Positions 1 to 64,000 of a stretch of DNA of 64,000 bases are shown here, in pieces. The DNA is taken from positions 620,001-684,000 of the forward strand of contig NC_088867.1 in assembly GCF_032884065.1 (NCBI RefSeq), read 5' to 3'. The number at the start of each line of letters is the position of its first letter. Positions within the stretch are counted from its first letter, which is position 1. A model generated the notes under the pieces. The model was not told the DNA's origin, searched no databases, and saw only the letters and a list, made by a program, of their open reading frames with translations. The position numbers and the translations under genes are program-made. The stretch comes from Artemia franciscana (Eukaryota; Arthropoda; Branchiopoda; Anostraca; Artemiidae).

Positions 1-29
1 TCATAAAAAAAAACCTTGCGCAATTAGCA

Positions 30-430
30 AGGTATTAGGAGGGGAAGATTTTGGTCGGACGGTTCAGGGGAAAAAATGAGTGTGGGAGCGTTCTAGCGGC
101 CCTTGAATATCTTTGGTCTCTTTGAGGCACCAGAACTTTTGATTTAAAATCCAATGAGCCCTCTCCCAATCTTCTACGATCATTGGCTTGAGGGAATTGC
201 CCCTGGCAAAAATAAAACAACAAATAAACACCCATCCGTGATCTATGTTGTGGCAAAGAAAATGTAAAAAACACAATGTTTTGCATATGGGCTTGAAACC
301 TCTACGGTAGGATTCCCTGGTATGCTAAATTCGATGGTGTGACTTCCAGTAACACCACTTGATGTTTTGGGGGTTTTTCACACTTTTTTTTAAATATTGG
401 GCAAATTGTTTGAGGCTCTATATTTCTGAT
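30..430 (-). repeat. Rep-A body fragment, old and diverged
   Basis: Recognisable blocks are AAAAAATGAGTGTGGGAG, the CACCAGAACTTTTGATTTAAA region, CCCCTGGCAAAAATAAAACA and GATGGTGTGACTTCC, in the order expected for a reverse copy. The family ends are missing. Confidence 0.55.
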
Positions 431-539
431 GAGTAAAATTAAATTTTATAAACTTGACATATTTTTAATAATCATCAAAATTGAATTCTTTTGACGTATC
501 TACTGTTATTAAGATGTAGATAAGAAATCTGAGTGGATC

Positions 540-2010
540 ACTGTCTCCTCAAGATATCCCTCTTTACGCTAAGGTTTTTTACAGTATTTTCGAAAAAGCT
601 TTATTATTCTAGTTAAATAGCCTCTGTGTTCTTACAGGAGTTGTCCTTAGGTAATTTGGACATAGAGCCAAAATTAGCGTAAAAAGTGATTTTTTAAGGA
701 GGGACAACCTTTTTCATATACGTAATAATTACTGTTCGTTTTAAGTTTTGATATTGCTCCTTACTTTCATTCGAAAAAACTTATTTTTTTTTATTAAATT
801 TCTTGTCGTTTTTAAATAACTTTAGGAAATCTGGCTCCGCTTTATGGAAAATTCCACTCCCCACGGAAAACTGCTCCAGAGAAAGATCTTTTCACATAAA
901 ATACCCCCTCTGCCAGGTAAATCTCCCCTGACGACTCCATTCTAGCTGAAAATTCAAAGCGGAAAGTTCCTTACAGACGACCCTGAGTGAAAAAATTTAC
1001 TTAGCTCACTCTCATTTGAAAAATACTTTAATTTCTGGTTGTTTCAAAATCATGCCAGAAATCCACTTTTGTATCGAAAGGTTTCCCCGCAAATAGCCCC
1101 TCCCCCAGGCCCTAGCGGAAATTCGCTCCCGTAGAAAAGTCTTTCCAGTAGAAAACTCCCCTCTTGAGAATTTCTCTTCTGGAAAACAACCTCCCCTGCT
1201 GAAAGATACTCTAGACAATTCCAACCCGGCAAAAATGTCCCCCAGATGATTCCTCTTAACATCTCTACATGTAACATTCAGTTGGCAATGAGAAATTAAG
1301 GCAAATAAAAATAAATATTTATAGGTTTTCTGGCAAATTTCCCGAGTATAAAATTCCCCCTGGAGAATTGATCCCCATATAATTGCCTCTGCACGGAAAG
1401 TTCCACGTGCACGGGTATTCCCCCTCCCCTCCCCCTAAGAAATAGTGTCGATATATCTCCCAATAACAAATGTTATGCCTTGACAATGGGCAAAAATCAT
1501 GTCTTACAGACCTTTCCCAAGTGGCTGTGGGGGTAGTATTACCCCCAGAGGCAGAGTTAATGGGCTTTTCAACTATGTTAAACAAAATGGTTATCTAGAA
1601 ATTTCAAAAATTTTGATCGGTCGATTTTTGGTCGATACGACCACCTTTGGGGAAAAAAGTAATAAAAATAAACACGCATCCTTGATCTTCTTCGGGTAAA
1701 AATATAAATTCTACATTGTTGCAGATGGGAGCTTCAAACATCTACAATAGGGTTAACAGATACTTAGAATTTGAGGGTGCGATTTTCAATTATATTATTG
1801 GACTTTTAGGAGGTATTTCCCCCCTTTTTTGAAAATCACGCAATTTTTCTCAGGCTTATAGTTTTTCACGGGTTATACAAAGCTTAATGAATCACCATAA
1901 TAAGTCAAATCCTTTAGTATATCTGTTAATATCAATCCATTTTTTGGAGTATCGATTACTTCTGAGCCGTGTCGCTCCTTACTTACAGTTCGTTACCATG
2001 AACTGTTTGA
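540..2010 (-). repeat. Old Rep-A copy, nearly full length, reverse orientation
   Basis: It starts with a decayed terminal hairpin (540-790) and ends with the family's head hairpin CAGTTCGTTACCATGAACTG and TTTGA near 2010. The body at 820-1330 carries a long stretch of short GAAAA/CCCC-rich blocks absent from younger copies. It is one unit of a tandem duplication with 2415-3964. Confidence 0.65.
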
Positions 2011-2237
2011 TTGCGTCAGAACGAACTGCATACGGCTATATTGACACTGAAACATCAGAAGAGCCACCTAACCTCATCTGCAGAGAAAAGCTGAAAAGAA
2101 AATTATGTTGCTTATCTGTCCTATAGTTTTTTTTTTCCCTTTTTCTTCTGCTACTTTATCTTCTTACTTCATTATTACCCCGTGTTGTCTAAGAATTTAT
2201 TTTTGAATTTAGTGCAGCTATTGAATTTAGGAATTAA

Positions 2238-2348
<111 letters not shown>

Positions 2349-2414
2349 GCAAGATTCAGGATCGACCTGTATTTTTAATCATACCGAAATAAATTGCTTT
2401 TACTTCAAATAAAA

Positions 2415-3964
2415 TTAAACAAAGTTTTTTTAGCTGAAAATAAGGAGCAATATCCAAACTTAAAACGAACTCAAATGATTTAAGTATATGCAAAAGAATA
2501 CCCCACCTCAAAACCACGCTATTTACGCGTGTAAATAGCGTATTAAGTTTTTAAAGAACTTTTAAAAAAGCTTTATTATTCTAATTAAACAGCCCTTATA
2601 TTTCAGGAGTTGTCCTTAAAGAATTCAGAGACGAAGTCAAATTCTAGCCTAAAGAGTGAACTCTCGAGGAGGGGTAGCCTTTTTCGTATACCTAATAGTT
2701 TCTGTTTGTTTTCAATTTTTATATTGCTCCATACTTTCAGTTGAAAAAACTATTTTTATTTTATTACTAATCGTTTTAGATATTGCCGGAAATCAGGCTT
2801 CATCTTCATGTGGAATTCCTTCCCACAATAGAAAATACCTCCATTAAAATTTTTCCAAATAAAATACCCCCTCCCTCGACAAGAAACTTCCCTCTCCCAA
2901 AACATTTCAATTCTAGCTAAAATTTTCACGCGAAAAGTTTCTTGCGGGCGATTCCGAGTGAAATTTTTTTCTTAGCTTATTTTCCTTTGAAAAATTATTT
3001 AATTTTCGCTTTTCTTTTATATCATGTCGGAAATCACCTCCTCTGTGAAAAACTTTTCCCGCAAATAGCCCATCCCCAGCTCCCTAGTAGAAATTTGTTA
3101 CCACTTTAAGTTTTCTCTAGAAAACTTTATCCATGGAAATCTCCCCAATGGAGAATTTCTCTCGCGGAAGGTCCTCCTACTGAAAGATACTGTAGATAAT
3201 TCTGATCCGGTAAAAATCTCCCCCGGATGATTCCCCTTAACATCTACACATGTAAGATTAAGTTTGCAATGAGAAAGTAAGACAAATAAAAACAATTCCG
3301 TATAGGGTTTCTGGCAAATCTGCAGAGTGTAAAATTCCTCCTAGAGGGTTGAACCTCCGGAAAATTCCCTCCCCATAAAATTATTCCCGTAGTAAACAAT
3401 CTCAGCTGAAACCCTCCCTTCCCCAGAAAAAAAGTTTCGGTACACTTCCCAATAAGAAATGCTACACGTTAACAATGGGGAAACTTCATGACTTATAGAC
3501 CTTTTTTCAAGGCCTTTGGGGGGTCATGATATCCACAGAGACATAGTTACTGAGCTTTTCCGCTATACTGAACAAAATGGCAGCCTCAAAATTTTTAAAA
3601 TTCGGATCGGTCGACTTTGAAAGAAAAAGAAGGGTTGGAGGAGGGCCAGTTGCCCTACAATCTTTTTAATCAGGAGCGATACGCCTCAAAAGTAACCGAA
3701 ACTCTATAAAATGGAATTTTAATATTAACAGATGTACCAAAAGATTTGGCTTATGGTGGTGATTCCAAACATATAAAATTCATTAAGGTTTTTTTGTCAC
3801 AAAATTAATGGGTTTCACAAAACTTAATTAAACCTATCTTTTTGGGATAAGCATAACAATATTTTGGTATTTCTGTTAACATCAAAATTGTATTTTTTAG
3901 AGTTTTGGTTACTTTTGAGCCATGTCACTCCTTATTTTGAGCAGATTATCATGAACTGATTGAT
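2415..3964 (-). repeat. Old Rep-A copy, second unit of a tandem duplication
   Basis: The terminal hairpin is at 2415-2750, the body carries the same GAAAA/CCCC-rich blocks as 820-1330, and it ends at a decayed head hairpin (ATGAACTGATTGA). Flanking non-family DNA at 3965-4175 matches that at 2011-2240. Confidence 0.65.
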
Positions 3965-4367
3965 AGCGTCAGAATGAGCTGACAGCTCATTCTGACAACA
4001 CTGACAGCTACTGAATCTCATCAGCAAGGAAAAGGTAAAAAAAATACCTTTTTGTTTTTCCTACGTTTTTTCTTCTTCTTCTTATCCTTCTTCTTCTTAC
4101 TTCAACATTCCCCCTTGTAGTCTAAGAACTTATTTTTAAATCAAGCATTGCTATTGAATTTAGGAATTAACATATTATTTATGTATCTTTCAATGTATTT
4201 AAATTTTGTAATAGCTTGAATGATAAGACTGCAATCTTATGTGTTATATTATGACACGAAGTGATAAATACGACTTAATCAGTGCTTTTAAGCTATTTGT
4301 GTGCCTTTGCGTAAGTACTCGTACATTTGTGGGCGTAAGCGCATAAATCTCTTTTCAAACAGGTCGT

Positions 4368-5358
4368 GGTAACGAACTGTAGTAAAAAGTGACCTGGCTC
4401 TATAGTGACAAAAACTCTAAAAAATGGAATTTTGGTACAAATAGTTACATTAAAAAATCTGTTTTAATGCTGATTTCAAATATATAAGTTTCATCAAGTT
4501 CAATCTTACCCATCAAAAGTTACGAGCCAGAGAAAATTTGCCTTATTTTAGAAAATAGGGGGAAACACCCCATAAAATAACAAAATTCACACCATCATAT
4601 TCAGCGTATCAGAAAACCCTACTGTAGAGGTTTAAAGCTCCTATCTGAAAAATGCGGAATTTTGTATTTTTTTTGCCAGAAGAAAGATCACGGCTGCTTA
4701 TTTATTTTTTTCCCCAGGGGTGATTGTATCGACCCAGTGGTCCTAGAATGTCTTAAGAGGGTTCATTTTAAAGGAAATTTAAAGTTTTAATGCTTTTTTT
4801 AAGTAACCAAAAAATTAAGGGTAAACTAGGCCCCCTCCCACGTTCATTCTTCCCAAAGTCACCGGATCAAAATTGTGAAAAATGCATTCTGTTCAACTTA
4901 GTCGAAAACCTAATAACTATTACTCTGGGGAAAACCTAATCCCCCAAAGTCCCGAGGTAGGGGCTGCAAGTTACAAACTTTGACCATTGTTTCCATATAA
5001 TAATGGCTATTATGAAGTGCACTGACGTTTTCAGGGGACTTTTTCGCGTTATGGTGGGAGCTGGTAGGGGGAGAGGGTTACGTGGGAGGATCTTTCCATG
5101 GACCAATTTATCATGAGGGAAGAGAATTTCCATGAAGGTGGTGCAGGATTTTCTAGCATTATTAAAAAAAAATTGAGAAAATAAAGAAAAGAAATTTCAC
5201 CAGGAAGTAATGAGTAGCATTAAAACTTAAAACAAACATAAAATATTGCGCATATAAGGGGTTTCATCACCTCCACAATACCTTGCACTATACGCTAAAG
5301 TATTTTTAGTAATTTCAACTATTTATTCTACACTCTTTGTGATTCAGAGGACATGCTA
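4368..5358 (+). repeat. Rep-A copy, head half
   Basis: It begins TCAAACAGGTCGTGGTAACG and runs through the body to the first arm of the internal hairpin. At about 5358 it jumps to a body position used earlier in the family, giving a chimeric junction with the next copy. Confidence 0.75.
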
Positions 5359-6780
5359 ATGGGAAATCACGCCCTCATATTCAGCGTATCAGAGAACCCG
5401 AAAAATGCAGAATTTCGTATTTTTGGCCAGAAGAAAGATAACGACTGGTTGTTTATTATTTTTTTTTTTCCCTATGGGTAATCCTATTGACCCAGCGGTC
5501 CTAGAATGTCGTAAGAGGGCTTGTTTTAATTGAAATTAAAAGTTCTAGTGATTTTTTTAAGTAATCAAAATATTGAGGGTTAACTAGGCTCCTCCCACAC
5601 TCATTTTCCCAAAGTCACCGAATCAAAATTGTGAAAGAGTCATTCTGTTTAACTTAGTCGAAAACATAATGACTATTTCTCTGGGGACAACTTAATCTCT
5701 CACAGTCCCCGGGGTAGGGGCTGCAAGTTACAAAACTTTTACCAGTGTTTACATGTAGTAATGGTTATCGGGAAGTGTACAGACACTTCCAGAGGGATAT
5801 TTTTGGTTTGGGGGAGGGGAGTTGAGGGGGGGGATATGTGGGAGGATCTTTCAATGGAGGAATTTGTCATGGGGGAAGAGAATTTCAATGAAGAGGGCTC
5901 AGAAATTTCTAGCATTAAAAAAAAAAACAATGAAAAAATAAATACGAAAAGTTTTTTCAACTGAAAGTAAGGATTAGCATTAAAACTTAAAACCAACAGA
6001 TACACATATGAGGGTTTCACCTCCTCGTAACACATTGCTCTTTACGCTAAAGTATTCTTAGTAATTTCAACTATTTATTTTCTGGCCTTTATGATTCAGG
6101 GGTCATTCTTAAGGGATATCGGGACAAAATTTAAGCTGTAGCGTAAAGAGCGAGGTGTTGACGAGGAGGTGAACCCCCTCAAATACATAATAAAAACATA
6201 CAAATATAGAAGTTCATTACGTAAGTCAATTCGTAAGTTACGTATACTTTTAATAATGAAAACGTTCGTAAATAATTTAAAGTTTTAGTTGCCTTTTTAA
6301 GTAACCAAAAAAATCGGAGGGCAACTGTGCCTCCCCCTCCCCTCTCCTTTTTTCTCAATATCTTCCAATTAAAACTATGAGGAAGCCATTTAGCCAAAAA
6401 AAAATAATAAACAAATTTCGTTTTAATTATTTATATTTGGAGAGCCAAAATCGAAACATGTATTAATTCAAAAACGTTCAGAAATTTAATAAAAAACAAG
6501 TTTATTTTAACTGAAAATAAGGAGCGACATTATAACTTAAAATGAACAAAAATTATTCCGTATATGGAAGGGGTTTTTCCTCCTCAAAGCCCCACTCTTT
6601 ACGCTAATGTTTTTTACTGTTTGAAAAAGTAGAGTTAAGAGAAAGAGTCAAACTTTAGGGTAAAGAGCGGGGTGTTGAGGAGGAAAATACCCTTCCATAT
6701 ACGAAGTAATTTCTGTTTGTTTTAAGTTTCAATGTCGCTCCTAACTTTCAGTTAAAAAAACTTTTTTTTTTTATTCAATC
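5359..6780 (+). repeat. Rep-A copy, headless, with terminal hairpin
   Basis: It starts mid-body at an AAATCACGCCCTCATATTCAG block, contains the internal hairpin (about 6005-6190) and ends with the terminal hairpin (6515-6755). Hairpin arm type: TTTTTCCTCCTCAAAGCCCC, with a matching opposite arm. Confidence 0.75.
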
Positions 6781-6799
6781 ACTCATTGAAAGTCAACAT

Positions 6800-7200
6800 T
6801 ATTGCGCATTACAGTCTACGTTAATGATACATAATTAAACTTTGAAAATTTGTTGTTACAAATAACCCGTTTAAACCATTCATTTCACCTTGAAATAAAA
6901 TTGTAGTCCTAGATCTTTGATCTCTTTCTAAACCCAAAATAACCCAACTTATACCTACACCTGTTTACCATAAAATTTCGTAATGTTAATTCCTGGACTA
7001 TTCAGCCTTTTTTACACCCATATCCAGACAAAACACATCAGTATAATTGTTAATTTTATGGATCCAAAAAACAGTCATTAAGTGGCTATTGACACAAAAA
7101 TTCTGCGCCAGGGACAAATGTTACGCAAGATTATGTATGCTAGAATTTTTAAAGTGGACACAGTCGCATCGATCCTTTAGTAGAGTTTAAGCTTCCAAAC
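6800..7200. other. AT-rich DNA upstream of the peptide gene
   Basis: No coding or repeat signal was recognised. This is where the promoter of the peptide gene should lie; no clear TATA box was seen. Confidence 0.4.
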
Positions 7201-7215
7201 CAAACTGTCTTAACT

Positions 7216-7252
7216 ATGAAGAATATATTGTATATACTACTTATTTTTGTTG
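7216..7252 (+). CDS. Exon 1: start codon and signal peptide core
   Basis: The ATG opens twelve codons, MKNILYILLIFV, plus one base, followed by the strong donor GTAAGTTT. This is too short for a standard ORF screen; it was found by its hydrophobic core next to the donor. No clear TATA box or initiator was seen in the 150 bases upstream. Confidence 0.68.
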
Positions 7253-10200
7253 GTAAGTTTATTTTTTATCACAATGTCTGATAAGCTAATTCCAGGATAA
7301 ATTTGGGAAACCAAAATTTATTGATCTATCTGAGTTTTAGCCCTTTTGTAGCAAAGCGAATAGTAGATTTTTAAATCAATCGGGATATTACTATTTAGGG
7401 AAACCTACATATCGTTGCTGTATTGTCTAAAGGTTGTATTTGGCATTTTTACACGTCCGAGATAAAACTGGTAAAATCTTGTCAGAAGGGTAATATATAT
7501 TTTTAATCAAGGTTCCATCACCCTGACCGACAGGGTTAAGTTGATCCTGCCGGCGGGAACAGCTTATCAAACAGTTTGTCAATTATTTTTTAATTTTAAG
7601 AAAATCAGATGGGATCTATAAATGGGAAAGTGGTAATATGTGACTGTGTGCACTGGTGCCCCTGAAAAAAACATTTTGATAAAATTCGTAGTAAGCATTA
7701 ATCAAGGAAAAAAGAATTACACATTGCAACTTCAAACCTCTCAACAGAGGTTTGAATTTTGCCCTTCAGGTAAAATTGTTCAATTATTTTTATTTTAAAG
7801 AAGACTATTTAATAACAAAAATATTTAGTTTTTTCTCATTTTTTATATTTTTTCACGTTGAACTTTTTTGGTCTTGTTGGCCAACAAGCGAAATTCGTGT
7901 ACTAGTTTGGATATATAATTTAAGGTTGAGCTGGACGGAAAATATAATTTAAGGTTGAGCTGATCAAATACTGGCAAAAAAATGAGACGAATTTGAACAT
8001 TCATCATATGCTATTTTTCTTTATTTTAATTTAAAAGGATATCAAGAAAGGTATCCTGCGTATTGCAAGCCCTCAAAACACAAAATATGAGAAGGTTGAT
8101 ATGCCAGCTTTAAATACAAAAACACTTCAAATTTTTCAAAATTCTTTTCCTCGACGGGAAGTGGCGTTATATGAGCATATTATCCCCAAAACCCAAATTT
8201 ATTTATTTACTTCTGTTGTTTGTCAATATTTCATCATCCGAAATTCCTTCCAAATTCGCAACAAGTTGTAAGCAAGATGTTTTTTTTTATTAACTTCCGA
8301 CTTATAGTATACTTAAAACACTTACAAAATACATTGAAAATACCAAAATAAGTGAAGGAGAAGGCATAGTCGTACCTAAGGGCTGCAGTTCTAGAGACAA
8401 ATAGCCCTTAGGATTGCACTGAGTACTATTGTTGCTAGAGCTCAATTTAAACTTTTTTGGACGTTAAGGGACATTATAGCCCCTCACCTCCTAAGACTTT
8501 TTTAACTCCGGCATGCTTGTTATGCATCCTTTTCTACTCATAAGGAAAATAAAGCTTTGTCATTTAATTTAAAATTTTGGCTATTGCTTCTTCTCCCGCA
8601 AAGAAAAAAATTGAAAATCAAATAGTTCGTGGTAACCAACTCTAAAAAACGGAATTTTGATGCCAATAGATGCATCAAAAGAATTAGATTTTAATGCTTA
8701 TTTTAAAAATATAATTTTCGTCAAGTTAAGTCTTACCCATCAAGAATTATGATCCTGAGAGAATTTGCCTTATTTTATAAGAAAATGGGGGAAACGTCTC
8801 TGTAAAAGTCATAGAATCTTAATAAAATCACACCATCAGATTCAGCGTATCAGAGAACCTTATTATAGAGTTTCAAGCTCTTACCTGAAAAAATGTGGAA
8901 TTGTGTATTTTTTGCCCCAAGAAAGATCACAGACACACGTTTGTTTGTTTTTTCCGCCATGGGTGATGGTATCGACCCAGTGTTCTTAGAATGTCATGAC
9001 AGGGCTCTTTCTGACGGAAATTAAAAGTTCTATTTCTCTGTTTAAGTGACCAAAATTTGATAGCTATGTTTTTGAGGATAACTTAATCCCCCACAGTCTC
9101 CGGAGGAGGGGCTGCAAGCTATGAACTTTGCCCATTGTTTACATATAGAATTGGTTATTGGGAAGCATAAAGACGTTTTCACGGGGATTTTTTCTGGTGG
9201 TGCTGGGGGGGGGGGGTTCGTGGATACTTGAGAGGATCTTTCCAAGGAGGAATTTTTCATGAAAGAAGACAATTTCCATGAAGATGGCCTTGGATTTTTC
9301 AGCATTATCTAAAAAACAATTAGAAATTAAATAATAAAGCAAGTTTTTTCAACTAAAATAAAGAGAAACATTAAAACTTAAAACAAACCGAAATTATTAA
9401 ATATGTGAGAGGGTTCGTCCCCTTCTCAATACCTCGCATTTTACATTAAAGTATTTTCAATATTTTCAAAAGAGCTATTTATTCTAACTAAATGGGCTTT
9501 GTGATTCAGGGGTTATTCTTAAAGAATTTGAACACAATTTGAACTTTAGTGTAAAGAGCGACATTTTGATGAGCGGCCGAACCCCTTCATGTACGCAATA
9601 AAAATATACGAATATAGAAGTTCTTTACGTAAGTTAATTTGTAAGTTACGTATATTTATTACTAATAAAAACGTTCATAAATAAAGTTACAAGTCCTAGT
9701 GGCCTTTTTAAGAAAACAAAACAATTGGAGGGCAACTATGCCCCCTCTCCTTCTGTATTTTCTCAAAATCGCCCGATCAGAACTTTGAGAAAGCCATTTA
9801 GCCAAAAAAAGGAAAAATTATATGTAAATATTGTTTTAATTATTCGTGTATGATGAGCCAAAATAAAAACCTGTATTAATTCAATGACGTTCAAAAATTA
9901 AATTAAAAAAAAACAAGGTTTTTTTTTAACTGAAAGTAGGGAGCGACATTAAAACTTAAAATGAACAGAAATCATTTTCACTTACTTCCATATTACAATA
10001 TTTACCTTACTTTCAGTTAAATTACTTTTCATCTATTACTATCTAAATAAAATATTCTAGACTATTGACACATTTTAGGGTACTTGCGTATAATGCCGAT
10101 TAAACTCAAGAAAAGAAGTTAGGTTAATGATAATGATATATTTCAAAATCTGATGACAATATAATACTTTAGTAACAAAATGGTGGAAACTACAACGGAG

Positions 10201-13200
10201 AATTATGGAAAGCAGACCTCCCAGAATTTATTATATTAAATACCCAACCTAACTAACTCTATATATTAAATATTTAATTAGAACATACGTGCATAGTAGT
10301 TTATCTCACTCAAGCTAAGCTAAATGCCTCCGAGTGAACACAGAGAAACCGGTTTTAAACAGATTTCTTTGAGGTGGGACGTACAAGATCAGACTTGATA
10401 GCGTCACTCTTCATCTTTGTGTGACCGGATATTTTGAAGATTTTGAATACATTTTGCCGGGGTATTGCCTTTAAATAATTTTTCTGCTTTCATTGTTCTT
10501 GTAGGAGGAACCGCAAAACTTTATTTTATCGGTTAATTCTCTTTTTAGGCGATCATTTGTATTTTTATATATCCTACGGGGTTTTAAAGTCACTTTCTCC
10601 AAAGGAGAACCTCAAATGCCATATCAATTATTACCTAAACTATTTAGTATGAACTAAGTCAGTTATATTACAAGAAATAAAAATCAATGCCATGAGCATA
10701 AATGTTGTTGTCTTTTTCTGTCGGACACCTAACACCATTATCTGAACGCAAAAATAATTAAGGGTGTACTTTTTGGTGTATTTTAACAGATATCCTTACT
10801 CAAACTAAAATCATAAAGGGAAAAGCTGCTAATCCCGTGAATGCTTTGCACAAAATCTTATTTTGCCACATTTATATAAAATCTAGCAATATATCTCGTA
10901 ATTAATTTTCTGTTGCATAGTTTCTTTTAGATCTCTGATGGCTCAGTTAATGGAGCGTTGCAGTTACTTTTCTGACATTATGAATATTCATGTTTTGATT
11001 AAGTATTCTTGATAGTTAATATTGCAATTTTTATTTCAGTTGCTTTTGCCTCAGCGTTTCCTGCAAAAGAAAGAATGAGACGACAAGTTATTGTCGGTAA
11101 GTTTTATCTCTATTTCTGAATAAATAGCCTAGGTTGACACAGCCGTGTTGTCTGGCAAAAATGACCGTTTTTTTCTGTCATTCTTTTTTTTATTTATATT
11201 TTTTATTTATTCTTTTTATTTTAATTTCATTCTTTTATAGATAGATAGGTGTATTTAAAAAAACCATGGGCCATATACACACACAAATATAAATAAATAA
11301 CAAACAAGCAAGGAAATTAACAACAGTACGAATTACAAACACGCACAAAAAACAGAATTCAACGCAAAAAGTGCCCAATCTAACAACAAAAGAAAATAGT
11401 CATATAAAACTTTTTCTTCTTATCAAGGATTTATCTATATATACTCCCACTCGAAATATTGTGGTTGGGTTATTATTTTGTAGAATACCCGGAAGCATCA
11501 AATTAGTGCCATGCAAATAAGTTTCCCGTAATTCCAAGAGCCCCGGGCATTTCCGGAGAAAATGATCCGAAGTCTTCATCATCATCATTACAAAGGGGAC
11601 AAACATACCGCCTATCAGGACCAGCTATCATTTTATTTTTGTCGAAAGTTTTTTGCCTGTTCTGGATTTTATATTACTAGACCTTGCGTAACGCATTGAA
11701 ACATCTCAAATGAACGTTAAAAAAATGTGTGATTTTTTCGACCAATACCCTTGTTTCATCTTTTAAACTGAATCACATTCACTGGGGGGGCTGATATTTT
11801 TGGTGCATCCAGTGTATGCAAATTATTTAGTGTCAGGAGAGAAAAATGCAGTAGTTTACACTTAGGTTTAAAAGAGTACATTCTGTAAAACACAATTTCA
11901 GAACCAAGTCTTGTACTTTTATTCGTTGCATCCATTTTGCTTCGTTTGAGGCATTTATTCATAAAAAAAATTATTACAAAAAATAACCCAGACAAGGAAA
12001 AAAAAAACAAAGGAATACTTAATGTCAATAAACAAGTATATTCCCGGGGCCCCACAGCTGATGTTTTTTGCGTTGATGTTTTTTTACTTTTTACAGTTAT
12101 AAAAATAATTTTTAAACTTACTAGTCGCTATTATGAGTTTTGGTATTCAAAATGAATATTTTGCAAAAGTTTTGGTTGTCTTGGAAAACTTCATTGTTAA
12201 AGCCTCAGCCTAAATAGTTTTGTTAGATAGTATCCAGTTTACTCTAAAAGTCTTGTGCTAAGCTTCTTTTCTGGGAAATAGTGAGTTTAAGAACAATATT
12301 CAAATAAACTAAATTATTAAAATTAAAGTTACATGAAAGAAATTATTTAAAATCACAATTTTCATTTTTTTTTTAAACGCAAAGAACTTTGCACAAGTAA
12401 CACCGAAAGGAGGGGGTCGCCACCTGTCAAAAGTTTTGAAAACAGTGGAAGTGTGCCACACGTGGTTGAAGTATGCCGCTCATGGCCCAAAGAGGTCCAT
12501 ATGGATCATAGAGGTGTGGCGGAGGTAGTGATCCACGCGTAGCATCATCTTTTAGACTGGGTCGAATTCACTGGAGGGGGGAGTTTACCTTTTTGGCGCA
12601 GCAGAATGGGTACCACTCCAAAAGTTACACTAGGTGGTGGAGAATATTTGACTCCTCAGCATATTCTTAATAACAATTGGACTTGTTTTTCTTGTTTCTT
12701 ACCTTTTTTTTTACATAAAAAAACATTTATATAACCTTCATTACCTCACTTGGCGTTAGCAAACGGATAGCTAAAGACAGTAGATTTCGCAATAACTTGT
12801 CCAAAACGTGTTGGCAAGGAAATACCTATAACACACTTGACCTTCTTTAAAGAAGACGTGATCAATTTTAAATGTTCCATAGAGACTTTAAGATGGGTTT
12901 CGTTCGTAAATAAAGGAAGATAGGAAACACAGTTTTTAATTAATTTAATTAACGACCATTAAAGAGGATATATGTTTTAAAAATTTGTGTTCGATATTTT
13001 CTCTAATTTTCTTCAGGTATGTTTTGCTGTAAGAACTTAAATCTAAACTTTTGCATCAACGCTACCGTTCTTTTGACTATAATTCAAATTATACATAGTG
13101 TATATGTTGGATTGGATGAAATGTGTTGAGGCACCACTAAATCGTTTGGTTCATTTTTTATTCTGTATTATTATTATTTATTTTTTTATTTGGTTTCATT

Positions 13201-14408
13201 TTATTGGATTTTTTTATTTTTTATTTGTATCCATCCCTACTGTTGAAAATGTCAATTTTTTTCACTTTCCTTGTTCCAGTAGGCTACCTCTAATTTAGCT
13301 GAAATTCATTTTGAGTTTACTCAAAAGCTTGGTCCTAACTCTTGAAATTTTGGAATAAATCTGATAGTTACAGAAAGATCTGATAGAAAGAAATGATTTT
13401 CTTACAGATATCGGTTACAGTTTTGAAAATCCATAATAAAGATTTCAGTACTAAAGTTGACGAAGCCAATTTGGCCATTTTGACAGCACTGATACCCTCA
13501 GCATAGTGGAAATCCAATGTTTTTCAGTCTTACAAAACTATAACCAGATGTAAAGGACTCAACTTTTTATCCACTATCTTTGGGACTATAGTTTCTTCTC
13601 TTGACTGTGTTTGGTCATCTGGACCCTGACCATCGTTAAACATTAAAATGTTTTAGTAGGAGACACCTGCAATTTGATGCGCTTACGCTGACTTAAAAAG
13701 GGTAGTAAATTTCATAAAGAACTCTTGAGTTTGAGCTGATGACTTCTAAAACTTTATCTGGACCTGAAATTAGACCATAAAATATTACTGTACTCTTCGA
13801 CTGCACTCTGCAGTCGCACTCGACTGTACAACTGCACTCGACTGTAATCTTCGCCGATGCGTATTCTGGACCCTCATCGTCATTGAACAGTCAAACTTTT
13901 TGACAGGAGATATACACAAGATTTTATACACCGACGATATACACTGATGATTTTATACAAGATTTTAAACTTTGCAGGTATAAAATGATTTAAAGGACAT
14001 TAAATCTTCACGAAGAGCAAAGGAATCTAAGCTAACAACTGCTAAAAATTAATCTGGACTTGGACTTAGACCATTAAATATTACTTTACTCTTGGACTCT
14101 TCAATGTAATTACTTGAATTACATTTTCCCAGACACATTCTTCTTTTGGACGGCAACAGACCCTATACTGAAACCAAATTCGACTCGTTACTGTTTTGAC
14201 GACTGGCTAATTGAAAGTCTCGGATTATCTACAAAAAGTAATGAATATAATTTATTTTAAAGTTCCTGGCTCTGGCGGGCTCAGACCTGGTTTTGGTGGA
14301 CTTCAACCCGGCTTTGGGGGACTTGGATCTAGTATCGTCAGACCAGGATTTGGAACAGGAATCGTGAGACCAGGATTTGTTTCTAGACCAACAGTCATTC
14401 TTGGATGA
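7216..14408 (+). CDS. Secreted Gly/Pro-rich peptide precursor, isoform A (join 7216-7252, 11040-11096, 14263-14408)
   Basis: Three exons give a 79-residue precursor. Seen: residues 1-18 (MKNILYILLIFVVAFASA) form a short hydrophobic signal peptide ending in an A-x-A motif. Residues 19-27 are a propeptide ending R-M-R-R, a furin-type site. The predicted mature peptide (28-79, 52 residues) starts with Gln, which could cyclise. It carries RPGFGG, QPGFGG and two further RPGF blocks and ends in Leu-Gly, so C-terminal amidation is possible. It has no cysteine. All introns are GT-AG and interrupt codons after base 1. Known: processed Gly/Pro/Arg-rich secreted peptides in arthropods are often antimicrobial, as with penaeidin-like or attacin-like precursors, but no specific family is recognised. 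A cuticle or egg-shell peptide is an alternative. No canonical AATAAA lies just after the stop, only a variant AATATA near 14501. The exon structure is persuasive; the function is inference. Confidence 0.72.
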
Positions 14409-17400
14409 ATAAGAAAATTTTGTGAATACTGATGAATTAGAATATTTCGAAGCGTGATGAAAATAGAAGGCTGATTTTATATTATATTATTCATTGAAAA
14501 AATTAATATATTTTATTTTGTCAAACTGTTTTACTTTTAAAGTTGGATTTTCCTGAATGAAATGAAAGACGTTATAAATCGGATTAATGTTAATTTTTTT
14601 ATGGCACTTGGTATTAACCAAGTGACATATAGCAATCGCAAATTCTGTCGGTCTGTCGGTCCCGGTTTTGCTACTTTAGGCACTTCCAGGTAAACTAGGA
14701 AGATGAAATTCGGCAGGCGTATCAGGGACCGGACCATATTAAATTAGAAATAGTCGTTTTCCCGATTTGACCATCTGGGGGGGCGGAGGGAGTGGGGGGC
14801 CCGTTAATTCATAATAAATAGAAAAATTGAAGTATTTTTAACTTACGAACGGTTGATCAGATCTTAATGAAATTTGATATTTAGAAGGATATCGTGTCCC
14901 AGAGCTTTTATTTTAAATCCAGACCAGATTTGGTGACATTGGTGGGGGGATTGGGAGGGGGAAACCTAAAATCTTGGAAACACTTAGAGTGGAGGGATCG
15001 GGATGAAACTTGATGGGAAAAATAAGCACAAGTCCTAGATACATGATTGAAATAACCGTAATGGATCCGCTCTCTTTGGGGTAGTTGGGGGAGGGGTGTT
15101 TCTAAGAATTAGAAAAAATGAAGTATTTTTAACTTACGAACGGGTTATCGGATCTCAATGAAATTTGATATTTAGAAGAATATCGTGTCTCAGAGCTCTT
15201 ATTTAAATCCCGACCGGATCTAGTGACATTGGGGGGGGGGGGGGTTGGGAGGGCGAAACCTAAAACTTGGAAGACACTTAGAGTGCAGGGATCGGGATGA
15301 AACTTGGTGGGAAAAACAAGCACAAGTCTTAGATACATGATTGATATAACCGGAATGGATCCGCTCTCTTTGGGGTAGTTGGGGGGGGGGGTAATTCTAA
15401 AAAATTAGAAAAAATAAGGTATTTTTAACTTACGAACGGTGATCAGATCTCATTGAAATTTGATATTTAGAAGGATATCGTGTCTCAGAGCTCTTATTTT
15501 AAATCCAGAACAGATCTGGTGACATTGGGGGGGGGGGTTGGGAGGGTGAAGCCTAAAACTTGGAAAACACTTAGAGTGGAGGGATCGGAATGAAACTTGG
15601 TAGGAAAAATAAGCACAAGTCCTAGATACATGATTGACATAACCAGAACGGACCCGCTCTCTTTGGGGTAGCCGGGGGGGGGGGCTAATTCTGAAAAAAT
15701 GAGGTATTTTTAACTTACGAACGGCTGATCGAATCTCAATAAAATTTGATACTTAGAAGGATATCGTGTCTCAGAGCTCTTATTCTAAATCCCGACCGGA
15801 TCTTGTGACATTGGGGGATGGGAGTTGGAAGGGGTAACCCTAAAATCTTGGAAAACACTTAGAGTGGAGGGATCAGGATGAAACTTGGTGGGAAAAATAA
15901 ACACAAGTCCTAGATACATGATTGACATAACCGGAACGGATCCGCTTTCTTTGGGGTAGTTGGGGGGGGGGTTTAATTCTGAAAAATTATAAAAAATGAG
16001 ATATTTTTAACTTACGAACGGGTGATCAGATGTCAATGAACTCTGATATTTGAAGGATATCGTGTCTCAGAGCTCTTACTTTAAATCCCAAACAGATCTA
16101 ATGACATTGGAGGGGGAGGTGGGAGGTGGGAACCTAAAACTTGGAAACCACTTGGAGTGGAGGGGTCGGGGGGGTTAATTCTGAAAAATTAGAAAAAATG
16201 AGTTATTTTTAACTTACGAACGGGTGACCGGATCTCAAAGAAATTTGATATTTAGAAGGATACCGTGTCTCAAAGCTCTTATTTTAAATCCTGAACAGAT
16301 CTGGTGACGTTGGGGGGAGAGTTGGGAGGGGGAAACCTAAAACTTGGGAAACACTTAGAGTGGAGGGATCGGGATAAACCTTGGTGGGAAAAATAAGCAC
16401 AAGTCCTAGATACATGATTGACGTAACCGTAACGGATCCGCTCTCTTTGGGGTAGTTGGGGGGGGGGGGGGTTACTTCTAAGAATTAGAAAAAATGAAGT
16501 ATTTTTAACTTACGAACGGGTTATCGGATCTCAATGAAATTTGATATTTAGAAGGATATCGTGTCTCAGAGATCTTATTTTAAATCCCGACCGGATCTGG
16601 TGACACGGGGGGAGGAGTTAGGAGGAGGAAACCTAAAACTTGGAAAACACTTAGAGTGGAGTGATCGGGATGAAACTTGGTGAAAAAAATTAAGCACAAG
16701 TCCTAGATACATGATTGACATAACTGGAACGGATCCGCTCTCTTTGGGGTAGTTGGGGAGGGGGTTAATTCTGAAAAATTAGAAAAAATGAGATATTTTT
16801 AACTTACGAACCGGTGATCAGATCTCAATGAAATTTGATATTTAGAAGGAAATCGTGTCTCGAAGCTCTTATTTTAAGTCCTGACCAGATCTGGTGACAT
16901 TGGGGGAGTTTGGAGTGGGGGAACCTAAAATCATGGAAAACGCTTAGATTGGAGGGATCGGGATGAAACTTTGTGGGAAAAATAAGCAGAAGTCTCAGAT
17001 ACGTGATTTACATAATTGGAACAGATCCGGTCTATTGGGGGGGGAGTTAATTCTGAAAAATAAGAAAAAATGACGAATTTCTAACTTACGAAGGAGTGAT
17101 CGGATCTTCATGAAACTTCATATTTAGAAGTGACTCAGATCGCTTATTTTAAATCTCAACCGGATCTAGCGTAATTGGGAGGGGCAGTTGAGGGGAACCG
17201 GAAATCTTAGAAAATACTTAAAGCGGTGATATCAGGACGAAACTGAATGGGAAGAATAAAAACCTGTCTAAGACACGTGACTGACATAATCGGACCGGAT
17301 CTGCTGTCTTTGGTGGAGTTGGGGGGGGGGTAATTTTGAAATCGAGGTATTTGTAACTTACAAAAGGGTGACCAGATCTTAATGAAATTTGGTATTTAGA

Positions 17401-19479
17401 AGGGTCTTGTGCTTTAAAGCACTAATTTTAAATTCCGACTAGATCCTCTTACTTTGGGGGGAGTTGGAGGGAAAACCGGAATTCTTGGAAAACGTGAAAA
17501 TTGGGGTATTTTTATTTTACGAATAGGTGTTCGGATCTTAATGAAATTTGATATTTAGAAGGAATTTATGTCTCAGAGCTCTTATTTCAAATCCCGACCA
17601 GATCATTTGACATTGGGGGGAGTTGGAGGGAGAAATCTTGGAAAACACTTGGAGTGGAGGAACCGGGATGAAGCTTGGTGGATAGAACAAGCAAATGTCC
17701 TTGATGCGTGATTGACGGAACCGTACTGGATTCGCTCTCTTTGGTTGAGTTGGGGGGAGGTGTTCAGTGATTTGGCGAGTTTGGTGCTTCTGGACGTGCT
17801 AGGACGATGAAAATGCGTAGGCGCGTCAGGGAGCTGCACAAATTGACTAGATAAAGTCGTTTTCCCAGATTCGACCATCTGGGGGGCTAAAGGGAGAGGA
17901 AAAATTAGAAAAAATTAGGTATTTATAACATACGAGTTCGTGATCGGATCTTAATTAATTTTGATATTTAGAAGGACGTCGTGACACAGAGCTCTTATTT
18001 TAAATCCTGACCGGCATTAAGCCTCTTATTTTCCTTTTAAATCAATCTATTGATTCATAGAATTTTGCTAGAGCTCATACCATATGATCTCTTGGCTCTT
18101 AGCTCTTCTTGCCTCGTCACAAGTGCCATATGAGCTCTTAGCTCTTGTTTTTCTGGTGAAGAAAAATAAAACAAAGCAAGAAGCAAACTCTCCTTCAGAA
18201 TAGCTGATCAGTTTTGAAAAACAAATACAAATTAAAAACTGATTTGTCTTTTTTTTTTACTCAAGAAATAGGAAATTATCTCGGATCAAAGCAAAAAGTG
18301 ATATTAAAACTTAAAACAAAAACACACTACTCCATACTGCCGCCTTCTCAGCCCCCCGTTCTATACATTGCTCCTGATTTGAATCCATCGGTTCTTTTGT
18401 TAGTTGTTCTTCAATAATTAGGGCAAAAAGTCAAACTTTAGCGTACAGAGAGGGGGAATGATGATCATGCAATTTTCAGGCTTAATCTCTATGATTGAAT
18501 AATTAAGGAAATTCTTTGAAAACATTTACATACTAAGAATTATCTTTATGACAACAATGTAAGGTTGCCCAAATCATAATTGCCCTCTTTAGGGTAACGT
18601 AGTAAAGAACCAGCCCCAGTGTATAGTAATCGAAAATTCATCTGAAAATTCAACAACACATCTTGGAAAAGAGCCTGTCAAGTAGGGAAGAATCACCACT
18701 TGAGCCTGATTCAGGAATGGTAACTATTATTTCGATTACTGTTAATGATTAAAGTTCGTCAAAAAAACAAATTTATGAGACTTGAATACTCTGAAACTGA
18801 CACAGATAGTGTCGGATCGAAAAGGTGACTGAACCGTTAGAATCATCATAGCCAGTCATCCCATGAAGGATAATTACAGTCCCCCATCTTGAGTAACAAG
18901 GAAAATAATTTTTTTGCAAGGGAAGCAGTGATGTGTCTACTTTTTTTACTGCTTTGTTTTAGTCACAGCTAGTGGAGTGCCGAAATATCATAAAGCGATA
19001 TTTAGAGGCTTTTTTGGAAGAAAATTGCCATATTTACGTGCGGTTTGTAAGTAAAAAAAACATAAAATTAGAAAATGACATATAATTTTTGACAAAAATT
19101 GCATCTTCATATACAAAAATGATATAACAAAAATATATTTTGACAAGGAACCGATACTTGATTCGCTATAGTTTGTTCTTTACTAGATTAAATTTAAAAA
19201 ATTAACTTTATCAACTGAAAGTAAGGAACAACATTAAAATTCAGAAATAATCAGAAATTAATTCCATGCATGAGAGGAACTGACCCTGTCCCAACCCTCG
19301 TTCTGTATGCAAAAGCCTAAAATTTCTGTATGCATCTCATTAAAATTCAACGGCCCATGTGTTTGAACTTTCTTTCTTAAAAAATTGTTACAAAAAGGAA
19401 AACTTTCTTACTCGTTTGATTTAAAAAGTCAAATCGTCCTGCTCGCTATTCCTGATAAAACAGGTTATTTTATTATATA

Positions 19480-19556
<77 letters not shown>

Positions 19557-22500
19557 AGGCTTATGGGGGTAATGTAATTTTTAGTTAACCTTATTCCTTA
19601 AAATGACTTTGTTAAACCAAGGCTCTCCTATATTTGGTAGAAGTCTAATACTCCTTCCTTCAGCTCCCTTTTTTAAAATTTAATTTTAATATTCGTAAAA
19701 CTGCTCCAAGACTTTGGCGTTTACTTATCTATTGATAGTGATTTATGTTCGTTTTATACTTGAATTACTGTTTAACATTATTTTGGCTCATTTAAGGCAT
19801 TACTCAGCTCTTTATTTTGCTCTGAAGACCTTATTTTGTTCTAAATTTTTTTTCAGTTAATTTTTTTTTAACTGATCCATTTTTATTGGATAATAAAAGG
19901 AACATTTGTAAAGCTTTTTTGGTTTTTCACTTTGAAAATTTGGATTTTGGTTTGGTATTCGTATTCTGAACAAAACTTTGAAATTTTCAGATTCAGATAC
20001 AGATTAGTTTTAATAATACTTTAATCAGTTGTAATAATTGCTTTATTTAATTAAACATTCACTCACAACTACATTTTAAAAATAGATTTTGGCTTAAAAT
20101 CCATATTAATGTAGTCCTTTAGAACAACCCTGTTTTGGAAACATTACACTGTTAATTACATCGCAAAGTGGCAGTCCTTCATTTGCCAGGCAGCATGAAC
20201 TAAAATTGCCTCCAAACATTACAAACAAACTCACTCAATCATAACTTAAATCTCAATCTCAACGACAGCAAACAAGATCTGTTATAACTGTCAAAAATAA
20301 TATAGAAATAATAAATAATTATCTATTTTCTGGCAGTTTTATCCAATATCATTATAAATTTGTTACTATTACCTAACGCTTGTTACTCAGATTTTTTTTC
20401 ATTCATCTTAAATGATGCAAGACTATGGTAGTTCATTTAAAATTTTAAAATATCAACTTAAAAATCTGACTGAATACATGGCGTACGCAAAATAACCAAC
20501 AGGGTCCTATCTCGTGATACACCCTGACGCGTTTCAGCCGCATAAAAAAATCCTGAAAAGTAATTTGTTAGAAGAGAATGAAAGTGTTTGTAAACAAAAA
20601 CTGAGCAATTACAAACTCCCAAACTATCTGGAAAAAATAAAGAATCTGTTTCGTTAATTAGGTTTCATGCTTTTTTATTTATTTTGTTAATCATATTTGT
20701 AAAGATTTATGTGTCGCCGTGCAGATAAGAAAGGAGTATCGAATATGGGACTGTATCAGCAAAAAAATTAAGAAGATGAAGCATCTTAATAGGCAAAAAA
20801 GTACTTAAGTTTTTTTTAATATTCCCAGATTTCTAGAAATTTGTAGGCCAACTGCTGTAGAGTGTTGTTTGTAAGAAAAACTTTCATCTATTCACAAACC
20901 AAGATACTTTACAAATCCATTTTCTGGTCTTGAATGATTTTCTGAATGATGCCTCTAGTCGTTACGCGAACTGTGAAAGAAGGCTGAAGCTTTCCTACTC
21001 GTTAAAATAGTAAAACGTGAAATTTTTTAATGTTTACAGTTATCTTGTTAGCATCCATACACAAATAAGCACGCTCCATCCTATGTTGCTGTCGATAAAC
21101 CAGGACCTCAAAAATACTTCTACCACAGCCAATGACTGCCATCTGTAAAACCCTGTGAAAATTTTTCAGAACTTGAATCTAAACCTGGGCGTGACACTAA
21201 AGTCTGAGGGCACAAATTGCAGCAAAAAGTGGAAGGGGGAGGTCGAAAATAAACTACAAGGCTCTAATGTGAATAATAAAAAAAATAGGGCCAAGAATCG
21301 AGCCTTGGAACACTCCGCGACTCCTTGTCTTCGAAGATATATGAATATTCCCAATTATAATTACTCTGTTTTCTAAATAATTTTCAAACCATCAAAATAG
21401 ATGGTTTAAAAATTCACCTCAATATGGTCAAACTTACCAAGCAGGATATCATGGGAAATACAATCAAACACCTTCCTTGTATCCAAAAGTATCGCAATAG
21501 GAATTTTACTCTGATCCATCCCTTTTTTTTGTCAAGAGGGATAGCGAAGCAAAAGCTCCTTCTGAAGTGCGGCCGGGACGAAAGCCAAATTGCCTTGAAT
21601 TCAGAAAACCCTTGGCCTGTAATTAGATATATCTGAATGATTGCATCCTTTATAAGCAGTAATTACCCTCACTTTGTTTCGATCATCTGGAAAAGTGCTG
21701 TGTTTCGTACGAAAGGATAAACAGCAAAGTAAGAGATTCAGCCAGAGCTTGAACACTTTTCTTGACAATTTTGGCACTAATTGCCTCATATCCCGATAAA
21801 GAACTACTTTTAAGATTCTTAATTATATCCACAACATCATAATCAGAAACTGTAACAAACCCCTTTGAATTCATCCACGAAGGAGGAAAAAAGCTTAAGG
21901 CTGTGACGAGAAATTGGAACTTAATCTATTGTTTCCCTTCTAACTTCACTAAAAGATGCTAGAAGCCCTAGAATTTCACTTTAATTCTCCATAGCTACAC
22001 CCTTTTAGATCAGTTTTTTAGCATAAAACTTTTAGAACCAGGTTTTAAAACTGGTTAATAACACTCACATTTTCTTACCATAGTTCCGTCAAATCGGAAA
22101 TTTGTTTTGAAAAAAATTTTCTTTTCATTTCTTGAAATTTTACGAAGCAAGTTATTATATCATTTATATCCTTCTAAAGCATATTTCGTTGGTCCACATT
22201 CTCATCTTCTTGTTTATACAATCAAGAAGGCTTTTAGAAACCAACGGACGCCGGGAAAAAACATCCTGGAGGTGTGGACTACACTCTTATCACCGCATTC
22301 TTCCAGTCTTTACACAAGAATTCAATTAAACAGCTGAAAAGCAGTATCCACTTTATTTTCTTTATTCAATGACGACCAATCTATTTTACCCACTTCCTCT
22401 TTGAAAAGTTTTATATTGTCATCTGGTAAATTCAGAAATTTCAAATTTTGGTTAATTTGGTGCCTTAAAATTTCATGTTTCTTGAACTGGATACGGTGTG

Positions 22501-25500
22501 AAAATGGGTTAATGGTCAGACATATCTGAAACTAAGACAGAAGCAGAAGTTGGGAAACTTGAACAAAAACTATTGTCAAGTATCGTATGTCTTTTGAATA
22601 AATTTAATAATAGTTATACTGTATCTATACGACCTTGAACGATTTGGTATGTGGAACTTTATAACCATTATGCCCAAATGGGGTAATGGTCAGACGTAGC
22701 TGAAACTAAAACAGAAGCAAAAGTTCGGAAGCTTGAAAAAAATATTGTCAATTATCGTATGTCATTTGAATAATTTTAATAAGTTGTTCTGTGCAACATT
22801 GAACTATTTCGTAGGTGAAAAGTCATCCAATTAGAGGATAGAAAATCTGCATAATCCTTAGGCTTTTATAGGGTTGAAACCGTTCTAAAAACGTCACATT
22901 AAAACCTTGAATGTTGACAAGTTCTAATTGACATAATGTAAGACATTCCTCCCCAATATAGCCAGAAAGTTTCAACTTAATCCCCTTAGCCGTACCTGAG
23001 ATACCGAAGATATACCCAATTATTATTATATACCCAATTAATATACAAAGGGTTTTTGATTTAGTTCAAATGCCCCTCAACACGGCCTGAAAGTTTTGAT
23101 TTATTACTCTCAGCTGTTCCAGAGACACTGCACATGCGTCCTTATGACAATCTGAATGCACATGGTGTCGTTCGATTTAGTTCAACGTCCCCCTCAACAT
23201 CCTCTGAAAGCTTGAGCTTAATAAAGTTAGTCATTACTTTGAAATGACAGTTATGCCCTTTGACCGACAAACTTTGACTCACAGAGTGTCTTTTGATTTA
23301 GTTCAACATCCCGAGCAACATGCTATAAAAGCTCTAAAGTAATACCCCTAGCTGTTCTTGGGATATTACATTGATGTCCTTTGACAAGCAGGATACACAG
23401 AGCGACTTTGATTTAGCTATACATCCTCTTCGAACTTCTCGGAAAGTTTCAACTTAATACCCTATTCTTTTTCCTGAGATTTTACGTCTAAAATAGTTTG
23501 ACAACCTGGATGCACTTCAACTCTTTTGATCTGGTTCAAAGGTTGTATTGGTGTTGCTAGAAGTAACAGTAGTAGAAGAAGAAGAAGAAGTATCAGCGGC
23601 GGCAGTAGTAGTTGAAGCAGCAGTAACAGTCTCAGAAAACAGTCGAAATCGCAATAGTAGTAGGAGTAGTACTAGCAGTCATAAGTAGTCGCGGTCGCAA
23701 TTAGTCACAGTCACAAGTAGACAGATTTGCCAATAATTGCAGTTGTAAATGACCAGAACAACAACCAGTCCTAGTCTCTGCTGTTATCCCAAGTAGTTGT
23801 TATCCCAAGTAGTGACAGTCACAGTCACAAGTATTCGCAGTAGGAATTGCAAGTGTCGAAGTCGCACTCTCAAATAGTTGTAATCACAAGTGGTCACAGT
23901 CACAGTTTTAAGTAGTCTCAGTCAAAATTAGTCGCAGTTAGTTGTAGTCACAGTCACAAGTAGTCACAGTCATAATAGTCACGGTCGTAACCGCACGTAT
24001 TCACAGTCGTAAACGGTCACAGTAGTAGAAGTACAAATCGTAGCAGTAGTATTAGTAGTTGTTGCAGCAGATTCAGTCGTACCAGTACTATTTGGTCTAG
24101 TCATAGCAGTTGTAGAAGTTGTAGTTGTTGTTATAAAGGTATTCGTAGTTGTAGTATTTATAGGAGATTTAGTAGTAGTTGTAGTAAGTTTAGTCGTAAT
24201 ATCGGTAGTTGTAGCAGTAGTAACTGTCATAGTAGTCATCCTAGACTTAGCTTTAATAGTAGTAGTAGTCTTAAGAGTAGGAGTCATAGTAGTAGCAGTC
24301 GCACCAGTAGTAGTCGTAATAGTAGTGGTAGTTGTAAAATTAGGAGTCGTAGTTAGTGTAGTCTTAGAAGCAGTAGCTCTAGTAGCAGTACTAGTTGTAG
24401 CAGTAGCAGTTGTAAAAGTACCAATAGTAGTAGTATTAGTCGCACTAGGAGTCGTCGTAGTAGTAGTAGTTGCAGCATTAGCAGTCATAATAGTTGTAGT
24501 CATGGTATTAGTAGTTATAGTACTATTATTCTTAGTGGTAGTAGTCATTTTAGTAGTAGTTCTTATAGTAGTATGTGTGGTAGTAATAGTCGCCGTAGTG
24601 TTGATAGGAACATAGTGTGTTTTGGTTTGTTCAAAATTCCTTTTAATATGCCCTGAAAGTCTTAACTTTAATACCCTAAGCCGTTCCTAGGATATTTCTA
24701 ATAGGCCTGTTTGGGTAAATGGGTGACATGAGTAAGTTGCATAATTTAGAGCCCTCGCCCGAAAAACTGCTGCGAGAACCATATCTGGAAGCATAAAAGT
24801 GGCGTGGGATGGGGCCTATTACCCTCCAATCATTTTTGGCTCTTAAAAAGAGCACTATAACTTTTCACTTTCAATCAAATGAGGATTGTTCCAAAGTTCT
24901 ATAACTCCTTCCATATGCACTAGCATAGATAAAAAATAATGCATTGAAGCCTAATCGCTTCTTACTTAGGCAGATCTATTTCGCTACCTTTGATATATCT
25001 TTGCTTTGTTCTCTTTGCTTATTTTAAGTTTTACATCTAATGTAATCTATGTCCTGGTCGTATTAGGTGTTTAATTTACTGTTTTCTTTTTTAATATCAT
25101 GTTACCAAAATTTTTTATTTTTGTTATTGTCGATAGTAGTTCTGAACTGTTCATCATTACACACAGGCCAAATGCTGTACATTGAACTAAATACCTCATA
25201 AAACAACAGTAAAAACTTGAATTACATAAAAGACTTTCGCCAAAACGAAATATGGAAACCGTCCACATAAGATTTGCAGAAAGTTCGGTAATGGCTTCTT
25301 CTCTTCAACACAGCAACAAAGAGTTAAAATTGAAATCCGACATGTACGAAAAGTATGGGCACCACGAAAAATAAAATTAGAATATAATTATGTAAAAATA
25401 AACAATGATAATAATAAACGTATATAGTTCTTTACGAGGTGTTATTTGTATGGTAAGCTCTAATTTAATTTTACAGGTCGTCAGCATATTGGTTTGCCCA

Positions 25501-25628
25501 ATATTGGTTTACCCAATTTCAGCCGACTTACTACCAATTTTGGCTTCCCCAGTTTTGGTGGACTTGGCAATATAAATTTACCATCAGGCAATATTAGACC
25601 GTCTTTTGGCGGATTGAAACTTGGCTAA
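7216..25628 (+). CDS. Same peptide gene, isoforms B and C ending in the distal terminal exon
   Basis: Exons 1 and 2 can also join the terminal exon at 25477-25628 (81 residues), or pass through the cassette 18963-19046 first (109 residues). Both joins keep frame, because every internal junction leaves one base of a codon. Isoform B reads RRQVIVGRQHIGLPNIGLPN after the furin site. Isoform C inserts 28 residues and makes a single Cys at the 18963-19046/25477 junction. The terminal exon encodes tandem IGLPN blocks, then FGG motifs, and ends in Lys-Leu-Gly, much as isoform A ends in Ile-Leu-Gly. That shared ending suggests the two terminal exons are ancient duplicates. Alternatively, exons 18963-19046 and 25477-25628 belong to a second gene with its own unseen first exon. 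Splicing is inferred from signals and phase only. Confidence 0.6.
8628..9990 (+). repeat. Rep-A copy in intron 1 of the peptide gene, 3' truncated
   Basis: The head is degraded (TCAAATAGTTCGTGGTAACC). The body and internal hairpin region follow; the copy stops after the first ~65 nt of the terminal hairpin, so the hairpin cannot fold. Confidence 0.72.
9991..11030. other. Intron 1 DNA with no recognised feature
   Basis: AT-rich, with stops in all frames. No exon-like window with matching phase was found. Confidence 0.4.
11040..11096 (+). CDS. Exon 2: end of signal peptide, propeptide and furin site
   Basis: A pyrimidine-rich tract ending TTTATTTCAG precedes 57 nt that complete a Val codon and encode AFASAFPAKERMRRQVIV. 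The donor is GTAAGTTT, as at exon 1. The length is a multiple of three and both junctions have the same phase, so the exon could be skipped without loss of frame, but the furin site would then be lost. Confidence 0.7.
11230..11640 (-). pseudogene. LINE 3' fragment with CPLC...HFLRKCP C-terminal motif
   Basis: The minus strand reads DRRYVCPLCNDDDEDF, then after one frameshift DHFLRKCPGLLELRETYL and a further ~40 residues to a stop near 11400. The spaced Cys/His pattern is the C-terminal knuckle of many LINE ORF2 proteins. About 170 nt of untranslated DNA and a simple-repeat end follow. It lies in the second intron of the peptide gene. Confidence 0.6.
11641..14262. other. Intron 2 DNA
   Basis: Mostly AT-rich. 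A GC-richer patch at 12400-12650 holds no usable frame. Short ACTGCACTC/GACTGTA repeats occur at 13795-13850. Nothing else was recognised. Confidence 0.4.
14263..14408 (+). CDS. Exon 3: proximal terminal exon with RPGF repeats
   Basis: The acceptor is TTTATTTTAAAG. The exon completes a Val codon and encodes PGSGGLRPGFGG, LQPGFGG, SSIVRPGFGTG and IVRPGFVSRPTVILG before TGA. The Arg-Pro-Gly-Phe block occurs four times counting its Gln-Pro variant. The ~290-bp satellite starts about 350 nt downstream. Confidence 0.7.
14760..18010. repeat. Satellite array, about 12 units of ~290 bp
   Basis: The phrase ACTTACGAACGG recurs at about 14841, 15132, 15428, 15713, 16010, 16212, 16508, 16802, 17084 and 17356, with two degenerate registers after. 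Spacing is 270-297 bp except one ~202-bp unit. Each unit also carries AGAAGGATATCGTGTCTCAG, a G-run near GGTGACATT, GGATCGGGATGAAACTTGG and ACAAGTCCTAGATACATGAT. Units near the 3' edge are the most diverged, as usual for array ends. Confidence 0.92.
18215..18470. repeat. Degenerate Rep-A terminal hairpin
   Basis: Contains GTGATATTAAAACTTAAAAC and, about 150 nt on, CAAACTTTAGCGTACAGAG, the two inner parts of the hairpin; the outer right arm is lost. Confidence 0.45.
18963..19046 (+). CDS. Exon 4: 84-nt in-frame cassette encoding a cationic segment
   Basis: A T-rich tract ending TTTGTTTTAG precedes an open 84-nt stretch, and GTAAGT follows. It encodes VTASGVPKYHKAIFRGFFGR and then KLPYLRAV, with seven Lys/Arg and one aromatic-rich patch. 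The phase matches exons 2 and 5. An alternative donor (GTTTGT, three bases upstream) would break frame into exon 5. It is smaller and less repetitive than the terminal exons, so it could also be a chance splice-flanked ORF. Confidence 0.5.
19195..19345. repeat. Half of a degenerate Rep-A terminal hairpin
   Basis: CAACTGAAAGTAAGGAACAA and ACATTAAAATTCAGAAATAA represent the left arm only. Confidence 0.4.
19483..19553. repeat. (TA)n microsatellite
   Basis: About 35 TA units, one interruption at the left edge, within the intron between exons 4 and 5. Confidence 0.95.
19554..20890. other. Intron DNA with no recognised feature
   Basis: AT-rich. The right edge may include unrecognisable downstream parts of the LINE relic that follows. 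Confidence 0.35.
20900..22860 (-). pseudogene. Decayed non-LTR retrotransposon (CR1/L2-like) ORF2 fragment
   Basis: Reading the minus strand from 22860 down, several frames together show an endonuclease C-terminus (SDMSDH then PIF), a linker with KIDWSSLNKENKVDTAFQLF, and reverse-transcriptase blocks: LKSSSLSGYEAISAKIVKKS, a DISNYRP motif, AILLDTRKVFDCISHDILL, and the box GVFQGSILGPIFF. A later ANKITVN resembles the RT thumb entry. Frameshifts and stops separate the blocks, so it is dead. The order is that of a LINE ORF2 with apurinic-type endonuclease and RT. It sits antisense within the last intron of the peptide gene. Confidence 0.75.
22497..22860. repeat. 174-bp tandem duplication inside the LINE relic
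   Basis: TTAATGGTCAGACATATCTG at ~22510 recurs with small changes at ~22684, with the intervening DNA repeated. On the minus strand both copies encode the SDH-P end of the endonuclease domain, so the duplication followed LINE insertion. Confidence 0.7.
22910..24700. repeat. ~117-bp satellite, five to six diverged units, split by a trinucleotide array
   Basis: GATTTAGTTCAA-type unit starts lie near 23059, 23173, 23296, 23410 and 23528. Each is followed by a CCCTCAACA...CTGAAAG phrase, a TTAATACCC...GTTCCTGAGATA phrase and a TGACAA...TGCAC phrase. The fifth unit breaks at about 23545 and the pattern resumes at about 24620, after the array. Confidence 0.75.
23560..24608. repeat. ~1-kb GTA/GTN trinucleotide array
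   Basis: The 5' part (23560-23990) is dominated by CAGTCACAAGTAGT-like phrases; the 3' part (23990-24608) is nearly pure GTAGTN. The reading phase is kept over hundreds of bases, which opens long Thr-rich and Val-rich frames that are not genes. Confidence 0.95.
24701..25470. other. Intron DNA with a diverged Rep-A fragment
   Basis: 24795-24890 resembles the reverse Rep-A body (GGCCTATTACCCTCCAATCA and the AAAGAGCACTATAAC region). The rest is AT-rich and featureless. Confidence 0.4.
25477..25628 (+). CDS. Exon 5: distal terminal exon with IGLPN and FGG motifs
   Basis: The acceptor is TTAATTTTACAG. The frame encodes RQHIGLPNIGLPNFSRL, TTNFGFPSFGGLGN and INLPSGNIRPSFGGLKLG, then TAA. The composition (Gly, Asn, Pro, Phe, Leu; no acidic residue) matches exon 3 in style, but the repeats differ. 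Confidence 0.65.
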
Positions 25629-25686
25629 TCGCTGCTGTTTCTTCGAATCCTTGTTATTGATTTTTATATTCTGTTAATTTAATCAT

Positions 25687-25692
25687 AATAAA
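25687..25692 (+). terminator. Polyadenylation signal of the distal terminal exon
   Basis: A canonical AATAAA lies 58 nt after the TAA of exon 5 and is followed by a T/GT-rich stretch (TTGACTTGTGAGTTGTC) about 40 nt later, as expected for a cleavage and polyadenylation site. Confidence 0.65.
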
Positions 25693-25699
25693 AGTTCTT

Positions 25700-26830
25700 T
25701 AAGTGTTCGATATTCATTTTGACTTGTGAGTTGTCTTAGAAAGCATTTTTAACGAAGAAAAATAAAAGAAGAAAAGCCACCACTTTCCTCAGAAAGATAA
25801 GTTTAATGGCTTCCTTAAATATCAAGAAAACTGAAGGGTTGCATCTTTGCTGCTCTACTGCCATACCTGAGTAGCATACTGTCAAATCCTCGCTTGTTAT
25901 AACATGCGCGGTACACTTTGTGCTAAACGTAGTAAACTTGTCTCCTCGTGTTATCCGTGCTACCTAGTGTACATGAGTTTTTAAAGTGAATAGTCCCTCG
26001 GAGCAAACAAAGTAAAATTGTTCTTACTCAGCCAATACTTCATCTTCATTTATTCAACTGCATTTCTGAGATCAAAACCCTGCAAAACATTGCAGTGACT
26101 GTGACTTATGGGTCATAATCACCAAGCAATATGTCACACAGGGAGAAACGCTTATGTTCCGTTCTATATCTGTTGCGGGGCCCTGCAACTACGGAGGTAA
26201 GTTGTATGTAAAAAACATCGAAACATCAGATACATCAGGGCTTCCTCTTTGCAGATTTCTGAGCTCAGAAAATTTTTATTTTGATTATCTTTGAGGTTTA
26301 ATCTTGACAGTTTCTTATGATAAAGGACAAGGTACTTGTGGATTGGCAGTAAAACGGTCGATTTACGTCAGTGAAAATGAACCATAAACCAAAAAAAAAT
26401 GAAACCAAGTTTAAAAGATAGTCTTGACTTTTTTGTTATCCTCTGAGCAGCTGATTTCTCGACTCTGCCAGGCCTTTATTAATTAGGCTGGTGATAAAAG
26501 GCTCTGTAACTATTAATAGGGTTCAGATTAGGTGCAGACATCACTTTTCGCCAAGCGTGTCTGGGATTCGATAATGCTTTTCGTTATATGTGGTAATGAT
26601 AGTAATTTGGACCTCCCTTACACGACTGTCACAGCTTTGGTACTGGTCCCAAAATGTATGCTTAGAACACGAGCTGTAACTTCTCACAAACCATATGTTT
26701 TATCGTGTTTCACGACAAGTCTTGATAGATGCTGTGTTGAAATCAATCTAGACCCCATCCCTTCTCCCTTGATGCTATATTAGGCCCATGATTCCAAAAG
26801 ACACGATTAGGAAGTCTTCAGTGCCAACAT
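25700..26830. other. Intergenic DNA after the peptide gene
   Basis: No coding, RNA or repeat signal was recognised. Confidence 0.4.
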
Positions 26831-26831
26831 A

Positions 26832-28465
26832 TCAAACAGTTCGTGGTAACGAACTGTAGTATGGAGCGACCTGGCTCAATAGTAAACGAAACTCTAAGAA
26901 ACGGAATTTCGAGGCTAAAAGATATATCAAAAGAATCGGATTTTTATGCGGATTTTAAATATATAAGTTTCATCAAATTTAGTCTTTGTCATCAAAAGTT
27001 ACGAGCCTTAGAAAATTTGCCTTATTTTGGAAAATAGGGTCTAAAAGTCATAGGATCTTAACAAAAATCACACCATCACATTCAGCGTATCAGAGAACCC
27101 TATAGAAAAAATTTCAAGGTCCAATCTACAAAAATATGGGATTTCGTATTTTTTGCCAGAAGACTAATCACGGGTGCGTGTTTATTTGTTTGTTTGTTTG
27201 TTTTTTTCCCCAGGGGTCATCGTATCGACCAAGTGGTCATAGAGTATTGCAAGAGGGTTCATTCTAATGGAAATGAGGGCACCTAGGCCCCTCCCACACT
27301 CATTTTTTCCCAAAGTCAACGGATCAAAATTTTGAGATAACCATTTTGTTCCGCATAGTCGAAAATCATAGTAACTACGTCTTTGGGGATGACTTACCCC
27401 CCCCCCCACAGTCCCTGGGGGAGGGGCTGCAAGTTACAAACTTTGACCAATGTTTATATACAGTAATGGTTATTGGGAAGTGTACCGACGTTTTCAGGGG
27501 GATTTTTTTGGTTTGGGTGTGGGGTTCAGGGGAGGGGGCTATATGGGAGGATCTATCCTTGGAGGAATATTTCATGGGGGAAGAGAAATTCAATGAAAAG
27601 GGCACAGGATTTTCTAGCATTACTATTAAAAAAAACAATGAAAATATAAACATGAAAAAGTTTTTTTCAACTGAAAGTAAGGAGAAGCATTAAAACTTAA
27701 AACGAGCAGAAACTTTGCTCTTTATGCTAAATTATTTTTAGTAATTTCAACTATTTATTCTGCGGCTTATCTGATTCAGGGGTCATTCTTTAAGAATCGG
27801 GACAAAATTTGAGATTTAGTGTGAAGAGCGAGGTATTAACGAGGGGACAAACCCCCTCATATATATAATTAAAAATATAAGAACATAAAAGTTTGTTACG
27901 TAAGTTAATTCTTAAGTTATGTATATTTTTTACTAATAAAAACGTTCGTTAAAAAATAAAAGTTCTAGTTGCCTTTTTAAGTAACCGAAAAATTGGAGGG
28001 CAACTAGGCCTTCTTCCCCACCCTTTATTTCTCAAAATCGTCTGATCAAAACTAGAGAAAGCCATTTAGCCAAAAAAAGAATTAATATGCAAATTTCATT
28101 TTAATAATTTATGTACGGAGAGCCAAAATCTGACATGCATTAATTGAAAAACTTTCAGAAATTAAATATAAAAAAAAACAATTTTCCGAAATGAAAGTAA
28201 GGAGCGACATTAAAACTTAAAACGAACAGAAATTACTCCGTATATGAAAGGGGCTTTTCCTCCTCGACACCCTGCTCCTTGCGCTAAAGTTTGCTTCTTT
28301 CTTGCAACTCTACCTTTTAAAACAATAAAAAACTTTAGCGTAAAGAGCGGGGTGTCGAGGAGGAAAAGCCCCTTTAATTAATTTCTGTTCGTTTTAAGTT
28401 TTAATGTCGCTCCTTACTTTCATTTCAAAAAACTTGTTTTTTTTATTTGTTTCGTAAAGATTCAA
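26832..28465 (+). repeat. Rep-A copy, essentially full length
   Basis: Head TCAAACAGTTCGTGGTAACG at 26832, body, internal hairpin region (27720-27870), second segment, and terminal hairpin (28195-28430) with arm type GGGGCTTTTCCTCCTCGACA. The tail is a T-rich run. Confidence 0.85.
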
Positions 28466-28959
28466 CTACTCGCTCAGGAATATTTCGTGACGATAAAGAG
28501 TTATAGACCTCCTTTCTTCTTCACATAGCTCTAATCGGCTGAAGAGCCCGAAAGACATAACTAGATTTTAGCCGAGTCTGGGTGGGGACGAACGGATCCT
28601 GCTAGTAGATATCGCAAAAGTGGAATTTAGCGCCTAAAATTCATTATCAATATGAATTGTTGCTTATTCAGGTCTGGGCTTGAAAAAAAGACAATTAATA
28701 ACTTGGTATTATGAAACCTTAATAAAAACAAATGAAATACATGGGATTTTTCTTTTGGCGATATGAAACAGTTTTCTTAGCCCTGGAATACTCTCGCTTC
28801 CTAAAAGTTGTATTAATGTTGTAACCTCGTAAATTTTCCAACCTCGACTTTGATTGCCTGCAAAAAATTGAAGCGCAGAGGTACCAGATAGTTTTTTTTT
28901 TATGTACATCAACTATATGTGGAAGGAATACAAATATGGAAGGATTTTTTGGAAATATT

Positions 28960-29770
28960 TAACTTTTTGCCATAAGACATGCAAATCTTTGTTCGGCATT
29001 CTGCAGAGATGGCTCTACCACACTTAGCACAGAAGGTGGTCGTCGTTTCAAGGGACAGAGCGAGCAAATTTTTTTTGTTTTGGTCCTAAGATATTGGGCT
29101 TTCAGAAGGACCGGTAATTCCTGCCGATATCTTCAGTGTTTTCTCGGTGCGAGTGACTCAAATTTCTATTTCAAAGCCTTTGCTTTACGTAAAACTGCAC
29201 TACCTATAGCTTACTTCATATAGGTAGAATTACTTCAATCTTTTCCTTGTAGGACGCTTCAATCAAATCTTTTCGTGGTTGAAGCTGTATGACACATAAG
29301 AGCTGATGGAAGTGATGTGTAGGAGCCCATAAAATACGCACAAAGGCCATCTTTTAATTTTCCCCGAACACGACGTGCCGCTTCACATTTGGTCATTGCT
29401 ATCAAACCCACCTTTCGTGCTTGATGGCCTCCAGTTTTCGGCTAGGGTAGCCCAAAGAAAGTGTCTTGTGCATTGTAGACGGTAGAACGAATATTTTGTT
29501 TCGTTTTAAGTCGTATAAAACTACGATAAGCTCCTGATCAAAGCAAAACATTTGATTCTGTTCAGTTCGCCTTTGTTACATATCTGTAATATCTTTGTTA
29601 CATGTCTTCACCAGAGTCTTTGCTGTTTTCCAAATTCTCCAGATTTTCTCCGATTAGATCTCCTTCAGAGTCACTAAGAGTTGTGACTCTATCCTCTTCG
29701 TCACTTGCATAAAGTAGTTCTTGGATTTTCTTTTCTATAAGCCTTCTAGAAGCAATCGAAAAGAAAAAAA
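28960..29770 (-). pseudogene. piggyBac-like transposase relic
   Basis: At 29770-29600 (minus strand) the frame reads SRRLIEKKIQELLYASDEED, then TLSDSEGDL and an acidic run to a stop, like the acidic N-terminus of piggyBac-type transposases. At 29075-28980 two frames give CSLCPLKRR and FCAKCGRAISAECRTKIC, matching the C-terminal Cys-rich finger that ends those proteins. The DDD catalytic core between them is not recognisable and most of it must be deleted, since only ~500 nt separate the ends. Each end alone is weak; their order and spacing make the case. Confidence 0.45.
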
Positions 29771-29959
29771 AGAGACGAAAAGGTGTAGTGTCTGTAACGT
29801 TCAGGCTCTCGGGGACACATGCACGTTCCTACCTAGATAGATGTTGAAAATAGAATTTCAAAAACTTTGGTCACAAGAAAACTGACACAAATCGAAGAAA
29901 AAACTAAATATAGAAACTCTGATTTCCCAAAAAAAATTTACACTATTACTGCCACTTCG

Positions 29960-31674
29960 TAAAATTAAATAAAAAACTAGTTTTTTTAACTGAAAGTAAG
30001 GAGCGACATTAAAACTTAACACGAACAGAAATTACTCCGTATATGAAATGGGTTGTCCCCTCCGCAATCCCTCGCTCTTTACGCTAAAGTTTGACTCTTT
30101 GCCACAATTCTACTTTTTAAAACAATTAAAAGCTTAAGCGTAAAGAGCGAGGGATTGCGGAGGGGACAACCCATTTCATATACGGAGTAATTTCTGTTCG
30201 TTTTAAGTTTTAATGTCGCTCCTTACTTTCAGTTAAAAAACTAGTCTTTTATTATTTAGTTTCTGAACGTTTTTGAATTAATGCCTGTTTGATTTTGGCT
30301 CTCCGTACATAAATTTTTAAAATGAAATTTGCATATTAATTCTTTTTTTGGCTAAATGGCTTTCTCTTAGTTTCGATCAGACGATTTTGAGAATTAAGGG
30401 ATGGGGAAGGAGGCTTAGTTGCCCTCCAATGTTTCGGTTACTTAAAAAGGCAACTACAACTTTTTATTTTTAACGAACGTTTTTATTAGTAAAAAATATA
30501 CGTAACTTGAGAATTAACTTATGTAACAAACTTTTATATTCTTATATTTTTAATTATAAATATGAGGGGGTTTGTTCCCTCGATGATACCTCGCTCTTCA
30601 CACTAAATGTTAAGTTTTGTCCCAATTCTTTAAGAATGACCCCTGAATTAGAAAGGCCGTAGAATAAATAGTTGAAATTACTAAAAATACTTTAGCATAA
30701 AGAGCGAAGTTTTTATCTCCTCCTAAATACCTCGCTCTTTTTGCTAAAGTATTTTTAGAACCCATCATATGCGTAATAATCTCCGTTCGTTTTAAGTTTT
30801 AATGCTACTCCTTACTTTCAATTGAAAAAACTTTTTCATGTTTGTGTTTTCATTGTTTTTTTTTTAATAGTAATGCTAGAAAATCCTGCGCCCTTTTCAT
30901 TGAATTTCTCTTCCCCCATGAAATATTCCTCCAAGGAAAGATCCTCCCACATAGCCCCCTCCCTTCAACCCCACACCCAAACCAAAAATAAACCCTGAAA
31001 ACGTCGGTACACTTCCCAATAACCATTACTGTATGTAAACATTGGTCAAAGTTTGTAACTTACAGCCCCTCCTCCAGGGACTGTGGAGGGGTAAGTCATC
31101 CCCAAAGACATAATTATTATGGTTTTCGACTATGCGGAACAAAATGGCTATCTCAAAATTTTGATCCATTGACTTTGGGAAAAAATGAGCGTGGGAGGAG
31201 GCCTAGGTGCCCTCCAATTTTTTGGTCACTTAAAAAGGGCACTAGAACTTTTCATTTCCGTTAGAATGAGCCCTCTTGCAACACTCTAGGACAACTTCAT
31301 GGGTACGATGACCCCTGGAAAAAAACAAACAAATAAACACGCACCCGTGATCTGTCTTCTGGCAAAATATACGAAATTCCACATTTTTGTAGATTGGACC
31401 TTGAAATTCTTTCTATAGGGTTCTCTGATACGCTGAATACAATGGTGTGATTTTAGTTATTATCCTATGACTTTTAGGGGTTGTTTCCCCTATTTTCCAA
31501 AATAAGGCAAATTTACTCAGGCTCGTAACTTTTGAAACTTATATATTTAAAATCAGCATAAAAATCCGATTCTTTTGATGTATATTTTAGCTTCGAAATT
31601 CCGTTTTTTTAGAGTTTCGTTTACTATTGAGCCGGGTCGCTCCTTACTACAGTTCGTTACCACGAACTGTTTGA
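29960..31674 (-). repeat. Rep-A copy, full length, reverse orientation
   Basis: The terminal hairpin (29985-30240) is close to a perfect palindrome apart from its loop, arm type TTGTCCCCTCCGCAATCCC. The internal hairpin (30560-30790) contains an extra inner palindrome around CGCTCTTTTTGC. The head ends at TTCGTTACCACGAACTGTTT and GA. A good reference copy with 58890-60640. Confidence 0.88.
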
Positions 31675-32663
31675 TTTACTGCTCACACTCGTTATTCCGG
31701 GAACGAGCAGGGATCCAGTCAAGTCTTAACTTGCGTGATAACCGGCGCCTCGGAAAAAAATTTACATGAAATAACGTCTTATTATGTGATACCGTATCCA
31801 CGTACAGTCTCGAAAAGTTTGGCGGTCGTAAAATTTTGAAGTTAAAGTATTCCATGGTTAACAAAGACTAGTAAGTATTAAAAAATAATCATAGAATATG
31901 ATATATCATCGTAGTTACAAAATAAAGAAACAGGAGCTTGATATGGTTTAATCTCTGCTAATCCTATCTTAAATTCGTTTAGTGCTTCATTGCTGGGACA
32001 GTAAATAGACCTCAGCTTTCAGTCTAATATTTTTACCTTTTGGGCCATTTTTGTTCTTGCAAGTTTTTTTTTAGTCTGAAGTTCGTAAACAAACCTGCAA
32101 AATTACAATTAGAAAATAATCTAACAGCAGGAATAATAGCATAATAATCTAATAATAGGAATAATCTGCTGCATTTTCTTAGTTTGAACAGATCACACAA
32201 TTGTGCAGAAACTATAAGAACAAAAAGCATACATAACTTTTTTGAAGGTGCTAAATGATTGTAAGTTTGAAACAGATATTTGTCTAACTATCCTCCTATT
32301 TTCTCGCAAAATGAGTCTAACGTCAACCGTTCACGTTATTCCTTAAATGCTAAAACTGTACAAGGAGTTAAATTCAACCTAATTGGTTTTTATGTTTAAA
32401 ATTCTAAAGCCAGTGAAAACAACTATAAATTTTTTATTCAAACGATTTTTTTAAATAGTGCCTTAATTTCTGTGTAAAATCTCATTCGGCATATCAAAGA
32501 ACCCTCAAGTTGACGAGGTTTTATGACTCTATCTACAAAAGAAAATGAAATTCGCACTTTTTCTGAGACTGATTGTAACGGATGCGTATTCATATCTTTC
32601 CTGTCTATTTTTTAGGCATGATATTATCAGACTACTGTTTCTAGAATACTGGGGGCAGTCTCA

Positions 32664-34390
32664 TCAAACAGTTGACTTACTACAGTTCGTGGTAACGAAC
32701 TGTAGGAAGGAGCGACCCGGCTCAATAGTAACCAAAACTTTAAAAAATGTAATTTTGATACCAATAGCTACATCAAAAGAATCACATTTTAATGCTGATT
32801 TTAAATATATTAGTTTCATGAAGTTTAGTCTTACCCATCAAAAGTTACTAGCCTGAGAAATTTTGCCTTAATTTAGAAAATAGGGGGAAACACCCCCTAA
32901 AAATCATAGAATCTTAACGAAAATCACATCATCAGATTCAGCGTATCATAGAACCCTATTGTAGAAGTTTCGAGCTCCTATCTACAAAAATGTGGAATTT
33001 TGTATTTTTTGCCAGAAGGCAGATCGCGGATGCGTGTTTATTTGTTTGTTTTTTGTTGTTGTTTTTCCCCAGGGGTGATCGTATCGACCCAGTGGTCCTA
33101 GAATCTTGCAAGAGGGCTCATTCTAACGGAAATGAAAAGTTCTAGTGCCCTTTTTAAGTAACCAAAAAATTGGAGGGCACCTAGGCCCCCTCCCACGCTA
33201 ATTATTTTCCCTAAGTCAATCGATCAAAATTCTGAGATAACCATTTTATTCAGCGTAGTCGAAAAACCTTATAATTATGTCTTTGGGGACGACTTACTCC
33301 CCCACAGTCCCCGTGGGAGGGGCTACAAGGTATAAACTTTGGCCAGTGCTTACATACAGTAATGGTTATTAGGAAGTGTACAGACGTTTTCAGGGGATTT
33401 TTTGGTTGGGAGGAGGGGTTGACAAGAGGGGGATATGTTGGGGGAACTTTCCTTCGAGAAATTTTTCATGGGGGAAGAAAATTCCCATGAAGGGAGCGCA
33501 GGATTTTCTAGCATTATTAAAAAAAAACAATGCAAAAATAAATATGAAAAGTTTTTTCAACTGGAAGTAAGGAGCAGCATTAAAACTTAAAACGAACAGA
33601 AAATATTACTCATATGAGGGGCTCACCTCCTCCTAATACCTCGCTCTTTACGCTAAAGTATTTTTAGTGATTTCAACTATTTATTCTACGGCTTTTGTGA
33701 TTCAGGGGTCATTCTTAATGAATTGGGACAAAATTTAATCTTTAGTGTGAAGAGCGAGGTACTGACGAGGGGGTGAACCCCTCATATATGTAATAAAAAC
33801 ATGAGATTACAAAAGTTCGTTACGTAAGCTAATTTATAAGTTACGTTTATCTTTTACTAATAGAAAAATTCGTAAAAAATTAAAAGTTCTAGTTGCCTTT
33901 TGAAGTAACCAAAAAATCGCAGGGCAACTAGGCTTCCTCCACCGTTCCGTTTTTTCTCAAAATCATTCGATCAAAATTATGAGAAAGCCATTTAGCCAAA
34001 AAAAAAAAAATAAACTTGCAAATTTCGTGTTAATTATTCCTCTGCGGAGAGCCAAAATCAAAACATGCATTGATTCAAAAACGTTCAGAAATTAAAAAAA
34101 ACAAGTTTTTGTAGCTGAAAGTAAGGAGCGACATTAAAGCTTAAAACGAACAGAAATTACTTCGTATATGAAAGGGGCTGCTTCCTCGTCAACGCTCCGC
34201 TCTTCACGCTAAATTTTTTTACTGTTTTAAAAAGCAGAGTTGAGAGAAAGAGTCAAACTTTAGCGTAAAGAGCAGGGCGTTGATGAGGAAGCAACCCCTT
34301 TCATATACGAAGTAATTTCTGTTTGTTTTAAGTTTTAATGTCGCTCCTTACTTTCAGCTAAAAAAACTTGTTTTTTTTTATTTTCGAACA
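32664..34390 (+). repeat. Rep-A copy, full length
   Basis: The head has an extra 18 bp, giving TCAAACAGTTGACTTACTAC before the usual hairpin. The terminal hairpin (34118-34365) has arm type GGGGCTGCTTCCTCGTCAAC, shared with 45215 and 50775 only. Confidence 0.85.
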
Positions 34391-35170
34391 GGATTGGAAA
34401 CCTTTAATGCCCTTTTTAAATAGCAAAATAGATTGTGTGGCAGCCAATTGACGTTTTCCGATCTTTTTGTGGCTCATTAAAGCGAATTGGGCTTAAAGAA
34501 GGCAAAAATATTAGTGAGAGAAAAATCTGAGATAGCCAATCAATTTAGGATTATTGCAAAACTATCGATTAAGCTTCCCAGTTACCTTGATCATTCCTTC
34601 CTAAAGATCTGCGCATCCTTTTCAAAATAAATGGTTAATATGGAGAATCATTTTGAAATATCATTCAACTGATCCGATTCATTTAAGACCTCACTAAATT
34701 ATATGCATTGATAAATAGCTGCAAATCACCTAATATAGACAATGGCTTGCGCAACTTTTTGTAATTGGGGGTATGGGGAGCCTGAACCCCCAAAAGTGTA
34801 ATTTTATGCCCTAATACTGTAATTTTTAGTATACCTTTAAATAGAAAGGAAGATTGAAGAAGGGGCGACCCTCGTCATATGGAATAATTTATGTTTGATT
34901 CAAGTTTTAATTGCTCGTTACTTTAAAATTCAAAAGTTTTTTTTCTTTTTATTGATCGTCAAAAACAATCCTTTGATAAGCCAAGGTTACCTTTTAAACT
35001 TATTACAGTTATCTTAATCTAAAGATAACAACTGTCACATCTCAAAATTAAAGTGGGGTCAAAGTAAGTTCTGGTCTTCAAACCCTTTGTTGGGGTAAGG
35101 AGCAGCTCCTTTGAATTTTTGCTTTCTTTATAGTTTTTTACAAATAATTTTTAAGTTTTATTGTTGTTTG
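34391..35170. other. Intergenic DNA with half a hairpin relic
   Basis: 34855-34960 carries CGACCCTCGTCATATGGAAT and TTCAAGTTTTAATTGCTCG, the right arm of a decayed Rep-A terminal hairpin. Nothing else was recognised. Confidence 0.4.
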
Positions 35171-35180
35171 CCAGTAGTAG

Positions 35181-35509
35181 TAAGAAGCAAGTAGTAAGTG
35201 AGATGGCACTAGACCCTTAAGGTGCAAACCGGAGGTGCTGATCTCCGTTTCATGGCTCTTCAGTCAGGAAGTGCAATGGGTGGCTGGGAGTCAACCATCC
35301 TGTGCTTTCACTCACCCTTCCTGCTTACCTTCCCCAGATCCCTCCAGATGCCCATTTAGAGCTGGGTCGACTCTGGCTGAGCTTACAGAGTCACGCCACT
35401 GACCCCGTCCCAAACTAAATAACTGGTCACAACTGGGAATGAACCCGTGCCCCTTGGACAAAGAATTTCCACACCAGAGCACCAACCACTTAGCCAGGAC
35501 GTCAGTTCT
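35181..35509 (-). mobile_element. tRNA-derived SINE flanked by 9-bp target-site duplications
   Basis: On the minus strand the head carries a pol III A box (TGGCTAAGTGG) and, about 50 nt later, a B box (GGTTCATTCCC). The body contains CCAGCTCTAAATGGGCATC, resembling the conserved central block seen in several metazoan SINE superfamilies. It is GC-richer than its surroundings. CAGTAGTAG flanks it at 35172-35180 and 35510-35518. Intact promoter boxes and clear duplications suggest a fairly recent insertion. It lies about 0.9 kb upstream of the receptor gene. Confidence 0.8.
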
Positions 35510-35519
35510 CAGTAGTAGC

Positions 35520-36430
35520 AAAACTGTCAACCTAAAATTTGTCTAATGGTACCGTTTTGATCCAAAATCAGGGATAGAGCTTGCCAAGCTGTTCCAGTTC
35601 ACAAAAAAATTCCAAAGTATCGACGATTTGGTGTATTGATAATATGACAGTGGTTTTATGCATGAAAGCTACTAGTGGGGTCACCACCTCCTATAGCCTG
35701 TACGTATGGAAAACAAAACTTGCTAGAATTGAGTGCACAAAAACCAATGACAAACATTTTTGGAGATACATGGTGTTACGGGATTTGTTATTCTCTGGTT
35801 AGAATCATAAAACGTAACTCACAGTCTAACAACAAAAGCCTCAAATTTACGAGCCTTCGTAACTTGACTCCTTTGACGGAGAAGCAAATGCAAATTGAGG
35901 TCAAAGATCCCTTATTTGGCATGTCTTTCATGTTTAATTTTCTATCAGGTTAATTCAGAGTCATGTCCAGTTGATTCTTTTGAAATTAAGATTTTTCTTT
36001 TTTATGATGTCAAGGTTTTACAAACAACACCTTATTGCAGCCCCAATCTACCCAATGCAAAATCACCTCCTTATTTTGTCCCACTTCATTCGAAGCCTCA
36101 TTCTATATTTCCTCCCATAAAACAACTTTAATTTGCATACCGAAAAATTCTATGAATATCTCGAGTTTACTTGGCACTGCTGCTAGGCTCTATGGACGAA
36201 ATTTTCAGTGAGAATGCTAGCGTGAAAGATTCTACGGCTTAGTGTGGAAGAACCTTTAACCTTTCTTTGTCAATAGACCTTAGTAGAGAGTTATATTTAT
36301 GATGAACTCTACGAGTTTAATTAGCTTTGTAGCTTTTGTTTCATAGATACAAAGTCAAACAAACTGTAACATAATATGGTTGAATCTTTGATGATCCTTT
36401 TTTGTACATGCTTTAGTCCTACATTGTCAC
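35520..36430. other. Region upstream of the receptor gene
   Basis: Short open frames at 35581-36131 have no domain or composition signal. The receptor promoter should lie near its right edge. Confidence 0.35.
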
Positions 36431-36449
36431 AGTGAACTCAGGAAATGCG

Positions 36450-37388
36450 ATGGAACAAGAATTACCAACCGAATATATGTATTTTTGGGCCGTACTCTGT
36501 GTTGTAATTTCTTTCTTAATTTGTATCATTGTTCTATTCTGGAATTGTTTCTTAATAAAAAATTTAAAGCTGGAATCAGATAATCTTCTTATACTGAATA
36601 AAATCATTATACTGCAGTGCGTACTTACTAGAGTGGTATGTATTATTATATTATTATTTCATGTGCCTCGTGTAGTGTTTATCGAGTGCCCCATATGGTA
36701 CTGTGAACTATCAGCCCGTGTATTTAGTGCCTCATTTTTAACTATACAGACTATGTTAATTTTTAGCAATTTAACTCGTCTTGTTATGCTTTATGGTAAA
36801 GAAAAAATACAAGATTGGCCGGAAATCCGAATCGCAGGAACGGCATTAGCAATGACATTTGCAGTTATAACACCAAATATTATACAAGTCATTGACGTTT
36901 CGTCAAAACCTACTTTTATCTATTGCAATCGTGACACAATTTCAAGAGGAAAGGGCAACTCCACTCAAACTGGGCTTACAGTCTTGAACGTAGCGCCATC
37001 TTTCATAGTATTATTCTTAGATATATTTTCACTTAAAAGGGACGAAAAGTTTGATTCTCATGATATACATAAACCTAAAAGCATAAAAATATTAAAAGCT
37101 CACGTTGTGAATACACTTTTAGATGTAATTCTCCTTGTCCCTTTCCGTGTCCTAGCCGAAAATATTGCAACGGATCAACTCAACACAAAAGAGCAATTAG
37201 TTGTGATGAATTTCGTTTCATACGCTTCTTTGTTATTCTTTATTGGTCTACCGCCATTATTATATATTATTTTTAATGAAAATCTTCGAAGGAATTTGAA
37301 ATGTTTTTGCCTAGAGAAAGGAATTTTAATTATCAACGCTTTTCGGAAAAATTTATCAAGAAATAGGGCAATTGTGGCCCCTGAATAA
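36450..37388 (+). CDS. Divergent rhodopsin-like (class A) 7TM receptor, intronless, orphan
   Basis: 312 residues from the ATG at 36450; an in-frame GTG six codons upstream is not needed. Seven hydrophobic segments lie near residues 11-36, 46-70, 86-115, 127-148, 174-195, 214-237 and 248-274. Class A landmarks: N32 (1.50), C85 (3.25) with C159 in loop 2 for the usual disulfide, R110 exactly 25 residues after C85 (3.50), P183 (5.50), P231 (6.50), P269 and Y272 (7.50, 7.53), then an amphipathic FNENLRRNLKCFC helix 8 with possible palmitoylated Cys. Departures: DRY is TRL, TM2 lacks the usual Asp, TM4 lacks Trp, and NPxxY is PPLLY. N170 is a glycosylation sequon in loop 2. The N-terminus is only about ten residues, which suits a small ligand or a chemosensory role. 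An AATAAA overlaps the stop codon. It is intact, so probably functional; the ligand is unknown. A multi-exon gene with a missed 5' exon (the ORF is open through a CACAG at 36428-36432) cannot be excluded. Confidence 0.8.
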   Translation: MEQELPTEYMYFWAVLCVVISFLICIIVLFWNCFLIKNLKLESDNLLILNKIIILQCVLTRVVCIIILLFHVPRVVFIECPIWYCELSARVFSASFLTIQTMLIFSNLTRLVMLYGKEKIQDWPEIRIAGTALAMTFAVITPNIIQVIDVSSKPTFIYCNRDTISRGKGNSTQTGLTVLNVAPSFIVLFLDIFSLKRDEKFDSHDIHKPKSIKILKAHVVNTLLDVILLVPFRVLAENIATDQLNTKEQLVVMNFVSYASLLFFIGLPPLLYIIFNENLRRNLKCFCLEKGILIINAFRKNLSRNRAIVAPE

Positions 37389-37399
37389 AAAGGATATTG

Positions 37400-38500
37400 A
37401 AAAATTATTAGATGTGATTCACAAGAGTTCATCATTTTGAAAGTAATTTGGTAATTTACTAATGAAAGGTTTGGTCAGTTTACAACTGAAGAGTTGTAAC
37501 TGGTTTGCCGAAAATACTTTTCTATAATTAAAAACTAAGAATGACAGTAACCTAACAGGGCCGGTTTCTACAAAAATAATCATGACTGTGTTTTAAGTCA
37601 AGTTTTATTTGTGTTTAGTGCGAATTTTTGTGTCCGGACGGTTCAACGCTTGTGCTGGACCATTTGAATGGATTCCTTGAAAGACACATCCGATTGAAAA
37701 GGAGTTTTTCACCTAGTTCTTAGTTTGTAGTTTTACCGTTCGTATTAGAACGGACTGAAGAAACAGATTTGGTATGAACTGGTTACCACTGCTTCTGCAT
37801 CCACATGCATGAGGTGCTTTACAACCAAAAAAACAGGGCAATGATGTTCTTTACTAAGCTCAAGATTCACCCGTTTATTCATGTTACTATAAGCACAAGA
37901 ATAATTTAACTTTTGAAGATTAATAAAGTTTGGAATAAGAACATAATTTTTTTTTTTTAGATTTTCTCATCATAGACTTTGCGAGCTTCAGTATACTTAT
38001 AGACTTAATATATAGACTTATATATTGAGCTCTATTATAGACAATTACCAGCATAAGTGGATTGTACGTATAAATTTTGTTTCAAAATAAAGCTTACTAA
38101 TATGTTCCAGCTATAGTATGAATTTTTTTTTAGGTATTTAGAAAATGGGAAATGTGATACAATTCCTTTTACACATAAGAGCGTATACAGCAAGAGCTGC
38201 CTAGCGGCAAGTGTTAGTGTCTCTTTTGCATATTTTCTTAGGATTTCATCTTCACTTTTTGTTCATTTATCATTTGTTCCTATCTAGTGAAATTTGTAGC
38301 AGTTTGTTGTCTTTATCTTTTTACAAGATAGGCGAATAAAGAAAACTTCATTTGACATAGCATCTTTTTTGTCCGTTTCTAAGTTTCGTTTTGTAGTTTC
38401 CTGAAATTTTTATTTCCCTTATAGTATTATAGATTGATAACGTGTAATACTTTTTGGGCAAAGAGTCATTGTGAATTTCCAATATATCCTGGTACAGTAT
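37400..38500. other. Region downstream of the receptor gene
   Basis: AT-rich. An AATAAA near 38085 is a possible distal polyadenylation site. No gene was recognised. Confidence 0.35.
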
Positions 38501-38960
38501 AATCTCATTATGAGCTTGGTGAAGGGTTATTTCTCGTTGGATGGGGCTCAGCCATTGACCATCTACAGGAAACTGCACTTTTTCTTACGTTCTTTTGTCA
38601 GAACTTACCTTAATACTCTGTTTTGAGGACATTTCTGGGAATTTCAACAGTCGTACAAGGGATACTGTCCTATTGTCAGCTTTTCAACTTATGTGTTCAA
38701 ACTATTCTAACCTCACTATGAACTCACTCACTTCTAATCTCACTATGAACTTGGTGAAGGATTATTTCTCGTTGGATGGGGCTCAGCCATTGACCATCTA
38801 CAGGAAACTGCACTTTTTCTTAGGTTCTTTTGTCAGAACTGCCCTTAATACTCTGTTTTGAGGATATTTCTGAGAATTTCAACAGTCCTACAAGGGATAC
38901 TGTCCTATTGTCACCTTTTTAACTTATGTGTTCAAACTATTCTAACCCCGTAGGTACATT
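38501..38960. repeat. 235-bp tandem duplication
   Basis: AATCTCATTATGAGCTTGGT at 38501 and its variant at 38736 start two units, both running through TTGGATGGGGCTCAGCCATT and GGGATACTGTCCTATTGTCA. Few differences separate them, so the event is fairly recent. A short extra ACTCACTCACTTCT lies at the junction. Confidence 0.88.
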
Positions 38961-40380
38961 TTTAGGTAACAGGGACAGGAAAAGATTGAACTTATTAGCC
39001 GGCTAGGAAAGGTGACTTGAGCTCTTATATGAAAGAAAACTAAGAGATGTAAATCAAACCATTTATCCTGGGTCTAAATTAATCTGGGATAAATGGCTTC
39101 TTTCAATGTATTCCGGAATCTACATGCTTCCATTGAGCTATACAGTTAAGCTTGCAATCTACATTGATTTCTTTCATATTACAAACTACACGTCACCATC
39201 CAAATTTAGAGGCTTTGGGAGGTCTCCTATTTTACCCGTTATGGAAAACTGATAAAGTAGGAGAATCAAATTCACCTGAAAGAAAACTATTTTTTCTTCA
39301 AGTGGAATTAAAGGGTGTCGTCAAAACTTAAAACAAGCAGTAATCACCTTCAAAGAGAAGGGGCCAATTGGCCCACTGAACTCCCGCTTCTGACATAATT
39401 ATAAACTGGTGCTTTGCCGAAAACAACACATTTACGATATTTTAGCTGAGCATGTGAAAATTATTCTATTTTTTCAACAACAAAAACAAAGTTTAGATTC
39501 AGCCCTAAATTCAACCATCCATTATTCTATTCCATACACATTTATTTGACTTGGTCTATGGAGAGGCATGCTCTAAAACGAGTCCCAGACAAGGATATAG
39601 TAATATACTAAGAAACGGAAGCAGCAACTTACAAAAATTTAAACATACTACGATAATTATCTATTATTTATCAATACTAGTTTATTATTTGGGGATACAC
39701 CAACAAGAGGCCCTGAATAAACTAAAACCACAAGACCTGTAAGTTGATTACTTTACTAAAAAAAACCCATAAATTTTCTAAAAATTGTCGAAACACGAAT
39801 TAAGTATTAAGAAGAATATTGAACTAGATAAGTTTGAGACTATTTTTAAACAATAGAAAAGAAGAATAAATACTGACAAAGCTCCAATGAGTATTTAGCA
39901 CAATGCACTAAAAACAGGTAGAGCAAATTTAGGGTCTCTCTGTCCGATATATATAGATGTAATGATTTATTTTCTGTCTTGTATTGTAATTGTAGGGTTA
40001 TTGCTATTGAGAAAGTAACTTCTGACTCAAATAATACTTTTTAAAGATATTTCTAATACTTAATAGATACTTTTAATGTGTAATAATACTTTTTAAAGGT
40101 ATTTTTTCTAAAGATATTAAATTAAGATTAAAGTTTTATATAATAAAAAAAGTTTTTTCGGAGACTAGTACAGAGCTATGCACAAGCAGAAATAATGCCG
40201 TGTAAATGTTCCAACTTAAAATGAACAGAAACTACAACGCAATGAAAAATTTTAACCCAAAACGAACAGATATTAAAGTGACTAAGCCCATCAAATGTTA
40301 AGCTACCAGATACGGTTACGAATGAATAAATGAATCCTCAAACGAGCATAAATCAAACTGCAAAATAGAAGATGATTACA
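38961..40380. other. Featureless AT-rich DNA
   Basis: A weak Rep-A hairpin-arm remnant lies near 39290-39360. No gene was seen. Confidence 0.35.
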
Positions 40381-40383
40381 TGT

Positions 40384-40530
40384 CAAACAGTTCGTGGTAA
40401 CGAACTGTAGTAAGGAGCAACCCGGCTCAATAGTAACCAAAACTCTAAAAAATGGAGTTTTGATACCAATAGCTACATCAAAAGAATCGTTTTAATATAT
40501 GTCCTACATCAAATTTAGTTTTAATATATG
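40384..40530 (+). repeat. Rep-A head fragment
   Basis: An intact head with hairpin and CCCGGCTCAATAGTAACC, lost after ~145 nt. Confidence 0.8.
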
Positions 40531-40867
40531 TCCTTCGCAGTGGAAATCAATGGACAGTAGATCTAATATATGAAAATTCGGGTGGGGGATATTTTTCGCT
40601 TACTGTCCTTTTTATCAATAAAGTACCAAAACAGGTTATGTCTCAATAAAATTACTTGCGAACGGTATTTGCTAAATCTAGAGGATGGGTTAAACTGTAG
40701 TTCTTATTTGGAAATTTGAATAAACCTGCACTGAAAATCAGGAATGTTTAGCATACTTTTACATGTCACATACTATTAATTGGAGAATTTAATTATAGCC
40801 TTGGGATTTCGGAAGGAGTTTAGAAATGTATTTTCAAGAAGTTGTATGTCATCAATCTTTATGATAA

Positions 40868-41870
40868 TTAAATTTAAAAAGTTACAATTTTTGTCTATTA
40901 AAAGTAAGAAGTAATATTAAAACTTTAAGAGAACAGATATTATTCCGTATATATGCCGCCTCCTTTTCAATACATCTCTCTTCACGCTCAAGTTTTAAAC
41001 ACTTCAAAAAAAGTCTCTCTTTCAGAATTTTGAATGAAGGTCTAACTTTAGTGTAAAGAGTGGGGTATCGAGGAGGAGGCAGCCCACATATAAACTTCTC
41101 AGGTTTTAGCACTTCTCCTCACTTTCAGCTGAAAAAATAGTTTTTCTTAAAATTTAACTTCTGATTTTTTTTCGAATAATATTCCGATAAATACCTCCTC
41201 ATTCATGGTAATTACCCTAAGGAAGTTCCCCCACGTAAAATTCTTCCCCCATGAATTTTCCATCGTAAAAGTGTGTCATCGCTACAAATGCCCCCCCCCC
41301 CCAAAAAAAAAACAACAACAACAACATATTGTTCACTATTCCGGATGAAAAATTCTTCTTAGCTTATTCTTCATATTCTTACTGAAAAAAAGATACTAAT
41401 TTTTACTTTATTTCTGATCGTTTATTAATTCATTCCGAAAATTACTTCTATGTTGAAAACTTTTCCAAGATCCCTCCCCTCCACCGAGAATTTTCTCGTA
41501 GATAATTCTAATAGATAGTTCTTCATGGATTATTTCTCATGAGGTGAATGAGCAAATTTGTATTTGAATTCAGCCAAATTTCCCCCGTGTAAAATTTCGG
41601 CTGAAAAGTCTACCCCCCCCAAAAAAAAACTTCCCTTCCAATGGAAAATCATCCATGTAGAAAATAGCTCTCTTCCTAAGAATATACCACACTTTCAAAG
41701 AATCTGTCCCAGTCTTTCCTCTCCGAAAAATACACCCCCCCCCCCCCAAAAAAAAAGAAACCGTGCAAAATACGCCTTGTTGAAAATAATCACCGGCGAA
41801 CCTCCCCTTGGAAAAACTCCCTCCCTTAGCAAGTTGGTCTCCAATCACTTTCGACTTATAATAAAGGACT
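40868..41870 (-). repeat. Old Rep-A relative: hairpin plus GAAAA/CCCC-rich body
   Basis: A degenerate terminal hairpin (40900-41140) is followed by the body type seen at 820-1330 and 2800-3300, with several C-runs and A-runs (41290, 41610, 41740). Head absent. Confidence 0.55.
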
Positions 41871-41962
41871 AGAACACTGGTGGATCAAGGGGGCGGGACC
41901 CTTAGCCCCCCGAAATTTCTCCCGTGCCCCCTATTCTCTGTTTGTTTCTTTTTTCACTCTTT

Positions 41963-42170
41963 TCAAACAGTTCGTGGTAACGAACTGTAGTAAGAACCAA
42001 CCCGGCTCAATAGTAAACGAAACTCTAAAAAACGGAATTTTGATGCTAAAAAATACATCAAAAGAATCAAATTTTCATGCTGATTTTAAATATATAAGTT
42101 TCATCAAACTTAGTCTTTGTCATCGAAGGTTACGACCCTGAAAAAATTTGCCTTAGTTTAGAATTAAATA
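41963..42170 (+). repeat. Rep-A head fragment interrupted by a reverse copy
   Basis: Intact head, then the body stops at GCCTTAGTTTAG, where the tail of the next, reverse-oriented copy begins. Confidence 0.8.
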
Positions 42171-43964
42171 AAAAAAACTAATTTTTTAGCTGAAAGTAAG
42201 GAGCGACATTAAAACTTAAAACGAACAGAAATTACTCCGTATATGAGATGGGTTGTCCCCTCCGCAATCCCTCACTCTTTACGCTAAAGCTTTTAATTGT
42301 TTTAAAAAGTGGAATTGTGGTAAAGAGTCAAACTTTAACGTAAAGAGCGAAAGATTGCGGAGGGGACAACCCATTTCATATACGGAGTAATTTCTGTTCG
42401 TTTTAAGTTTTAATGTCGCTCCTTACTTTCAGCTAAAAAAATTAGTTTTTTTTATTTAATTCCTGAACATTTTTGAATTAATGCATGTTTGGTTTTGGCT
42501 CTCCGCACATAAATTGTTAAAATTAAATTTGTATATTGATTCTTTTTTTGGCTAAATGGCTTTCTCTTAGTTTTGATCAGACGATTTTGAGAAATAAGGG
42601 GTGGAGAAGGAGGCCTAGTTGCCCTCCAATTTTTCGGTTACTTAAAAAGGCAACTAGAACTTTAAATTTTTAACTAACGTTTTTATTAGTAAAAAATATA
42701 CGTAACTTAAGAATTAACTTACGTAACAAACTTTCATAATCTTATATTTTTATAATGTATACGAGGGGGTTTGTACCCTCGTTAATACCTCGCTTTTTAC
42801 ACTGAATCGTAAGTTTTGTCCCAATTCTTTAAGAATGACCCCTGAATCAGAAAGGCCGTAGAATAAATAGTTGAAATTACTAAAAATACTTTAGCATAAA
42901 GAGCGAGGTATCTATCTCCTCCTAAATACCTCGCTCTTTATGCTAAAGTATTTTTAGAACCCCTCATACGCGTAATAATCTCTGTTCGTTTTAAGTTTCA
43001 AAGCTACTCCTTCCTTTCATTTGAAAAAAACGTTTATTTTTCATTGTTTTCTTATAGTAATGCTAGAAAATCCTGCGCTCTTTTCATTGAATTTTTCTTC
43101 CCCCATGGCACATTCCTCCAAGGAAAGATCCTCCAACATAGCCCCCTCCCCTCAGTCCCACCCCCAAATAAAATAAAATCCCCTTGAAAACTTCTGTACA
43201 CTTCCCAATAACCATTACTGTCTATAAACACTGGTCAAAGTTTGTAACTTGCAGCCCCTCCCCCAGGGATTGTTGGGGAGCAAGTCATCCCCAAAGACAT
43301 AGTTATTATGGTTTTCGACTATGCAGAACAAAATAGCTATCTCAAAATTTTTATCCGTTGACTTTGGGAAAAAATGAGCGTGGGAGGGGGCCTAGATGCC
43401 CTCCCATTTTTTGGGTCACTTAAAAAGGACACTAGAACTTTTCATTTCCGTTAAAATGAGCCCTCTTGCGACATTCTAGGACCACTTGGTCGATACGATG
43501 ACCCATGGGAAAAAAACAAACAAACGCGCACCCGTGAGTTGTCTTCTGGCAAAAAATACAAAATTCCACATTTTTGTAGATAGGAGCTTGAAACTTCGAC
43601 AGTAGGGTTCTCTGATACGCTGAATCTGATGGTGTCATTTTCGTTAAGATTCTACAACTTTTAGGGGGTGTTTCCCCCTATTTTCTAAAATAAGGCAAAT
43701 TTTCTCAGGCTCGTAACTTTTGATGGGTAAGGCTAAACTTGATCTGATGGACCGAATCTGATGGTGTGATTTTCGTTAAGATCATATGACTTTTAGGGGT
43801 GTTCCCCCTATTTTCTAAAATAAGGCAAATTTTCTCAGGCTCGTAGCTTTTGATGGGTAAGACTAAACTTGATAAAACTTATATATTTAAAATCAGCATT
43901 AAAATTCAATTCATTTGATGCAGCTATTGGTATGAAAATAGAGTTTCAATTTTTAGAGTTTCGA
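42171..43964 (-). repeat. Rep-A copy, reverse orientation, head replaced by a duplicated body
   Basis: Terminal hairpin of arm type TTGTCCCCTCCGCAATCCC (42195-42440), full body, then about 150 nt of body repeated (43745-43960) before a head-to-head junction with the next copy. Confidence 0.82.
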
Positions 43965-45485
43965 CCCAACAAAAGTTACGAGCCTGAGAAAATTTGCCTT
44001 ATTTTAGAAAATAGGGGGAAACACCCCCTAAAAGTCATTAGATCTTAACGAAAATCAAACCATCAGATTCAGTGTTTCAGAGAACCCTATTGTAGAAGTT
44101 TCAAGCTCTTATCTACGAAAATGTGGAATTTTGTATTTTTTGCCAGAAGGCAGATCACGGATGCGTGTTTATTTGTTTTTTTCCCCAGGGGTGATCGTAT
44201 CGAACCAGTGGTCCTATAATCTTGCGAGAGGGCTCATTCTAACGGAACTGAAAAGTTCTAGTTCCCTTTTTCAGTGACCAAAAAAATTGGAGGGCACCTA
44301 GGCCCCCTCCCACGCTAATTATTTCCCCAAAGTCAACGGATCAAAATTATGAGATTCAACTTAGTCAAAAAACCTTATAACTATGTCTTTGGGGACAACT
44401 TAATCCCCCACAGTACCCGTGGGAGGGGCTACAATTTACAAACTTTGACCAGTGCTTTCATATAGTAATGGTTATTGGGAAAGTGTACAGACGTTTTCAG
44501 GGCGATTTTTTTGGTTGGGGGACGAGTTGACAAGAGGGGGATGTGTTGGGGGAACTTCCCATGGAGGAATCTGTCATGGGCGAAGAAAATTTCCATGAAG
44601 GGAGCGCAGGATTTTCCAGCATTATTTAAATAAAAAACAATGAAAAAATAAATGTGTAAAGTTTTTCAACTGGAAGTAAGGAGCAGCATTAAAGCTTAAA
44701 ACGAACAAAAATTATTATGCATATGAGGGGCTCACCTCCTCCTAATACCCTGCTCTTTACGCTAAATTATTTTTAGTGATTTTAGCTATTTATTCTACGG
44801 CTTTTGTGATTCATGGGTCATTTTTAATGAATTGGGACAAAATTTAATCTTTAGAGTAAAGAGCGAGGTATTGACGAGGGGGTGAACCCCTCATATATGT
44901 AATAAAAACACGAGATTACAAATGTGCGTTACGTAAGCTAATTTATAAGTTAAGTTTATCTTTTACTAATAAAAATATTCGTAAAAATTAAAAGTTGTAG
45001 TTGCCTTTTTAAATAACCAAAAAATCGCAGGGCAACTAGGCTTCCTCCACCGTTCCCTTTTTTCTCAAAATCATTCGATCAAAACTATGAGAAAGCCATT
45101 TAGCCAAAAAAAAACTTGCAAATTTCGTGTTAATTATTCCTCTGCGGAGAGCCAAAATCAAAACATGCATTGATTCAAAAACGTTCAGAAATTAAATAAA
45201 AAAAACAAGTTTTTTGGCTGAAAGTAAGGAGCGACATTAAAACTTAAAACGAACAGAAATTACTTCGTATATGAAAGGGGCTGCTTCCTCATCAACGTCC
45301 CGCTCTTTACGCTATAGTTTTCTACTGTTTTAAAAAGAGTTGAGAGAAAGAGTCAAACTCTAGCGTAAAGAGCGGGGCGTTGATGAGGAAGCAGCCCCTT
45401 TCATATACGAAGTAATGTCTGTTCGTTTTAAGTTTTAATGTTGCTCCATACTTTCATTTAAAAAAAACTTGTTTTTTTATTTAAT
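43965..45485 (+). repeat. Rep-A copy, headless
   Basis: It starts at ACCCAACAAAAGTTACGAGC and ends with a terminal hairpin (45215-45470) of arm type GGGGCTGCTTCCTCATCAAC. With the preceding copy it makes a large inverted dimer. Confidence 0.82.
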
Positions 45486-46180
45486 TGAAATAAGACACCA
45501 AATAAATTTTAGAATGAAGAGATGTAAACCTAAAAAATTGCAAAACTGCAACCCCCCTAAGCCTTCTAATAGTATATTTAAAAAAAATAGTTTGGAGGAA
45601 ATTGCCACAGAGGTTTTTTTCTGATTCAAATTATTCAGATAAATCAGCTGATTTACATGAAAAAAAATCCACCAAAATCCTTCTTGCACAAGTGTCTTAG
45701 ATTTGTCCCTAAATGGGACAATAAAGCGAGAAATCGATTTTTGTATTTATTAATGTTTAGAGTTTAAATAGTCGTTTCCTATCAAATCAAACATGAAGAA
45801 TCCAAACACGATATCAGAAATCCGGTTTTCCATATCAGGATATCAATTTTGACTTTAATGAAAGGGGGAGATGGGTAGGTAGGGCACGCAGACAATTATT
45901 TGATGGATTCCTGCGACTAAGGGATCATTTTAGATCAAATAAAGTAGTAGGCCTATGTAGCAAAATATGGGGCCAAAAAGAAGTTTTTTTTTACTATTTA
46001 CCTAATTTCCATCTCGGATGACTCAGTAGTATGAGGGGTTGATAACTATCACTTCTTCAAAATCAATTCTTTAATCGAGGTCAAAACTTCAGACGAATCA
46101 ATTATAAAAAGAATGTTTAGAACTCAGGTTCATTAATCACAAAAACATTTGATTTTAAAGCACAACTTAAAGCTAATTCT
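45486..46180. other. Intergenic DNA
   Basis: AT-rich and featureless; possibly 3' flank of the CXC-family relic that follows. Confidence 0.35.
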
Positions 46181-46185
46181 TTTTC

Positions 46186-47625
46186 CTACTCTTCTTTGTT
46201 ATTGTCCTTATCCTGTCTTGTTGTAGGGTTGGCACATAACGCCCCTTTACAATTCCCGCAGGCAAAACCGCAGGGTAAACCGTTCTGACTACAGCTGCAT
46301 CTGAAAGACTCGTACCCGCTGGTGTACCGGCACTGCAACATCTTCAGCAGATTTTCTGGTGCTGGTGAAGCATCATTCATAAAGGGAAGATACATATTCG
46401 ATGACGAAGAGAGATGATGACGATGACGATGGCATGGTACAACAAAAATAGTAATAGGGTGGTATCATTCCTTCTAAAAGTGGTCGACAAAGCTTCAGCA
46501 CAACTGACTACAGTTTGTACACCTAATACATCGACATCTCCTGAGCATGTAGAACTTTACATCCTGCGTTCGCCAGCCTCTCAGTTAGTAGGTCGATGAA
46601 GAGTTGTTTGTTTTTGTATTTCGAGATATATATTCAATCTTCGGACACGACAAGCCTGTGGTTGTTTTTAGCTGTGTGCAATTTTTCATCGTTCATATAT
46701 CAGGGTAAGAGTCAAAAACTACCACTTCCTGGCCAAAATGTCTTTTGAAGTAATCTACCTGATGTTCTGACGCCTTATAGTAGGTGGTTATTGCAGTTTA
46801 CTGTATTTTATGGACTAGCCAGCCACTGTCCGAAACTCTTGGAGAGGTTGGCAATGTCACTGGACCATCTACACCCTCAATTTTCATCAGTGAATTTGTT
46901 GGAGATGCTTTGTCGTCTGTCCTCATCTCCTCGAACTAACTAAAGAACGATGGTGGTAAAGTATAGAACTCAAACAAAAGAACCTCGTTCAAGTAAGAAC
47001 TTCTGGTGCTAGGCACTGCGTCAACATGCTGGAAGACCAGAGATGATTCGAAAATATCCCTCTTGCTATCAACGGCCACAGATGACTTCTCAACAATAGC
47101 TACAGCTTACTCCTTTTCCCTGAAAACCTTTTTGTCAATTTCTTCACTTCCATGTCTTTCAGAATCTTTTCTACCGCTGATTCTTCAAGGTCTACATTTA
47201 CAGTTGATGAAGCACTGACACCAGTAGCCTTGTTCAACAACCGTGAATCCTGCATAAAGGGTTCTATGTTTCGAACTATCTTTTCTATGTCCACCAGATT
47301 TTTAGCTTTCCTCGTACGACTCGTCCCTTTTACAGAAGAAACCAATATACATTTCTTCTTTTTTTTTCTTTTTGACTGGTTTCTCTTTAAAAAGAATGTA
47401 AGCGTATAACTGTTAAGTCTTTCAGAAAAGAAGTTTTTAGCTATCTTGAAGTGCCATCTCTGGGGGTGCCGTGCCATAAACTAATTTTTTTCTCATTAGG
47501 TTGTCCTTGGTTAGGCGAATCACCCCTGTAATTTCCAAACTGATTGGAAATAACAAGCTCTTTTGTTCATCTCCGTGCATCCCAGTGCCCTTAAAAAAAA
47601 AATTTGGTTCCCTTAGTCCAGGCAA
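46186..47625 (-). pseudogene. Decayed copy of a multicopy CXC-tailed gene family
   Basis: Minus-strand blocks in order: NIEPFMQDSRLLNKATGVSA and EKILKDMEVKKLTKRFSGK; later SDSGWLVHKIQ, HFGQEVVVFDSYPDI, a stop, then TMKNCTQLK; then KNKQLFIDLLTERLANAGC; then, after a shift, GDVDVLGVQTVVSCAEALST; finally a C-terminal finger RCSCSQNGLPCGFACGNCKG. From memory, this order (FDGY, STKD, GDADVLI, then a tesmin/TSO1-like CXC tail) belongs to an uncharacterised family amplified in many arthropods and cnidarians, probably carried by mobile elements. The Asp-rich DADVLI block suggests a nuclease-like fold (inference). Stops, shifts and a deletion before the tail make it dead. Confidence 0.6.
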
Positions 47626-48229
47626 TCATTCTTTAAACTTCCAAGCCAACGACCAAAAATGTAAATCACGACATCTTCGAACGCCACATTTGTTGGTAAA
47701 ATTTTGTGACTAAGAAAAAGTTTTGGCCCTTATCTAGCCTAAATGTTTCGAATAAACTTTCAAAGAAATAGGTGGAACAAATTTTTCTGTTAAATTTTGT
47801 TCTGTACATGGGAGTTTACTTAGCGTAATAACTTAAGGATATAACTCGAGTCAATCGGGAAAAAGCACGACTCTGTTTGGACCTCATTTTAAGCAGCTGG
47901 TGGTCTTATAATAAGATAAATCTGGTACTTTAGGTTTCCCTTGACCTTACAACCAACAGATTTAAGTTTCAACCTGTTCTGAAAAAGTGTATTGGCCCTT
48001 TGTTGGGGGAGAATAGATATTGATTTCAATTTGTTCTCCTGTGTTTAGGCGCCCTAGCTCTAAAACTTATTGTACAGTCAGTCTAAGGTTTAAACTCAAA
48101 CAAATTGCACTAGTTTTGATTTTATTACCATTCGAATCGGAAAAACATTCTCTTCAACATAAAAATCGGCCAAAATCGGATGATGTGAAAATGACCGTTT
48201 TTCTTCTAAAATGACGACATTTAGTAGTA

Positions 48230-49740
48230 GTAGTATTAATTTATTATCCAAAAGAACTAACAGAGACAAAATCAATCGGTAGCACACCAAAAGCGTCGCT
48301 TGCGAGGGTGTGCTACCAACAAGAAATAGAAGAGAAAAACAAAGAACAAAAAAAAACAGTGAGATAATCTATAATAAGCAGAAAGGTGAAACCGTGTACC
48401 AAGAAAAAAAACTTACATAAATAATTTATTCACACTAAAACAACATAATATCATGATCCTGAAGCGAAAAAAACAAACAAACAAAAAACAAACAAAAAAC
48501 AATAAACAATTATTGCCAATATTAAATCCATCAATCTAAATCTATTTCAAAGGTGTACCTACAAAGCAACCCCAAACGCAGCTCGGTTTTGAATTAATTA
48601 ATGGGCAATTATTTGGTGCCTAGAACAGGCTTATTCCACAGCTTAGCCCCTGAATAAATAACTGAAAAAGCAGTCCTACTTGAAACTAGGCGAGGAACCT
48701 CAATATCTCCACTTGTTCGAGTTCTGTGACCATGAACATTAGAATCTTCCCGGAAAATTCCTATGAAACATTCTGGAACACGCCCATAATAGTACTTATA
48801 CATAAAAACCAGTGTATAAAAATCACGCAATCAGGCTGCAGGCATTATATTAATCATACTGTACATTGACCTGACCGAACCCAGGTTCCCTATTCCACAA
48901 AATGATCTAATGGCATTATTCTGCAGTATGCGGATTGGGTGAAGCATTGAGGGGAATGTCCCAGGCCATACAGACAAACAATACAAATTATACGTATGAA
49001 TTTAGTAGAGAAAAATATAATAACCGTAAAACGTTTGAAGGAAAAAAGTGTTTTAATTTATGGATAATTCTTAAATTCCACGATAGTATTCTACTTATAG
49101 CTTTTACATGGTACTTAAATGATGAAATTTTGCCAATAATAATCCCAAGGTGCTTAACGAAGCTTGACTTCTTAACAATTGAAGCTATCTTAGAATCGTG
49201 AAAGACAACAAAATTTGACTTATTTATATTTGTGTAAAGCCGGTTTATCTTCAACCAAAGACATGTCACAGTCATTACTGCATTAACTGTTGAGGTAAGT
49301 TGTTGTTCAGTTGAAGCAACTGTTTGTAACTGTTGATCACACATCAATGTTGCATTATCAGCAAATAAGGGTGTAGTGATCGTGGATCCCGAAGGTGCAG
49401 GATCCACTAGATCCCTAATTCTAGAAGTAGTTGCAACAGCATTTGGCAGATCATTAATAAAAATCTAAAAAAAAGAGTAGAATCTAACACAGAGTCCTGG
49501 GGGATACCAAATTTAACGAGACTATTACTTGAAGAAAATCCATTAATGTGAACATACTGCTCTCTATTTTGGAGGTAATCACAGAGCAAAGCCAAAGTAG
49601 CCCTTCTTAGTCCATGAAATTCACATTTTTGAAGCAGTAATTCGTGGTCAACAGTGTCAAATGCCTTAATCAAATCACGAAACAGACCAGCTACTCTAAA
49701 CTTATTGTCAAGAGCTCTATTGATTACAGAGTAATCATTC
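48230..49740 (-). pseudogene. Decayed non-LTR retrotransposon ORF2 C-terminal half with 3' end
   Basis: The minus strand shows ALDNKFRVAGLFRDLIKAFD followed by TVDHELLLQKCEFHGLRRA, a palm motif FGIPQDSVLDSTLFF, the catalytic region degraded to FADNATLM (normally FADDT-like), WLKINRLYTNINKSNFVVF, KHLGIIIG, and near 48700 a C-terminal segment ending GAKLWNKPV. The catalytic Asp pair is broken and frames shift, so it is inactive. The 3' region holds a stem-loop and ends in an ACT-repeat tail at about 48230. A Rep-A copy abuts or truncates its upstream end at about 49738. Clade CR1/L2/Rex-like is inferred from motif style. Confidence 0.78.
48278..48317 (-). other. 3' stem-loop of the LINE relic
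   Basis: GGTAGCACACC and GGTGTGCTACC form a perfect 11-bp stem around an 18-nt loop, about 50 nt before the ACT-rich tail of the LINE. In L2/CR1-type elements a 3' hairpin is what the reverse transcriptase recognises, so this is a plausible recognition hairpin. Confidence 0.6.
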
Positions 49741-51050
49741 CAGTGGTCCTAGAATGTTGCGAGAGGGCTCATTTTAACGGAAATGAAAAGTTCTAGTGCC
49801 CTTTTTAAGTTGGAGGGTACCTAGGCCTGGAGGGTACCTCCAAAAAATTGGAGGGCACCTAGGCCCCCTCCAACACTAATTATTTTCCCAAAGTCAACGG
49901 ATCAAAATTTTTTTCAGCGTAGTCGAAAAACCTTATAACTATGTCTTTAGGGCCGACTTACTCCCCCACAGTCCCCGTGGGAGGGGCTACAAGTTACAAA
50001 CTTTGACCAGTGCTTCCATATAGTAATGGTTATTTGGAAGTGTACAGACGTTTCCAGGGGGATTTTTTGGTTGAAGGAGGGGTTGAGAAGAGGGGATATG
50101 TTGGGGTAACTTTCCATGGAGGAATTTGTCATGGGGGAAGAAACTTTCTATGAACGAAGCTCAGGATTTGCTAGAATTATTAAAAAAAAAAACAATGAAA
50201 AAATAAATATGAACAAGTTTTTTCAACTGGAAGTAAGGAGCAGCATTAAAACTTAAAACGAACAGAAATTATTGCGCATATGAGGTTTTCACCTCCTCCT
50301 AATACCTCGCTCTTTACGCTAAAGTATTTTTAGTAATTTCAACTATTTATTATACGGCTTTTGTGATTCAGGGGTCATTCTTAATGAATTGGGACATAAT
50401 TTAAGCTTTAGTGTAAAAAGCGAGGTACTGACGAGGGGGTGAAACCCCTCATATATGTAATAAAAACATGAAAATACAAAAGTTCGTTACGTAAGCTAAT
50501 TTATAAGTTAAGTTTATCTTTTACTAATAAAAAAATTCGTAAAAAATTAAAAGTTCTAGTTGCCTTTTTAAGTAAACCAAAAAATCGGAGGGCAACTAGG
50601 CTTCCTCCCCCATTCATTTTTTTCTCAAAATTATTCGATCAAAACTATGAGAAAGCCATTTAGCCAAAAAAAATAAGTATGCAAATTTCGTTTTAATTAT
50701 TCCTCTGAGGAGAGCCAACATCAAAACATGCATTGATTCAAAAACGTTCAGATATTAAATAAAAAGACAAGTTTTTTTAGCTGAAAGTAAGGAGCAACAT
50801 TAAAACTTAAAACGAACAGGAATTACTTCGTATATGAAAGGGGATGTTTCCTCATCAACGCCCCGCTCTTTACGCGAAAGTTTTTCACTGTTTTAAAAAG
50901 TAGAGTTAAGAGAAAGAGTCAAACTTTAGCGTGAAGAGCGGGGCATTGATGAGGAAGCAGCCCCTTTCATATACGAAGTAATTTCTGTTCGTTTTAAGTT
51001 TTAATGTCCCTCCTTACTTTCAGTTAAAAAAAACTTGTTTTTTTTTTATT
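49738..51050 (+). repeat. Rep-A copy, 5' truncated
   Basis: Begins at CCAGTGGTCCTAGAATGTTG, abutting the LINE relic. A small local duplication of GGAGGGTACCTAGGCC lies near 49810-49860. It ends with a terminal hairpin of arm type GGGGATGTTTCCTCATCAAC. Confidence 0.82.
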
Positions 51051-51769
51051 TAATGGCATGAAAATAAGACTTTTCGCCTACCTTTATATGAACTATATTT
51101 AACCACGGTAGTTCCCAGCATGCAAAGTACATATGCGTTAAAAGGGTACGTCTTACACCCAAATAACTTTTTAAAACAGAAATCGCTGGCCAAAAATTAA
51201 AGGATGCATGAAACTCCTCCTTATCCAATTATCAATTAAAGTTATTTTAAGCTATCACGAGTATTCACAGAGTCAAAAACATTACATAGCATTCACTGCG
51301 TTAAGCTAAATGCAGTCAAACAAGTTCACTCATTGACTGCTGAATGAAAACTGAAAAAACAACTTAATTTGCCCATATATGTAGATCTGGTGCGTAGATC
51401 ACGAACATGCACTTTGCTTTAAATGCTGAATATCAGTTCCACACCCCCACCCCTCCTACCCATAAATCAAGCGTCAATATAGGTCCGAGAGCAACATTAA
51501 GTGAAGTTGAATTCATACAGGACAAATTAGACTACTAATGCACAAAAGAAGTCGTGTCCATGTCAATTTACCCCTTACCATTCCCCCTACCTTCCTCCCT
51601 AATTCTCCAATTCTTAAATTGGAGACCATCCCAAAATTCTAAATTGGAGACCAATTTCACCATCCCAAATTCTTAAATCCAATAAGCCACTTCTCACAAG
51701 CAGCTAAATCATTGATTTTAATTTGAACAAACCTCAGCGATAATTTGAAATTGCAAAAGGACTGGAGAC
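51051..51769. other. Intergenic DNA
   Basis: Contains a local near-repeat TTCTTAAATTGGAGACC / TTCTAAATTGGAGACCA at 51610-51650. No gene was recognised. Confidence 0.35.
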
Positions 51770-51961
51770 TCAACACATTTTTCTAATTACCCACATGTCT
51801 TCTTCATCTTCGATTTCGTCCTGAACATCAAAGAAACACGTTCCTTTGCAAGATTTGCAAGCAATGTCACATTTGATGCCATTTCGATGACAGCTGCACC
51901 AGTCACTATTATTGGATCCCTTACAAGCACGATTCACGACGGTGAGAATTTTTTTTGTCAA
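51770..51961 (-). pseudogene. Second CXC-tail fragment of the same family
   Basis: The minus-strand frame encodes VVNRACKGSNNSDWCSCHRN followed by GIKCDIACKSCKG and an acidic C-terminus with a stop. The Cys spacing equals that of the tail at 46250-46300. It is cut at 51960, exactly where a Rep-A copy begins, so the Rep-A insertion probably severed or carried it. Confidence 0.55.
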
Positions 51962-52325
51962 ACAATCGTGGTAACGAATTGTAGTAAGGAGCGACCCGGC
52001 TCAATAGTAACCAAGACTCTAAAAAGCGGAATTTTGATACCAATAGTTAAATCAAAAGAATCACATTTTAATACTGATTTTAAATATACAAGTTTCTTCA
52101 AGTTTAGTCTTACCCATCAAAAGGTACGAGCCTGAGAAAATTTGCCCTATTTTAGAAAATAGGGTTAAACACCCCATAAAAGTCGTAGAATATTAAAAAA
52201 AAACCCTTCTGTACAAGGACCAAGCTCCTATCTACAAAAATGTGGAATTTTGTATTTTTTGTCCAGAAGACAAATCACGGATGCATGTTCTTTTTTTCCT
52301 AGGGGTGATTGTATTCACCCAGTGG
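51959..52325 (+). repeat. Rep-A head fragment
   Basis: The head hairpin has a compensated change (AATCGTGGTAACGAATT), then body to the GATTGTATTCACCCAGTGG block, where it ends. Confidence 0.78.
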
Positions 52326-52679
52326 TGGAATTGGTTTTTCAAATATTTTAGAATAGAAATACTGATAAAATAGATATTAGCCACTATTTGCATGTGTATC
52401 ACACCAATTTATCAAATCCTACCGAATTGGTACTGCCCAATACTGTATTAAGTTTGCAATTAGATTGTGACATGTTGTGCCTCATTTGAAATACAATTTA
52501 CTTTAATCTAATTCTGTTAAGTTGGTTTCGAGGTGACATTTTGCTTTTCCAAGGAAAGTAATGAGGGCATCTTGGGTCTGAAGTTCATTACAGTCTTCGT
52601 CTAGCATCCAACGTGCGAGGATTTTGTGTTGTCAACTGTTGAGCCAAGTTTTTTAGCTGGGCCATTAACATGTTAAAAA

Positions 52680-55600
52680 ACAATGGTTAGACAAAGACTA
52701 ATTTGTCCCAAATATAGGTCGAGAGTCTTTTCAAACTCTATGAAATGTAGAGGGTATAATTGCTCGTTTCATGAAGGAGCGGAAAAGAGTGCCAGAATTG
52801 ATATAGCAAATGGGAGTGAGAGCTGGTGCTGTCCTGACTTTTCCTCTAAAGAAATACTAATCGATCAGGTAAATTCTTTAAATTCACCTATTTTATCTTC
52901 ACCTTGCACCCATCGCTCTTCAGATTAAAGAGGTAGAATGCTTAATATCTTAAAAGAGCTTAAATCGCCGGTGCTCCCTTCTTTGTAAAATTTGACTCCA
53001 TCCTCTCTCATTTACAACATGAAGCGACAATCCCCCTCCCTCTCTTGAAACTTCTTGTCAGACTGAGGGCCAGGCCGTTTTCTTCCATCGACTCATCCTA
53101 TGCTCTTGAAACCACAATTTGAAAATTACGCACCTGCTCAGGTGATGCATTAATTCAGATCGAACCTTACTCATATGTTGCCAGTGAAATTAACATATCA
53201 AAATCCCTGTGTCAAAGATTTTACTTGCCAGACCAATATTGATATTCTTAAACCATTAAAAGACAGACTAGAAGAGTTATTAAGCTACATTTCGATTGTT
53301 ATTTCTGAACCCCTATCTGCAACTCAAAACAGTTATATAACAAAGAATAATGAAGTCAATCAAGTGAAAATAGAAATTCAGAAATGCTATATTGCCCTTT
53401 GTAAATTCATTTGAGAGGTCAAAACCATCCGAACGAATGACAAACCAGGTAATTAGCAATGACATTGACAGGAATGGTCAAGTTAATAATGTTGATATGA
53501 AATCAATTATTCATAAACGTGAAACTCCCACTAAAAAATCTTCTATTACTATGGTAGAGGATCAAGGTCCCACAGAAATAACTACAGAAATAATTTAACG
53601 GCTTCTGGTCGTATGCTGAATTTGAAAGAGGATAATGACATTTTTGTTTTAAAGACTAATAAGACTACTGCGAAAGCCTATGCAGATATAGAAATTCTTT
53701 AAGAGAAACTTTTGGCATATGAAAGGGAAGAAAACGGAAGAATTAGCTGAAAAGAAAAATGGTTATTAGCGTGTAATTGAAAATAAAAACAAAACCAGTT
53801 TGCAAGGATTTTTTACACGCAAAAATCTAACCCCAGGAGAACATGTAATCGGCTCCATATGTGTAAATATTTCCTGGCAGTTTCTTGCATTAAGCTTCCA
53901 TGCTCGTATTTCGGATCTTTGTTTCGGTTGTGACAAATATCATGATTTTATCCCAAAGTCTTTTAAAAGGTTATTCTCTAGGCCACAAGCTAAACCTTCG
54001 CATGGGTACGATGGTAGTACTAAGAACTTTTCAAAAACGGGGATGGATTTCGGAAGGAGGTCCCACCCTTTCCAGGCATGTTTTCAGTTCACAGCCCACT
54101 GTACCAAGGAAATTGCAACTCGGTTCCTCGGGAACTCTCTCGGAAGCGTCCGACCTCTCCCGCGTACCAAAGGCTGAAATTTTACATACCCTCCCAAATT
54201 CCCTCGCACACATTTTTGTTCTCCCCTCCGTTTCAGCCCAACCCACTTCCCTCTCCTCAGTCTCGTTTACAGCACCAGACAGCGTACCTACTGAACAACA
54301 GTAGCTCACACTAGCCTTTTCAGTCACGTGCCTCAATCGGAGCCCCTTCGCTACGTTTACCCTGGATGAATACATGGACAGGAGCCTAGAGTCAGTTTCA
54401 AAAGAGAACCTCTCACTGCCACCGTTAGACAAATCAGAAAGTCCGTCAAATCAGAAACTGTTGGACAAATCAGAAAGAGTATTGTTCAGATGATTTCTCA
54501 GATGACCATCCTCTGGGGGAAAAGGGAGGCACGGGTATGATTTACTTGCACAATAAAATTTAAGCAAGATTAATTGAAGTCAAGTCTTTAAATAAGTATG
54601 ATGAGTTGATTTGGGTTTTTCTGCAGCCTAAACACTTCCACGCAAATTCACTCTGATTGCTGCTTCTTCATATTATTATTCACTGGGCCAGAATGCAAAT
54701 GACCGAAAGTTATTTCTAGAAAAATGCAATTAAGTGCTCATTATGTATTTAGAAAATACCCTAATTGCGGAATATTTATGCCTGGTGATGCTAATTAACT
54801 GAAACTTGAGCTAATCAACAGAGCACTTGGTCTTAAGCCATTGGTCAAAAAGCCAACCACTAAAGGAGATAATACCTTAGTCCTTATTTCTTCTAATAAA
54901 GGAGATACTACCTTAGACCTTATTTCTTCTAATTTACATGAATTCTATAGGGAACCAGTTCCTGGCACAATGTTGGGCGGGAGTTACCACTACTCTAGAG
55001 CTTAATCCTCTCCACAAAATTCGGACTGAGTAAAAAACTTTAACGGTGACTAGCAGACCAATAGGTGACGAAGGCCTTTTAATTTGGTAATTGGATTACT
55101 CCAGTGAGCTGAGATGACATTTATAAGGCACAAGGTACACATTCAAAAGCAAGTCTGCTAAAATAAAAGCTACAGTGTGCAAAGAAGTGTTGTTTTCCCG
55201 AAAAAACTTCAAAACATCATTCTATTGATCATGCTTACATCACTAACAATATAAAGACACTCATTCTAGAAAAAGGCTCTTTTTCCACGATGGCAAACGT
55301 GAACAAGCAAACAAACTAAAAAATAAAATCCCGAAAATGAAAAAAAAGCGGCCTATCAATATACTGAAAGGAAAGTGAATCATTTGTTTAAGTCAAAGCA
55401 AAGCCAGTGGTGCAGAGAAATTAAAATATAGTTGAAAAAAGAGAAAGGGGTGGATTTTAATTTGGATGAAAAAGAATTCGAACCTGCAAATAAGCTGAAT
55501 GCCCACCTGGTTAATATTGTCCAGTCAAACCCTCCTCTACAAAAGATGATATACCGAGTCCTCCACTTGATTTTTGTGATTTCCTTATTACATAGCCAAA

Positions 55601-55960
55601 TGAAGTAAAACGAAAGTTAAGTGCTTTGAGAAGAACTAGTGTAACACTGGTTGATATCCCTGTAGATTTAATTAAAACATTTCCTGAGAGATTATGTTTC
55701 CCTTTGGCCTATATATTTAATCTAATAACAAAAATCTGGTGATTAGCCGTCCATTTGGAAAGATGGATAGGCTACATTAATCCCAAGAAAAGACACACCA
55801 AATGATTTCTCTGGAACTAGACCAATTACCATGACCCCCGTGTTTAGCAAAATGTATGAGAGTTTTTCGGCTGCTTAGTTAAAGAAGCAGGTATTTGAGC
55901 TTATTGATCCTAGGCCGTTTGGAAACATGCCCAAATGGCCGTTTGGAACCCATGATTTGT
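52680..55960 (+). pseudogene. Decayed two-ORF LINE: PHD-like ORF1, endonuclease and RT remains
   Basis: At 52690-52860 the frame shows a Cys/His pattern ending ESWCCPDF, like the PHD-type finger of CR1-group ORF1 proteins. At 53175-53600 a polar, coiled-coil-like stretch follows. Near 54790 GDAN, later PTTKGDNT and LDLISSNLHEFYREPVPG match the C-terminal half of the endonuclease domain. Near 55310 a KLKNKIPKMKKK linker and WCREIK follow. At 55590-55700 LSALRRTSVTLVDIPVDLIK opens the RT domain, which is lost after about 55960. Many stops and shifts are present. GC-richer DNA at 54000-54430 gives overlapping open frames on both strands that look like ORF1 remnant rather than a gene. Confidence 0.68.
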
Positions 55961-57580
55961 AATCTGACTTGTTACTGAACACTGAAAAAGTATTTATATT
56001 TAAAAAACCACTTATAGATGGCAGCTTCTACGAAGCATGAAACCAACTTATTTCATTGAACGAATTTACTGTTGTTAAGATGAAAAATATCCTAATTTTG
56101 TGCATATAGTTACCTAATTTGATTGTCCCGTTTGAAGGTTCATCTTTAACGTAATGATTCGAAACTAGAATAGAGATTTACACATAATACAAAGGCAAAA
56201 AAACACCATAGCTTCTTTAACTTATCTTAGGCTGCAGCTAAGCAAAAGACATCATTAAAAATATGCAACTTATAAAATTTCAGAGAATAGTTTGACACTA
56301 CAATCCTTCAAAACCTTCAGCCATCATTATGCATTATTTCTTCCTTCATTCGTTCTGTCCAGTAGTCTTTTAGGATCTTTTTGAATCCCAATTTCCTGAA
56401 AATATTGTCATTAATTAATTAATTGCTTAATAGTATAAAAAACTTTCCCAGAATCAAATTTTCTGGCGACTTGGCATCCACAAACCTTGATTAACGGTTT
56501 AATGTTCTTCTGATTCTATATTTGGGCTAAAATTTAGTATTTTCTCTGCTGCTTACATGAAAACTATTTAAATAATAAAGTTCATTTGAGCCCAAGTGAA
56601 AGGAGTTTTTCAAGAAAAAATAATTATAATGAAAGTAGAGTGAAAAAAATCACATGAACAGATCCAATTGCTCCTTAGCCCATGCAAAAAATCTATAACT
56701 AGCTCAAACAAATTAACCACTGAAGTTTTCATATACTTGTACTTAGGCAAAGACAGAGCTTAAAAGGAAACCCAAACCCTCTCCTCCCAAAATATACATT
56801 TTATTTTGCAAAAAGTTTCTTAAGTAACCCATAGACAGCAAAGACTAAACCGTAAAATTATAATCTAAGTGTTCTCTTTATTGTTTTTTTTTTTTCAACT
56901 AAGATGTATTTTGGCTTAAGGGTATATAGACAGAAATTATCATAAACCAGACTATCGTTTCTATTCCTTTTAAAGTAAAATACAAATAATTTAAAATTTA
57001 GGAAAGTATAATCTAGGAGAAGCAATAAGGACTGTCGCATTCTGAGATTATATAATGTCAGAGTAAAATTAAACACTAACGAATTAACAAAATAAAATGT
57101 TTCTTTCTTATAGTCATTTCTTATTATCTTTCTACCGAAGTTCCTTCATCAAAATGTTTTAATACTGTTTCATATATTTCCCTAATATTATACTGATCTG
57201 TCTGAGTAAAAGGGGGGGGGGGCAAAAGTACACTGATGTGCCATTGACAGAGAAAGGTAGCGTAACTCAATAACCATTTTGTAGCCGCTTATCTTTGCTG
57301 TAAAATTGGGTTTAATCAACTAATCTTTGTTTCACGTTTTCCTACGAAAAAAATGTATAACATTATAAGAGCGTGGTTGAATCAACCTGAACCAAAGTGC
57401 TATATCTGATTTAATCTTTAAGTACAAAGGACATCAAACTTAAAGTTCTTTTTCTTCCCCGGTTCCACCTTAGGCATAATCAGCCAATTTCCTTGGTTCC
57501 TTGGATCCTAGGCAGTTTCCTTTGGTCTCTTCTAATTGTTATTTACGGTTTATTGTGTTGCGGAGCAACACTACTGCTTT
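55961..57580. other. AT-rich intergenic DNA
   Basis: No gene was recognised. A small palindrome GTGTTGCGGAGCAACAC lies near 57558, just before a T-rich tract. Confidence 0.35.
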
Positions 57581-57606
57581 CATAGTTTTTATTTTTATTT
57601 TTATTT

Positions 57607-57608
<2 letters not shown>

Positions 57609-57641
<33 letters not shown>
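57609..57641. repeat. Poly-T run
   Basis: About 33 consecutive T after a TTTTA-repeat lead-in, either the poly-A tail of a minus-strand retroposed sequence or a simple repeat. Confidence 0.85.
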
Positions 57642-57799
57642 CACCGTGATCAGCGACCTGTAGCTCCGAAGTGGTAAGAGTTAAAAATTTGAGATTTTTC
57701 AGAGGGAAGGGAAACGTGAAACAGAGTAAAAAAGTTCCAGAGAAGTTCCTAAAATTTCTAACAGTTTTCCATAAAAAAAAATAAAACCGTTTTTTTCTT

Positions 57800-58865
57800 A
57801 GAAACTCTGCGTTCGATGTTTGGCGTCAAGTTAAGACGACCCTAGCTTCGGAAATAATCTTGTTAGAAATACAGTTATGCTGAACTCATGTAGAACTTTC
57901 ATTTGTCTCTTCGAGAACCGAAGCACAAAATTCCGTGGCTCTTACAGATTTCCCGGAAATAATTCCGGAAAAGTCCATCTCGTTCCGATTTTTTTTGAAT
58001 TTTCTCAAATTTTCGATTTTGATGTTTCTTATATTTTTATCGAGTTGTGCTATGAAAAGTATGCAAGAAGAAGTGAAGTGTTCTATATACCAAGTTGCTT
58101 CGTTCTCTAAGAAATAATTCCCGAAGTTTCGACGTTCTAGAGGTAACTTCTGTTCTGGACCAGCTAGAATTTTTTTTCCAACGCGGTTCGACAGGTCTCG
58201 ATCTCCTAACAACTGGAGCTTACAATAGTTTCTCCGAAATAAAATTCCTTCTTTGGGTTTTTCTATTTGGAAGTTTTGTCATGCCCTCGGGGCAATTTAA
58301 ATTTTTTGGTGAATTTGGTTTGTTTTATATTTTCCTAGTTTAGACCATCAAAAGTTAAGCAGAAAACTATAAGACGTTATTTCCGTATCTCTTTCAGATT
58401 TCCCGGAAATAATTCCCGAAATGTGCGTCTCGAAACATAATACTTCGAATTGGCGTCAAGTTAAGACGGCCCTAGTTTCGGAAGTAAACGTTTTAGAGAT
58501 AAAATAATTATGAACTCACATAGAACTTTTATTGATGTTTTCGAGAACTAAAGCATGAAATTCCGTAGCTCTTACAGATTTCCCGGAAATAATTCCGGAA
58601 AAGTCAATCTCGTTCCGATTTTTGAAAATTTTCTTAAATTTTCGATTTTGATGTCTATTTTATTTTTATCGAGTAGTGCTATGAAAGTTATGCAAGAAGA
58701 AGTGAAGTGTTCTTTATACCCATTTGCTTCGTTCTCTTAGAAATAATTTCCGAAGTTTCGACGTTCTAGAGGTAACTTCGGTTCTGGGCCAGCTAGAATT
58801 TTTTTCCCAACGCGGTTCGACAGATCTCGATCCCATAAGACTGGAACTTGCAATAGTTTTCCGGA
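57800..58865. repeat. 630-bp tandem duplication
   Basis: TGGCGTCAAGTTAAGACG occurs at 57820 and 58451; ATTTCCCGGAAATAATTCCG at 57948, 58398 (variant) and 58578; and the GACGTTCTAGAGGTAACTTC block near 58131 and 58761. The units differ by scattered substitutions and small indels. The open frames within it are not conserved between units. Confidence 0.85.
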
Positions 58866-58889
58866 TATCAAAGATGCTTCAAGATAACA

Positions 58890-60641
58890 ATAAATAAAAA
58901 AAAACTATTTTTTTTTAGCTTAAAGTAAGGAGCGACATTAAAACTTAAAACGAACAGAAATTACTCCGTATATGAAATGGGTTGTCCCCTCCGCAATCCC
59001 TCGCTCTTTACGCTAAAGCTTTTAATTGTTTTAAAAAGTAGAACTGTGGCAGAGTCAAACTTTAGCGTAAAGAGCGAGGGATTGCGGAGGGGACAACCCA
59101 TTTCATATACGGAGTAATTTCTGTTCGTTTTAAGTTTTAATGTCGCTCCTTACTTTAAGCTAAAAAAATTAGTTTTTTTTATTTAATTTCTGAACATTTT
59201 TTATTTAATGCTTGTTTGGTTTTGGCTCTCCGCACATAAATTATTAAAATGTAATTTGTATATTAATTCTTTTTTTGGCTAAATGGCTTTCTCTTTGTTT
59301 TGATCAGACAATTTTGAGAAATAAGGGGTGGAGTAGGAGGTCTAGTTGCCCTCCAATTTTTCGGTTACTTAAAAAGGCAATTAGAACTTTTGATTTTTAA
59401 CGAATGTTTTTATTAGTAAAAAATATACGTAACTTAAGAATTAACTTACATAACAAACTTTCATAATCTTATATTTTTATTATGTATACGAGGGGGTTTG
59501 TACCCTCGTTAATACCTCGCTCTTTACATTAAATCGTAAGTTTTGTCCCAATTCTTTAAGAATGACCCCTGAATCAGAAAGGCCGTAGAATAAATAGTTG
59601 AAATTACTAAAAATAGTTTAGTATAAAGAGCGAGGTATTTATCTCCTCCTAAATACCTCGCTCTTTATGCTAAAGTATTCTTAGAACCCCTCATATGCGT
59701 AATAATCTCTGTTCGTTTTAAGTTTCAATGCTACTCCTTCCTTTCATTTGAAAAAACGTTTTCATGTTTATTTTTCATTATTTTCTTATAGTAATGCTAG
59801 AAAATTCGGCGCCCTTTTCATTGAATTTTTCTTCCCCCATGACAGATTCCTCCAAGGAAAGATCCTCCAACATAGCCCCCTCCCCTCAGCCCCACCGCCA
59901 AACAAAATAAAATCCCCCCTGAAAACGTCTGTACACTTCCCAATAACCATTACTATATGTAAACACTGGTCAAAGTTTGTAACTTGCAGCCCCTCCCCCA
60001 GGGATTGTGGGGGAGTAAGTCATTCCCAAAGACATAGTTATTATGGTTTTCGACTATGCTGAACAAAATGGCTATCTCAAAATTTTGATCCGTTGTCTTT
60101 GGGAAAAAAATGAGCGTGGGAGGGGGCCTAGATGCCCTCCAATTTTTTAGTCACTTAAAAAGGGCACTAGAACTTTTCATTTCCGTTAGAATCAGCCCTC
60201 TTGCGACATTTTAGGACCACTTGGTCGATACGATGACGCCTGGGGAAAAAAAAAACAAAAAAAAACAAACAAATAAACACGCACCCGTGATTTGTCTTCT
60301 GGCAAAAAATACAAAATTCCACATTTTTGTAGATAGGAGCTTGAAACTTCTACAGTAGGGTTCTCTGATACGCTGAATCTGATGGTGTCATTTTCGTTAA
60401 CATTATACGACTTTTAGGGGGTGTTTCCCCCTATTTTCTTAAATAATGCAAATTTTCTCAGGCTCGTAACTTTTGATGGGTAAGACTAAACTTGATGAAA
60501 CTTATATATTTAAAATCAGCATTAAAATGTGATTCTTTTGATGTAGCTATTGATATCAAAATTCAATTTTTTTGGGTTTTGGTTACTATTGAGCCGGGTC
60601 GCTCCTTACTACAGTTCGTTACCACGAACTGTTTGATCGAA
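58890..60641 (-). repeat. Rep-A copy, full length, reverse orientation
   Basis: Terminal hairpin 58905-59170 with arm type TTGTCCCCTCCGCAATCCC, internal hairpin, body, and an intact head ending TTCGTTACCACGAACTGTTT and GA. Nearest relative by eye is the copy at 42171. Confidence 0.88.
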
Positions 60642-60683
60642 GCCGCATTAGAAAAATGTCCTCTGAAGGACATAATGGAGACT

Positions 60684-60790
60684 GTTGCTCCACAACTGTG
60701 TCCCGTAGGGCACAGTTGCACGTGTTGCTCCGCAACTGTGCCCTAAGGAACAGGGCACAGTTGCTGCAACACTTCCCGTTGCACAGGCAA
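60684..60790. other. Cluster of short hairpins
   Basis: GCAACTGTGCCCT (60732-60744) and AGGGCACAGTTGC (60752-60764) form a perfect 13-bp stem with a 7-nt loop. CAACTGTGTCCC (60693) pairs with GGGCACAGTTG (60708) with one mismatch. GTTGCTCC recurs at 40-bp spacing, and GTTGCACAGGCAAC follows. Confidence 0.8.
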
Positions 60791-61059
60791 CGGAGGTCTA
60801 GTTTGAGTTGTTATGACCTTATCAAGGTTAGATCCCTGCTTAAAGCTTCCCCAAACATAGTATTTGAAATTAAATTAATTTTTTTTCAAATGAAAGCATG
60901 AACTAGTCTGATGAAATTTTAAGAGGATAGAATTGTCCATGGGGAATTTTACGGGGGGGGGGGTTGTAGTTCACATTAGAGAACTTTACAAGGACAAGTT
61001 TCCCATGAACAAAGTGAATTTTTCATGAAGGGAAAATCAGATTTACCAGAATTATTTTA

Positions 61060-61375
61060 AAAATTATCAGAAACTTAATAAAAACTTTTGTTCGACTGAA
61101 AGTAAAGAGCATCCCTAAACTGAAAACAGTGGGAAATTATTCCATATATAAGGGAGTTCGACTATTTATCCCAAGTTTTAAGAGCGACTCCTGAAGCCCA
61201 AAGGGTATCTAATTAGAATAAAAAGCTCTTTCAAAAGGACTAAAAGCACTAGCATAAATAGCAAGGTATCTAGGAGCAAGATAAAGAACAAAGTATTACC
61301 CCCCCCTTTAATGCGGAATAATTCCTGTTCGTTTTTAGTTTTAATGCTGCTCCTAATTTTCAATTGTTTTTTTTT
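61060..61375. repeat. Degenerate Rep-A terminal hairpin, solo
   Basis: Left arm GACTGAAAGTAAAGAGCATC and right arm AGTTTTAATGCTGCTCCTAA bracket about 230 nt with decayed inner arms. Confidence 0.6.
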
Positions 61376-61379
61376 ATTT

Positions 61380-62980
61380 ACACAAAAAGGAATGGACAGT
61401 TCATAGACTAAAAATAGGCACCAACTACAGATTGAATATTTGAATATGGCTATGTATTGTACTTTTTCGACGACCAACTTTCAGAAATATGGTCAATTAT
61501 GTGAACAATTTAGAGCGCCTTAGCTGGAATAATCATTTTCTCTTACAGCTAGGATTGAAGCTGAATGAGTTCCGTACCTATTTCGTATATTTTGCTCAGA
61601 AAAATTCATATTTATAAAAAGCTCCAAAGCTAACATTAAATCTGTTTTGGGGAGAGGGGGCTTCGAAATTTTAATTGCTGTACATGTTAAACAACATTAC
61701 ACATACCTTACAATACATTTAGTTGTTTGACGTCATTAAGTCACTTACTCTGACCTACTATACCAAATGATTACATTGTTGTTTTTGGGTTTTTGATAGA
61801 CTATAACAGCCGAAGAAAAAGACAGCTCTTATTGAATCGCTATATAATCAATAGAAAAATTCGTGAATCTAAGAGAAAGATGTTTTTCCTTGGCCCGTAG
61901 ATGCTTTTGTCAACACTCGTTAAATCTACTCGAATCGGGTTCATTTTCTTGTTTTATTTACTATGTTTTATGGCACAGATAAAGGAATAGTATTACAAAT
62001 ACCTCTTGATGTCATAATTCCTTCATTTTTAAAGAAATTAGAGCTTATCAACGGCTCCTTTCATAAAAGTAATATTATAAAGTTGGCATACATTTCTTAA
62101 AGTCAAATTTTATTGAACATAACATATACACGTTTTTTTAACATTAGTAAATAACTCTTAACATGGTAATATTAATTAAATTTTATTCAAAATACCCATT
62201 AAGCTAACACACGCTTTTGAAAACATCATGGGATCTTTTGTTTCATTGTTTTCGTTAATTATCAAGAAAAATCTGGATAGATAATGCTTAAAATAAGCTC
62301 TTTAATATAAAAAAACCCTTAAAATGAAATTCTGACACTTTAAAAAAAGAAAAAAGCCTATACTAAGCCTGAAAACAAACGAATATAAGCTGTGCATGGT
62401 TATTTCCCTTAGAATTGCTCGTAGATAGATAACAAGACATGAACTAGTTAAGCTGGGAATCTGAAGGAATTTCTATAGTTAGGACTTAAAAAGTTGTCTC
62501 CTGGTTTCTCTGACATCTCTTGTCTTCTAATTTTTAGCTAAAGCACCCTTTTTGGAGTGGTACCATGCAGTAGATTTATACATATACTATCAATGGTACA
62601 AAAAGAGGACGTGGCCTATCTGATAGCCACACCTCTAACTCTAACTTCACCTCTAACTTCTCAGCAAAAAGCTAGGCAGTTATTTTCATTAATTGGTTTA
62701 AAAGTTAGAACATTCTAACAATCAGATTCTGATGTGAATCTGCCTCTAGGAAAAAAAAAACAACTTTACAACTTTTTTTTAACAACTTTAGTAGACTCGG
62801 GTTTCAAGTGTTTTATCAATTTATATTTTTTTGTTTCGGAACGTGTCTGTTTTTCATGATAAAAAATACTGTCGGTACATACCCGTGAAAATTTCATGTC
62901 GCAAAGATGAAACGAAAATTCATTTATTAAGGCAAATGGTAATTTTTAATCTGAAGCAAAACTACACATGATGACCATTT
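61380..62980. other. AT-rich intergenic DNA
   Basis: No gene or repeat was recognised. Confidence 0.35.
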
Positions 62981-62984
62981 AACA

Positions 62985-63420
62985 GAGTTAGGTATAATAT
63001 CAATCAAAATTGACAAGCTGTAAGTACCGGGTGACCCGGCTCAAGAGTAATCGAAACCCTAAAACACAAATATTTGATAATAGTGCATACTACAAAAGAA
63101 TCGAACATTCAAGTTGATTTCAAAAATATAAAGCTCATTAAGCTTAATGGTACCCATTTAAAGTTACAAGCCAGTGAAAATATGATCTATGTTTGAAAGA
63201 GGGAAAGCAACCAAAACAGGTGATCTAAATGGAAATCACACCATCATATTCAGCACATCAAATAACCCTATTTTCAAGTTTCAAGGTCCTATATACCAAA
63301 ATGCGGAATTTAAAATTTTTACCACAAACAAAATCACGTATGTGTTTCTTGTGTTTGTTGTTTTTTTTCCAGGAGTGACCAAATCGGACACGGTGATCGT
63401 ATAAGATTGGGAGACGGCTT
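62985..63420 (+). repeat. Old diverged Rep-A head and body fragment
   Basis: GGGTGACCCGGCTCAAGAGT matches the segment just inside the head; later CACACCATCATATTCAGC and TTTCCAGGAGTGACC follow in family order. Confidence 0.6.
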
Positions 63421-64000
63421 ACATAAATTCGATGCAAAAAGAAAGAACTAAATTATTTTTTTGCACAATATACCTTACTTCTCCGCAAAGCAGTTTTAAA
63501 TTATAAATAAACATGGACTTACCCTTGTACAAAGTAGAGTAGTTTAGAAACTCCATTTGAAAGGCCATTTTTTGAGCACATCTCAACATTTTGACTCTTG
63601 ACTAGCTAAATTTTGCTTCAAATTTGACATCTCTCAATCCAAAACAGATTCTTTTTTTCTCAAAAAGCCACATTTTCATGAAAAATGAAAAAGATGAGTT
63701 TCCTTAGAATTTTTTGATACGATAAAATAATATTATTGAGTATTAAGCCTGTGATTTCATAGTTTCCTCCTATAGAAATTATAAATTTTACTTTTGAAAT
63801 ATTCTATAATGATTGAAACAAGCAAGCATGGCAACATAAAACATGGCACTGAGATTAGTGTAAGAAGGTGTGCTACATTAATCGAGTTCTAAAGTGTCTG
63901 GTAATGGTCTGTCTTTCTCGTTCAAACAGTAAATTTGGAATAAATCAATGTATTATGCTCTTGTGTCAGTTGCGGATTTGGCCTAGCGGTCCCTTGAACC

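Follow-up and report, generated by a model that had tools for sequence, protein, structure and literature searches.

We propose that this Artemia franciscana locus is the downstream one of two secreted-peptide genes in tandem, and that a single 5′ module there serves two alternative, related terminal exons (A and B), giving rise to two processed peptides whose likeliest role is of a defence type. We put the probability of this reading at about 0.6. The window, that is, the whole 64,000-nt stretch of DNA analysed, comprises bases 620001-684000 of a 60.9-Mb contig (C5) in a 1.27-Gb genome, and with 100 kb on either side it forms the 264-kb neighbourhood referred to below. The features are as follows, numbered from the first base of the window unless prefixed with C5.

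7087-7206, plus strand: proximal 5′ flank, putative promoter and 5′ UTR, conserved with the sister gene
7216-7252, plus strand: exon 1, MKNILYILLIFV, signal peptide core, phase-1 donor GTAAGT
11040-11096, plus strand: exon 2, VAFASA + FPAKERMRR + QVIV; end of the signal peptide, short propeptide and RMRR site
14263-14408, plus strand: terminal exon A, Gly/Pro-rich, 48 residues including the split first codon, ending ...TVILG and stop
18963-19046, plus strand: optional cassette of the original prediction, in frame, without support as an exon
25477-25628, plus strand: terminal exon B, Gly/Leu/Asn/Pro-rich, 50 residues including the split first codon, ending ...GGLKLG and stop
25687-25692, plus strand: poly(A) signal of B, AATAAA, at +59 from the B stop
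C5:604741-604777, plus strand: sister exon 1, 37 nt, MKIIFYIFLVIA
C5:611333-611389, plus strand: sister exon 2, 57 nt, encoding VYTSALPIKERTKRQVSFA
C5:617851-617999, plus strand: sister terminal exon T0, 149 nt, Gly-ending

The gene and its upstream sister

What supports the exons of this gene? Every join in the original prediction gives an open reading frame in phase 1: exons 1 and 2 continue in frame into A, into B, or through the cassette into B, and the precursors are 79 residues long via A and 81 via B. As predicted, both terminal exons close on Leu-Gly followed by a stop codon. Gly accounts for 15 of the 48 residues in A and 11 of the 50 in B, and the charge difference (K+R minus D+E) is +4 in each. 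A holds four [LV][RQ]PGF units.

Splice sites were scored with approximate matrices. On this scale, of the 6397 GTs on both strands, the exon 1 donor ranks 38th and the exon 2 donor 26th, and among 7336 AGs the acceptors of B, exon 2, the cassette and A rank 321st, 435th, 1130th and 2565th, respectively; the acceptor of A is thus poor, with 2565 of 7336 AGs equal or better. Exon 2 is the top internal exon on both strands of the window, if narrowly (16.4, against 16.2 and 16.0 for the next), among open internal exons in phase 1 that have strong sites and a length of 30-200 nt. A second in-frame acceptor at 11055, 15 nt downstream, gives a shorter form of exon 2 with a better score (18.9), and its use would leave a shorter signal peptide. 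Exon-2-like exons with R-x-[RK]-R occur in 2 of 40 simulated 64-kb sequences, twice on the real plus strand and once on the real minus strand; exon-1-like exons occur once on the plus strand and not on the minus strand, the mean in simulations being 0.25. Taken by themselves, these chance tests on the window exons are modest. Self-repeats make up 41% of the window and overlap none of the exons; ARAGORN detects no tRNA gene in the window, and nothing there matches Rfam at the gathering score.

Stronger support comes from a second gene that we found upstream, on the same strand and outside the window, in which exons 1 and 2 are conserved together with about 120 bp of the 5′ flank. Its exon 1 lies 22.5 kb upstream of that of the window gene, its span of C5:604741-617999 corresponds to window positions -15259 to -2001, and its precursor reads MKIIFYIFLVIAVYTSALPIKERTKR followed by QVSFAGPKIAGL...SVQAG. 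The two genes have a common plan, consisting of a signal exon of 37 nt, a 57-nt exon in which R-x-[KR]-R is followed by Gln-Val, and a terminal exon of roughly 150 nt that ends in Gly and stop; the lengths and phases of exons 1 and 2 are identical. None of 20000 shuffles equalled the exon 2 protein similarity. The 5′ flanks align by blastn at 62.5% over 120 bp (E 6e-7 for the 264-kb region), and flank and exon 1 together reach a match score of 41, as compared with a maximum of 18 in 500 shuffles. Over the 31 codons of exons 1 and 2, dN is 0.71 and dS, which is near saturation, is 2.17, a pattern such as purifying selection might leave. Because the sister keeps the 5′ flank, exon 1 and exon 2, the window exons 1 and 2 are supported independently of splice scores, and the signal-plus-propeptide module that the original prediction took to be shared now has an independent paralogue behind it. 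In the sister gene we saw no second terminal exon resembling A.

Are there further members of the family? When exon 2, A, B and T0 were used as protein queries against the 1.27-Gb genome, each matched its own place only; such searches missed the known sister exons, and what they exclude is therefore limited to close copies. Eight places in the genome matched a DNA pattern for exon 2, two of them being the two genes, and the reversed control pattern matched three. At the other six places the motif is not, by eye, read in an open frame, and at five of them Ser precedes Gln, also by eye. One match, C4:26769390-26769418 (minus strand), reads K-E-R-L-F-R-Q, the K being immediately preceded by a stop codon; it may be a product of chance or a relic. 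A search for relatives in viral contigs gave 26 pattern matches, none of which was confirmed.

Elsewhere in the window, 36450-37388 holds an unbroken 312-codon frame with many hydrophobic segments, which by eye resembles a seven-helix receptor and does not match Pfam above cut-off. At 48988-49748 (minus strand) lie fragments of a broken LINE-like reverse transcriptase, with an RVT_1 match below cut-off.

A probable single 5′ module for two terminal exons

How many 5′ modules serve these terminal exons? We slid the modules of both genes over the 264 kb in overlapping scan windows (1758 on the plus strand, and 1759 per strand in a second run). Against each other the two genes score 41 with promoter plus exon 1 as the module and 27 with exon 2. 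Elsewhere on both strands of the 264 kb, the best scores are 20 and 18 by the better of the two queries and 15 and 13 by the lower, so that for both modules the two genes alone stand out. The terminal exons, on the other hand, number three against these two 5′ modules: T0 upstream, and A and B here, where one 5′ module is in frame with two terminal coding exons. With two 5′ modules and three terminal exons, two of them behind the single module of the window gene, the simplest interpretation is a single gene whose two terminal exons are alternatives.

The terminal exons themselves are short, several comparisons were made among them, and the p-values that follow are uncorrected. A and B resemble each other as proteins (p 0.004-0.009), and they have in common an exact 14-mer that was matched in none of 150 codon-shuffled pairs and in 1 of 150 synonym-permuted pairs. 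B likewise resembles T0 (p about 0.0025), and this likeness extends past the stop codon into the 3′ flank, with a score of 20 that was not attained in 1000 shuffles (maximum 19). The T0-B match is marginal in part, since the 3′ flank alone gives p 0.05 and shuffles in the separate T0-A comparison went as high as 22. The protein similarity of A and T0 is not significant (p about 0.17). Relatedness of the terminal exons thus has statistical support from these comparisons, and A and B, which had been described as unrelated-looking, are better regarded as probable diverged duplicates. Most likely B is the counterpart of T0, and A arose by duplication of a terminal exon.

It does not follow that A is used. 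B alone may be functional, with A a diverged or dying duplicate that normal transcripts skip. The acceptor of A scores 2.5, as compared with 7.5 for B and 11.9 for T0; in the 400 nt following the A stop codon there is no AATAAA, only variants such as TATAAA at +165; and it is B, not significantly A, that resembles T0. However, the frame of A is intact and its Pro-Gly-Phe repeat cores differ synonymously only; among all pairs of the four units, differences at codon positions 1, 2 and 3 number 7, 3 and 15. The first AATAAA of the sister gene is also late, at +315, with a TATAAA at +122. A weak acceptor and variant poly(A) signals fit minority or regulated use of A, and fit a decaying A equally well. 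We consider it unlikely that B alone is functional.

Alternatively, B could be part of a separate, third gene whose own first exon or exons have diverged and possibly include the cassette, in which case A and B would be the ends of neighbouring genes and not products of alternative splicing. The genes do stand in tandem, the cassette starts with VTASGVP, vaguely like the end of the signal part of exon 2, and the 6.4 kb from cassette to B is close to the 6.5 kb from exon 2 to T0 in the sister gene. Yet neither strand between A and B yielded a third 5′ module, whether a copy of promoter plus exon 1 or of exon 2: in the 78 scan windows per strand that cover this interval, the best scores are 16 for promoter plus exon 1 and 14 for exon 2, and a relaxed plus-strand scan for a hydrophobic ATG exon returned four poor rows from three ATGs. 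The separate first exon for the distal pair that the original prediction had named as evidence against itself was thus sought in the A-B interval and not found. Both the likeness of the cassette to exon 2 (p 0.55) and its splice scores are at chance level. These searches could miss a first exon for B that has strongly diverged. The interval also contains tandem repeats of an approximately 293-bp unit at 14812-18032 (ending at about 18030), and this array may have displaced a first exon. On balance a third gene appears rather improbable, and one gene with two terminal exons is the reading we carry forward.

The original prediction further allowed the cassette as an optional exon and likened the locus to a combinatorial one. 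Candidates of the cassette's grade number 22 on the plus strand and 27 on the minus strand, with 10-19 on five simulated strands; its splice score is therefore what chance provides, and "combinatorial" is too strong a word for a locus whose optional cassette is without support. Within intron 1, 8171-8267 is an open signal-peptide-like exon, MSILSPKPKFIYLLLLFVNISSSEIPSKFATS, with the phase-1 donor GTAAGC. That this segment, the cassette or both are also used is very improbable, for although both are open and phase-compatible, the cassette is at chance level and in the sister gene we saw nothing corresponding to either.

Predicted processing and possible function

We propose that a single transcript unit begins near 7200, with a single promoter followed by one exon for the signal and one for the propeptide. 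Exon 2 would be spliced either to A, where the transcript would end, or past A to B, yielding two precursors with an identical N-terminus. Cleavage is predicted after ASA by signal peptidase and after RMRR by a furin-like protease. The resulting peptides, of about 52 residues from A and about 54 from B, would begin with QVIV; their N-terminal Gln would likely be cyclised to pyroglutamate, and their C-terminal Gly could serve as an amide donor. The ends are Leu-Gly in A, Leu-Gly in B and Ala-Gly in T0, and hence the feature common to the family is the final Gly.

What might such peptides do? A defence-type extracellular peptide is the likeliest first guess, drawn solely from size, charge and Gly content; a structural or regulatory peptide is also conceivable. 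AfRgly1 of the same species is a glycine-rich antimicrobial peptide (PMC12387859), and the predicted products are similar to such peptides in being small and secreted, with Gly of at least about 20% and a net positive charge, which is a likeness of composition. The features of that class (a signal peptide, small size, Gly of roughly 20% or more, cationic character) are all found here, secretion being judged by eye.

More tentatively, the locus may represent a new family of secreted defence peptides in which the terminal exon alone was duplicated to give a second effector, so that one inducible promoter and one secretion and processing module feed two peptides, with the weak upstream acceptor as a regulated switch; we regard this fuller scenario as doubtful. 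Loose NF-κB-like sites number 41 in the window, four of them in 5500-15000, and there are none in the 600 bp before exon 1.

Relation to known systems

The layout itself is known. According to PMC4237046, the Locusta myosuppressin gene joins coding exons 1+2 or 1+3 to yield two different mature peptides, and the Zootermopsis CNMa gene and termite calcitonin have a similar alternative-exon layout. The window gene would resemble myosuppressin and CNMa in having first coding exons in common and later coding exons as alternatives. Those genes encode short amidated neuropeptides, whereas the peptides predicted here are Gly/Pro-rich, about 52-54 residues long and without a family match. Similarly, the 5′ exons of CALCA (calcitonin/CGRP) are common to two terminal regions, each carrying a poly(A) site of its own, and are spliced to one or the other (PMC9181031). 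The present gene would be like CALCA in this choice between two terminal regions behind common 5′ exons; unlike the window gene, CALCA is a vertebrate hormone gene, and no sequence relation was found or is claimed. Among the matches listed from the open-licence literature, in the parts available, there was no defence-peptide gene with such a layout, which is not proof of absence, and six peptide strings looked for in the open-licence literature did not occur there.

The original prediction had recognised no named family, and searches of Pfam, NCBIfam and solved structures agree, giving no credible match (the best were a Pericardin repeat at E 5.4 and one transporter chain at E 0.071). Since the layout is known from locust myosuppressin and calcitonin/CGRP, we view the locus as an unnamed peptide family using a known layout. 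It adds a secreted peptide family without a name in the libraries searched, and one whose function is simple to test. If both ends are used, the gene would be a compact case of peptide diversification through terminal-exon duplication, beside a sister in which one ending was found, and the pair would offer a natural comparison of gene duplication with exon duplication within one small family.
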